Assembly: GCA_022785125.1 (NCBI GenBank)
Contig: JALFRA010000034.1
Location: 1 to 39,728, forward strand
Length of the DNA stretch: 39,728 nucleotides
Direction of reading: 5' to 3'
From: Clostridiales bacterium
Lineage (GTDB): Bacteria; Bacillota; Clostridia; Oscillospirales; Oscillospiraceae
A program made the translations under genes and the position numbers. Under the pieces are notes generated by a model. It ran no database searches and was not told where the DNA came from. It worked only from the letters and a program-made list of their open reading frames with translations. Shown here one piece after another: positions 1 to 39,728 of the stretch; position 1 is the stretch's first letter; each line of letters begins with the position of its first letter.

Positions 1-299
1 CAATGGCGCGGCCCTTCAGCGTGTCGAGAAAGCTCGACACGCTTCTCAAAAATGCAAGCATTTTTTCGAGGGAATGCAGCCCGCTGCGTCGCACGCGCAA
101 AGCGCGCACGCTTGCGGGCTGGGAAGTGTTTTTTCCAAGGCGCATGTCCTTGGTAAAAACAGTTTCTTACTCTGTTTTGCCGCCTGCGGGCGGCAAAACT
201 CTGCCGAGGGCTTTTCCTTGGTGCAAGAACATATTCCTCTCTTGCATCAGTTCCGCCTTTTTCGACAGACTGAAGGGCCGCGCCATTGGCGCGGCCCTT
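1..299. repeat. Hairpin array bounded by a 19-bp inverted repeat
   Basis: No convincing gene lies here. Bases 1-19 are the exact reverse complement of 270-288. Between them are several perfect stems: 20-28/33-41, 48-55/58-65, 77-84/114-121 and a GCCGCC/GGCGGC stem near 177-197. The last stem, 273-284/288-299, has a 3-base loop. Short reading frames cross the region, but they change frame through the palindromes and look like shadows. It could be a MITE-like or REP-like intergenic repeat, or a structured RNA. The left boundary may lie before the window. Confidence 0.6.
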
Positions 300-358
300 G
301 TGTTATATTCTCCGAACTGGTATGATACCCTCAGATACTTTGGAAGGAGATGGCCCCC

Positions 359-1177
359 TTGAGCCTGTTTTGCTGTCCCCACTGTGCCGCTCCCCTGAAC
401 CGGGAGGAGCGCTCCTATACCTGCCCCAACGGCCACTGCTTTGACATCGCCAAAGAGGGCTATGTCCACCTGCTCCCCGCCAACCAGAAGCACTCCAAGT
501 CCCCGGGTGACGACAAGGGCATGGTAACTGCCCGCAATCAGTTCCTGTCCAGGGACTACTACGCCCCCCTCCGGGACGCCCTGTGCGCCCTGGCTCTGGA
601 GCATACCGGCGGGCAGGTATCGGTGCTGGACTCGGGCTGCGGGGAGGGCTACTACACCGCCGGCATCCACACCGCCCTCACCGGGGCGGGCAGGCAGGTG
701 CAGCTGGCGGGGATCGACCTGTCCAAGCCCTCGGTGCGCCTGGCGGCAAAGCGCGTGCCCCAGGGGGAGTTTGCCGTGGCCTCGGCCTACCACCTGCCGG
801 TGGCGGATCAGAGCGTAGACCTGCTCCTCAACTGCTTCTCCCCTCTGGCGCTGGAGGAGTTCCGGCGGGTGCTCCGCCCCGGCGGTCTGTTTCTTTATGT
901 GGTGCCTGCCGCCAACCACCTGTGGGAGCTCAAGCAGGTGCTCTACGACAAGCCCTACCCCAATCAGGAGCAGGACATCCCCTACGAGGGCTTCTCCTAT
1001 GTCAGCGTGGTGCCGGTGGATACCACCATGGAGGTGGCGGGTGAGGACCTGCCCCATCTGTTCCAGATGACCCCCTACTACTGGAAGACCCCCAGGGAGG
1101 GAGCCGCCCGGCTGGCGGCACTGGACGGACTGAAGGTACAGGCCTCCTTCCGTATCCACGTGTTCCGCCGGGACTGA
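359..1177 (+). CDS. rlmA: RlmA-family 23S rRNA (guanine-N1)-methyltransferase
   Basis: This is an SAM-dependent methyltransferase resembling RlmA, which methylates N1 of a guanine in a domain II hairpin of 23S rRNA. An N-terminal zinc-binding set C6-x2-C9-x12-C22-x3-H26 is followed by the KEGYVHLLP and PGD segments typical of RlmA. A Rossmann fold follows with SAM motif I (VLDSGCGEGYY). I chose the TTG at 359 because GGAAGGAG (342-349) then sits 9 bases upstream; the in-frame ATG at 350 abuts that site. At 272 residues it matches the E. coli protein (about 269). In Gram-positives the target is often G748 (the RlmA-II type), but specificity cannot be read from sequence. It converges on the next gene with 3 bases between stops. 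Confidence 0.85.
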   Translation: MSLFCCPHCAAPLNREERSYTCPNGHCFDIAKEGYVHLLPANQKHSKSPGDDKGMVTARNQFLSRDYYAPLRDALCALALEHTGGQVSVLDSGCGEGYYTAGIHTALTGAGRQVQLAGIDLSKPSVRLAAKRVPQGEFAVASAYHLPVADQSVDLLLNCFSPLALEEFRRVLRPGGLFLYVVPAANHLWELKQVLYDKPYPNQEQDIPYEGFSYVSVVPVDTTMEVAGEDLPHLFQMTPYYWKTPREGAARLAALDGLKVQASFRIHVFRRD

Positions 1178-1180
1178 GGA

Positions 1181-1774
1181 CTACATCTGCTCCAGCACGC
1201 TGCGGATGATCCAGGCGTGTGCCTCCGCCTCGTCAGCCGACTCGTGGAAGAGGGCCTCCAGGCAGGGGTCGGCGGTGCCGGCGGCGGCAGCCCGGTAGCA
1301 GGCTGCGTAGCGCTGCATGGCCTGAAACTGCTCCCGCAGGGCGGCCTGCACCGGCTGGAGCGCGGGAGCGCTCCCCCGGTCAGCGGGCCAGTAGCGCACC
1401 CCGGAGATGAGGAAATAGGCGGTGCTCAGCCGCTTGGCCCGCCGCCGCTTTTCGGCGGCCAGGTTGGAGAGCATCCTGCCCCCGGTACCCGGTACCCGCC
1501 GGGCCAGCGCCTGGCAGCACCGGTGGGCGGCCAGTTCCTGGTCTATGTACTGCTGAAGCTGGGGACCATGAACTGCCGAGGCGGGCCCCAGACAGGTGAT
1601 GGTCTCCTCCTCTTCCGCCGCCGGAGTGTCGTGTACCACCACCGCCGGCAGAGGCCGCTGGGCCACCGCCTCCACCACCTCAAAGGGGCAGTCCCCCCGC
1701 TCGTTGGGCATGACCCGCTTCCATACCCGCTCGAAAACCTCCCGGTCGCAGCCGGGCAGCAACTCCTGTTCCAT
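1181..1774 (-). CDS. Ferritin-like four-helix protein
   Basis: This 197-residue soluble protein appears to have a C-terminal ferritin-like (rubrerythrin-like) helical bundle. Four amphipathic helices carry acidic and histidine residues at bundle-like spacing: EL.AHRCCQALARR, LAAEKRRRAKRLSTAYFL, LREQFQAMQRYAACY and an ESADEAEAHA segment resembling the E-x6-H diiron motif. The N-terminal 85 residues are acidic and match no domain I know. The second ATG (1774) is preferred over 1780 because GGGGAGG lies 8 bases upstream of it but only 2 from the first. The gene is divergent from sufC, so a role in iron or peroxide handling is possible, but that rests only on proximity. The exact family is uncertain. 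Confidence 0.65.
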   Translation of the reverse strand: MEQELLPGCDREVFERVWKRVMPNERGDCPFEVVEAVAQRPLPAVVVHDTPAAEEEETITCLGPASAVHGPQLQQYIDQELAAHRCCQALARRVPGTGGRMLSNLAAEKRRRAKRLSTAYFLISGVRYWPADRGSAPALQPVQAALREQFQAMQRYAACYRAAAAGTADPCLEALFHESADEAEAHAWIIRSVLEQM

Positions 1775-1847
1775 ACGCATTGCCTCCCCATTCTGTGTAG
1801 ATTCCCACCATCCTATGCCGTCCTGGCAAGATTTGCCCCGCTCAGGG

Positions 1848-1876
1848 TTGTATTTTCCTGCCTTCCGTGATAAAAT
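1848..1876 (+). promoter_or_regulatory. Candidate sigma-A promoter for sufCB
   Basis: TTGTAT (1848-1853) and TAAAAT (1871-1876) are separated by 17 bases, about 40 bases upstream of the sufC start. The whole divergent intergenic region is short, which supports this placement. I see no clear operator. Confidence 0.5.
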
Positions 1877-1918
1877 AATTGCTCATGGAATGAACCATTT
1901 ACAAAGGAGAGACAGACT

Positions 1919-2656
1919 ATGCTGGAGATCAGCCATCTCAGCTATCAGGTGGAGGGAGAGGAAGGCCAGGAGCTGGGCATCCTCAACGACGTCTCCCTCT
2001 CTGTCAAGGACCACCAGTTTGTGGTCATCACCGGCCCCAACGGCGGCGGCAAGACCACGCTTGCCAAGGCCATCATGGGCCTGGTCAAGCCCACCGGCGG
2101 CTCCATCCGCTGGAACGACACCGATATTACCGATCTGGACATCACCGGCCGCGCCCGTCTGGGCATCAGCTACGGCTTTCAGCAGCCCCCCCGCTTCAAG
2201 GGTCTGAAGGTAAAGGATCTGCTGGCCCTGGCCGCCGGCAGCGAAAAGCTGACCCGGGAAGAAGGCTGCCAGTACCTGACCAAGGTGGGCCTGTGCGCCG
2301 GGGACTATATCGACCGCGAAGTGGACGCCTCCCTGTCCGGCGGCGAGGTCAAGCGCATTGAGATCGCCACCATCCTGGCCCGCAAGACCGGTCTGATGAT
2401 CTTTGACGAGCCGGAGGCCGGCATCGACCTTTGGTCCTTTGCCAAGCTCACCGAGACCTTCAAGCTCATCCACCAGAAGCGGGAGGCCACCCTCATCGTC
2501 ATCTCCCACCAGGAGCGCATCATCGACCTGGCCGACGAGATCATCATGATCGCCGACGGCAAGGTGCAGCGGCATGGCCCCAAGGATGAGATCTTCCCCC
2601 AGATCCTGGCCAACACCAGGACCTCTTGCAGTTATCTGTCGGAAGGAGCGAAGTAA
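1919..2656 (+). CDS. sufC: SufC-type ABC ATPase for Fe-S cluster assembly
   Basis: SufC is the cytosolic ABC-type ATPase that drives conformational change in the SufB-type scaffold during Fe-S cluster assembly. Walker A GPNGGGKT is at residues 39-46, the ABC signature LSGGE at 139-143 and Walker B LMIFDEPEAG around 159-168. The 245-residue length is normal for SufC. An AAAGGAGAG ribosome site sits just upstream. The next gene encodes the SufB-like scaffold and begins one base after this stop, so the two are co-translated. No sufS, sufU or sufD is present nearby, so this is the two-gene form known from clostridia and archaea (described as a minimal SUF-like system) rather than a full suf operon. 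Confidence 0.94.
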   Translation: MLEISHLSYQVEGEEGQELGILNDVSLSVKDHQFVVITGPNGGGKTTLAKAIMGLVKPTGGSIRWNDTDITDLDITGRARLGISYGFQQPPRFKGLKVKDLLALAAGSEKLTREEGCQYLTKVGLCAGDYIDREVDASLSGGEVKRIEIATILARKTGLMIFDEPEAGIDLWSFAKLTETFKLIHQKREATLIVISHQERIIDLADEIIMIADGKVQRHGPKDEIFPQILANTRTSCSYLSEGAK

Positions 2657-2657
2657 G

Positions 2658-3581
2658 ATGGATCAAGCGGAATGGAAGCTCCTCAAGGAGATCGCGGACC
2701 TGGAGAAGACCCCCCAGGGGGCCTACAACATCCGGCGCAACGGACAGCTGGACTCCCGGAACAACACCGCCAACATTGAGATCACCACCAAGACCGAGCC
2801 GGGCAAGTCGGGCATCGACATCACCGTCAAGAGCGGCACCCAGCACGAGTCGGTCCACATCCCTGTCATCATCAGCCAGACCGGTCTTTCCGAGCTGGTG
2901 TACAACGACTTTTTCATCGGCGACGACTGCGACGTGGACATCGTGGCCGGCTGCGGTATCCACAACACCGGCTGTGAGACCAGCCAGCACGACGGCGTCC
3001 ACACCTTCCACATCGGCAAAAACTCCAAGGTTCGCTATGTGGAGCGCCACTACGGCGAGGGTGAAGGCACCGGCAAGCGGATCATGAATCCCCAGACCAT
3101 CGTCTACCTGGACGAGGGGGCCTCCATCAACATGGAGTCCACCCAGATCCGGGGCGTGGACTCCACCAAGCGGGAGACCCGCATTGTGGTGGGCAAGGGC
3201 GCCGAGGCCATCATCACCGAAAAGCTGCTCACCCACGGTCAGCAGACCGCTGAGAGCGATATGGAAATCATTCTGGACGGCGAGGACGCCACCGGCCGGG
3301 TCATCTCCCGGTCCGTGGCCCAGGACAACTCCGTCCAGGTGTTCTACCCCAAAATGACCGGCAATACCAAGTGCTTCGGCCATGTTCAGTGCGACTCCAT
3401 CATCATGGGCAACGCCAAGATCTCCTCCATCCCCGCCATTGTGGCCAACCATGTGGACGCTCAGCTCATCCACGAGGCTGCCATCGGGCGCATCGCCGGG
3501 GATCAGATCCTCAAGCTGATGACCCTGGGCCTGACCGAGCAGGAAGCGGAGGAAAAGATTCTGGATGGATTCCTACAGTGA
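2658..3581 (+). CDS. sufB: SufB-like Fe-S cluster scaffold, short form
   Basis: This 307-residue protein is the beta-helical scaffold partner of SufC. It is about 190 residues shorter than E. coli SufB because the long N-terminal region is absent. The C-terminal core keeps the residues known to matter in SufB: a cysteine in the QCDSI motif (C245, equivalent to E. coli C405) and a glutamate in IHEAA (E273, equivalent to E434), at nearly the same spacing. A second cysteine, C239, lies close by. The start is the ATG at 2658 with GGAAGGAG inside the end of sufC; a longer upstream frame only overlaps sufC. The retained Cys/Glu pair supports SufB rather than SufD. Single-subunit homodimers are inferred. 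Confidence 0.88.
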   Translation: MDQAEWKLLKEIADLEKTPQGAYNIRRNGQLDSRNNTANIEITTKTEPGKSGIDITVKSGTQHESVHIPVIISQTGLSELVYNDFFIGDDCDVDIVAGCGIHNTGCETSQHDGVHTFHIGKNSKVRYVERHYGEGEGTGKRIMNPQTIVYLDEGASINMESTQIRGVDSTKRETRIVVGKGAEAIITEKLLTHGQQTAESDMEIILDGEDATGRVISRSVAQDNSVQVFYPKMTGNTKCFGHVQCDSIIMGNAKISSIPAIVANHVDAQLIHEAAIGRIAGDQILKLMTLGLTEQEAEEKILDGFLQ

Positions 3582-3984
3582 ACTGTTAAACGCGGTCAAT
3601 AACGGCCCCTACTTCGGCCCCCGCAGCCGGGTAAAGGTCACCCGGGCAAGGGACGGCGAGGCGGATGGGGAACTGGAGATCTGCACCGATACCCGCAATC
3701 CCATGGGCATCGTCCACGGCGGAGCCCTCTTCACCCTGGCGGATACCGTGGCCGGAACGGCGGCCTTCACCACTGGCCACACCTGTGTCACTCTGGACAG
3801 CTCCATGCAGTTTTTGGCCGCCGCCAAGGGCGACAAGGTCTACTGCACCGCCAAACCCAAAAAGCTGGGCCGTACCATCGCGGTCTATGACGTGACCCTC
3901 ACTGACAACCAGGACCGGCTGGTGGCCAGCGGCGTATTCTCTTTCTTTATCAAAGATATGTCGGTGGACGGGCTCAACACCTGA
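3565..3984 (+). CDS. PaaI/YdiI-type hotdog acyl-CoA thioesterase
   Basis: This 139-residue single hotdog-fold protein hydrolyses acyl-CoA thioesters. The family signature N-P-M-G-I-V-H-G-G (HGG at 51-53) leads into the central helix LFTLADTVAGTAA, followed by beta strands ending near FSFFIKD. Its start overlaps the end of sufB by 17 bases, so it is translationally coupled to the Fe-S genes. GGAGG lies about 14 bases upstream of the ATG, a rather long spacing. PaaI-like enzymes often act on aromatic or hydroxy-acyl CoAs, but the substrate cannot be predicted here and a functional link to Fe-S assembly is not established. Confidence 0.82.
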   Translation: MDSYSELLNAVNNGPYFGPRSRVKVTRARDGEADGELEICTDTRNPMGIVHGGALFTLADTVAGTAAFTTGHTCVTLDSSMQFLAAAKGDKVYCTAKPKKLGRTIAVYDVTLTDNQDRLVASGVFSFFIKDMSVDGLNT

Positions 3985-3994
3985 TTGTTTCCCT

Positions 3995-4041
3995 AAACAG
4001 AACGGGGGCATTGCGGCAATCGCAATGCCCCCGTTCTGTTT
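3995..4041 (+). terminator. Terminator hairpin after sufCB-thioesterase
   Basis: A perfect 21-bp stem (3995-4015 with 4021-4041) has a 5-base GCAAT loop. It ends in TTT and is followed by GTTAAAA. It lies 11 bases after the thioesterase stop. Confidence 0.8.
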
Positions 4042-4174
4042 GTTAAAATGGACCCTCTCGCAGGGAGCCTGGCAGGCGCTATCCGCAAGAGGTACGCCGC
4101 ACCCGTAAGGCAGGCAAGCTGAATGGCTGCGCGGCGACCCTCAGGGCCGCCCGCCTGAGTTACAACATAATCCT
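4042..4174. other. GC-rich intergenic stretch of unknown role
   Basis: I see no gene here. It contains several short complementary blocks, for example CCCTC/GAGGG and GGCGACCCTCAGGGCCGCC around 4131-4152. It separates a rightward operon from a leftward gene. It could be a structured RNA on either strand or a dispersed repeat; the sequence alone does not decide. Confidence 0.3.
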
Positions 4175-5020
4175 TCAGGACAGGGAGCCGTTGAGGGCCG
4201 CGGCCCACTCTTTCTCCCCCTCTGGCGGGTTTCCCTTGAAATCCCGATCGAACCAGAGGGGCACCGGAGCGTCCTCCCGAATAGCCTGGAAAAAAGCGCC
4301 GATCTGCTGGGTGGTCTCATCCACCGCGCCCTCCAGCAGCCGGTCCAGATCGGCGCTGCTCTCCAGAGAGGCGGGGTGGGGCGTCTCCTTCAGGGCCACA
4401 TCCTTGGCGGACTGGATGGGAAGCATCCGGCTCACCGCGCCGATGACCTTGCCCCGCCGGGTACCGCAGGAGCGGGCAAAAAAGCCCAGATACCAGTTCA
4501 TGGCCCGGTAAGCCCGGCGCATCTGCCGGGGGGATGCGTGGACATAGGCCGCGGCGGCGGCGTTCCACACCCGGCTTCCCTTCCGGGGCGGTGTGGGCAG
4601 GTGGGCCTGGGCCGTGCTGTCCAGGCCGTCGCTCTCCATCAGCATCCGGTCGAACTCCCCCTCCATGGCCATGTGGGAGATGGGTCCGTCGGCGGCCCGC
4701 TCGTCCACATAGCCGTGACAGGCGCTGTCCAGAGCCAGGTGACAGAGAAAGCCGGCCCCGTAGCCCACCGACATGGGCACGCCCTCCTCAATGGCCTGAC
4801 GAAGCCGCTCCACGGCGGGCAGAGCGGAATTGCGGTGCATCCGCACCCCCTCCCGCCGGACGGCGTTGGGTCGGATGGGCTGGTAGAAAAACAGCGGATC
4901 GGGACCCAGGCAGCCCAGGTCGAAGGCCTCCCGCTCCTCATCAATGATCTGGGCCAGCGGCCGAGGCAGTCCGCCCAATACCTTATCCCCAAATTTCAGA
5001 TGCGCGTAATAATTTGGCAT
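4175..5020 (-). CDS. Zinc-dependent phospholipase C-like protein
   Basis: This 281-residue protein resembles the zinc-dependent phospholipase C / S1-P1 nuclease fold (PF00882-like). The N-terminus MPNYYAHLKFG, the GPDPLFFY block near residue 40, the helix GYGAGFLCHLALDSACHGYVDE and HMAMEGEFDRMLM supply the His/Asp/Glu residues expected for a metal centre. There is no signal peptide, so unlike the secreted clostridial toxins this protein should stay in the cytoplasm. Such cytosolic versions are common in clostridia and have no assigned substrate. AAGGTCACC-ATG gives a short ribosome spacing, with a second AGGAGG 14 bases upstream. It appears monocistronic, and the actual activity is not known. 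Confidence 0.75.
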   Translation of the reverse strand: MPNYYAHLKFGDKVLGGLPRPLAQIIDEEREAFDLGCLGPDPLFFYQPIRPNAVRREGVRMHRNSALPAVERLRQAIEEGVPMSVGYGAGFLCHLALDSACHGYVDERAADGPISHMAMEGEFDRMLMESDGLDSTAQAHLPTPPRKGSRVWNAAAAAYVHASPRQMRRAYRAMNWYLGFFARSCGTRRGKVIGAVSRMLPIQSAKDVALKETPHPASLESSADLDRLLEGAVDETTQQIGAFFQAIREDAPVPLWFDRDFKGNPPEGEKEWAAALNGSLS

Positions 5021-5060
5021 GGTGACCTTGATTCCCTCCTGTCACAGTCCATAGCAGTCC

Positions 5061-5066
5061 ATTATA
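5061..5066 (-). promoter_or_regulatory. -10 element upstream of phospholipase-like gene
   Basis: Read on the minus strand this is an exact TATAAT, 40 bases upstream of the start. No good -35 is visible at 17 bases, so the assignment is tentative. Confidence 0.4.
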
Positions 5067-5125
5067 TAGGTTTATTGTATCACGGTGTGTCAGGGAGAGA
5101 AAGCAGAAAAATGTTAAATCTTTTT

Positions 5126-5173
5126 CCATACAAAGCGAGCGCGCCGCTGCGGCGGCGCGCTCGCTTTGTATGG
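5126..5173 (-). terminator. 22-bp perfect hairpin after the stalk-domain gene
   Basis: Bases 5126-5147 pair perfectly with 5152-5173 around a TGCG loop, 2 bases past the stop at 5176. On the minus strand the stem is followed by AAAAAGATTT rather than a U tract, so it may protect the 3' end rather than act as a classical terminator. Confidence 0.6.
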
Positions 5174-5175
5174 AT

Positions 5176-5880
5176 TCAGGAGAAGGAGATGTGGTAAATA
5201 CCATAGTTGTGTCCATTCCAGCTGTCCACGGTCTGTCCCTGTAATTTGATGTTGGCAGCCCGGTTCAGCGGGATTGTAATGGTTTTGGGCGGCTCATCCC
5301 ACTTGATCTCATAGCTGTCATACATCTGGCCGTCCAGATAGACATCCAGATTGATATTCAGCTCCGCGGAGCCATCAATATGTCCCACGGTAAAGGTCAT
5401 GCTGCTGTACTTCAGATTGGTATTCCACAGAGCATGGCTGGTACTCCCTTTCATCTGAACACCTTCCATGATCTCCTCTCCGCCAACCGCCATAAAGGCT
5501 TTGTGGTCGCTTCCGTCATAGATCTTGGTGTACTTGCTGACCTGGTAAGGGGGCAGTTTTTTCATCCAGCTGCTCTCCTGACCGGGGATATCTCCCACAT
5601 AGACGGTAGCGGTGCTGCCGTCCCAGGTCACCTCCTTGCCCAGGGCCTCGCCAATGGCACGGACAGGCAGATAGGTGGTGCCGCTGCTGGCAAAGGGTTC
5701 CACCGCCTTGCCGCTGGCGTCGGTGGGGGTGACCTCCTTGCCATCCACCACGATCTTGATGCCCATATAGTTGGCCTCGATCATTTTGGTAGTCACGGTA
5801 CCGGCCGCCACCGCCGAGCCGCAGAGCAGTCCGGCGGCAACTATGGTGGTCAGGACCCGATTACGCATGGTGTGTTTCAT
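5176..5880 (-). CDS. Secreted stalk-domain protein with NPCBM-like C-terminus
   Basis: This 234-residue exported protein has an N-terminal signal peptide (MKHTMRNRVLTTIVAAGLLC then GSAVAAG). Residues ~38-95 resemble the copper amine oxidase N-terminal (stalk) domain, with the characteristic VDGKEV, TYLPVRAIGEALG and VTWDGSTATVYVG blocks. This domain is a non-catalytic module frequent in Firmicutes surface proteins. The C-terminal ~120 residues, with MTFTVGHIDGSAELNINLDVYLDG and a TITIPLNRAANIKLQ strand, resemble the NPCBM/NEW2 beta-sandwich seen in carbohydrate-associated proteins. Together they suggest a cell-surface or wall-binding role. There is no catalytic domain or sorting motif. GGGAGG lies 9 bases before the ATG. 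Confidence 0.75.
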   Translation of the reverse strand: MKHTMRNRVLTTIVAAGLLCGSAVAAGTVTTKMIEANYMGIKIVVDGKEVTPTDASGKAVEPFASSGTTYLPVRAIGEALGKEVTWDGSTATVYVGDIPGQESSWMKKLPPYQVSKYTKIYDGSDHKAFMAVGGEEIMEGVQMKGSTSHALWNTNLKYSSMTFTVGHIDGSAELNINLDVYLDGQMYDSYEIKWDEPPKTITIPLNRAANIKLQGQTVDSWNGHNYGIYHISFS

Positions 5881-5984
5881 AATACAATTCCTCCCATATT
5901 ATTGTTTCTCATGAATGCAGAGATTTCTTCTTGAACTCTCTTTTCTCCTGTTAGTGTCCGGTTCTGGGAGGGCGGTTTTAAAAA

Positions 5985-6011
5985 AGCAAAAATTTTTCGA
6001 GAATTTTTGCT
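5985..6011. repeat. AT-rich intergenic hairpin
   Basis: AGCAAAAATT (5985-5994) pairs with AATTTTTGCT (6002-6011) across a TTTCGAG loop. It sits between the stalk-protein gene and the liv terminator and has no assigned role. Similar TTTCGAG-type text occurs in the hairpin array at 60-70. Confidence 0.5.
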
Positions 6012-6034
6012 ACCATTTTATGGAGTTTCACGTC

Positions 6035-6068
6035 AAAAAGCGCGCTGCCACATTGCAGCGCGCTTTTT
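6035..6068 (-). terminator. Terminator of the liv operon
   Basis: A perfect 14-bp stem (6035-6048 with 6055-6068) has a 6-base loop and ends in TTTTT on the minus strand. It lies 17 bases past the livF stop. Confidence 0.9.
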
Positions 6069-6085
6069 CTTTCGTTATGTCGGGC

Positions 6086-6796
6086 TTAACCGCCCAGGTA
6101 GGCTTTCTTGACGGCCTCGTCGGCCAGCAGCTGCCGACCCGGGCCGGTAAGGGTCACTCGGCCGGTCTCCAGCACATAGCCCCGGTCGGCCACGCTCAGG
6201 GCCATCTGGGCATTCTGCTCCACCAGCAGGATGGTGGTGCCCGCCTTGTGCAGCTGCTTAATGATATCGAAGATCTGCTCCACCAGGATGGGAGCCAGAC
6301 CCATGGAGGGCTCATCCAGCATAAGCAGCTTGGGATTGGACATCAGCGCCCGGCCCATGGCCAGCATCTGCTGCTCGCCGCCGGACAGGGTGCCCGCCAC
6401 CTGCTTGCGGCGCTCCTTCAGCCGGGGGAACTGGGCGTACACCCGCTCCAGGTTGGGAGCGATGGTGGAGTTGGGCTGGGTAAAGGCGCCCATCTCCAGG
6501 TTCTCCTCCACCGTCATCTGCTGGAACACCCGGCGGCCTTCGGGCACCTGGGCCAGGCCCTGGGCCACCAGCTTGGAGGCAGGCACCGCCTGAATGGGCT
6601 TGCCCATAAACTCAATGGAGCCGGTACGGGTGTGGAGCAGACCAGAGACGGTCTGAAGGGTGGTGGTCTTACCGGCGCCGTTGGCGCCGATGAGGGTGAC
6701 GATCTCCCCCTCCTCCACGTGGAAGGAGATGTCTTTTACGGCGTGGATGGCGCCGTAGTACACGTTGATGTTCTTGACATCCAGCAATACCGCCAT
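6086..6796 (-). CDS. livF: LivF, branched-chain amino acid ABC transporter ATPase
   Basis: LivF is the second ATPase of the high-affinity branched-chain amino acid importer and pairs with LivG at the inner face of the membrane. Walker A GANGAGKT is at 37-44, the LSGGE signature at 137-141 and Walker B LLMLDEP at 157-163 followed by SMGLAP, a LivF-type extension. The 236-residue length is typical. It is the last gene of livKHMGF, 3 bases after livG, and is followed by a strong terminator. The transporter class also handles amides, urea or short aliphatic compounds in some species, so the substrate is inferred from family and gene order. Confidence 0.94.
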   Translation of the reverse strand: MAVLLDVKNINVYYGAIHAVKDISFHVEEGEIVTLIGANGAGKTTTLQTVSGLLHTRTGSIEFMGKPIQAVPASKLVAQGLAQVPEGRRVFQQMTVEENLEMGAFTQPNSTIAPNLERVYAQFPRLKERRKQVAGTLSGGEQQMLAMGRALMSNPKLLMLDEPSMGLAPILVEQIFDIIKQLHKAGTTILLVEQNAQMALSVADRGYVLETGRVTLTGPGRQLLADEAVKKAYLGG

Positions 6797-6799
6797 GGC

Positions 6800-7651
6800 T
6801 TATACCTCCTTCTGGTCGCCCAGATAGGCCTTGATGACCTCCGGGTTGTTCTGGATCTCCGAGGGGGTGCCCTTGGCGATGATCTGGCCGAAGTTGAGCA
6901 CGCAGATGCCCTCGCAGATGCCCATGACCAGATTCATATCGTGCTCGATGAGCAGAATGGCAATGTGGAAGGTATCCCGGATCTTGACGATGTTGTCCAT
7001 CAGCTCGGCGGTCTCGGAGGGGTTCATGCCCGCCGCCGGTTCATCCAGCAGCAGCAGAGAGGGATTGGTGGCCAGGGCACGGACGATCTCCAGCTTGCGC
7101 TGGTCGCCGTAGGGCAGGCTGCCCGCCTTGGCGTTGGCCAGATGCTGCATATCGAAGATGCTCAGCAGCTCCAGGGCGCTCTCATGGGCCAGTTTCTCCT
7201 TCTTCCAGTAGCCGGGCAGACGGAGGATGCCGCTCCACATGGGGTAGCGGACATGGTTGTGCAGGCCGATCTTTACGTTGTCCTCCACCGTCAGGTTGTC
7301 AAACAGGCGGATATTCTGGAAGGTACGGGCAATGCCCGCCTTATTCACCTGAACGGTGGACATATTGTGAGTGTCGATGCCGTCCAGCAGCACGGTGCCC
7401 CGGGTGGGCTGATACACCTTGGTCAGCAGGTTGAACACGGTGGTCTTACCGGCGCCGTTGGGGCCGATGAGGCCGGCGATCTCGGTGCGGCCGATGGCCA
7501 TGTTGAACTCATTCACGGCGGTCAGGCCGCCGAAGTCGATGCCCAGGTGCTGGCACTCCAGAATGGGGGTCTGCTTGATGTCGCGCTCGGGGATGATATT
7601 GGGGCTGGGCACCGGGACCAGCTTGGTCTCGGGACGCTTGGGCTTACTCAT
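6800..7651 (-). CDS. livG: LivG, branched-chain amino acid ABC transporter ATPase
   Basis: LivG is the first ATPase of the Liv importer. Walker A GPNGAGKT is at 63-70, and the signature is the LivG-type LPYGDQRKLEIVRAL rather than LSGGQ, followed by Walker B SLLLLDEPAAGMNP. The LivG family tail (VLNFGQIIAKGTPSEIQNNPEVIKAYLG) is present. The protein is 283 residues; about 28 extra N-terminal residues rich in Pro, Lys and Glu precede the usual start and are unusual. Its start overlaps the end of livM by 8 bases, which indicates translational coupling. Confidence 0.94.
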   Translation of the reverse strand: MSKPKRPETKLVPVPSPNIIPERDIKQTPILECQHLGIDFGGLTAVNEFNMAIGRTEIAGLIGPNGAGKTTVFNLLTKVYQPTRGTVLLDGIDTHNMSTVQVNKAGIARTFQNIRLFDNLTVEDNVKIGLHNHVRYPMWSGILRLPGYWKKEKLAHESALELLSIFDMQHLANAKAGSLPYGDQRKLEIVRALATNPSLLLLDEPAAGMNPSETAELMDNIVKIRDTFHIAILLIEHDMNLVMGICEGICVLNFGQIIAKGTPSEIQNNPEVIKAYLGDQKEV

Positions 7652-8735
7652 GGCTGACGCCTCCCTTCTCGGCCGGCTGTTCCGGCGGCTTACGGAATTT
7701 CTCCTTGATGCCGTTGAAGAATCCGCGCATCACCGGGTTGTTGGTGGCAATCATCACCAGAATGAGCACGATGGCGTACACCAGCATCCGGTACTCATCC
7801 AGGTTGATGGCCCGCAGCAGCTCGGGCAGGTAGGTGAGGAAGGCGGCGGCGATGATGGAACCGCGGATGTTGCCGATACCGCCCAGCACCACGAACACCA
7901 GCACCAGAATGGAGGTGTTGAAGTCAAACTTCTTGGGAGCCACGGAAGAGAAATTCATGGCGTACAGCACGCCAGCGGCGCCCGCCATGACGGCGGAGGT
8001 AACGAAGGCCATCAGCTTGTACTTGGTGGCGCCGATACCCACGCTCTCAGCGGCAATGCGGTTGTCCCGCAGAGCCATGATGGCCCGGCCGGAGCGGCTG
8101 TGCACCAGGTTGAGCACCACGGTCAGGGCAATGAGTACCAGGACAAAGCCAGCGGTGAAGGAGGCCAGCTTTACGTTGGTGGTGAAGCCCATGGGGCCCT
8201 TCAGGATAGCCTTGCCGCCCTCCTCCAGGTTAAGGGCCATCTCATTCTCCAGAGAGAAGTGCAGGCCGTTTTTGTCCACGCCCACATAGAGCACGTTCAT
8301 GATGTTGCGGATGATCTCGCCGAAGGCCAGAGTCACGATGGCCAGGTAGTCGCCCCGCAGACGGAGCACGGGCACACCCACGATGAAACCGGCGATACCG
8401 GCCAGCACCGCGCCCACGATCATGGCCACCACCAGGCGGACCGCTCCGTTGGGAATGGCCTGCTGGAGGGACATGGCGGTCACCACGCCGGAGAAAGCGC
8501 CCACGCTCATAAAGCCGGCGTGGCCCAGGCTCAGCTCACCGGAGATACCTACCACCAGATTGAGGGACAGGGCCATGACGATATAGGCGCAGATGGGCAC
8601 CAGCTGGCCCTGCAGAGAGGAGGACAGCATACCGCCCGCATTGAGCACCTGAAGGATCACAAAGGCCGCAATGACAATGGCGTAGGTGATGGTGTTGTTG
8701 ATCAGCCGTTTCCGGCCGGAAGTCAATTTCTTCAT
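7644..8735 (-). CDS. livM: LivM, branched-chain amino acid permease
   Basis: LivM is one of two membrane permeases that form the translocation path of the Liv importer. The 363-residue protein is hydrophobic with about 8-10 predicted membrane segments and carries the LivM-type cytoplasmic motif GDYLAIVTLAFGEIIRNIMN, which couples to the ATPases, plus a conserved GGIGNIRGSIIAA segment. I chose the ATG at 8735, which has GAGGTGAGG 2-8 bases upstream; an in-frame GTG at 8744 is the alternative. It lies between livH and livG in the same transcript. Confidence 0.93.
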   Translation of the reverse strand: MKKLTSGRKRLINNTITYAIVIAAFVILQVLNAGGMLSSSLQGQLVPICAYIVMALSLNLVVGISGELSLGHAGFMSVGAFSGVVTAMSLQQAIPNGAVRLVVAMIVGAVLAGIAGFIVGVPVLRLRGDYLAIVTLAFGEIIRNIMNVLYVGVDKNGLHFSLENEMALNLEEGGKAILKGPMGFTTNVKLASFTAGFVLVLIALTVVLNLVHSRSGRAIMALRDNRIAAESVGIGATKYKLMAFVTSAVMAGAAGVLYAMNFSSVAPKKFDFNTSILVLVFVVLGGIGNIRGSIIAAAFLTYLPELLRAINLDEYRMLVYAIVLILVMIATNNPVMRGFFNGIKEKFRKPPEQPAEKGGVSHE

Positions 8736-8745
8736 ATCCCTCACC

Positions 8746-9618
8746 TCACACTTTCTCGCGGACAGTCTTGCCCAGCAGACCGGCGGGCTTCACCAGCAGC
8801 ACGATGATGAGCACCGCAAAGACCACCGCGTCGGAGATGTTGGTGTTGATCACCTTGGCAAAGGTCTCGATGATACCCAGCAGGATGCCGCCCAGCATGG
8901 CGCCGGGGATGGAGCCGATGCCGCCGAACACGGCAGCGGTAAAGGCCTTGATGCCGGGCAGGGAGCCGGTGGTGGGCATCAGGGTCCGGTAGCTGGAGCA
9001 CAGCAGCACACCGGCAATGGCGGCCAGGGCGGAACCGATGGCAAAGGTCATGGAGATGGTACGGTTGACGTTGATGCCCATGAGCTGAGCGGCCGCCTTA
9101 TCCTCGGAGCAGGCCCGCATGGCCTTGCCCATCTTGGTCTTACTGGTGAACCAGGTAAGGGCCACCATGATAATGATACAGGCCAGCACGGTAACCAGGG
9201 ACACGTAAGTGATGTTTACACCGGCGATGGGCAGGGAGCCTTCAGGGATAACGGGGGTAAACACCTTGGGGTCTGCGCCCCACAGCAGCAGGGCGGCGTT
9301 TTGCAGAAAATAACTGACGCCGATGGCGGTGATGAGCACCGCCAGGGAGGATGCCTGACGCAGGGGCTTATAGGCCAGTCCTTCAATGACAACGCCCAGG
9401 ACGGTACACACCACCACAGCCAGCAGCACGCCCAGCACAGGGGGCAGGTTAAAGCTGCCGGTGGCAAAGAAGGTCACATAGGCGCCCACCATAATAACGT
9501 CGCCGTGGGCAAAGTTCAGCATCTTGGCAATGCCGTACACCATGGTGTAGCCCAGGGCGATGATGGCGTAGACGCTGCCCAGGCTGATACCGGTGATCAG
9601 ATTATTGAGGAAGCTCAA
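8746..9618 (-). CDS. livH: LivH, branched-chain amino acid permease
   Basis: LivH is the partner permease of LivM. The sequence begins with the highly conserved LivH opening ISLGSVYAIIALGYTMVYGIAKMLNFAHGD and carries the EAA-like loop MRACSEDKAAAQLMGINVN and GGIGSIPGAMLGG. The TTG at 9618 is the likely start: it has AGAGAGGTG 6 bases upstream and gives MSFLNNLITG, matching family N-termini. A GTG at 9627 and a longer frame to 9669 are less likely. The resulting length is 290 residues. An attenuator-like hairpin separates it from livK upstream. Confidence 0.92.
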   Translation of the reverse strand: MSFLNNLITGISLGSVYAIIALGYTMVYGIAKMLNFAHGDVIMVGAYVTFFATGSFNLPPVLGVLLAVVVCTVLGVVIEGLAYKPLRQASSLAVLITAIGVSYFLQNAALLLWGADPKVFTPVIPEGSLPIAGVNITYVSLVTVLACIIIMVALTWFTSKTKMGKAMRACSEDKAAAQLMGINVNRTISMTFAIGSALAAIAGVLLCSSYRTLMPTTGSLPGIKAFTAAVFGGIGSIPGAMLGGILLGIIETFAKVINTNISDAVVFAVLIIVLLVKPAGLLGKTVREKV

Positions 9619-9728
9619 ACCATTCACCTCTCTAACTTGTTTTCTCTGTTCTGTGTATGGCAGAAACATCGGCGGTCCTGCGGGCTGCCGATGTTTCCAC
9701 CATACATCCGATCGGGGATAATGGGGAA

Positions 9729-9762
9729 AAGCGGGCTGCCGGGTCCCCCCGGCAACCCGCTT
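9729..9762 (-). terminator. Attenuator hairpin between livK and livH
   Basis: Bases 9729-9743 pair with 9748-9762. The single mismatch on the plus strand becomes a G-U pair in minus-strand RNA, so the structure is built for the liv transcript. Only TT-CCCC follows. A partial terminator here would give more binding protein than permease, as is common in such operons. Confidence 0.65.
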
Positions 9763-9793
9763 CCATTTCCTATGTCAGCGGAAGCTGATACAC

Positions 9794-10996
9794 TTACTGG
9801 GTGACATACACGCCGCCCTCGACCTTGACCACCACGGGGGCCTTGGAGACCTCGCCGTTGGCAGACCAGGTCATGCCGGTGCCGGTCAGGCCGTCCACGC
9901 TGAAGTCGCCGGAGGTGAACTGAGCAATGAGAGCCTCGCAGATCTCCTCGGCGCTCATGTCGGCGGTAACGCCGGCAGCGGTGCAGGCCTCATAGATGGC
10001 GTACATGCAGTCGTAGCCGTCAGCGGCGAACTGGTTGGGGATACCGCCGTAAGCGGCCTCATACTCGCTGACGAAGGTCTTGGTGCGCTCATCCTCGCCC
10101 CAGGCGTTGAAGGGAGTCATGAGCATCAGGCCCTCGGCCAGGCTCTTGTCAAAGCCCTCCAGGTCCAGGATGCCGTCCATGCCGTCGCAGCCGAAGAAGG
10201 TGGGCTCATAGCCCATGCTCTTGGCCTGGGACAGGATCAGGGAGGCGGGGGTGTAGTAGATGGGCATGAACACCAGGTCGGCGCCGGCGTCCTTGGCAGC
10301 GTTCAGCTGCACGTTGAAGTCGGTGTTAGTGTCATCGGGGAAGGTCTGAACGGTCACAACCTCCAGTCCGATCTCCTTGGCGGTGGCCTGGAAGGCATTG
10401 TAGATGCCGGTGGAGTAGGCGTCGCCGTTGTTGTAGATGACAGCGACCTTGGTGCCCAGATTGTTGTCCTTAATGTAGTTGGCAGCGGTCACGCCCTGGT
10501 TGGGGTCGGTAAAGCACACCTGGAACACGTTGTCCTTACCCGCGGTCACGTCGGTGGAAGAGGCGGAGGGGGTCAGCTGGAAGTAGCGGTCATTGAAGGT
10601 CTCGGCGGCCACGGCCACACAGGGGTTGGTGGTGGTGCAGCCGTAGATGATCTTGGCGCCGTCGTCCTTCAGCTTGCCGTAGGCGTTGACCGCCTTCTCA
10701 ATGTCGCCCTCATCGTCCTGGGAGTTCAGGGAGAACTGCAGGCCGCCCAGAGCGTTGATCTCCTGAATGGCAATTTCGGCGCCCTGCTTGGTGGCCAGGC
10801 CGTAAACAGCAGCGGAGCCGGTCAGAGGACCGATGCCGCCGATCTGAATGGTGCCCTCAGTATTGCCGCCGGTGGTCCCATTGCCGCCGGAGGGAGTATT
10901 GGCGGAGCCGCCCTCATTGCCGCCGCCGCAGCCGGCCAGCATGGAGAAGCTGAGCGCACCCGCCAGCGCAAGAGACAGGATGCGAGACTTTTTCAT
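9794..10996 (-). CDS. livK: LivK/LivJ-type branched-chain amino acid binding lipoprotein
   Basis: This is the extracellular substrate-binding protein of the Liv importer (periplasmic-binding-protein type 1 fold, Peripla_BP_6). A lipoprotein signal peptide ends in the lipobox LAGC with C23 as the lipidated residue, followed by a Gly/Asn/Thr-rich tether to about residue 48. The mature domain opens with the usual IQIGGIGPLTGSAAVYG and contains LKDDGAKIIYGCTTTNPC and VAVIYNNGDAYSTG blocks. The full length of 400 residues is typical. It is the first and presumably most expressed gene of the operon. Ligand specificity cannot be fixed from sequence. Confidence 0.94.
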   Translation of the reverse strand: MKKSRILSLALAGALSFSMLAGCGGGNEGGSANTPSGGNGTTGGNTEGTIQIGGIGPLTGSAAVYGLATKQGAEIAIQEINALGGLQFSLNSQDDEGDIEKAVNAYGKLKDDGAKIIYGCTTTNPCVAVAAETFNDRYFQLTPSASSTDVTAGKDNVFQVCFTDPNQGVTAANYIKDNNLGTKVAVIYNNGDAYSTGIYNAFQATAKEIGLEVVTVQTFPDDTNTDFNVQLNAAKDAGADLVFMPIYYTPASLILSQAKSMGYEPTFFGCDGMDGILDLEGFDKSLAEGLMLMTPFNAWGEDERTKTFVSEYEAAYGGIPNQFAADGYDCMYAIYEACTAAGVTADMSAEEICEALIAQFTSGDFSVDGLTGTGMTWSANGEVSKAPVVVKVEGGVYVTQ

Positions 10997-11020
10997 CGTT
11001 CATTCCTCCTTCAAGAAGTT

Positions 11021-11057
11021 GTTGACAATTATATGCGTGTCGCCGGAAATTGTCAAC
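11021..11057 (-). promoter_or_regulatory. Consensus promoter of livKHMGF inside an inverted repeat
   Basis: On the minus strand an exact TTGACA (11056-11051) and exact TATAAT (11033-11028) are 17 bases apart. Perfect 10-bp arms GTTGACAATT (11021-11030) and its complement (11048-11057) enclose the promoter: one covers the -35, the other overlaps the -10. A protein binding both arms would block RNA polymerase, so this is a candidate operator. Confidence 0.85.
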
Positions 11058-11066
11058 CTCAAAAAT

Positions 11067-11103
11067 GCACAAGGGCCGCCCCTCCACAGGCAGCCCTTGT
11101 GTA
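11067..11103 (-). terminator. Terminator of the SDR gene
   Basis: On the minus strand CACAAGGGCTGCC pairs with GGCGGCCCTTGTG and is followed by CATTTTTG. It ends the leftward SDR gene just before the liv promoter. Confidence 0.8.
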
Positions 11104-11138
11104 AATTATGAACAATCTGCGAATGTAATCAGGCAATT

Positions 11139-11861
11139 TCAGATGATCAACCCGCCATTGGGGGACAAAACCTGTCCCGTGATAAAGTTTGCAGCGTCGG
11201 AAGCCAGGAACCACAAGGCTTCCGCAACATCCTCCGGCCGGCCGATGCGCTCCAGGGGGGTCTCCTCCGCCAGGACAGCCAGGTCCTCAGGGCCCAGGTT
11301 GCCATTCATCTCGGTGTCAATGACTCCGGGAGACACACAGTTCACCGTGATCCCAGAGGGCCCAACCTCCTTGGCAAGGGCCTTTGTAAGCCCAATAACA
11401 GCAGCTTTTGCGGCAGAATAGGCCACTTCGCAGGAGCCGCCCACCTGTCCCCACATGGAGGACAGCGTCAAAATTTTCCCCGCCTTCCGATGGATCAAAT
11501 GGGGCAGCGCCGCCCGGATGGTGTAGAACATTCCGTCCACATTAACGGCAAACATCCGCCGCCAGTCCTCGTCCGTCAGATCGCCAAACAATTTCTGCTG
11601 GGCGATGCCAGCGTTGCATATCAGAATGTCAAGTTGACAAAATTTATCCAACACATTGTCAACCATATTTTGTACCTGGACCGGGTCGGACACGTCGGCC
11701 TGGATCGCCCAGCCGCCGATCTCCGCCGCCAGGGTCTCTGCTTTCTCTTTAGAGCGGCAGTAGTTGACCACCACCCGGTCGCCCCCGGCGGCAAACCGCC
11801 GGGCCGCCGCCGCACCGATGCCCCGGCTGCCGCCGGTAATGAGAACCACCCGTCCTGCCAT
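11139..11861 (-). CDS. SDR-family NAD(P)H oxidoreductase, FabG-like
   Basis: This 240-residue classical short-chain dehydrogenase/reductase is closest in pattern to 3-oxoacyl-[ACP] reductase (FabG). The cofactor motif TGGSRGIG is at 9-16, NAGI at 83-86, and the catalytic residues are S135, Y148 and K152 (Y-x3-K). The PG motif and C-terminal substrate lid (VIDTEMNGNLGPEDL) are normal. FabG-like SDRs also reduce acetoacetyl-CoA and other carbonyls, so the name is structural. It is a single-gene unit with AAGGAGG before the ATG, divergent from tRNA-Val, and no fatty-acid synthesis genes adjoin it. Confidence 0.85.
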   Translation of the reverse strand: MAGRVVLITGGSRGIGAAAARRFAAGGDRVVVNYCRSKEKAETLAAEIGGWAIQADVSDPVQVQNMVDNVLDKFCQLDILICNAGIAQQKLFGDLTDEDWRRMFAVNVDGMFYTIRAALPHLIHRKAGKILTLSSMWGQVGGSCEVAYSAAKAAVIGLTKALAKEVGPSGITVNCVSPGVIDTEMNGNLGPEDLAVLAEETPLERIGRPEDVAEALWFLASDAANFITGQVLSPNGGLII

Positions 11862-11893
11862 ACCATTTCCTCCTTGTTTACGGCGTTTTTCTC

Positions 11894-11922
11894 AGTATAC
11901 CAGCGCTTTGCGGCCTTGAAAA
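11894..11922 (-). promoter_or_regulatory. Candidate promoter of the SDR gene
   Basis: Minus-strand TATACT (11899-11894) is preceded by a weak TTTTCA at 17 bases. It lies 33 bases upstream of the start and back to back with the tRNA promoter. Confidence 0.45.
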
Positions 11923-11941
11923 GAGAAATTTCAAAAAAGTG

Positions 11942-11970
11942 TTGACAAGCGTCTTTATTTTCGCTATAAT
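11942..11970 (+). promoter_or_regulatory. Perfect consensus promoter of tRNA-Val
   Basis: Exact TTGACA (11942-11947) and exact TATAAT (11965-11970) are 17 bases apart, 14 bases before the tRNA, as expected for a strong stable-RNA promoter. Confidence 0.93.
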
Positions 11971-11984
11971 AGTCCATGCTGTTC

Positions 11985-12060
11985 GGACGATTAGCTCAGC
12001 TGGTAGAGCATCCGCTTGACGTGCGGGAGGTCACAGGTTCAAGTCCTGTATCGTCCACCA
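11985..12060 (+). tRNA. tRNA-Val (anticodon GAC), CCA encoded
   Basis: The 76-base cloverleaf has a GGACGAT/ATCGTCC acceptor stem, D-arm GCTC...GAGC, anticodon arm with loop TTGACGT (anticodon GAC, valine), T-arm ACAGG-TTCAAGT-CCTGT, and an encoded CCA end. Its 3' half from 12038 is the attachment site of the integrated element; the element supplies an identical 3' end, so the tRNA stays functional. Confidence 0.97.
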
Positions 12061-12062
12061 GA
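12038..12062 (+). repeat. attL: 25-bp direct repeat in tRNA-Val 3' end
   Basis: This 25-base stretch, from the T-loop through CCA plus GA, recurs exactly at 18806-18830. The flanking bases differ on both sides, so the crossover lies within it. Such tRNA 3'-end sites are standard for tyrosine integrases. Confidence 0.93.
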
Positions 12063-12064
12063 GT

Positions 12065-12100
12065 AAAGCCCTAGAGCCTCAACGGTTCCAGGGCTTTTTT
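12065..12100 (+). terminator. Element-borne terminator for tRNA-Val
   Basis: AAAGCCCT (12065-12072) pairs with AGGGCTTT (12090-12097), with an inner GAGCC/GGTTC stem, followed by a T-run. It lies inside the element directly after attL and replaces the tRNA's own terminator, which now lies beyond attR. Confidence 0.85.
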
Positions 12101-12119
12101 GCTGTCTAAAATCAGGGAA

Positions 12120-12144
12120 TGACCCTTTAATTGACCCTTTACAG
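12120..12144 (+). repeat. Left arm-type integrase sites
   Basis: Two direct copies of TGACCCTTT (12120-12128 and 12132-12140) lie between attL and the integrase stop; the second continues as ACAG. Related copies in the same orientation lie near attR, as expected for arm-binding sites of the integrase N-terminal domain. Confidence 0.6.
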
Positions 12145-13320
12145 GTTCAAAACACCTTTTATGAACCCCTCCATGCGCTGGGCGCTGTCCTTCTTCATCT
12201 GTTCCGTGACATGGCCGTATACGTCCAGGGTAAATGCCGCCGTGTGGTGCCCCAGGTTGCCCTGGACAGTCTTGATATCGTCCCCCGCTCGAAGGGATGC
12301 CACGGCAAAGGTGTGGCGCAGATCGTGAAACCGGGTGGACGGGGTGCCCATCTGGGCCACAATGCGCTTGAAGCAATCGTACACCGTCCGGTAAGAGAGA
12401 TACCCACCCGTCTCATTGGTAAACACCATCCCGGAGTTCTCCCACAGCGGGCCCATTTTTAGCTGTTGCTCCGCCTGTCTGGCCTTTTGAGAACGGAGCA
12501 GCTTCATCACCCAGGGGGCAGGGGTGATGGTACGGGGCTTTCCGTTCTTTGGTGTGGTAATGTAGTAGGCCCCGCCCTTTTTCTGTTCCCGACGGAGCTG
12601 GCGCTTGATGGTAATGGTGCCCTTCTCAAAGTCCACACAATCCCACATGAGCCCCAGTACCTCCCCCTCCCTCATGCCGGTAAACAGGGCTACCTTATAA
12701 AGCAGTTCGTGCCGGTGCCCCTCTATGGCCTTTAGGAAGGCTGCTATCTGTTCTTCATCGAGCGGGCTTATCTCCTTTTTCTCCACCCTGGGGAGGGTGC
12801 AAGCGTCCGCCGGATTGAAGCGGATATATCCCACCGCCACGGCCTGCTGGAGCGCCTTGTGGAGGATGCCGTGGATGTTCTTTACGGACTTGGGGGACAG
12901 TGCCTTGCCCCCTTCCCGCTCGATGCTCAGGCCGTTGTAAAAGCCCTGAATGGTGTGGGTGTTCAGGGCCTCCAGCTTCACCGCACCCAGGGCGGGCTTG
13001 ATATATAGCCGTATCTGTTCCCCATAGAGAAAAGTGGTGGAGGGCTTTACGCCGCCCATATAGTCCGCCGTCCAAATGTCCAGCCATTGGCCCACCGTCA
13101 TCTTGCAGGGCTCCTTATAGGTGCCGTTATCGAGGGCGGTAGTAAGCTGGGCCAGCTTCTTCCTCACTTCCTGCTGAGTGGCCCCATAGACTGACCGCTG
13201 TATCTGCTTCCCGGTGCCGGGATCACGGCCCACCGTATAACGGGCCTCCCATCGTCCGTCCTTTCGCTGGCGGATCGTCCCGGCCCCCTGGGCCCCTCTG
13301 GTGTTGCTCTTTCTTGGCAT
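12139..13320 (-). CDS. int: Tyrosine recombinase (site-specific integrase)
   Basis: This 393-residue integrase catalyses insertion into and excision from tRNA-Val. An N-terminal arm-DNA-binding domain (GAGTIRQRKDGRWEARYTV, ~12-65) is followed by a SAM-like core-binding domain (~73-175) and the catalytic domain. The catalytic residues are R217 (TGMREGE), a lysine in the beta-hairpin near 258-261, H332 and R335 (HDLRH), H358 (LGHH) and nucleophile Y368 (LDVYGH). All are present, so it should be active. GGGAGG sits 7 bases from the ATG. It reads toward attL and its stop overlaps an arm-type repeat. Probably co-transcribed with the repressor upstream. Confidence 0.95.
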   Translation of the reverse strand: MPRKSNTRGAQGAGTIRQRKDGRWEARYTVGRDPGTGKQIQRSVYGATQQEVRKKLAQLTTALDNGTYKEPCKMTVGQWLDIWTADYMGGVKPSTTFLYGEQIRLYIKPALGAVKLEALNTHTIQGFYNGLSIEREGGKALSPKSVKNIHGILHKALQQAVAVGYIRFNPADACTLPRVEKKEISPLDEEQIAAFLKAIEGHRHELLYKVALFTGMREGEVLGLMWDCVDFEKGTITIKRQLRREQKKGGAYYITTPKNGKPRTITPAPWVMKLLRSQKARQAEQQLKMGPLWENSGMVFTNETGGYLSYRTVYDCFKRIVAQMGTPSTRFHDLRHTFAVASLRAGDDIKTVQGNLGHHTAAFTLDVYGHVTEQMKKDSAQRMEGFIKGVLNL

Positions 13321-13420
13321 TGCAATTCCTCCCTTAAATTGATAGAATGGGAGGGCAGTAGGCCGTCAAAGTTTACTGCCCTTATAGCCGTCCCTGGTGT
13401 TCGCAGCACCGGGGGCGGTT

Positions 13421-14119
13421 TTATTTTTTTGATGCCTTTCTTATATCTTTAACGGCATCTACAAGAAGCTTACCATACGGCACTTTGTAGCTCATATTTA
13501 GTGGGCCACTGTCAGAATAAAGAAGAATATCCATACTGGCTGCAAATATCCCCTCTAAACAGCGTTGCTTGTACATCATTAAAGTATCACGATCGATAAT
13601 CTCATAATTTGAAACTCCAGCCGCATCTAATAACGCTTGTGCTTGTTCTATCGCACTGCTTTCAGCTTCATATTCGAAAGAACCATATTCAATTCTAGAC
13701 TTTTGCAATTCTCGTATTTCCTGAATTGTATTGATTAGCACGTCAAATGTTTCCCATCCAAACAATGTATTTAGAATAAACAGTAAATCGTTTTGTTGGC
13801 TAACCTTCAAGCGATGAGTATAGTCAATACTTTCTTCGGATAGGCCGGTATATCTACAAATGCTTTGGACATCAGCGTTCACCATTTTTACATCGCTTAA
13901 ACCTAGTATCCAGTCAGCAGATACTTCAAAATATACAGCTATCTTTTTAAGTAACTCTGCGTCTGGCATAGATTGTCCCGTCATGTACAGGCTAACGGTT
14001 TGACGTTTTACTCCAAGATAGTCAGCTAAATCTTTCTGCTTTAAGTTTCTTTCTTTCATGAGAATCGAAAGGCGCTCTGAAAACACCTTAAAATCATCAG
14101 ATACCTTTTTCCTTGCCAA
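13421..14119 (-). CDS. XRE-family repressor of the element
   Basis: This 232-residue protein has an N-terminal helix-turn-helix of the XRE/HTH_3 type (residues ~11-76: LKQKDLADYLGVKRQTVSLY) and a helical C-terminal domain of unknown fold, perhaps for dimerisation or inducer sensing. No Ser-Lys LexA-type protease motif is visible. The TTG at 14119 fits because GGAGTGAG lies 7 bases upstream; the frame continues to 14251 but would run through the promoter region. The gene is clearly richer in A+T than its neighbours, a sign of separate ancestry. It reads in the integrase direction and is divergent from the excisionase operon, the position of a lysogeny-type master repressor. Confidence 0.85.
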   Translation of the reverse strand: MARKKVSDDFKVFSERLSILMKERNLKQKDLADYLGVKRQTVSLYMTGQSMPDAELLKKIAVYFEVSADWILGLSDVKMVNADVQSICRYTGLSEESIDYTHRLKVSQQNDLLFILNTLFGWETFDVLINTIQEIRELQKSRIEYGSFEYEAESSAIEQAQALLDAAGVSNYEIIDRDTLMMYKQRCLEGIFAASMDILLYSDSGPLNMSYKVPYGKLLVDAVKDIRKASKK

Positions 14120-14181
14120 ATGTCTCACTCCAATCCCTGTATGTTCTATTAGTTTGCATATCTGATATATGTGTTCTTGTG

Positions 14182-14244
14182 TGTTGCAAGTACGTTGATG
14201 TTGCACTATAATAATTATAGCAGACGCAAAGGACGTTTGCAACA
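14182..14244. promoter_or_regulatory. Mirror-image opposed promoters between repressor and xis operon
   Basis: Rightward: TTGCAA (14184-14189), 17 bases, TATAAT (14207-14212). Leftward: TTGCAA (14242-14237), 17 bases, TATAAT (14219-14214). Both are centred exactly on 14213. The -10 boxes form the palindrome CTATAAT-A-ATTATAG (14206-14220), and each -35 is part of an 8-bp arm TGTTGCAA (14182-14189 and, inverted, 14237-14244). A third TGTTGCA copy is at 14199-14205. The two promoters cannot be occupied together. Confidence 0.8.
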
Positions 14245-14266
14245 ACAACATGGAGGTGACATCAAA

Positions 14267-14446
14267 ATGAGCAACCAGGATATTAGACGCACAGCGGCAG
14301 GGGCCGGGGTGAAACTCTGGCAGATCGCGGACGCTCTAGGAATGGCGGATTGCAGCTTTTCCCGGAAACTTCGCAAGGAGCTGCCCCAGGATGAAAAGGC
14401 GAAAATCTTCGCTATCATTCAGCGGCTTGCAAAGGAGGTGAGCTAA
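14267..14446 (+). CDS. Small HTH-like protein of mobile elements
   Basis: This 59-residue protein is the first gene of the rightward operon. Its sequence (MSNQDIRRTAAGAGVKLWQIADALG then MADCSFSRKLRKEL) has a helix-turn-helix look, with the second helix around SFSRKLRK, and ends in an acidic-to-helical tail. Similar short proteins are common in clostridial integrative elements without an assigned function; a regulator or accessory excision factor is plausible. GGAGGTGA is 9 bases before the ATG. Its stop TAA overlaps the next ATG by one base, so the two genes are coupled. Confidence 0.75.
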   Translation: MSNQDIRRTAAGAGVKLWQIADALGMADCSFSRKLRKELPQDEKAKIFAIIQRLAKEVS

Positions 14447-14643
14447 TGGCAGACAAACTAGACCCCCTGGCCGTATCCCCGGCGGAGTGTGCCCGTCTGC
14501 TGGGTATCAGCAGGCCAAAGGTTTATGACCTTATCAATCAAGGCGGATTCCCTTCCTTTAAGCTGGGCAGCCGCACTTTGATTAGTGTGGACGGATTGCG
14601 GGAATGGATCTCCAGACAGACACAAGCAGAGGTGAATATATGA
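14446..14643 (+). CDS. xis: Excisionase-family DNA-binding protein
   Basis: This 65-residue protein is a MerR/AlpA-like winged-helix (HTH_17) domain: VSPAECARLLGISRPKVYDLINQGGFPSFKLGSRTLISVDGLREWI. Proteins of this class act as recombination directionality factors or as transcription activators of integrase genes. Its location, divergent from the repressor and in the same element as a tyrosine integrase, fits an excisionase. It is coupled to both neighbours: TAATG upstream, and ATGA overlap with the next gene. Confidence 0.82.
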   Translation: MADKLDPLAVSPAECARLLGISRPKVYDLINQGGFPSFKLGSRTLISVDGLREWISRQTQAEVNI

Positions 14644-15041
14644 GTAAGACAAAAAAGAGCCGTCCCAGTGTTGCAGCACCAGGACGGCAGGCGGAAACGG
14701 GGACTTATGGCAGGGCCTCCACTTCCATTTATCAGAATACCACACAGCCAACCGGCAGGCAACCGGGAAAAATCGAGCGGCTTTTATCCCACGGCGCAGA
14801 GAACGCCGTCCCGCTCCAGCATTTGGTGACCCTCACCGAGCTGCCCGCCCGCCAAGTCCGCCAACTCATTCAGGCGGAACGCTTGCGGGGCGCTCAGATC
14901 CTGGCTGACAACCAGAACGGCTATTATCTGCCTGAAACCCAGGAGGATGTGGAACTGTTTTACAAGTCCATGCTCCACCGGGCGGCGGAGATCACCAGGG
15001 TTGCCACAGCGGTAAAACTGAGGGGGCGGCGGCTTGACTAG
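14640..15041 (+). CDS. Putative winged-helix accessory protein
   Basis: This 133-residue protein has a basic, probably disordered N-terminus (about 40 residues) and a C-terminal segment (from about GKIERLLSHGAENAVPLQ) with the look of a winged helix: LTELPARQVRQLIQAERLRG followed by a beta wing AQILADNQNGYYLP. The same domain type is seen beside replication genes in many clostridial prophages and integrative elements. AGAGGTGA precedes the ATG, which overlaps the previous stop (ATGA). It overlaps the primase start by 8 bases, suggesting a role in replication initiation, but this is only contextual. Confidence 0.7.
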   Translation: MSKTKKSRPSVAAPGRQAETGTYGRASTSIYQNTTQPTGRQPGKIERLLSHGAENAVPLQHLVTLTELPARQVRQLIQAERLRGAQILADNQNGYYLPETQEDVELFYKSMLHRAAEITRVATAVKLRGRRLD

Positions 15042-17403
15042 GTTTTTCCCGGACGGACTGCCCCAAGAACTGAAAGACAGCGGGCGCTGGTGCGTGTGGA
15101 GATACGAACAGCGAGAGGGCCGGGACAAGCCTACCAAAGTACCGTACAACCCCCGAACCGGGGGCGGGGCTATGTCCAACAACCCCAGCACCTTCACCGG
15201 CTACCAGACGGCTCTAAACGCCCTGGAGCGGGGCAGATATGACGGCCTGGGTGTGGGTGTGTTTGACAGCTTGTGTGCCGTTGACATTGACCACTGTATA
15301 GCGGAGGACGGCACCCCCTCCCCTCTTGCTGTGGACATTGTTTCCACAATGGAGAGCTACACCGAAACAAGCCCCAGCGGGCAAGGGGTAAGGATATTCT
15401 TCAAAGCCGCCGGTTTTACCTACGACAAGGCCCGCTATTACACCATGAACGCAAAACAAGGGCTGGAAATCTATGTTTCTGGCGCTACCAACAAGTTTTT
15501 GACCGTCACCGGCAACTCTGAACCCTGGGCGGGTGCTTTCCCCGTCCACGAGCGGGCGGAGGCATTGCAGACCATCCTCGACCGCTACATGGTGCGCCCC
15601 GCTCGAACCACTCCAGAGGCCACCAGAGCGCCCCAGGCACCCCTTGACCTGTCGGATACCGAGATCATCACAAAGGCTCACAACGCCCGCAACGGGGCCG
15701 CATTTGCCGCCCTGTGGAACGGGGACACTTCCGGCTATGGCAGTCATTCAGAGGCAGACATGGCCCTCTGCAACGCCCTGGCCTTTTGGACAGGATGCAA
15801 CGCCGGACAGATGGACAGACTTTTCAGATCGTCCGGCCTGATGCGGGAGAAATGGGACAGGCGGCAGAGCGGCAGCACCTATGGGGCCTTGACCATTGCG
15901 GAGGCTATCCGTACTTGCAGCGCCTCCTATGAGCCGCATACATACCCCCAAAAATTACCCAAAAATGCCCTGATAACACCCCCTAAATGCTCGCCGGAGC
16001 AAGTCAGACCGCCGGACTTTTCGGACGCTGGCAACTCTGAGGCATTTATCCAGATATACCGGGACACCCTTCTCTTTTCCGATGCCCTGGGCTGGATGGT
16101 GTGGAACAGTCAACGCTGGGAGCGCAGCGACCACAAGGCCCTCACCCTGGCAACCGAGCTATCCGGGGAAATGCTGGCAGATGCACAGCGGGAGAACCGC
16201 GCCGCTCTTGTAGCTATGGCAGAGGCAAAGGCAACAGAGGCGGAGGGTAGAAGCAAGCCGGAGGACATGGAGCGGGCCACCAATCGGGCCGCAAGTGCAA
16301 AGGCATACCTTACCCACACAAAGCGGACCCGCAGCGCCGGACGGCTGAAAAGTATGCTGGAGCTGGCAAAGCCCGCCTTTGTGGTTAAGGCCGACACCCT
16401 GGACGCAAACCCGGCAGACCTGAACACCCCCGCCGGGATTATTGACCTAACCACTGGGGCGCTACGGCCCCATGACCGGGCAGCACGATGTAGCCAGATC
16501 ACCACCGCCTCCCCCGGAGAACAGGGGGCGCAGATGTGGGACACCTTCCTGGACACCATCACCCAGGGGGACAACAGCTTGCGGGGATTCCTCCAGCTTG
16601 TGGCGGGTATGGCCCTCCACGGCAAAGTCTACCATGAAGGGCTGATCCTGGCCCACGGAGCGGGCCGCAACGGCAAAAGCACCTTTTTTAATGCCCTGGC
16701 CGCTGTCCTGGGTGACTATGCCGGAAGTATCGACATCGACACCTTTACTACCGACAAGCAGAACAGAGGCGCAGCCCTGGCAACCCTGCGAGGCAAGCGC
16801 CTTGTGATTGCCGGAGAGCTGGAGGAAGGGCGGCGGCTATCCGTTGCCACGGTGAAAAAGGTATGCTCTACCGACCGGATCACCATCGAAGAAAAGTACA
16901 AGGCCCCGGAGACCATCACCCCCTCCCATACCTTGTGCCTGTTTACCAACCATCTACCCCGTGTTGGCAGCACCGACCCCGGCACCTGGCGGCGGCTGAT
17001 CGTGGTACCCTTCCGTGCCACCATCCCCACACAGGGGAGCCGGTCAAACTATGGTGACATTCTGGTGCGAGATGCCGGGCCGTCTATCCTGTCCTGGGCC
17101 ATTGAAGGAGCTGTGAACTTTGCACGCAACGGCTACCAGCTCCAGACCCCGGATGTGGTGGAGGAAGCCACAGAAACATACCGAGGGCAGGAGGACTGGG
17201 TGGGCAACTTCCTGGCGGAGTGCTGCACCCTGGGGCCAGGTGTGTGGGTTCCATCCTCTGAACTGTACCAGCGTTACCGCCAATGGGCGGAAAATTCGGG
17301 GGACTACGTGCGCCGTCTGCCTGACTTCAATGCAGCCCTGGAAAATCGGGGACTATCCCGAAAAAAGACAAAGACCTGCAACGTGTGGCAGGGTGTTGCA
17401 TGA
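15034..17403 (+). CDS. P4-type primase-helicase (replication protein)
   Basis: This 789-residue replication protein combines priming and unwinding, like phage P4 alpha and PICI Pri/Rep. Residues ~10-200 resemble a primase-polymerase domain, with the acidic motif AVDIDHC (82-88) and SPSGQGVRIFF (113-123). A middle D5_N-like helical region (~330-510) leads to a superfamily 3 helicase: Walker A GAGRNGKST (542-550), Walker B RLVIAGELEEG (~589-599), sensor TNHLPRV (~637) and an arginine-finger segment GTWRRLIVVPF. The TTG start at 15034 overlaps the previous gene by 8 bases and has a GAGGGGGCGG site. An iteron-rich region follows directly. All key motifs are intact. Confidence 0.9.
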   Translation: MTRFFPDGLPQELKDSGRWCVWRYEQREGRDKPTKVPYNPRTGGGAMSNNPSTFTGYQTALNALERGRYDGLGVGVFDSLCAVDIDHCIAEDGTPSPLAVDIVSTMESYTETSPSGQGVRIFFKAAGFTYDKARYYTMNAKQGLEIYVSGATNKFLTVTGNSEPWAGAFPVHERAEALQTILDRYMVRPARTTPEATRAPQAPLDLSDTEIITKAHNARNGAAFAALWNGDTSGYGSHSEADMALCNALAFWTGCNAGQMDRLFRSSGLMREKWDRRQSGSTYGALTIAEAIRTCSASYEPHTYPQKLPKNALITPPKCSPEQVRPPDFSDAGNSEAFIQIYRDTLLFSDALGWMVWNSQRWERSDHKALTLATELSGEMLADAQRENRAALVAMAEAKATEAEGRSKPEDMERATNRAASAKAYLTHTKRTRSAGRLKSMLELAKPAFVVKADTLDANPADLNTPAGIIDLTTGALRPHDRAARCSQITTASPGEQGAQMWDTFLDTITQGDNSLRGFLQLVAGMALHGKVYHEGLILAHGAGRNGKSTFFNALAAVLGDYAGSIDIDTFTTDKQNRGAALATLRGKRLVIAGELEEGRRLSVATVKKVCSTDRITIEEKYKAPETITPSHTLCLFTNHLPRVGSTDPGTWRRLIVVPFRATIPTQGSRSNYGDILVRDAGPSILSWAIEGAVNFARNGYQLQTPDVVEEATETYRGQEDWVGNFLAECCTLGPGVWVPSSELYQRYRQWAENSGDYVRRLPDFNAALENRGLSRKKTKTCNVWQGVA

Positions 17404-17410
17404 CTTAAAA

Positions 17411-17592
17411 GGTGGAGCTACTAGGTGGAGGTGGAGCTACTTTCCTATTGTTTAAAAAAATCGGAAAAAATTAAAACCCTATAGGGACTTTTGGGGAAAT
17501 AGCTCCACCGCCTCCACCAAAACCCGCAATCCCTTGTGGGAGTGGGGATATAGCCGGTGGAGGCGCTTCCACTCAACCTCCACCCGGTGGAG
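17411..17592. other. Iteron-rich putative replication origin of the element
   Basis: GGTGGAG occurs eight times in 182 bases: rightward at 17411, 17424, 17430, 17556 and 17586, and inverted at 17503, 17512 and 17578. Two copies extend to GGTGGAGCTAC (17411, 17430). One pair forms CTCCACC-C-GGTGGAG (17578-17592). Between the clusters lies an AT-rich tract (17441-17480). Repeats, an AT-rich unwinding zone and position just after a P4-type primase-helicase together suggest an origin. There is no coding sequence in 17404-17641. Confidence 0.7.
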
Positions 17593-17641
17593 ATACACCC
17601 ACAGTTTTCAATGTATTTAGGCATAAAACGAGGGAAAAGAA

Positions 17642-18250
17642 ATGTACTACCAAAGCAACGCCGGAGGCTGGAACCGTAGCCACGGACAGGTGGAGCGTAC
17701 ACCCCGGATTGATTCCTTTGAGCTGCCAATGGGCACATCATTGGGTATTATCCGTTGTGGATGTGAAGTCCTGGGAGACACGCCCATAGAGATCAACACA
17801 GAGGGTACAACCGCCTGCATTTACCCAACAAGCTGGGGAGAAGGCACAATGGTAAAACTATCACACAAGCCAAACGGTTATGGGGGAAAGCCACAGACCT
17901 TTTTTCTGTGCCCTCAGTGTGGGGAAAGGGTACGGTATCTGTACCTGAAGGAAAACCTGTTTCTTTGCCGCCAGTGCGCCAGACTGAACTACCGCAGCCA
18001 ACAAAAAACAAGAGATTCCACGACAGATTATTGCCGTGGTATGAAGTACGTCAGCAAAAACCTTCTTCCGTCACCTTTTTTTATAGATGGCTTCACCTTT
18101 ATGGATTACCAACCTGAAAAGCCGAGCGGGATGTGGCGAAAAACGTACAGCAAGCACTTAAATAAGTTTTCTTACTACCAGAATAGGTATAAGCGGCAGC
18201 TTCTCATGGATATTACCAAATTGAACTTAAAAGCAAATAAAGGAGAATAA
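17642..18250 (+). CDS. Zinc-ribbon protein of unknown function
   Basis: This 202-residue protein has one clear feature, a zinc ribbon with CPQCGERVRYLYLKENLFLC then RQC (C-x2-C-x16-C-x2-C) near residues 90-115, followed by a basic helical tail. Similar single-ribbon proteins occur in phages and integrative elements, where nucleic-acid binding is usually assumed. An N-terminal cysteine pair (RCGC) may add to metal binding. It follows the iteron region and precedes the lipoprotein by 3 bases. Codon use is more A+T-rich toward its end. I do not recognise a function. Confidence 0.7.
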   Translation: MYYQSNAGGWNRSHGQVERTPRIDSFELPMGTSLGIIRCGCEVLGDTPIEINTEGTTACIYPTSWGEGTMVKLSHKPNGYGGKPQTFFLCPQCGERVRYLYLKENLFLCRQCARLNYRSQQKTRDSTTDYCRGMKYVSKNLLPSPFFIDGFTFMDYQPEKPSGMWRKTYSKHLNKFSYYQNRYKRQLLMDITKLNLKANKGE

Positions 18251-18253
18251 GCA

Positions 18254-18646
18254 ATGAAAAGATTTAAAATCGTTCCCCTTGCTTGTGCACTTGCTATTCT
18301 GATCGGTGTTCTTACTGGATGCGCAACAGCACCGGAACGCCCCTCCAGCGCCTCCACAGCGGACGTACAGGCTGTGCAAAAGGCTGTGGTACTATTCGAC
18401 ACCTCTACTGTAAAAATCGTCCTGGAGGGCGCAGAAACCACCGTAACGGACAAGACCACCGGAACCGAGTACAGCTATACCACCACCCGGAAACTCACCA
18501 CCCAGCAGCCCACGCTGGAGCAGATGAAAGCCCGCTGTATTGCCCGGACTTCCGCAAACACCGCCACACTGAAAATCGAGCTGGCCGGGGCGCTGATCGT
18601 GGTTACTGACAAGACCACCGGACAAGTCTATTATATCGACCCCTGA
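18254..18646 (+). CDS. Small lipoprotein, likely element cargo
   Basis: This 130-residue protein has a lipoprotein signal peptide with lipobox LTGC (C23 lipidated) and no membrane segment after it, so it should be anchored outside the cell membrane. The mature part contains two related units: STVKIVLEG...TTVTDKTTGTEYSY and ATLKIELAG...IVVTDKTTGQVYYI, separated by about 45 residues, suggesting an internal duplication of a small beta structure. AAAGGAGAA precedes the ATG. It is the last gene before attR, where satellites usually carry accessory genes. Phage-borne lipoproteins can block superinfection; that is possible here but unproven. Confidence 0.75.
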   Translation: MKRFKIVPLACALAILIGVLTGCATAPERPSSASTADVQAVQKAVVLFDTSTVKIVLEGAETTVTDKTTGTEYSYTTTRKLTTQQPTLEQMKARCIARTSANTATLKIELAGALIVVTDKTTGQVYYIDP

Positions 18647-18660
18647 CACCGCCTAAGGCC

Positions 18661-18714
18661 TGACCCTTTTTGACCCTTCAAAATACCCTTTAGCCGCTTT
18701 TCTACCCTTTACAG
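18661..18714 (+). repeat. Right arm-type integrase sites
   Basis: TGACCCTTT (18661), TGACCCTTC (18671), TACCCTTTA (18684) and TACCCTTTACAG (18703) lie in the same orientation as the left-end copies; the last shares CCCTTTACAG with the copy at 12132-12144. The rest of 18647-18805 holds no gene, only a 7-bp inverted pair AAATTGC/GCAATTT at 18741-18780. Confidence 0.6.
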
Positions 18715-18805
18715 TCATACCCACTATTTACACTTATCCAAAATTGCAAGCGGCAAAAATACAGGCAATGACAGCAATTTACGCACAATAATCAGCATTT
18801 TTTAA

Positions 18806-18830
18806 TTCAAGTCCTGTATCGTCCACCAGA
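18806..18830 (+). repeat. attR: 25-bp direct repeat
   Basis: Exact copy of 12038-12062. It is a tRNA-Val 3' fragment without the rest of the tRNA, marking the far end of the element. Confidence 0.93.
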
Positions 18831-18834
18831 CCAA

Positions 18835-18871
18835 TCCCCTGAAGCCGCAAGGCTTCAGGGGATTTTGTTTT
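18835..18871 (+). terminator. Original tRNA-Val terminator, now beyond attR
   Basis: A perfect 12-bp stem (18835-18846 with 18851-18862), GCAA loop and TTTTGTTTT tail. It begins 5 bases after attR, where the tRNA's native terminator would lie before insertion. Confidence 0.9.
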
Positions 18872-18907
18872 GCCTAAAAACAGGTTTTAGCCTTGTTGTA
18901 TGACGTC

Positions 18908-18940
18908 CCCCTGGAACCACACGGTTCCAGGGGTTTTTGT
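18908..18940 (+). terminator. Second tandem terminator
   Basis: CCCCTGGAACC (18908-18918) pairs with GGTTCCAGGGG (18923-18933) around ACAC, followed by TTTTTG. Its CGGTTCCAGGG text is shared with the element's own terminator at 12083-12093. Confidence 0.85.
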
Positions 18941-18995
18941 TTGAATGAAAGCGGACCTTTTGGGGAAACTCCATAGAACCATTCCGCTATTTGTA

Positions 18996-20426
18996 TCAAC
19001 CTGTTTGATCCATAAAGCGATTTGCCCACTCATAATCCGGCGGGGTACACAAACTGACCAGCACATATACCAGCGCCGACCCTGCCACGCCCAGCACGAT
19101 CCGCAATGCAGACTGCTGTTCCCAGAAACTCGGCAGCGGTACCCCCAACTGGATCATCAAATGATATCCGCAGTACGCCAGGCCGGAGAGCATGGCCGCC
19201 AATGCGCCCTGCCTGTTCCCTCTCCGCCAGATAAAGCCGGCAATGAGCGGAATAAACGCCCCGGTGGTAATCATATCAGAGGCGATCCACGCGATTTCCA
19301 GAATGGAACGGATCTTCAACGCAATCAGAAGGGCCGCGGCAGTTACGCAGAGGGTGGCGATCCGGGAAAAGCGCAGCTGCGCCTGCTCCTCCATCGGTCT
19401 GAGGTTCAGGTCGATGGTCAGGGTCATGGCTCCGGTATTGATGAGGGAATCCATGGTGGACATGATGGCGGCAGAGATCCCCACAAACACCAATGCGCCC
19501 AGCGCCGGGGGCATATAATCCATGACGATGGCTGTGACCACGCCGCCCTCCGGCATAGCGTCAAAGAGCACAAAGGCCGCCATGCCGCTGAGCACCACGA
19601 TCAGGTAAAGAGGGATATAGGCAAAAAAGCCGATCATGGCCATTCGCCGCGCGTCCCGACTTGTTTTTGTGGCGGAGATGCGCTGCCATACATTTGCCTG
19701 TATGGTCCACGCACAGCCAAAGGTAATGATATACACGATATAGTCGCCGGCGCCTGCCATGATGCTCATATAGTCCTGCTTGCCTGCCGACTGAGCAGCC
19801 TGGCCGATCCCGTCTATCCCCCCGGCATGGAACATGGCGATCCCAAAGACCGCCACCGCCGCCAGCACCAGCAGCCAGAATTGAATGATGTCGGTGAGCA
19901 CCACACCCCGAAACCCGCCAAACAGCGAATAGATCAGGACGATCAATGTGCCCAGCAGCACGGCCGCTTCATAATCCAGCCCCAGATAGGTACCGAAAAA
20001 ATTGCCTACGCCCACCATCTGGGAGGCGGCGGAAAAGGTCATGAAAAGCAGGATCATGACGGAAAGCATTTTGGAGACCCCTTTGGAATAGCGTTCCTCC
20101 ATCATCTTCCCCTGAGTCAGGAACCCCACCCGCCGGATGGCCTTGGCGGCAATGGTGATCAGCAGCGTGGACAGCAGTACCGGCACGCCGTAATACCAGA
20201 AGGCGCCCAGACCCTGTTGATAGGCCAGATCCGCCGTAGACAAAGCGGAACCGGCCCCCCACCACGACGCGATAAAGGTGATTGACAGCGCCCAGGCGGG
20301 CAATGTGCGCCCGGCAAAGAAATAATCCAATACCGAGTGATTTTTCTTTTCTCTGGATACTGCCAGCAGCAGCACGGCAAAGTAGACCAGCAGCCCCACC
20401 AGGGATACCGTTTGCAGCTTTGTCAA
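18996..20426 (-). CDS. Sodium:solute symporter (SSS family)
   Basis: This 476-residue integral membrane protein has about 13 hydrophobic segments and belongs to the SSS family (TC 2.A.21; relatives carry proline, pantothenate, sugars or carboxylates with Na+). Family marks include LDYFFAGRTLPAWALSITFIASWWGAGS near the N-terminus, the long amphipathic GGFRGVVLTDIIQFWLL, and an AIMSTMDSLINTGAM segment matching the SSS sodium-site helix. The start is a TTG with GGGAGG 9 bases upstream. It is 27 bases downstream of the VWA gene and may be co-transcribed with it. The substrate cannot be assigned. It converges with the tandem terminators from tRNA-Val. Confidence 0.9.
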   Translation of the reverse strand: MTKLQTVSLVGLLVYFAVLLLAVSREKKNHSVLDYFFAGRTLPAWALSITFIASWWGAGSALSTADLAYQQGLGAFWYYGVPVLLSTLLITIAAKAIRRVGFLTQGKMMEERYSKGVSKMLSVMILLFMTFSAASQMVGVGNFFGTYLGLDYEAAVLLGTLIVLIYSLFGGFRGVVLTDIIQFWLLVLAAVAVFGIAMFHAGGIDGIGQAAQSAGKQDYMSIMAGAGDYIVYIITFGCAWTIQANVWQRISATKTSRDARRMAMIGFFAYIPLYLIVVLSGMAAFVLFDAMPEGGVVTAIVMDYMPPALGALVFVGISAAIMSTMDSLINTGAMTLTIDLNLRPMEEQAQLRFSRIATLCVTAAALLIALKIRSILEIAWIASDMITTGAFIPLIAGFIWRRGNRQGALAAMLSGLAYCGYHLMIQLGVPLPSFWEQQSALRIVLGVAGSALVYVLVSLCTPPDYEWANRFMDQTG

Positions 20427-20453
20427 TTTCTCAACCTCCCGCCCCCGTGGCGA

Positions 20454-21656
20454 TCAGTAGCGGACCAGCAGCCGTTCAATGCCCCGCTCCAGGCCATCCA
20501 CAGTCAGGTCATACATATCAAAGATCTTGGCCAGTTCATCATAGGTGGTGGCCCAATAGGAGGACAGCTCCGCTCTGGGCTGGGGATTCAGCCAAATGAT
20601 ATGGGCGTATCGTTCTTTTAATTGCTTCAGATAATCGATGCCGGCCTGTTTGCCATAACTTCTGGCACGCCAGTCATATTTGGGATAATACAGCTCCTCC
20701 GGCGCCATCATGGCGTCCCCCACCACGATGACCCGATACTCACTGTCCAGATTGGACAGCACGCTGTCGGTATCCTCCCCGATATCAAAGAGGGTGGGCT
20801 CCAGATGGAGGCGCTCATAGATGCAGTTGTGGAAATAGTAGACCTTCAGATCTTTAAAGGTGTTGGACCGCTCCGCCGCCTGGAACAGCTGGCTGCACAG
20901 CCCGGCATAGTAGTCCATGGAGCCGCCGGAGTCCATCAGCAGAAGCACCTTGATGCTATTCTTCCGGGGACGCTGGTAGACCACCTTCAACCGCCCGGCG
21001 TTGTCGCCGGTCTCCCGGATGGTGGCGTCCACATCCAGCTCCGTGCGGTCCGGCTCAGCCTGGACCGAGAGCTGGCGCAGCTTGCGGAAGGCCATCTGGA
21101 ACTGGCGGATGTCCAGGGTGTTGTCCTGGCGGAAGTCCCGGAACCGCCTCTCCCCCGCCACCATAAAGGCCGAGCGGTTGCGGCTCTGTCCTCCCACCCG
21201 GATGCCTCCCAGCTTCTTGCCGTTGTTGCCGAAGGGGCTGAAGCCATCCCGGCCGATCCACTTGCTGCCGCCGTTGTGCTCGCCGTCCTGATCCTTCAGC
21301 CGCTCCTCAAACCGCTTGAGCACCTCTTCCATGCTCAGGCCGTTCTGCTCCATCAGCCGCTGGAACTGTTCCAAATGATCCAGCGCCTCCAGCTCCGGGC
21401 CGTTGAGCCACTCCAGCAGCTCCGGAGGCAGCTCCCGGGTATTCCGGGCAATGTCGCCGAAGAACTCCAGGAAAGCCCGGTCAAAGTCGTCATACCGCGC
21501 CTCGCTCTTGACCAGTACCGCCCGGCAGGTGCTGTAAAATCCCATCAGCGTCATGCCGTGGAGCCCCTGCTTCAGCGCCTCCATCAGCGTCATCCACTCA
21601 TCCAGCGAGACGGGCACCCCTCTGGCACGCAGCAGATAAAAAAAGGATGTAAACAT
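20454..21656 (-). CDS. CoxE-like VWA-domain protein
   Basis: This 400-residue soluble protein has an N-terminal helical region, a Gly/Arg-rich middle, and a C-terminal von Willebrand factor A domain (~235-385). The metal-binding motif reads D242-S-G-G-S246-M, so the usual D-x-S-x-S has Gly in place of the middle Ser. It lies 3 bases after a MoxR-type ATPase gene; MoxR-VWA pairs act as chaperones that insert metals or activate large enzymes (as in CoxD/CoxE). No obvious client is adjacent except the downstream symporter or the upstream radical SAM protein. The client is unknown. Confidence 0.82.
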   Translation of the reverse strand: MFTSFFYLLRARGVPVSLDEWMTLMEALKQGLHGMTLMGFYSTCRAVLVKSEARYDDFDRAFLEFFGDIARNTRELPPELLEWLNGPELEALDHLEQFQRLMEQNGLSMEEVLKRFEERLKDQDGEHNGGSKWIGRDGFSPFGNNGKKLGGIRVGGQSRNRSAFMVAGERRFRDFRQDNTLDIRQFQMAFRKLRQLSVQAEPDRTELDVDATIRETGDNAGRLKVVYQRPRKNSIKVLLLMDSGGSMDYYAGLCSQLFQAAERSNTFKDLKVYYFHNCIYERLHLEPTLFDIGEDTDSVLSNLDSEYRVIVVGDAMMAPEELYYPKYDWRARSYGKQAGIDYLKQLKERYAHIIWLNPQPRAELSSYWATTYDELAKIFDMYDLTVDGLERGIERLLVRY

Positions 21657-21659
21657 ATC

Positions 21660-22469
21660 TTACCTCAGCTTTTCCCGAACCAGACGCACATCCTTCTCCT
21701 TTTTCAGCAGCACCCCCAGGAAGGGCAGTTCCGACGTGATGCGCTCGGGATCGATGCCCCCCAGAATGAGGGCCTGCACCCAGTCGATCAGCTCAGATGT
21801 GCTGGGCCGCTTCTCCAGGCCCCGCAGGGAACGCAGCCAGTAGAAGGCCTCGATCACCTGAGAGAGCAGGATCTGATCCACATCCCCCAGATGGACTTTT
21901 ACGATTTTCTCCATCTGCTGGGCGTCCGGGAACTGGATATAGTGGAAGATACACCGGCGCAGGAAGGCGTCGGGCAGCTCCTTCTCGGCATTGGAGGTAA
22001 TGATGACCACCGGGCGCTGCCTGGCCTTGACGGTCTCCTTGGTCTCAGGCACATAGAACTCCATCCGGTCCAGCTCCCACAGCAGGTCGTTGGGGAACTC
22101 CAGATCGGCCTTGTCCACCTCATCGATGAGCAGGACCACCTGCTCTTCCGACTGGAAGGCCTCGCCCAGCTTGCCCAGCTTGATATATTTGGCGATGTCG
22201 TCCACGGCCTCGCCGAACTGGCTGTCGTAGAGACGCTGCACCACGTCGTAGACATACAGGCCGTCCTGGGCCTTGGTGGTGGATTTGACGCTCCAGGTAA
22301 TGAGCTGCCGGTCCATGGATTCGGCAATGGCCTGGGCCAGCACAGTTTTGCCGGTACCCGGCTCGCCCTTGATCAGCAGGGGCTTGCCCAGGGCCAGCGC
22401 AATATTGACCGCCTCCTGCAGCTCCTGGGAGGCCACATAGGTCTCGGTTCCGCGAAAGGTCTGCTTCAT
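21660..22469 (-). CDS. MoxR-family AAA+ ATPase
   Basis: This 269-residue AAA+ ATPase has Walker A GEPGTGKT (35-42), Walker B VVLLIDEVDK (111-120), sensor 1 ITSNAEKELP near 157-165 and an arginine finger in FLRRC. MoxR proteins act with VWA partners to mature or activate protein complexes. A GGAG site lies 8 bases from the ATG, and the partner VWA gene follows immediately; its ribosome site lies within this gene's end. The pair begins just after the terminator of the radical SAM gene, so it should have its own promoter within 22470-22507, where I see only a weak TAATTATGAT. Confidence 0.88.
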   Translation of the reverse strand: MKQTFRGTETYVASQELQEAVNIALALGKPLLIKGEPGTGKTVLAQAIAESMDRQLITWSVKSTTKAQDGLYVYDVVQRLYDSQFGEAVDDIAKYIKLGKLGEAFQSEEQVVLLIDEVDKADLEFPNDLLWELDRMEFYVPETKETVKARQRPVVIITSNAEKELPDAFLRRCIFHYIQFPDAQQMEKIVKVHLGDVDQILLSQVIEAFYWLRSLRGLEKRPSTSELIDWVQALILGGIDPERITSELPFLGVLLKKEKDVRLVREKLR

Positions 22470-22507
22470 GGTATAAACTCCTTATTTCATCATAATTAAG
22501 ACAGAAC

Positions 22508-22540
22508 AGGCGGCCCAGCCTGAAGCCGGACCGCCTGTCA
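22508..22540 (-). terminator. Terminator after the radical SAM gene
   Basis: Bases 22508-22521 pair with 22527-22540; two plus-strand mismatches become G-U pairs in the minus-strand RNA, followed by TCTGTCTTAATT. It probably marks the end of the large sigma-54 operon. Confidence 0.75.
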
Positions 22541-22550
22541 AATCCGCATA

Positions 22551-23420
22551 TCACACCCGGCGGCTGGCCTCGGGACGAATCCGCAGCTGGCCTGCCAGGG
22601 CGCTGTCGATCGCGGCCAGAAATCCCTCCCGCTCCTGGCTGAGCGTCCCCTTGAGGGGCAGGTAATTAGAGGCATGATCGCAGGTGAAGTGGAGGGGGTC
22701 CACCGTCAGGTTGGCCACCATATACCGCACCTGCTGCAGGATCTCCTCCGGCGTGCACTGGACGAATTTCCCGCTCTTCCAGTAGCGATACAGCCGGGTA
22801 CCCGGCTCCATGACCAGAGAGAGCAGGGACAGGTGCCGGGGCTTCATGGCGTTGATGATCTCGGTGCTGGCCCTGGCGTGCTCCAGACCCGCGCCGTGGC
22901 CGTCCAGACCCAGCAGGATCATGGCCCACAGGTCCAGCCCCGCCTCCCGCAGCATGGTACCCGCCCGCAGCATCTCTTCCGCGGTGACCCCCTTGACCAT
23001 CTCCTTCAGCAGGGCGTCACTCCCGCTCTCTACACCCAGGTAGACCCGGGTCAGGCCGGCCTCCCGCAGGGCGCGCAGCTCCTCCGGGGTCTTTTTCAGG
23101 GTGGGCCGGGGCCCGGCGAAGGTGGCTACCTTCTGCAGCGACGGGAATGTGAGATACAGGGCCTTGAGGATGCGCAGCAGATCCTCCGTGGGCAGGCCGA
23201 TGGCGTCGCCGTCACACAGGAACACCCGGGAAACGTCGCCGTAGTATTCCTTTGCCATCAGGATGTCCTCCAGGATATCCCGGATAGGCCGCACATGGTA
23301 GCGCTTGTCCTTGTACATGCCGCAAAACGCGCAGGCATTGTGGGAGCACCCCACGGTGACCTGGAGCAAATAGCTGTTTCGTTCGCCGGGAGGGCGGTAG
23401 ATGTTGCCTTCGTATCGCAT
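22551..23420 (-). CDS. Radical SAM protein with CX4CX2C cluster motif
   Basis: This 289-residue radical SAM enzyme carries its [4Fe-4S] ligands as C25-SHNA-C30-AF-C33, that is C-x4-C-x2-C instead of the usual C-x3-C-x2-C; this variant defines a recognisable clostridial subfamily with GCSHN-C.FC.MY. The partial TIM barrel continues with FLCDGDAI, GVESGSD and a GLDG.G strand. No second cluster domain or partner peptide is visible. It lies 31 bases after the CoA-transferase gene without a terminator between, so it may be the last gene of the catabolic operon. Its substrate is unknown. Confidence 0.85.
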   Translation of the reverse strand: MRYEGNIYRPPGERNSYLLQVTVGCSHNACAFCGMYKDKRYHVRPIRDILEDILMAKEYYGDVSRVFLCDGDAIGLPTEDLLRILKALYLTFPSLQKVATFAGPRPTLKKTPEELRALREAGLTRVYLGVESGSDALLKEMVKGVTAEEMLRAGTMLREAGLDLWAMILLGLDGHGAGLEHARASTEIINAMKPRHLSLLSLVMEPGTRLYRYWKSGKFVQCTPEEILQQVRYMVANLTVDPLHFTCDHASNYLPLKGTLSQEREGFLAAIDSALAGQLRIRPEASRRV

Positions 23421-23451
23421 GGTGTGAGCTCCGTTTCTTACTCAGATTAGA

Positions 23452-24792
23452 TCAGCGTTGATTGGACCTGCGCCAGATGCCCATGGCCCCGGCCTGGGCG
23501 ATCAGCTCCTCCCGGAAATCGGGGTGGGCCACGCCGATGATGGCCTCCGCCCGCTGCCAGGTAGCCAGCCCCTTCAGGTTGGCAATGCCGTACTCAGTGA
23601 CCAGATAGTGGATATTGGTACGGGTGTCGGTGACCACGGAGCCCTCCCGCAGGGTGGGCCGGATACGGGACTCCAGCGTGCCGTCCTTGCTCTTCACAGT
23701 GGAGGAGCAGCAGATAAAGCTCTTGCCGCCCTTGGACAGGTAGGCGCCCAGCACAAAGTCCAGCTGCCCGCCGGCGCCGGAGATGTGCTTGGTGCCGGAG
23801 GTCTCGGCATTGACCTGGCCGAACAGGTCCACGTCCACCGCGTTGTTGATGGAGATGAAGTTGTCCAGCTGGGACACCACCCGCACGTCGTTGGTGTAGT
23901 CCACCGGAGTGCTCATGCAGGCCGGGTTGTTGTCCAGATAGTCGTACAGCTTCTGGCTACCGGCGGCAAAGGCATAGGTCTGCCGTCCCCGGTCGATGCT
24001 CTTCCGGCTGCCGGTGAGCTTACCCGCCATGGCCATGTCCACAAAGCCGTCCACATACATCTCGGTGTGGACGCCCAGGTCCTTCAGATCGGACTGGGCA
24101 ATCATGGAGCCCACGGCGTTGGGCATACCGCCGATGCCCAGCTGGAGGCAGGCCCCGTTGGGGATCTCCGCCACGATCAACTTGGCCACCGCCTGATCCA
24201 CCTCGGTGGGCGCGCCGGCACCTAGGGTCCACATGGGGGCGTTCTCCCCTTCCACCACATAGGTGACGTCGGAGATGTGGACGCCCTCGCCCACGCCGCC
24301 CAGGCAGCGGGGCATATTCTCATTGACTTCCACGATCACCATCTCCGCCTGCTCGCACAGGGTCTTCAGGTGGGAAGCGTTGGGGCCGAAGTTGAAGTAG
24401 CCCGCCTTGTCCATGGGAGCCACCTGGAACATGGCCGCCCGGATGGGCTCGGCCATATTGCGGTAGTAGCCGGGCATTTCAGAATAACGCAGGGGGATAT
24501 AGAAGCTGGCGCCCTCGGCGATCATCTTGCGCTCCACGCCGGACATATGCCAGGAGTTCCAGGTGAAGTGCTCCGCCACGTCGGGCACCTGCATGATGGC
24601 GGGCTTTTCAAACAGCACGCCGCCACGCACCTTTACATCGCTCAGTTCAGTATAACGGGCCGCCAGGGCGCGGTCAAGTACCCGGGGCGTGCCGGTGCAC
24701 CAGCCGTAATCCACCCAGTCGCCGGAACGAACCACGGACACCGCCTGTTCCGGGGTGGTCAGCTTCTCTTCATAGAGTTTCCGAAAATCCAT
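23452..24792 (-). CDS. Butyryl-CoA:acetate / 4-hydroxybutyrate CoA-transferase family
   Basis: This 446-residue family I-type CoA-transferase resembles clostridial butyryl-CoA:acetate CoA-transferase (But) and 4-hydroxybutyrate CoA-transferase. It transfers CoA between an acyl-CoA and acetate through a glutamyl-CoA intermediate. The likely catalytic glutamate is E244 in VHTEMYVDG; the CoA-binding [10 protein letters not shown] loop is at 219-228, with [15 protein letters not shown]-like text further on. It sits at the end of the caiB-BCCT-etf operon, where it could release the pathway's acyl product with gain of acetyl-CoA, or activate the substrate. Preference among butyrate-type acids cannot be read from sequence. 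Confidence 0.88.
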
Positions 24793-24821
24793 ATATCATG
24801 CTTCTCCTCTCGCGGGGCGCC

Positions 24822-25706
24822 TCATGCCCACTGGAATACGCCGCGGTCCAGCACTGCTTTCCCGGTGGTCTGATTGAGGAAGCGGAAGCAGGCCTTCCCC
24901 TCCTCCATCTTCCACAGCTGGAACTTCACCGGGGTGCCCGGGTAGAGGACAGAGGTCATCTGGGCCGCCATACGGCGCATCCGCTCGGGCTGGCCGGGGA
25001 TCAGAGCCCCGATGGCCATCCGGCAGGAGAAGCCGAAGGAGCAAAGGCCCTGCATACAGGAGCTCTCAAGGCCCATCTTGCGGGCATAATCGGGGTCCAC
25101 GTGAATCAAATTGGTGTCGCCGGTGAGCCGGTAGAGCAGATGCTGCACGGGGCTGATATAGTCCTCCTCCTCATAGTCGGGAGCCCGGTCGGGAATGACC
25201 ACATCGCTCTTGGGCATGGGAGGGCCGCCGAAACCGCCCGCCTCATGGAAGAAGGTGGTGGAGCGGTTGGTACACACCAGGTTGCCCGCCTCGTCCCGCA
25301 CGTCCAGCTGGGTCTTTACCACAGCGCCCCGGCCTTCTCCCCGGTCGTACACATCGGTGATCCGATCTTGGTACTGGAAGGTACCCTTGATGGGGTCGAT
25401 GGGCCGGTGCATGATGATCTCATGGTCCATGTTCAGGAAGGAAATGGTGGGCTTGATGATCTCGTTGGCCAGCATGGAGGCGGGCAGGGGCATCCACTGA
25501 TAGGGGCGCACGTTGATGGTGCCCCAGTAAGGGATGGTGCCGTAGGTGGGCAGCGCCTTCATATTTTTCTCATAGGTATACATCAGATCGTCCTGCTTGG
25601 CGCCCACAGCCAGGGCGTAAAGGGCGACATCCCGCCAGTTGTACTCCAGATAGCGGGGCTCCATCCGCTGTCCCACCAACAGCTCGGCCAGATTGACTCG
25701 TTCCAT
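24822..25706 (-). CDS. MaoC-type 2-enoyl-CoA hydratase (double hotdog)
   Basis: This 294-residue protein has two fused hotdog domains like the hydratase 2 part of peroxisomal multifunctional enzyme. The hydratase motif YRLTGDTNLIHVDPDYA contains the catalytic pair D197 and H202; N199 is kept, while the usual NPLH reads NLIH. The N-terminal half (to ~155) lacks the motif and forms the non-catalytic half, as expected. It would add water to, or remove it from, an (R)-3-hydroxyacyl-CoA such as crotonyl-CoA, or crotonobetainyl-CoA if the operon is for carnitine. GGGAGGT lies before the ATG. Confidence 0.86.
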   Translation of the reverse strand: MERVNLAELLVGQRMEPRYLEYNWRDVALYALAVGAKQDDLMYTYEKNMKALPTYGTIPYWGTINVRPYQWMPLPASMLANEIIKPTISFLNMDHEIIMHRPIDPIKGTFQYQDRITDVYDRGEGRGAVVKTQLDVRDEAGNLVCTNRSTTFFHEAGGFGGPPMPKSDVVIPDRAPDYEEEDYISPVQHLLYRLTGDTNLIHVDPDYARKMGLESSCMQGLCSFGFSCRMAIGALIPGQPERMRRMAAQMTSVLYPGTPVKFQLWKMEEGKACFRFLNQTTGKAVLDRGVFQWA

Positions 25707-25730
25707 TGCTTACCTCCCGTTCTAATATAC

Positions 25731-25765
25731 GAGAGAGCACCACGGTGGATCTGTGGTGCTCTCTC
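25731..25765 (-). other. Intercistronic hairpin between acyl-CoA dehydrogenase and hydratase genes
   Basis: A 13-bp perfect stem (25731-25743 with 25753-25765) with a 9-base loop and no U tract follows the dehydrogenase stop. It is more likely an mRNA processing or stabilising element than a full terminator. Confidence 0.6.
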
Positions 25766-25779
25766 TCCCGCAGGAGCAA

Positions 25780-26922
25780 TTACTTCTTCAGTTCCTCACG
25801 GGCGATGATATTCTTCTGGATCTCGGAAGTACCCTCGTAGATCGGCACGATACGGGCGTCGCGGTACATACGCTCCAGGGGGTAGTCCCGCATATAGCCG
25901 TAGCCGGAGTAGATCTGCAGGGCCTTGTTGGTGACCTCCACAGCCATCTCAGAGGCATAGTACTTGGCGATGGCGGCGATCTCGGTGCAGTTCTCGCCCC
26001 GATCCATGGTCATGGCGGCCTCGTAAATCAGCGCACGGGCAGCGGACACCTTGGTAGCCATGTCGGCGATGTACCACTGCAGACCCTGCTGCTTCTCCAG
26101 GGGCTTGCCGAACTGAACGCGGACCTTCAGGTAATCCTTGGACAGGCGCAGGGCCTCCTCGGCAATACCCAGAGCCTGGGAGGCCATGCCGATACGGCCG
26201 CCGTCCAGGGCCTCCATGAAGATCTTAAAGCCCTTGCCTTCCTTGCCCAGCAGGTTGCTCTTGGGCACGCGGCAGTTCTCGAAGATCAGCTCGGACACGT
26301 CGGCGGCCCGGATGCCCATCTTCTCCTCACGCTTGCCGATGATGAAGCCGGGGGTATCCCGGTCCACGATGATGGTGGACATGCCGCTGTAACCCTTGGT
26401 GGGATCGGTGACGGCCAGGATGGTGACGAAGTCGCCCTCGCTGGGGCCCATGTTGGAGATGAAGCACTTGGAGCCATTGATGACCCACTCATCGCCGTCC
26501 AGCACAGCGGTGGTCTGGACATTGGCGGCGTCGGAGCCGGCGTTGGGCTCGGTGAGGGCAAAGCCGGCGATCCAGCCCTTGGCGGAGCCAGTCAGGTATT
26601 TCTCTTTCTGCTCGGGGGTGCCGTACTTGATGATGCCGGTGATGGCCATGGTGTGCACGGCCATCACCTCGGCGGTGCTGGCGCACTGCTTGGCCAGCTC
26701 GGTGACCATGAGGGACTTCTCCATCATGCCGAAGCCGGCGCCGCCGTACTCCTTGGGCACGCCGATGCCCATGAAGCCCATCTTGGCGAGCTTCTCCAGA
26801 ACGGCAGGCTCCATACGCTCATTTTTGTCCATCTCGGCCGCAATGGGGGCCAGTTCTTTATCTGCAAACTCCTTGGCCAGGGACTGGACCATTTTCTGGG
26901 TCTTTGTCAGCTGAAAAGCCAT
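25780..26922 (-). CDS. Acyl-CoA dehydrogenase (EtfAB partner)
   Basis: This 380-residue flavoprotein belongs to the short-chain acyl-CoA dehydrogenase group. It has GFALTEPNAGSDA (substrate/FAD segment), EEKMGIRAADVSELIFE, the RVQFGKPL and GGYGY-like SGYGYMRDYPLERMYRD blocks, and the catalytic base E363 in YEGTSEIQ at the standard SCAD position. It would oxidise an acyl-CoA or reduce an enoyl-CoA with EtfAB, whose genes are immediately upstream. Homologous enzymes in gamma-butyrobetaine pathways eliminate trimethylamine to give crotonyl-CoA, which this one could also do; sequence does not separate the two. AGGAGGT precedes the ATG. Confidence 0.93.
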   Translation of the reverse strand: MAFQLTKTQKMVQSLAKEFADKELAPIAAEMDKNERMEPAVLEKLAKMGFMGIGVPKEYGGAGFGMMEKSLMVTELAKQCASTAEVMAVHTMAITGIIKYGTPEQKEKYLTGSAKGWIAGFALTEPNAGSDAANVQTTAVLDGDEWVINGSKCFISNMGPSEGDFVTILAVTDPTKGYSGMSTIIVDRDTPGFIIGKREEKMGIRAADVSELIFENCRVPKSNLLGKEGKGFKIFMEALDGGRIGMASQALGIAEEALRLSKDYLKVRVQFGKPLEKQQGLQWYIADMATKVSAARALIYEAAMTMDRGENCTEIAAIAKYYASEMAVEVTNKALQIYSGYGYMRDYPLERMYRDARIVPIYEGTSEIQKNIIAREELKK

Positions 26923-26953
26923 GTTTTTTACCTCCTGTATTACTCTGCCCGTC

Positions 26954-28060
26954 TCAGGCCTCGGCCTTGGCGGCCTTGAAAGATGCGATCATCTCGGGGA
27001 CCACCTTGAACAGGTCGCCGCAGATGCCGTAGTCGGCCACCTGGAAGATGGGGGCGCTGGAATTCTTGTTCACGGCGATGATGTGCTCGGAATCCTGCAT
27101 ACCGGCCTGGTGCTGAATGGCGCCGGAAATGCCCAGGGCAATGTAGAGGCGGGGGTGAACGGTCTTGCCGGTCTGGCCCACCTGGTGGTCGGCGGTCATC
27201 CAGCCGTTGTCCACCACAGGGCGGGAGGAACCAACCACGCCGCCCAGGACCTCAGCCAGCTCCTCGGCCAGCTTGATGCCCTTCTCAATGTTGGAGGAGA
27301 TGCCGCGGCCCACGGACACCACCACATCAGCGCCGGTCAGGTCCACCAGCTTGCGGGTCTCCTTGACGATCTCGCGGACCCGGGTGTGCAGGTCGGCCTC
27401 GCCCAGGGTGACCTGGGGGCGGACGATCTCCACGGCGTTGGCCTTGGCCTCGTCATAGGCGTTCTTCTTCATCACGCCGGGACGGACGGTGGCCATGGCG
27501 GGACGGAAGCGGGGGCAGATGATGGTGGCCATCAGGTGGCCGCCGAAGGCGGGACGGGTCATCTTCAGGTCACGGTTGGCCATATCCCAGTTGGTGCCGT
27601 CCACGTCCAGAGTGGAGCTCTCACGCAGGAACTCCACATACTTGGCCACATCCACATCCAGGTGGGTGCAGTCGGCGCACAGGCCGGTGTGCAGACGGGC
27701 GGCGCAGCGGGGAGCCAGATCGCGGCCGATGTTGGAGGCGCCGAAGAGCATGATCTCAGGCTTGTAGGCCTGGACAGCGTCGGCCACCACCTTGGTGTAG
27801 GCGTCGGTGGTGTAGTCCTTCAGCAGAGGAGATTCACACAGGTAGACCTTGTCGGCGCCGTGGCCGCCCAGGTCCTTGGCCAGGTGCTCCACGTTGTCGC
27901 CCACCAGCAGGCCGCACAGGTTCACGCCCAGCTCGTCGGCCAGCTTGCGGCCCTCGGAGATCAGCTCGTAGCTGGTGGGCATCATCACGCCCTGGCGCTG
28001 CTCGCAGAATACCCATACATCTTTAAAGGCGGCAATCTCCGCACTGTTATAAGTTCCCAT
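26954..28060 (-). CDS. etfA: Electron transfer flavoprotein alpha subunit
   Basis: EtfA binds FAD and, with EtfB, moves electrons between the acyl-CoA dehydrogenase and NADH/ferredoxin or other carriers. The 368-residue protein has the C-terminal FAD domain with VGSSRPVVDNGW (276-286), QVGQTGKTV (293-301), GISGAIQHQAGM (310-321) and an AVNKNSSAPIFQVADYGI segment. The N-terminal domain (~12-230) is normal, without the extra ferredoxin domain seen in some clostridial EtfA. It lies between etfB (20-base gap) and the dehydrogenase, the usual etfB-etfA order. Confidence 0.94.
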   Translation of the reverse strand: MGTYNSAEIAAFKDVWVFCEQRQGVMMPTSYELISEGRKLADELGVNLCGLLVGDNVEHLAKDLGGHGADKVYLCESPLLKDYTTDAYTKVVADAVQAYKPEIMLFGASNIGRDLAPRCAARLHTGLCADCTHLDVDVAKYVEFLRESSTLDVDGTNWDMANRDLKMTRPAFGGHLMATIICPRFRPAMATVRPGVMKKNAYDEAKANAVEIVRPQVTLGEADLHTRVREIVKETRKLVDLTGADVVVSVGRGISSNIEKGIKLAEELAEVLGGVVGSSRPVVDNGWMTADHQVGQTGKTVHPRLYIALGISGAIQHQAGMQDSEHIIAVNKNSSAPIFQVADYGICGDLFKVVPEMIASFKAAKAEA

Positions 28061-28080
28061 GATTCAGGTGCTCCTTTCGA

Positions 28081-28881
28081 TTAGATCACGTGCTTGGCGG
28101 CCAGAATACCGGCCAGCTTGTCGGTGGTTTCTTTGCCGCTGCCCTCCAGCATCATGCCGGTGCCCTTCTGGGGAGGCGTAAAGGACTTAAAGATGTTGGT
28201 GGGAGAGCCCTTGAGGCCAATGGTGGTCAGATCGATGAGGGGATCGTCCTTCAGAGCCTCGAAGTCCAGGACGGTGAAGGGCTTCTCGTAGCACTCGCTG
28301 ATGCCCTGCATGGTCATATAGCGGGGATCGTTGAGCTCCTTGATGCAGGTCAGCAGGCAGGGAGTGGTGGTCTCCACCACCATGTAACCGTCCTCCAGCA
28401 TGCGCTTGCACACCACCAGCTCGCCCTCACGGGTCACGTCGGCCACATAGGAGATCTGGGGCAGGCCCAGCTTCTCGGCGATCTGGGGACCCACCTGAGC
28501 GGTGTCGCCATCGATGGCCTGACGGCCGCAGAAGATCACGTCGTCCTTGTCCAGGCCGATCTTCTTGATGGCGGCGGACAGGATCTGAGAGGTGGCGTAG
28601 GTGTCGGAACCGCCGAACTCACGGGCGGACACCAGCACAGCCTCGTCGGCACCCATGGCCAGCAGTTCACGGAGCATACCCTCGGCAGGAGGAGGACCCA
28701 TGGTGACCACGATCACCTTGCAGCCGGTCTCGTCCTTCAGACGCAGAGCGGCCTCCACGGCGTTCATGTCATCGGGGTTGGTGATGGTCTGCATAGAGGC
28801 CCGGTTCAGGGTACCATCGGGATTGACCGCCACCTTGCCAGAGGTGTCGGGAACCTGCTTTACACAAACAATGGCTTTCAT
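28081..28881 (-). CDS. etfB: Electron transfer flavoprotein beta subunit, bifurcating type
   Basis: EtfB is the partner of EtfA. It begins with MKAIVCVKQVPDT and contains AIDGDTAQVGPQ (122-133), a motif that in electron-bifurcating ETFs holds the extra FAD near the NADH site; classic mitochondrial-type ETFs carry AMP there. Family ends such as LDFEALKDDPLIDLTTIGLKGSPT are present, and the 266-residue length suits the clostridial group. The ribosome site (AAGGAG) is 13 bases from the ATG, rather far. Bifurcation is inferred from this motif only. Confidence 0.94.
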   Translation of the reverse strand: MKAIVCVKQVPDTSGKVAVNPDGTLNRASMQTITNPDDMNAVEAALRLKDETGCKVIVVTMGPPPAEGMLRELLAMGADEAVLVSAREFGGSDTYATSQILSAAIKKIGLDKDDVIFCGRQAIDGDTAQVGPQIAEKLGLPQISYVADVTREGELVVCKRMLEDGYMVVETTTPCLLTCIKELNDPRYMTMQGISECYEKPFTVLDFEALKDDPLIDLTTIGLKGSPTNIFKSFTPPQKGTGMMLEGSGKETTDKLAGILAAKHVI

Positions 28882-28898
28882 ATTTTGATTTGCACTCC

Positions 28899-30089
28899 TT
28901 ACTGTACTGTAGATGTATGTGCACGAACGATCCCGGCCGCTTTCAGCCCGTCCACTTCCGTGCCGGACAGGCCCAGGGCGCTGAGGATCTCGTCGGTATG
29001 CTGTCCCAGTCCGGGAGCAGGCATAGCGGTCACGTCCAGGGGGGTGCCGCCCAGCTTCATGGGCGTACCCACCCGGTACAGGCTGCCCAGGACAGGGTCC
29101 TGACCGTCCACGATCATCTCGGCCGCCCGGATCTGGGGGTCGTCAATGATCTCGCTGACAGACTTGAGGGCGCCGCCGGCCAGCTTATTGCCGCCCATGG
29201 CGGCCACCAGCTCATCCTTCTTCCAGGCGCCGGTGATCTTGCCCATCTCCTCGATCAGCTCATCCAGGTGAGCCAGCCGGGCAGCGTTGTCGGCAAAACG
29301 GGGGTCGTCCACCAGCTGTTCGGCGCCCACCAGGGCACAGAACTTCTTCCACTGGCCCTCAGAGCTGATGGCGATGGCGGCATAGCCGTCCTGGGCGGCA
29401 AAGGTGCCCAGAGGAGCCACCTCGGTGTCCTGGTTGCCGTTCTTGGCCACGATCTTCCCGTCGATGGAGTAGTTCATGACAAAGAGCTCCAGCATATAGA
29501 AGATGCAGTCCAGCACGGATACCTCTATCTTGGTACCCTCGCCGGTGGTCAGCTTGTTGAAGAGGGCCATCACGATGCCGGACAGCAGGGCCACGCCGCT
29601 GTAGGAGCCGCCGAAGTCCACGCCGGGCATCATGGGGGGCTCGCCCCGGCGGCCGGTGCGGTCCATCATGCCGCTCATGGCGGTGATGATAAGATCGTCG
29701 GCCAGGTGGTCCTTCAGGGGGCCCTGCTCGCCGAAGCCGGTGATGGAAGCATAGATCACGCCGGGATTCAGGCCCTTGGCGGTCTCATAGTCCAGCACGT
29801 CAGCGCCGTTGGTCACCACCACGTCGCAGGTGGCTGCCAGCTTGCGCAGCAGCTCCGCGCCCTGGGGGGTATTGTAGTCCAGGCACAGACCCTTCTTGTT
29901 GCGGTTGAGTCCGGCAAACAGGGCGCTGGCGCCGTTTTTCAGAGGGCCGCGGGCACGGGCGGGATCGCCGGCGGGAAGCTCTACCTTGATAACCTCCGCG
30001 CCGCAGTCGCCCAGATTCATGGTGCAGATAGCGCCGGGAAGGCCGCAGGTCAGGTCCAGCACCTTAATATCGCTCAGTACTTTTTCCAT
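28899..30089 (-). CDS. CaiB/BaiF CoA-transferase homologue lacking catalytic Asp
   Basis: This 396-residue family III CoA-transferase fold protein has IKVLDLTCGLPGAICTMNLGDCGAEVIKVE at the N-terminus and the usual interlocking-ring layout. The catalytic aspartate (D169 in E. coli CaiB, in T-A-D-Y-F-S-G) aligns with G161 in D-F-G-G-S-Y-S-G, so the acyl-enzyme residue is missing. It shares ADDL..x..MDRTG and LDC motifs with the other Asp-less homologue at 34291-35484. It is 12 bases downstream of an Asp-containing homologue, so a non-catalytic subunit of a heteromeric CoA-transferase is likely. GGAGGTG precedes the ATG. Confidence 0.88.
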   Translation of the reverse strand: MEKVLSDIKVLDLTCGLPGAICTMNLGDCGAEVIKVELPAGDPARARGPLKNGASALFAGLNRNKKGLCLDYNTPQGAELLRKLAATCDVVVTNGADVLDYETAKGLNPGVIYASITGFGEQGPLKDHLADDLIITAMSGMMDRTGRRGEPPMMPGVDFGGSYSGVALLSGIVMALFNKLTTGEGTKIEVSVLDCIFYMLELFVMNYSIDGKIVAKNGNQDTEVAPLGTFAAQDGYAAIAISSEGQWKKFCALVGAEQLVDDPRFADNAARLAHLDELIEEMGKITGAWKKDELVAAMGGNKLAGGALKSVSEIIDDPQIRAAEMIVDGQDPVLGSLYRVGTPMKLGGTPLDVTAMPAPGLGQHTDEILSALGLSGTEVDGLKAAGIVRAHTSTVQ

Positions 30090-30101
30090 GTCCGCACCTC
30101 C

Positions 30102-31268
30102 TCAGATCACGCCGTCGGCCTGGAACTTGGCCAGTTCTTCCTGGGTGTAGCAGGCGCCCAGGATCTCGTCGTTGTTCTGGCCCAGCAGCGGAGCGGTGGT
30201 GAAATTGTCCTCCAGCGCCCCGTTATACTTGATGACCTTGCCCACGGTGAGCACATCGCCCACCCGCTGGTCCACCACGGTGGGCAGCATATTGCGGGCC
30301 TTCAGGTGGTCGCTCTCGATGGCCTCCTCCATGGTGTTCACCGGTCCGGCGGGCACGCCGGCGGCTGCGCAGCGGCTGTCAAAATCGGCGCGGGTCACAT
30401 TGGCCAGGAGGGCCTCCAGCTGGGGCCGCAGGCGCTCCAGATAGGCAGCCCGGCGGCTGTCATTGGTGGGATAGACCTCCGCCCACTCAGGCTTGCCGAA
30501 CGCCTGGCAGAAGGCGGCCCACTGGCTGTCTTCGGTAACGGCCAGGGCCACCCAGCCGTCGGCGCAGGGCAGGATATCGTAGGGGGCCCAGGCGTCATGG
30601 AGATGCCCGGTGCGGGACGCGTTTTCCCCGCAGTTGAGGGCGGCTACCTTCTCTCCCATAACGCTCACCACCGAGTCCAGCATGGAGACCTCCACCCGCT
30701 GACCCTTGCCCGTCTTCTTGGCGTGGTAGAGGGCCAACACAATGGCGGTACCCAGATAAGTACAGGACAGATGGTCGCTGACGTAGCAGCCTACCCGGGA
30801 GGGTTCGTCGCCGGGATAGCCGGTGGCGTCCATAATGCCGCTCTGGGCCTGGACGGCAATATCGTAAGCGATGTAATCCTTCTGGGGTCCCACGGAGCCA
30901 TAAGAGGAAAGCTTACCGTACACCAGGGCGGGATTGATCTTGGAGAGTTCCTCAAAGCCCAGGCCCATCTTTTCCATGGTGCCGTTCTTGAAGTTCTCCA
31001 CCAGTACGTCGGCGTCCTTCACCAGGCGCTTGAGGATCTCCTTGCCCTGGTCGTCCTTCAGGTTCAGGGTAATGCTCTTCTTACCCCGGTCGGTGTAGCA
31101 GTGATAGGCGCTGATGCCGTCAATAAAGGGGGGATAGTCCCGGATGGTATCGCCGCTTCCGGGCCGCTCTACCTTAATCACTTCCGCGCCGTAGTCAGAA
31201 AATTCCGTGTCAGTAAAGGGGTTGATGGTGGTCAGATCCAAAATACGGATCCCTTTCAATGGCTGCAT
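30102..31268 (-). CDS. CaiB/BaiF family III CoA-transferase, catalytic type
   Basis: This 388-residue family III CoA-transferase moves CoA from a donor thioester to a carboxylic acid. It keeps the catalytic aspartate, D165, in G-C-Y-V-S-D-H-L-S, and the family blocks SDYGAEVIKVERPGSGD, NLKDDQGKEILKRLV and a QRVEVSMLD helix. AYD..VQ and MDATGYPG motifs are shared with the other Asp-containing homologue at 33038-34219. The gene follows the BCCT transporter and is paired with the Asp-less homologue downstream. AAGGAGG lies 9 bases upstream of the ATG. The substrate is probably the compound imported by the transporter or its pathway intermediates. Confidence 0.9.
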   Translation of the reverse strand: MQPLKGIRILDLTTINPFTDTEFSDYGAEVIKVERPGSGDTIRDYPPFIDGISAYHCYTDRGKKSITLNLKDDQGKEILKRLVKDADVLVENFKNGTMEKMGLGFEELSKINPALVYGKLSSYGSVGPQKDYIAYDIAVQAQSGIMDATGYPGDEPSRVGCYVSDHLSCTYLGTAIVLALYHAKKTGKGQRVEVSMLDSVVSVMGEKVAALNCGENASRTGHLHDAWAPYDILPCADGWVALAVTEDSQWAAFCQAFGKPEWAEVYPTNDSRRAAYLERLRPQLEALLANVTRADFDSRCAAAGVPAGPVNTMEEAIESDHLKARNMLPTVVDQRVGDVLTVGKVIKYNGALEDNFTTAPLLGQNNDEILGACYTQEELAKFQADGVI

Positions 31269-31303
31269 GAGCTGTCTCCTCCTTTCATGCAGACAGAGAC
31301 ATC

Positions 31304-31336
31304 GCAGTACGGGGGCGCAAATGTCCCCCGTACTGC
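31304..31336 (-). other. Intercistronic hairpin after the BCCT gene
   Basis: A 12-bp perfect stem (31304-31315 with 31325-31336) with a 9-base loop and no U tract lies between the transporter stop and the next caiB homologue. It may set transcript stability or the level of downstream genes. Confidence 0.6.
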
Positions 31337-31342
31337 CGGTTA

Positions 31343-32977
31343 TTATTTTGTATAGCCGGGGATAAACAGAGCCTTCCAGTCGATCTTGTTCTTCTTGGTG
31401 GGTTTGCCCTCCTCGTCAGGCACACCGTTTTCCACATAGTTGTACTTTTCAGGGTTCTTCATCAGCCTGAAGGCGCCGATGATGAGGATGATCTCAATGA
31501 TCATGCAGACCCAGCCGGACAGGTTGGCCAGAATACGGGCGCCGTCCACGTTGGCCACGGACACCATGATGCTGGTGAGGAAAATGAGCACGCCGCCCAG
31601 CACGATCTTAACAAAGGCGCCGGCGATGGGATTCTCCTTGACCTTGTCGCCCTCGTCGCCGGGATGGGTACAGGCCAGGGTACTCATTGCGGTAAGCGAG
31701 GAGTCGGTGTAGGTAACAAAGGAGATCACGATCGCAATGAGGTACAGACCGGTCGACACCTGAGGCCAGGGCAGTGTATCAAACAGTTTATAGGGCAGGG
31801 TGTTCTGGCCCAGGTTATACATGGCCTCGGTCAGGCTGTGGCCGGTGGCGATATCCTGATAGATGGCGGTGCCGGACAGGAAGGTCATCCACACAATGGA
31901 GAAGATCACAGGCCCAAAGAACAGCACCTGGATCACCTCGCGCAGGGTACGGCCGCGGCAGAGGGAACCCATAAACACGGGGGCAAAACAGATGGCGGAC
32001 ATCCACACGGCAAAGTTGTAGTTGATCCAGTCAGGGAAGAAGGTATCGCCGGAGGCAACGCCGGTGGCCAGAGACTGCTGGAAATAAGTATGGATGAACT
32101 CGCCGGTGCCCTCGATGCCCAGGTTGAGCACATAGGGCACATTGGTGGTACAGATCAGGAAGATGACCAGAATGAAGTACAGGCGCATATTCAGGTCGGA
32201 CAGCATCCGGATGCCGGAGAGGATGCCGGAGATGGAGGAAATGATGGCGGGCACCACGAACAGAACGCCGATGGAGATCAGCAGGGTGGTGGTGGTATCC
32301 CAGCCCATCAGGTACTTGGCGGCGCCGGACAGGTTGAACATACCCTGAGCCAGAGAGGCGCACATGGCGCACACGTTGACGAACAGCAGCACGGAAGAAA
32401 TGGCCGTAAACCATCTCTTGCAGCGGTTCTGGCCCAGCACGGGCACCAGGGTGGACACAATGCCGTAGGGCTGCTTCATGTTGAAGTAGACAAAGGCAAA
32501 GATAATGGCGGGCAGGGCGTAAATGCCGTAGGGCTGAGCGGTCCACTGCAGGAAAATAGTGGACATGGTCTTTACAATGGCCTGGGGGCTGTTAGGCTCC
32601 ACGCCCCACATGATGGGGGGCTCGTTCACATGGAGGATGGGCTGCACAATGCCCCAGTACACACAGCCGGTAGCAATGGTGGTGCAAAGGGTAATGGCAA
32701 ACCAGTTCCACTTGTTCATCATGGGCTTGGCGTCCTTGCCGCCCAGCTTCACTTTACCCAGAGGGGAGAAATAGATGGCCAGAACCGTCAGCACGCACAG
32801 CAGGGACACCAAGCTGGCCGTACCGCCCAGATAGGAAATGGATGTCTTCTGGATCCCCATCAGGAAGTTTACAAACTCATCGGGAATGATCACACTGATG
32901 GTGGTAATGGCAACCAGCAGAATGAGGGCGGGCCACAGCAGTTTGTGGTTGACCCCTTCGGTGGCTTTTTTCAACAT
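31343..32977 (-). CDS. BCCT-family betaine/carnitine/choline-type transporter
   Basis: This 544-residue transporter has about 12 membrane segments and belongs to the BCCT family (BetP, CaiT), which moves compounds with quaternary ammonium groups. GIRMLSDLNM and the CRGRTLREVIQ loop are family hallmarks. The substrate-binding helix just before that loop differs from the usual pattern: where BCCT proteins have Y-W-x-W-W, this one reads N-F-A-V-W, so two of the aromatic cage residues are changed. I chose the ATG at 32977, with AAGGAGAG 7 bases upstream, over the frame extending to 33019. It lies between two caiB-like pairs. Confidence 0.88.
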   Translation of the reverse strand: MLKKATEGVNHKLLWPALILLVAITTISVIIPDEFVNFLMGIQKTSISYLGGTASLVSLLCVLTVLAIYFSPLGKVKLGGKDAKPMMNKWNWFAITLCTTIATGCVYWGIVQPILHVNEPPIMWGVEPNSPQAIVKTMSTIFLQWTAQPYGIYALPAIIFAFVYFNMKQPYGIVSTLVPVLGQNRCKRWFTAISSVLLFVNVCAMCASLAQGMFNLSGAAKYLMGWDTTTTLLISIGVLFVVPAIISSISGILSGIRMLSDLNMRLYFILVIFLICTTNVPYVLNLGIEGTGEFIHTYFQQSLATGVASGDTFFPDWINYNFAVWMSAICFAPVFMGSLCRGRTLREVIQVLFFGPVIFSIVWMTFLSGTAIYQDIATGHSLTEAMYNLGQNTLPYKLFDTLPWPQVSTGLYLIAIVISFVTYTDSSLTAMSTLACTHPGDEGDKVKENPIAGAFVKIVLGGVLIFLTSIMVSVANVDGARILANLSGWVCMIIEIILIIGAFRLMKNPEKYNYVENGVPDEEGKPTKKNKIDWKALFIPGYTK

Positions 32978-33037
32978 GTACAATCTCTCCTTATCCAATC
33001 TTCTGAAATATCCCAACACATACCTGCTGCAGCTTGA

Positions 33038-34219
33038 TCACACCACTCCTTCCCGGTGCATGGCGGCGATCTGCTCGGCGTTGTACCCCAGCTCTTCCAG
33101 GATGTGGTCGGTATCCTGACCCAGCAGGGGAGCGCCATTGCGCAGCACAGGGGGAGTCAGGCTCATCTTCATGGGGTTGGCCATGTTCTTGTGGGTACCC
33201 AGGCCGGGATCATCGATCTCCCACAGCATCTCACGGGCCATCAACTGCTCGTCATGAACGATCTCGGGCACATTCTGCACGGAGCCTCCGGCCACGTTGG
33301 CCACAGTGAAGACCTGGTCCAGCTCGGCCCGGGTCTTATTGGCAAAGAAGGGGGTGATCTCAGCCATCAGGGCATCGTAGTTGGCCAGACGGTCAGCGTT
33401 GGTGAAGAAGCGGTCGTCACCGGCCAGGCGGGGCTTGCCGATGGCGTTGCAGAAGCGGGCAAAGTCCTCATCGTCGATGACGGCAATGGTGTACAGACCG
33501 TCGGCGCAGGTAAACACATCGTAGGGGGCGAACATGGCGTTACGGGTACCCATGCGGGTCAGGTTCTGGTCCAGCACGGACTTGTAGAGAATGGCGTTCT
33601 CCTCGATTCCGAAGAGGGCGTCCAGCATGGCGATGTTCAGGTTCTGGCCCTCGCCGGTCTTGAGCTTGTGCAGGTAAGCCATCAGGATACCGTTGCACAG
33701 CAGCAGGCCGGTAAAGCTGTCGCCGATGCCGGGGCCCACGCGGCAGGGGTCGCCGTCGGGATAGCCGGTGATATCCATGATGCCGCACATGGACTGCACC
33801 ACGTTGTCGTAGGCGGCCAGCTTCTTGAAGGGGCCGGACTGGCCGAAGCCGGACAGGGAGGCAAAGATGATGCCGGGGTTGATCTCCTTCAGCGCGTCAT
33901 AGTCCAGACCCATCTTGGTCAGAGTACCGCACTTGAAGTTTTCCAGAACGATGTCGGCGTCCTTGGCCAGCTTCTTGATGATGTTCTGACCCTCTTCAGA
34001 GGAGATATCCAGAGTCAGGCTCTCCTTGTTGCGGTTGATGGAGGAATAGTAGCCGCTGTAGTTATTGCGGAAAGGGGTCCACTCACGGGACTGGTCTCCC
34101 ACGCCCGCACGCTCGATCTTGATGACCCGCGCGCCGAAATCAGCCAGCTGCATGGCGCAGAAGGGGCCGCTGTACGCCTGGGTAAAATCAATGACGGTAA
34201 CGCCTTCCAGAATTTTCAT
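33038..34219 (-). CDS. CaiB/BaiF family III CoA-transferase, catalytic type
   Basis: This family III CoA-transferase keeps the catalytic aspartate as D167 in G-P-G-I-G-D-S-F-T-G. It has LADFGARVIKIERAGVGDQ near the N-terminus, NLNIAMLDALFG, and ends in LEELGYNAEQIAAMHREGVV, a common family tail. With the ATG at 34219 it is 393 residues; AAAGGA is 12 bases upstream, and a TTG-initiated longer form from 34255 cannot be excluded. It is closest in motifs to the other Asp-containing homologue in this operon. Its upstream neighbour lacks the aspartate, so the two may form one heteromeric enzyme. Confidence 0.9.
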   Translation of the reverse strand: MKILEGVTVIDFTQAYSGPFCAMQLADFGARVIKIERAGVGDQSREWTPFRNNYSGYYSSINRNKESLTLDISSEEGQNIIKKLAKDADIVLENFKCGTLTKMGLDYDALKEINPGIIFASLSGFGQSGPFKKLAAYDNVVQSMCGIMDITGYPDGDPCRVGPGIGDSFTGLLLCNGILMAYLHKLKTGEGQNLNIAMLDALFGIEENAILYKSVLDQNLTRMGTRNAMFAPYDVFTCADGLYTIAVIDDEDFARFCNAIGKPRLAGDDRFFTNADRLANYDALMAEITPFFANKTRAELDQVFTVANVAGGSVQNVPEIVHDEQLMAREMLWEIDDPGLGTHKNMANPMKMSLTPPVLRNGAPLLGQDTDHILEELGYNAEQIAAMHREGVV

Positions 34220-34290
34220 ATTCTTGCCGAATCCTTTCTTCAGCACCTCTGTCAAAGCAGAGCTGCGCGATTATTTTTCAATGTGTCTGA

Positions 34291-35484
34291 TCAGGCTTCG
34301 CAGATCACGCCGTCTGCCTTCAGCTGCTGGAGCTTGGCCTCGTCATAGCCCAGTCCGCTGAGCACCGCGTGGGTATCGCCGCCCACCAGGGGAGCGCCCT
34401 TCTCGATGGTGCCGGGGGTCTTCATCAGCTTGACCGTGGTGCCGGGGATGGTCACCTTGCCGGCACCGGCGTCCTCCACCTCCACCAGCATCTCGCGCAC
34501 CTTGATGTGCTCGCTGGCCATGGCGTCGGGCACGGTATAAACGGCGGCGCAGGGCAGCTTGGCCTCCCGCAGGGTGGCCTCCATCTCGAACTTCTCCCGC
34601 TGAGAAGTAACGGCCTCCAGCTCAGCCTTCAGGCCGCACTCATAGTGGTCGCCGCGGGACTCATTGGTCATATACAGCTCGTTTTCCGCCAGATCGGTCA
34701 TGCCCAGGGCACAGCAGAACTTCTGCCACTGGTTATCGGTGGAGATACCCACGGACAGGAACCCGTCCTTGGCCTTCAGAGTATCGTAGGGAGAGATGGA
34801 AGGATAGGAGTTGCCGGTACGGGGCAGCACCTTGCCGTTGATGTTGTACACCCAGGGGCCGGTCTCCATCATGGCAAACAGGCAGTCCAGCTCGGACAGG
34901 TCGATCATCTGACCCTGGCCGGTCTTATACTTGTGAATGAGGGCCAGGTTGATGCTGGTGGCCAGATAGGCGGCGCTGATGTGGTTGGCCACGCGGCAGC
35001 CCACGGGGGTGGCCGGGCCGTCGGCAAAGCCGGTGCGGTCCATGTAGCCGCCGATGGCCTGGATGGTCAGGTCGTCCGCCTTCTTGTTCTTGCGGGGACC
35101 GGTCAGCCCGAAGGGAGAGAGGGCGGCATAGATCAGGTCGGGCTTGATCTCCTTCAGCGACTCATAGTCCAGGCCGTACTTCTCCATCTCGCCCACAGGC
35201 AGGTTTTCGCAGACCACATCGGCGCTCTTCACCAGGTCCAGGATGACCTGCTTGCCGGCCTCCGTGGTGTAGTCCACACAGACGCCCTCCTTGCCACGGT
35301 TCATGTAAGTAAAATAGACGCTGTGGCCATTTTGCATGGGGGCCCACTCACGGGCAGGATCGGGGCGGTCCGCCCGCTCCACTTTGATCACCTTGGCGCC
35401 AAAGTCCGCCAGGATCATAGTAGCCACACTGCCTGCGTGCCGCTGCGTAAAATCAATGATTGTCACGCCATCCAATGCCTTCAT
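34291..35484 (-). CDS. CaiB/BaiF CoA-transferase homologue with Asp-to-Asn change
   Basis: First gene of the sigma-54 operon. This 397-residue protein is full length for family III CoA-transferases, with LADFGAKVIKVERADRPD and a GLDYESLKEIKPDLIYAALSPFG block. The position of the catalytic aspartate is N167 in G-C-R-V-A-N-H-I-S, so acyl-aspartyl chemistry should not occur. ADDLTIQAIGGYMDRTG and SELDCLF motifs pair it with the Asp-less homologue at 28899-30089. The second ATG (35484) is preferred: AAAGGAA is 8 bases upstream of it but only one base from the first. Confidence 0.9.
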   Translation of the reverse strand: MKALDGVTIIDFTQRHAGSVATMILADFGAKVIKVERADRPDPAREWAPMQNGHSVYFTYMNRGKEGVCVDYTTEAGKQVILDLVKSADVVCENLPVGEMEKYGLDYESLKEIKPDLIYAALSPFGLTGPRKNKKADDLTIQAIGGYMDRTGFADGPATPVGCRVANHISAAYLATSINLALIHKYKTGQGQMIDLSELDCLFAMMETGPWVYNINGKVLPRTGNSYPSISPYDTLKAKDGFLSVGISTDNQWQKFCCALGMTDLAENELYMTNESRGDHYECGLKAELEAVTSQREKFEMEATLREAKLPCAAVYTVPDAMASEHIKVREMLVEVEDAGAGKVTIPGTTVKLMKTPGTIEKGAPLVGGDTHAVLSGLGYDEAKLQQLKADGVICEA

Positions 35485-35550
35485 AGTCATTTCCTTTCTT
35501 GATCTCTCTAAATATTTTTGTGCGTGCGGTCGTCTCGGCCCAATACATCT

Positions 35551-35566
35551 AGCATCCGGCGTGCCA
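35551..35566 (-). promoter_or_regulatory. Sigma-54 (-24/-12) promoter of the caiB-BCCT-etf operon
   Basis: On the minus strand TGGCACG-CCGG-ATGCT matches the consensus TGGCACG-N4-TTGCW at all but one base, with the required GG-N10-GC spacing. It lies 67 bases upstream of the first caiB homologue and faces away from a sigma-54 activator gene, which supports its use. Confidence 0.88.
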
Positions 35567-35682
35567 AATATCTCTGGTTAATCTGATTTTGTTAAAAAAA
35601 TATCATTTGTCCCCAAATTGCAAAATATCCACTCTTGTTTCTTCTTTTTTCAACCCGCCTCACAGGGGGATTTTCCCAAAAA

Positions 35683-35733
35683 GTGAATCATTTTTAAAAA
35701 CGCCGTCGCCCTGTATTTTCATAAATGGTTCAC
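35683..35733. promoter_or_regulatory. Candidate enhancer (activator binding) sites
   Basis: GTGAATCATT (35683-35692) and its near-exact inverse AATGGTTCAC (35724-35733) have centres 41 bases apart, about 120-170 bases upstream of the sigma-54 promoter, the usual enhancer distance. The rest of 35491-35860 is AT-rich and holds no convincing gene. Confidence 0.5.
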
Positions 35734-35780
35734 TCCTTTTATTTCATCCCATTTTTTATATTTTTATCCTGTTTTTTAGC

Positions 35781-35809
35781 TTGAAAACCAGATAAACATA
35801 TGATATTCT
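35781..35809 (+). promoter_or_regulatory. Promoter of the tandem sigma-54 activator gene
   Basis: TTGAAA (35781-35786), 17 bases, TATTCT (35804-35809) with an extended TG at 35801-35802. It lies 51 bases upstream of the activator start. Confidence 0.6.
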
Positions 35810-35860
35810 AACAAAAAATGCTGGTGGTCGTCTCGTCTTTTTCCACAAAGGAGCAGCGCT

Positions 35861-38542
35861 ATGATTAACCGCAATATTTTCCTTCATATGCCTCAGGAAA
35901 TGCTCTCCGCCATTCTGGAGCAGCTTCCCAACCCCGTCTACGCCATACAGGACGACTATACGGTCCTGTATGCCAACCGGGAGGCCCAGACGGTGCTGAA
36001 CGTACATCCCGGCACCCGGTTGACCGATGAGGACGGGGTCTTGATGGCTCCGGGCTGGGAGCGGGGAGAACTGCTCTCCCAGGAGACGGGAATCCAGGAT
36101 ATCTATCGCGTCACCATTGGTGGGATCCGATACCTGTGCTTCCAGAAGTACATCTCAGAGGATATGGACAAATCCATCTTTTCCGTGGTGAGCGTCCAGC
36201 GGGAGGAGCAGGCCTACGACCTCTATTTTGACTGCAAGCGCGATTCCGGTCTCAATTCCGGAGAGCGGCGTTTTCTCTCCTGCTCCGCCCAGATGGAGCC
36301 TGTGCTCCGCAGCTGTGAGCGCTGCGCGCCCAGCGATCTGCCCATGCTCCTGCTGGGAGAATCCGGCTCGGGCAAGACCATGCTGGCTGAATATGTGCAC
36401 CGTCTCAGCAACCGGCGCAGCGGCCCCTTCCTTGTTGTAAACTGCGCCGCCATCGCCAAGGATCTGTTGGAGTCGGAGCTTTTTGGCTATGCGCCCTACG
36501 CCTTTACCAACGCCTCTCCCAAGGGGAAAAAGGGCCTCTTTGAGCTGGCCAACGGCGGTACCCTCCTCTTGGACGAGATCGGAGATATGCCTCTGGAGCT
36601 GCAGGCCAAAATCCTTACCGCGGTGGAAAACCAGACCATTCTCCCCGTGGGCGGTCAGGAGTATCGTCCCATAGACGTACGCATTCTGGCCGCCACCAAT
36701 AAGGATCTGACCGAACTGGTACGGCAGGGAGCGTTCCGGGAGGACCTGCTGTGGCGGCTGAATACGGTGGAAGTCCGCATTCCCCCTCTGCGGGAGCGCC
36801 CCAACGATGTGCTCTATATGGCCAACCATTTCCGCAATGCGTACAACGAACACAACGGTACCGACCTGCGCTTCACGCCGGAGCTCCAGCAATTTCTGCG
36901 GGAGTACGACTGGCCGGGCAATGTGCGCCAGCTGAAAAATACGGTGGAGAAAATGCTCTTTATGGCCCGGGATATGCAAATTCCCCTCTCCGCCGCCAGA
37001 GGGCTTTTCGGCAGCCGCGGCACCCAGTCCTCCACCGCAACCTACGCTCAGCGCATTGAGGAGCGGGAGCGCCGGTTTATCCAGACCCAGTACCGCCGGT
37101 ACCCCTCCACCCGCAAGCTGGCCGCCGCTCTTCAGGTGAGCCAGAGCACCGCTACCCGTCTGATCCGCAAGTACATTACCCCGCCGGAGGGCCACAATAC
37201 CCTTTCGGCCATTACAGAGCACATCCGGCAGGAAAATGCCGCCGGTCGCCTGACGCAGCAGCAGTTCTTCATGATCCTGGACGTGATCCCCAACCGGATC
37301 TGTGTTGTGGACCAGGACCTGGTGTGCATCGCAAAGCGCTACCAGGGCGAATCGGACGACAGTTCCGCCTCCCCCGACACCTTCCTGACCACCGCCATGT
37401 ACCGGGCCGGATATAAAATGGCGGGCATCAAGGGCAGCCCCATTGTTCTGGAGTACCTGACCACCTCGGGCAAGCAGCGCCAGACCATGATCGCGCCCAT
37501 CAACGATATCGTGGGCAAAGGGCTCTTCTACGTCAGCGCCACACAGATCCATTTCAGCCAGGAGACCATTCAGCGACGTATGGAGATCTGCCGCAAGAAG
37601 CGCCGCATCCATGTGGGCAGCAAGGACTTTGTATTCTTCGGCGTATCCCCCGAGATGAATCTGTTCCTCCAGGATGCTGTGCGGTCCGGCTGGCAGGACT
37701 TGTCGGTCCTGATCCGCGGAGAATCCGGCACAGGAAAAAGCGTGTTTGCCCGCTATATCCATGAGGTGGGCAGCCGCCGGGACGGGCCCTTTGTCTCCAT
37801 CAACTGCGCCAGCATTCCCCAGAATCTGATCGAGTCCGAGCTGTTCGGCTACGAGAAGGGCGCCTTTACCGGCGCGGGACCCCAGGGCCGCAAGGGCCTG
37901 TTTGAAATGGCCAACGGCGGCACCCTCTTCCTGGACGAGATCGGCGACCTGCCCCTCAGCGCCCAGGCCAAATTCCTGGACGTGATCGAAAACAAGCGTT
38001 TTATCCCAGTGGGCGGCAGCAAGGTGGTCAACGCCGACGTGCGTATCATCTGCGCCACCAACCAGGACCTGCAGCAGCTGATCCAGCAAAAGAAGTTCCG
38101 GGAGGATCTTTACTGGCGCATCAACGTCATTGAGCTTCAGATCCCCTCCCTCCGCAACCGGGATGATGACATCGAGCGCTACGCGGAATTCTTCCTGGAG
38201 CAGTCCATTGACCGTTACGGCGCCAAAAAGCGCTTCTCCCCCGATGTGATGAGCCTGTTCCTGCTTTACAGCTGGCCGGGCAACCTGCGCCAGCTGGCCA
38301 ATGTGGTGGAGCGCAGCTATATCATGTCCGAGGGCAGCGTGATTCTGCCGGAGGATCTGCCTGCCGAATTCCAGAATACCCAGGACACCTCTGCCGCCCT
38401 ACAGTTCAGCGAGATGCAGCGGCGCTGGGACAACGAGATCATCTCCGACGCCCTCAGCCGCTACGGCACTGCTCAGGAGGCGGCGGCCGCCCTCTCCGTC
38501 AGCAATGCCACTGTGTCCCGCAAGCGGGCCAATCTGTCCTGA
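35861..38542 (+). CDS. Tandem double sigma-54-dependent activator
   Basis: One 893-residue chain holds two complete enhancer-binding-protein modules. Module 1: PAS-like sensor (~17-110), AAA+ domain with Walker A GESGSGKT (166-173), Walker B LLLDEIG (235-241), WPGNVRQL (351-358), and HTH (~415-438). Its sigma-54-contact loop reads Y-A-F-T-N-A (213-218) instead of GAFTGA. Module 2: PAS-like sensor (~467-565), Walker A GESGTGKS (620-627), intact GAFTGA (667-672), Walker B LFLDEIG (689-695), WPGNLRQL (805-812), and HTH (~865-890). There is no frame break or internal stop. It is divergent from the operon with the -24/-12 promoter, which it presumably activates in response to a ligand of the PAS domains. 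AAAGGAG precedes the ATG. Confidence 0.9.
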   Translation: MINRNIFLHMPQEMLSAILEQLPNPVYAIQDDYTVLYANREAQTVLNVHPGTRLTDEDGVLMAPGWERGELLSQETGIQDIYRVTIGGIRYLCFQKYISEDMDKSIFSVVSVQREEQAYDLYFDCKRDSGLNSGERRFLSCSAQMEPVLRSCERCAPSDLPMLLLGESGSGKTMLAEYVHRLSNRRSGPFLVVNCAAIAKDLLESELFGYAPYAFTNASPKGKKGLFELANGGTLLLDEIGDMPLELQAKILTAVENQTILPVGGQEYRPIDVRILAATNKDLTELVRQGAFREDLLWRLNTVEVRIPPLRERPNDVLYMANHFRNAYNEHNGTDLRFTPELQQFLREYDWPGNVRQLKNTVEKMLFMARDMQIPLSAARGLFGSRGTQSSTATYAQRIEERERRFIQTQYRRYPSTRKLAAALQVSQSTATRLIRKYITPPEGHNTLSAITEHIRQENAAGRLTQQQFFMILDVIPNRICVVDQDLVCIAKRYQGESDDSSASPDTFLTTAMYRAGYKMAGIKGSPIVLEYLTTSGKQRQTMIAPINDIVGKGLFYVSATQIHFSQETIQRRMEICRKKRRIHVGSKDFVFFGVSPEMNLFLQDAVRSGWQDLSVLIRGESGTGKSVFARYIHEVGSRRDGPFVSINCASIPQNLIESELFGYEKGAFTGAGPQGRKGLFEMANGGTLFLDEIGDLPLSAQAKFLDVIENKRFIPVGGSKVVNADVRIICATNQDLQQLIQQKKFREDLYWRINVIELQIPSLRNRDDDIERYAEFFLEQSIDRYGAKKRFSPDVMSLFLLYSWPGNLRQLANVVERSYIMSEGSVILPEDLPAEFQNTQDTSAALQFSEMQRRWDNEIISDALSRYGTAQEAAAALSVSNATVSRKRANLS

Positions 38543-38546
38543 ATGA

Positions 38547-38579
38547 TTCCCCCTCGACTCCTTGCGAGCCGAGGGGGAA
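38547..38579 (+). terminator. Hairpin between activator and nitroreductase genes
   Basis: TTCCCCCTCG (38547-38556) pairs with CGAGGGGGAA (38570-38579), with a short inner stem. It starts 5 bases after the activator stop and has no strong U tract, so read-through to the next gene is possible. Confidence 0.6.
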
Positions 38580-38614
38580 GGCATATTTATTACATAGAGA
38601 AAGGAACGATATCC

Positions 38615-39475
38615 ATGCGTTTGACCGCAGAACAGGCTTGTTTGAAAGTGGATTATGATAAATGTACCAAATGTGGTCTGTGTACCAAGATCTGCTGGAC
38701 CCACGCCATGGTCAAGGATCAGGAGGGCCGTCCGGTCATGAGCCAGACCGATCCCAGCGACAGCTGGCACAGCTGCTGGGCCTGCCAGAGATGTATGGCC
38801 GTCTGCCCCACCGGCGCCCTGAGCATCTGCGGCAAGGACCCTGCCCACAGCGTGCTTACCGCCCACCGTCCCTCTCCCCAGGCCGTGGAGACCCTCATGC
38901 TCACCCGCCGCACCTGCCGGAACTACAAGGACGAGGACGTAGACCCCGCCACTCTGGCCCACATTCTGAAAATCGTAGGCAACGCGCCCAGCGGCGGCTG
39001 CCACCAGCAGGTGGAGTTCACCACCTTCCCGGATAAGGAGGCCTTCGCCCGGTTCAAGACCTATTTCTGGCAGCGGGTGCAGGAAAATGCCGAGCAGGGC
39101 ATTTTTCCGGAGGGCTTTAACGCCAAGGACTTCGCACTGGTCAAAAAAGGCATGGACCACGGCAAGGACGTGATCTTCCGCGGGGCCCCCAACCTGCTGC
39201 TGATCCACGCCGCCATGGACCGGGGCGACTGGGTGGTGGACACCGGGATCGCCATGAGCTATGCCGAACTGCTCTTTAACGCCTATGGTCTGGGTACCGT
39301 TGTGGCCTCCTTCGCGGGAGCCGCCCTGAAGAAGCTGCCCGATGTGCGGGCCAGACTGGGCATCCCGGAGCATCACTTCCTCCAGTGCCCGCTGATCTTC
39401 GGCGTCCCCGCCATCACCTTCCCCCGGGGCGTGCAGCGCTTCGACCATCTCAAAGTACACACCGTGGATTTTTGA
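38615..39475 (+). CDS. Ferredoxin-nitroreductase fusion protein
   Basis: This 286-residue protein has an N-terminal 2[4Fe-4S] ferredoxin domain, with C17-x2-C20-x2-C23-x3-C27 and C54-x2-C57-x2-C60-x3-C64, fused to an FMN-dependent nitroreductase domain (~92-286, starting LMLTRRTCRNYKDEDVDP with the NAPSGGCHQQ flavin segment). Such fusions take electrons from ferredoxin-level donors to reduce an unknown organic acceptor. The ATG at 38615 has AAAGGA 8 bases upstream; the frame runs further up, through the hairpin, without a ribosome site. It follows the sigma-54 activator and could be co-transcribed with it. A link to the EtfAB electron flow is possible but not shown. Confidence 0.88.
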   Translation: MRLTAEQACLKVDYDKCTKCGLCTKICWTHAMVKDQEGRPVMSQTDPSDSWHSCWACQRCMAVCPTGALSICGKDPAHSVLTAHRPSPQAVETLMLTRRTCRNYKDEDVDPATLAHILKIVGNAPSGGCHQQVEFTTFPDKEAFARFKTYFWQRVQENAEQGIFPEGFNAKDFALVKKGMDHGKDVIFRGAPNLLLIHAAMDRGDWVVDTGIAMSYAELLFNAYGLGTVVASFAGAALKKLPDVRARLGIPEHHFLQCPLIFGVPAITFPRGVQRFDHLKVHTVDF

Positions 39476-39495
39476 TCCTTCTGCTTTTACAAAAA

Positions 39496-39533
39496 CAGAA
39501 CGGCCCCGCCTGGATCCAGGCGGGGCCGTTCTG
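39496..39533 (-). terminator. Terminator of the leftward hbd gene
   Basis: A perfect 17-bp stem around GATC (39496-39533) is followed on the minus strand by TTTTTG. It sits between the convergent nitroreductase and hbd genes. Confidence 0.85.
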
Positions 39534-39574
39534 CTGTAAAGGGGAGAAAGGGGAATTAGGAAGTCACCTCAAAC

Positions 39575-39728
39575 TTAATACCGGAAAAAGCCGATGCCGG
39601 TCTTGCGGCCCAGCTTGCCGGCGCGCACCATCTTCCGCAGCAGCAGAGAGGCGCGGTACTTGGGATCGTGAGTCTCGTTGTACAGGGTGTCCATGATGGC
39701 CAGGCACACGTCCAGGCCGATCAGATCG
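39575..39728 (-). CDS. hbd: 3-hydroxybutyryl-CoA dehydrogenase, C-terminal fragment
   Basis: The window ends inside this gene. The visible C-terminal ~50 residues read [20 protein letters not shown], then [20 protein letters not shown] and [10 protein letters not shown], which match the end of clostridial Hbd (compare GLDV.LAIM...Y....D.KY.....L..MV.AG.LGRK.G.GF). Hbd oxidises (S)-3-hydroxybutyryl-CoA or reduces acetoacetyl-CoA in butyrate metabolism. It reads toward the nitroreductase gene and has its own terminator. Its upstream partners (perhaps thl, crt) lie outside the window. Confidence 0.9.

Follow-up and report, generated by a model that had tools for sequence, protein, structure and literature searches.

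A predicted sigma-54 enhancer-binding protein with two fused modules and two conserved L1 loop types

Introduction

Can two sigma-54 activator modules work together when they are joined in one chain, and what would each do if their sigma-54 contact loops differ? This question is raised by a gene in the window analysed here (an entire contig of 39728 bases, belonging to a 2.97 Mb genome in 43 contigs). The number of loops needed per ring, and the jobs of the individual subunits, have been approached by cryo-EM and with engineered linked dimers of PspF. A natural 1:1 fusion carrying two conserved types of loop, together with a conserved candidate enhancer and a candidate target promoter, would be a ready system for this question.

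Results

Architecture of the tandem protein

The domain search found two Sigma54_activat (PF00158, whole-protein E-value 8.5e-127) and two AAA_lid_14 Pfam matches in the 893-aa protein (Table 1). A scan of its own genome put the Sigma54_activat matches in a single frame of 912 codons, at 36281-36775 and 37640-38137. One AAA+ module per chain is usual, not strictly defining, for sigma-54 enhancer-binding proteins, and here there are two. The C-terminal HTH of these proteins was found in both modules, above the Pfam cut-off in HTH 1 and sub-threshold in HTH 2. On its sequence the protein was placed among the sigma-54 enhancer-binding proteins, with an unusual architecture, the two modules being a variant and not a mark of non-membership. 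Aligned over 315 residues that take in the AAA+ domain and the HTH, the modules are 43% identical to each other.

Table 1. Coordinates of the tandem activator gene, its domains and the neighbouring candidate elements (window positions)
Feature	Coordinates	Strand	Basis
Divergent operon, presumed target	23452..35490	-	Pfam/NCBIfam, synteny; coordinates cover the read part
9-mer GAGACGACC, shortly after the start estimated for the sigma-54 transcript	35528..35536	-	similar in orthologues
Candidate sigma-54 promoter (-24/-12) TGGCACGCCGGATGCT of the divergent operon	35551..35566	-	one mismatch to pattern
Candidate enhancer (UAS), 51-nt dyad GTGAACCATTTATGAAAA...TTTTTAAAAATGATTCAC	35683..35733		conserved in 4/4
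Candidate sigma-70 promoter TTGAAA-N17-TATTCT of the activator gene	35781..35809	+	by eye; similar block in alignment
GAGACGACC, second copy, downstream of the start estimated for the activator	35826..35834	-	sequence
Tandem sigma-54 activator gene (ATG start, 893 aa)	35861..38542	+	ORF list, Pfam, orthologues
N-terminal sensor region 1, PAS-like, residues 1-133	35861..36259	+	Pfam PAS, 22.0 of 22.6 bits
AAA+ module 1, residues 134-392	36260..37036	+	PF00158, AAA_lid_14
Variant L1 loop Y-A-F-T-N-A, module 1, residues 213-218	36497..36514	+	identical in 4/4 orthologues
HTH 1, HTH_50, residues 394-438	37040..37174	+	Pfam E-value 3.4e-12, above cut-off
Linker and N-terminal region 2, residues 441-590	37181..37630	+	PAS-like pattern unproven
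AAA+ module 2, residues 591-845	37631..38395	+	PF00158, AAA_lid_14
Canonical L1 loop GAFTGA, module 2, residues 667-672	37859..37876	+	sequence
HTH 2, HTH_50-like, residues 846-893	38396..38539	+	Pfam, 22.4 vs 27 bits, below cut-off

A preliminary description of this DNA had proposed a complete PAS-AAA+-HTH arrangement, twice over. Both AAA+ domains and HTH 1 are firm. The first PAS domain and HTH 2 are probable assignments; sensor region 1 stays just under the Pfam PAS cut-off in the window (22.0 vs 22.6 bits) and exceeds it in two orthologues (L114 and L113). The second PAS domain is unproven. N-terminal region 2 gave no match in the Pfam search, it has an alpha/beta pattern in a low-confidence predicted model (block pLDDT 39-77), and a profile comparison of N-terminal regions 1 and 2 returned a probability of 0.8% over 28 columns.

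The full-chain structure prediction, which the same description had suggested, was informative for one half of the protein: module 2 was confident and module 1 poor, and the full-chain model (pTM 0.46) said little on how the modules pack. All 35 other rows of the alignment used for this prediction lay mainly on module 2. The predicted full-chain model matched sigma-54 activator AAA+ structures. NtrC1, FleQ and FlrC matched module 2 best by sequence, and for this module the model also gave matches by fold; the best match of the PspF chains by sequence was to residues 147-376, in module 1.

Both ATP sites had been described as intact, and a full motif set was indeed found in each module and in 4/4 orthologues: Walker A (GESGSGK 166 in module 1, GESGTGK 620 in module 2), Walker B (GTLLLDEIG 233, GTLFLDEIG 687), the switch Asn (VNCAAI 193, INCASI 647), sensor I (ATNKDL 278, ATNQDL 732), the arginine fingers (FREDLLWR 292, FREDLYWR 746) and sensor II (WPGNVRQL 351, WPGNLRQL 805). 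The switch Asn motif of module 1 reads LNCAAI in one orthologue (G307), outside the search expression used. The residue roles at these positions follow those described for such activators, in part in passages of the PspF literature.

Orthologues and rarity of the fusion

Full-length orthologues were found in two genomes of the same genus (G009, 91% identity; G019, 82%) and in one of the same family (G307, 73%), the last of these on a single 3.23 Mb contig genome. The fusion, both loop types and the ATP motifs are common to the window and the three orthologues, and both modules are under strong constraint. A joining of two genes by a sequencing or assembly error, raised beforehand as a possible refutation, is thus ruled out by three orthologues that share the fusion, one of them on a single-contig genome. 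Genomes encoding the two modules as separate proteins, the other possible refutation, were not met in a limited search. The gene is open in the window, in G019 and in G307. In G009 an in-frame TAG stands at codon 571, within the second N-terminal region, a position that would not part the modules cleanly; this TAG may be an error of the draft genome or a true break.

The tandem protein is rare. Counting its own genome, it was present in 3/20 genus genomes and 2/400 family genomes (its own and G307), and in the own genome alone among 394 order genomes and among 398 phylum genomes searched with a profile of three tandem proteins (E <= 1e-105). At most two candidates were scored per genome in the family, order and phylum surveys; the samples overlap and the cut-offs are strict, so that distant tandems could be missed. 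A set of 80 loci from genome contigs held no two-module ORF by motif or HMM, the three two-domain ORFs by HMM being those of the window, L113 and L114. PF00158 had matches in 121 of 179 phylum genomes; among the matches listed, which do not include the window's own two domains, no frame exceeded 787 aa, a result that is uninformative on tandems. A match was also present in 949 plasmid records, and the 12 of these 949 listed span about 0.9-1.4 kb, which makes them single modules.

The two L1 loops

The sequence agrees with the earlier description of the two loops, YAFTNA in module 1 and canonical GAFTGA in module 2, and the survey of tandem relatives found the same pair in all three of them. 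The loop segments are ELFGYAPYAFTNA (residues 206-218, module 1) and ELFGYEKGAFTGA (residues 660-672, module 2), and ELFGYAPYAFTNA is identical in 4/4 tandem first modules. The module 1 loop differs from GAFTGA at positions 1 and 5 and keeps F3 and T4, the residues that engage sigma-54 (Phe215 and Thr216, invariant across the four proteins), together with a KGKK stretch.

Compared with the window, residues 206-226 of module 1 are identical at 21/21 positions in G009, 21/21 in G019 and 20/21 in G307, at pS values of 0.40, 0.39 and 0.60 respectively. The equivalent segment of module 2 is identical at 21/21, 19/21 and 18/21 positions. As the module 1 loop is nearly unchanged while silent sites are far diverged, YAFTNA looks like a loop maintained by selection rather than a decaying one.

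We surveyed the loops of 150 AAA+ domains from the fetched loci (153 matches, three short ones dropped). GAFTGA was found in 118 (including the tandem second modules), GSFTGA in 11, YAFTNA in four, YAFTGA in one (L049, a single-module relative) and other loops in 16. All four YAFTNA loops belong to tandem first modules, which is beyond chance, and the idea that this loop is common among relatives was rejected within the sample. In the 142 domains outside tandem proteins, the first glycine is kept in 137 and the fifth-position glycine in 133; both are changed in module 1. For YAFTNA, exact DNA matches numbered 14 in 300 family genomes, with activator frames in the window and G307 only.

Published work shows how such changes may act. 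According to passages of a NorR study (PMC2941729), all 19 other residues were tried at position 5 of the loop: Asn or Asp made the protein fully constitutive, Gln, Ser, Cys or Met left it active and partly regulated, and the rest were non-functional. In PspF complexes the loop Phe contacts and tracks Leu residues of sigma-54, five of the six protomers being engaged; Arg/Lys residues near the loop motif touch DNA (passages of PMC9770992). The relevant part of an activator survey classes Asn at position 5 as putatively functional, does not list Tyr at position 1, and reports that some altered-GAFTGA activators work at sigma-70 promoters (PMC3162934). A point against a competent loop is VfmH, an activator with GAFTDA, which gave no sigma-54 pull-down, its authors leaving the cause open (PMC10714721). 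Loop variants are reported in 100 of 490 Clostridiales activators (in a passage of PMC6615313). The first loop had been called broken. This description does not fit the retained F3 and T4, the activity of the NorR Asn variant and the Tyr at position 1 in L049; taken together, the module 1 loop is altered and probably competent.

Origin of the modules

The eight modules of the tandem proteins formed one clade in a tree of 75 rows (UFBoot/SH-aLRT 96/95), and they did so again in a 105-row quick tree (SH-aLRT 95), where the stem branch was 1.39 for module 1 vs 0.82 for module 2. The simplest reading of these trees, which we hold tentatively, would be a duplication inside one gene followed by divergence of module 1. 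A fusion of two unrelated activators is disfavoured by the grouping of the modules, a result obtained with limited sampling and two long stems. Long-branch attraction between the two stems is possible at this sampling.

The divergent operon

In 4/4 genomes the activator gene is divergent from an operon of acyl-CoA metabolism. In the window it encodes four CaiB-type CoA-transferases, a BCCT transporter, EtfBA, an acyl-CoA dehydrogenase, a MaoC hydratase and a butyryl-CoA:acetate CoA-transferase. EtfB and EtfA exceed the cut-offs of the NCBIfam models for acryloyl-CoA reductase subunits, and the butyryl-CoA:acetate CoA-transferase exceeds its own; the acyl-CoA dehydrogenase is below the corresponding one. 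In G307 the CaiB and BCCT genes were not found beside the activator, and the operon starts with etfB. The substrate might be a quaternary-amine or acrylate-type compound, which is a guess. RpoN is encoded in the window's genome.

On the other side of the activator, the three orthologous loci carry acyl-CoA dehydrogenase/Etf genes with sigma-54-like sites; the window contig ends before this side is readable. EtfA matches were present in 47/240 family genomes, including the own genome. Twelve of their neighbourhoods were fetched, one being a second copy in the own genome; none contained an activator domain and the acyl-CoA dehydrogenase was different in all (45-51%), so these are other operons and uninformative on the fusion.

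Candidate regulatory elements

An alignment of the intergenic region showed four conserved blocks: the dyad, an AT-rich block, the -24/-12 element and the 9-mer near the start. At the presumed target these include candidates for a -24/-12 promoter and for an upstream enhancer. The dyad is 51 nt in the window, G009 and G019 and 49 nt in G307, with ends of the GTGAACC/TTCAC type; by eye, seven of the eight dyad arms read TGAA-N7-T(G/A)AA. A dyad pattern, built from these same sites, matched one place in the 2.97 Mb genome and its reversed control none. The half-site alone matched 14 genome places at <=2 mismatches vs nine for the reversed control.

The -24/-12 element is clear in 3/4 genomes, and its -12 part is degenerate in G307. 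It has one mismatch to the consensus pattern used for scoring, which matched twice in the whole window vs 1.83 matches expected; a narrower expression, written after seeing the site, matched this site only. As neither the single -24/-12 pattern nor the half-site is rare, the weight of the promoter and enhancer case lies on place, pairing and conservation. A 42-nt GTGAACC...TTCAC dyad also stands at a second, nearby sigma-54-like promoter in G019 and, more weakly and with one arm by eye, in G009. G307 has two second-operon sigma-54-like sites without the dyad, and the genome-wide pattern scan found no second dyad in the own genome.

Discussion

Proposed mechanism and alternatives

The reading that we favour, at a confidence somewhat short of even, is that the tandem activator drives the divergent operon as a pseudo-hexamer of three covalent-dimer chains with both loops in the pore. 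We infer DNA binding, sigma-54 dependence, ring composition and the role of the loops. The protein would bind the 51-nt dyad upstream of the operon and, from there, activate its -24/-12 promoter. Each chain would join two unlike AAA+ subunits as a covalent dimer, and three chains would most likely close the ring with modules 1 and 2 alternating, the arginine fingers of each module completing the ATP site of its neighbour. Both loop types would line the pore. The GAFTGA loops would act as usual, and YAFTNA would be a specialised loop with its Phe and Thr contacts kept and a different shape or regulation.

Engineered linked PspF dimers bear on this arrangement. In passages of PMC4132715, several versions, including one with an altered ATP site, support transcription, while single-chain WT/T86A dimers do not support it efficiently, a failure that the authors explain by a requirement for two intact loops side by side. 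As a three-chain ring alternates the loops, a module 1 loop as dead as T86A should make the tandem protein a poor activator. The WT/T86A result hence fits a specialised module 1 loop that engages sigma-54 better than a dead loop, and it speaks against the mixed ring of alternating active and inactive loops that the preliminary description had envisaged.

A mixed ring in which the module 1 loop does not engage sigma-54, module 1 serving as an ATPase, assembly or regulatory subunit while module 2 does the work, was the main idea of the preliminary description and is nevertheless the most substantial alternative, although we consider it unlikely. The change of both glycines, kept in 137 and 133 of 142 domains, and the longer stem branch (1.39 vs 0.82) agree with it, as does the subunit specialisation proposed for PspF (PMC4132715 and other PspF passages). 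It has to explain the invariant F3 and T4, the fact that most NorR G266 substitutions kill and Asn does not (in the part of PMC2941729 on this residue), and the harm that evenly spaced dead loops should do, judging from the WT/T86A dimers (passages of PMC4132715). Separate or stacked homotypic rings, or a module 1 that works outside the ring (perhaps as an additional unit for DNA binding or sensing, with autoregulation), would suit the HTH in each module, the second motif GAGACGACC near both estimated starts, and the TGAA-N7-T(G/A)AA arms, which look as if each held two sites. We regard such arrangements as improbable: the trans arginine fingers and ATP motifs of module 1, kept in 4/4, would be needless outside a ring, and linked PspF subunits function as neighbours in one ring (in passages of PMC4132715). 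A slightly smaller chance is given to a plain covalent dimer of functionally equal modules, with the loop variant tolerated and of no mechanistic meaning. YAFTGA in L049, the tolerance of NorR for Asn (same part of PMC2941729) and the 100 of 490 Clostridiales activators with loop variants (PMC6615313, passage cited above) point that way; YAFTNA is, however, exact in proteins of 73-91% identity whose silent sites are far diverged, unlike a neutral variant.

Two further explanations carry very little weight. A TyrR-like, sigma-54-independent regulator of sigma-70 promoters could account for HTH_50, for the use of sigma-70 promoters by some altered-GAFTGA activators (PMC3162934, in the part cited) and for a TyrR-model match over residues 13-438 (504 of 576 bits, below a cut-off that is no fair test here, as the PrdR and TyrR NCBIfam scores sum both modules). 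Such regulators lack GAFTGA, whereas module 2 has the canonical motif in 4/4 and a -24/-12-like element lies ahead of the operon, which makes this reading very improbable. Scarcely credible is the view that the gene is a decaying pseudogene or an artefact of assembly or of a frameshift. The TAG in G009 would fit it, but the orthologues refute it for the window copy: the other copies are open, that of G307 on a one-contig genome, and both modules are under strong constraint.

Within the favoured pseudo-hexamer, a bolder proposal is an obligate natural hetero-ring of three YAFTNA and three GAFTGA loops in alternation, with labour divided between the loop types. We hold this to be doubtful. For example, YAFTNA might be held out and constitutively engaged, and GAFTGA might perform the regulated power stroke. 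If true, the hetero-ring would amount to a natural experiment, built into the protein, on how the subunits of a sigma-54 activator specialise.

Comparison with known systems

Activators matching the PrdR and TyrR models presumably have the same domain order as each tandem module. These NCBIfam models describe a single module, vs two in the tandem protein. No precedent for a natural tandem sigma-54 activator was found in the open-access literature, a search that leaves subscription journals mostly outside; two publications with the phrase 'two AAA+ domains' do not describe a tandem activator in the passages concerned. The NorR G266N variant shares with YAFTNA an Asn at loop position 5 and differs in being a laboratory mutant of a single module with Gly at position 1 (passages of PMC2941729). 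The oligomers of HrpR/HrpS, FleQ/FleT and VnfA1/VnfA3 are thought to mix two unlike activator subunits; these are separate proteins, whereas the two modules of the tandem protein are covalently fixed at 1:1 (passages of PMC9542535). A close likeness is to the engineered single-chain PspF, with two activator AAA+ domains per chain, one of which may carry an altered loop or ATP site. The PspF constructs are man-made, limited to the AAA+ domains and derived from identical parents (PMC4132715, same passages), while the tandem protein is natural and has HTHs, sensor regions and a loop variant that is itself natural and conserved. The protein looks like nature's counterpart of the linked fusion that was built in the laboratory for probing ring function.

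Candidate regulon and operator sequences

Sigma-54-like sites were present in the activator loci of the three genomes with full-length orthologues (L113, L114 and L115), where they belong to acyl-CoA dehydrogenase/Etf genes lying across the activator from the divergent operon. A 42-nt version of the dyad accompanies the far-side site in G019, and a weaker one in G009 (both of the same genus). These sites and the 42-nt dyad suggest, at the sequence level, a putative regulon of two operons.

The 9-mer GAGACGACC occurred twice in the window (vs. 0.18 expected; two copies were reached in 3 of 100 shuffles), both times shortly downstream of an estimated transcript start. Similar copies are present in G019 (two), G009 and G307 (same family). 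GAGACGACC is a possible operator, for some repressor or for one of the HTHs of the activator.

Neighbouring genes and orthologues

Three further genes adjoin the divergent operon on its strand (see table). The true start of the nitroreductase-like ORF may be the ATG at 38615; an 88% identical copy adjoins the activator in G009. The corresponding stretches of G019 and G307 yielded no such copy. Apart from an in-frame TAG at codon 571, either a draft error or a real break, the G009 activator is 91% identical to that of the window.

Among the sampled AAA+ domains, tyrosine at loop position 1 was found outside tandem first modules only in the single-module activator of L049.

Coordinates of the features described
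Feature	Sequence	Positions	Remark
CoxE-like VWA protein, small AAA+ ATPase, radical SAM protein	Window	20454-23420	Strand of the operon
9-mer GAGACGACC	Window	35528-35536; 35826-35834	Two copies
Ferredoxin-nitroreductase-like ORF	Window	38543-39475	Directly past activator stop
Sigma-54-like site	L114	15674 (-)	
Sigma-54-like site	L115	857 (+)	
Sigma-54-like sites	L113	15384 (+); 18527 (-)	
G009 activator	L115	8984-6309 (-)	
Single-module activator, Candidatus Carbobacillus altaicus	L049	6969-8945	Loop GYAPYAFTGA
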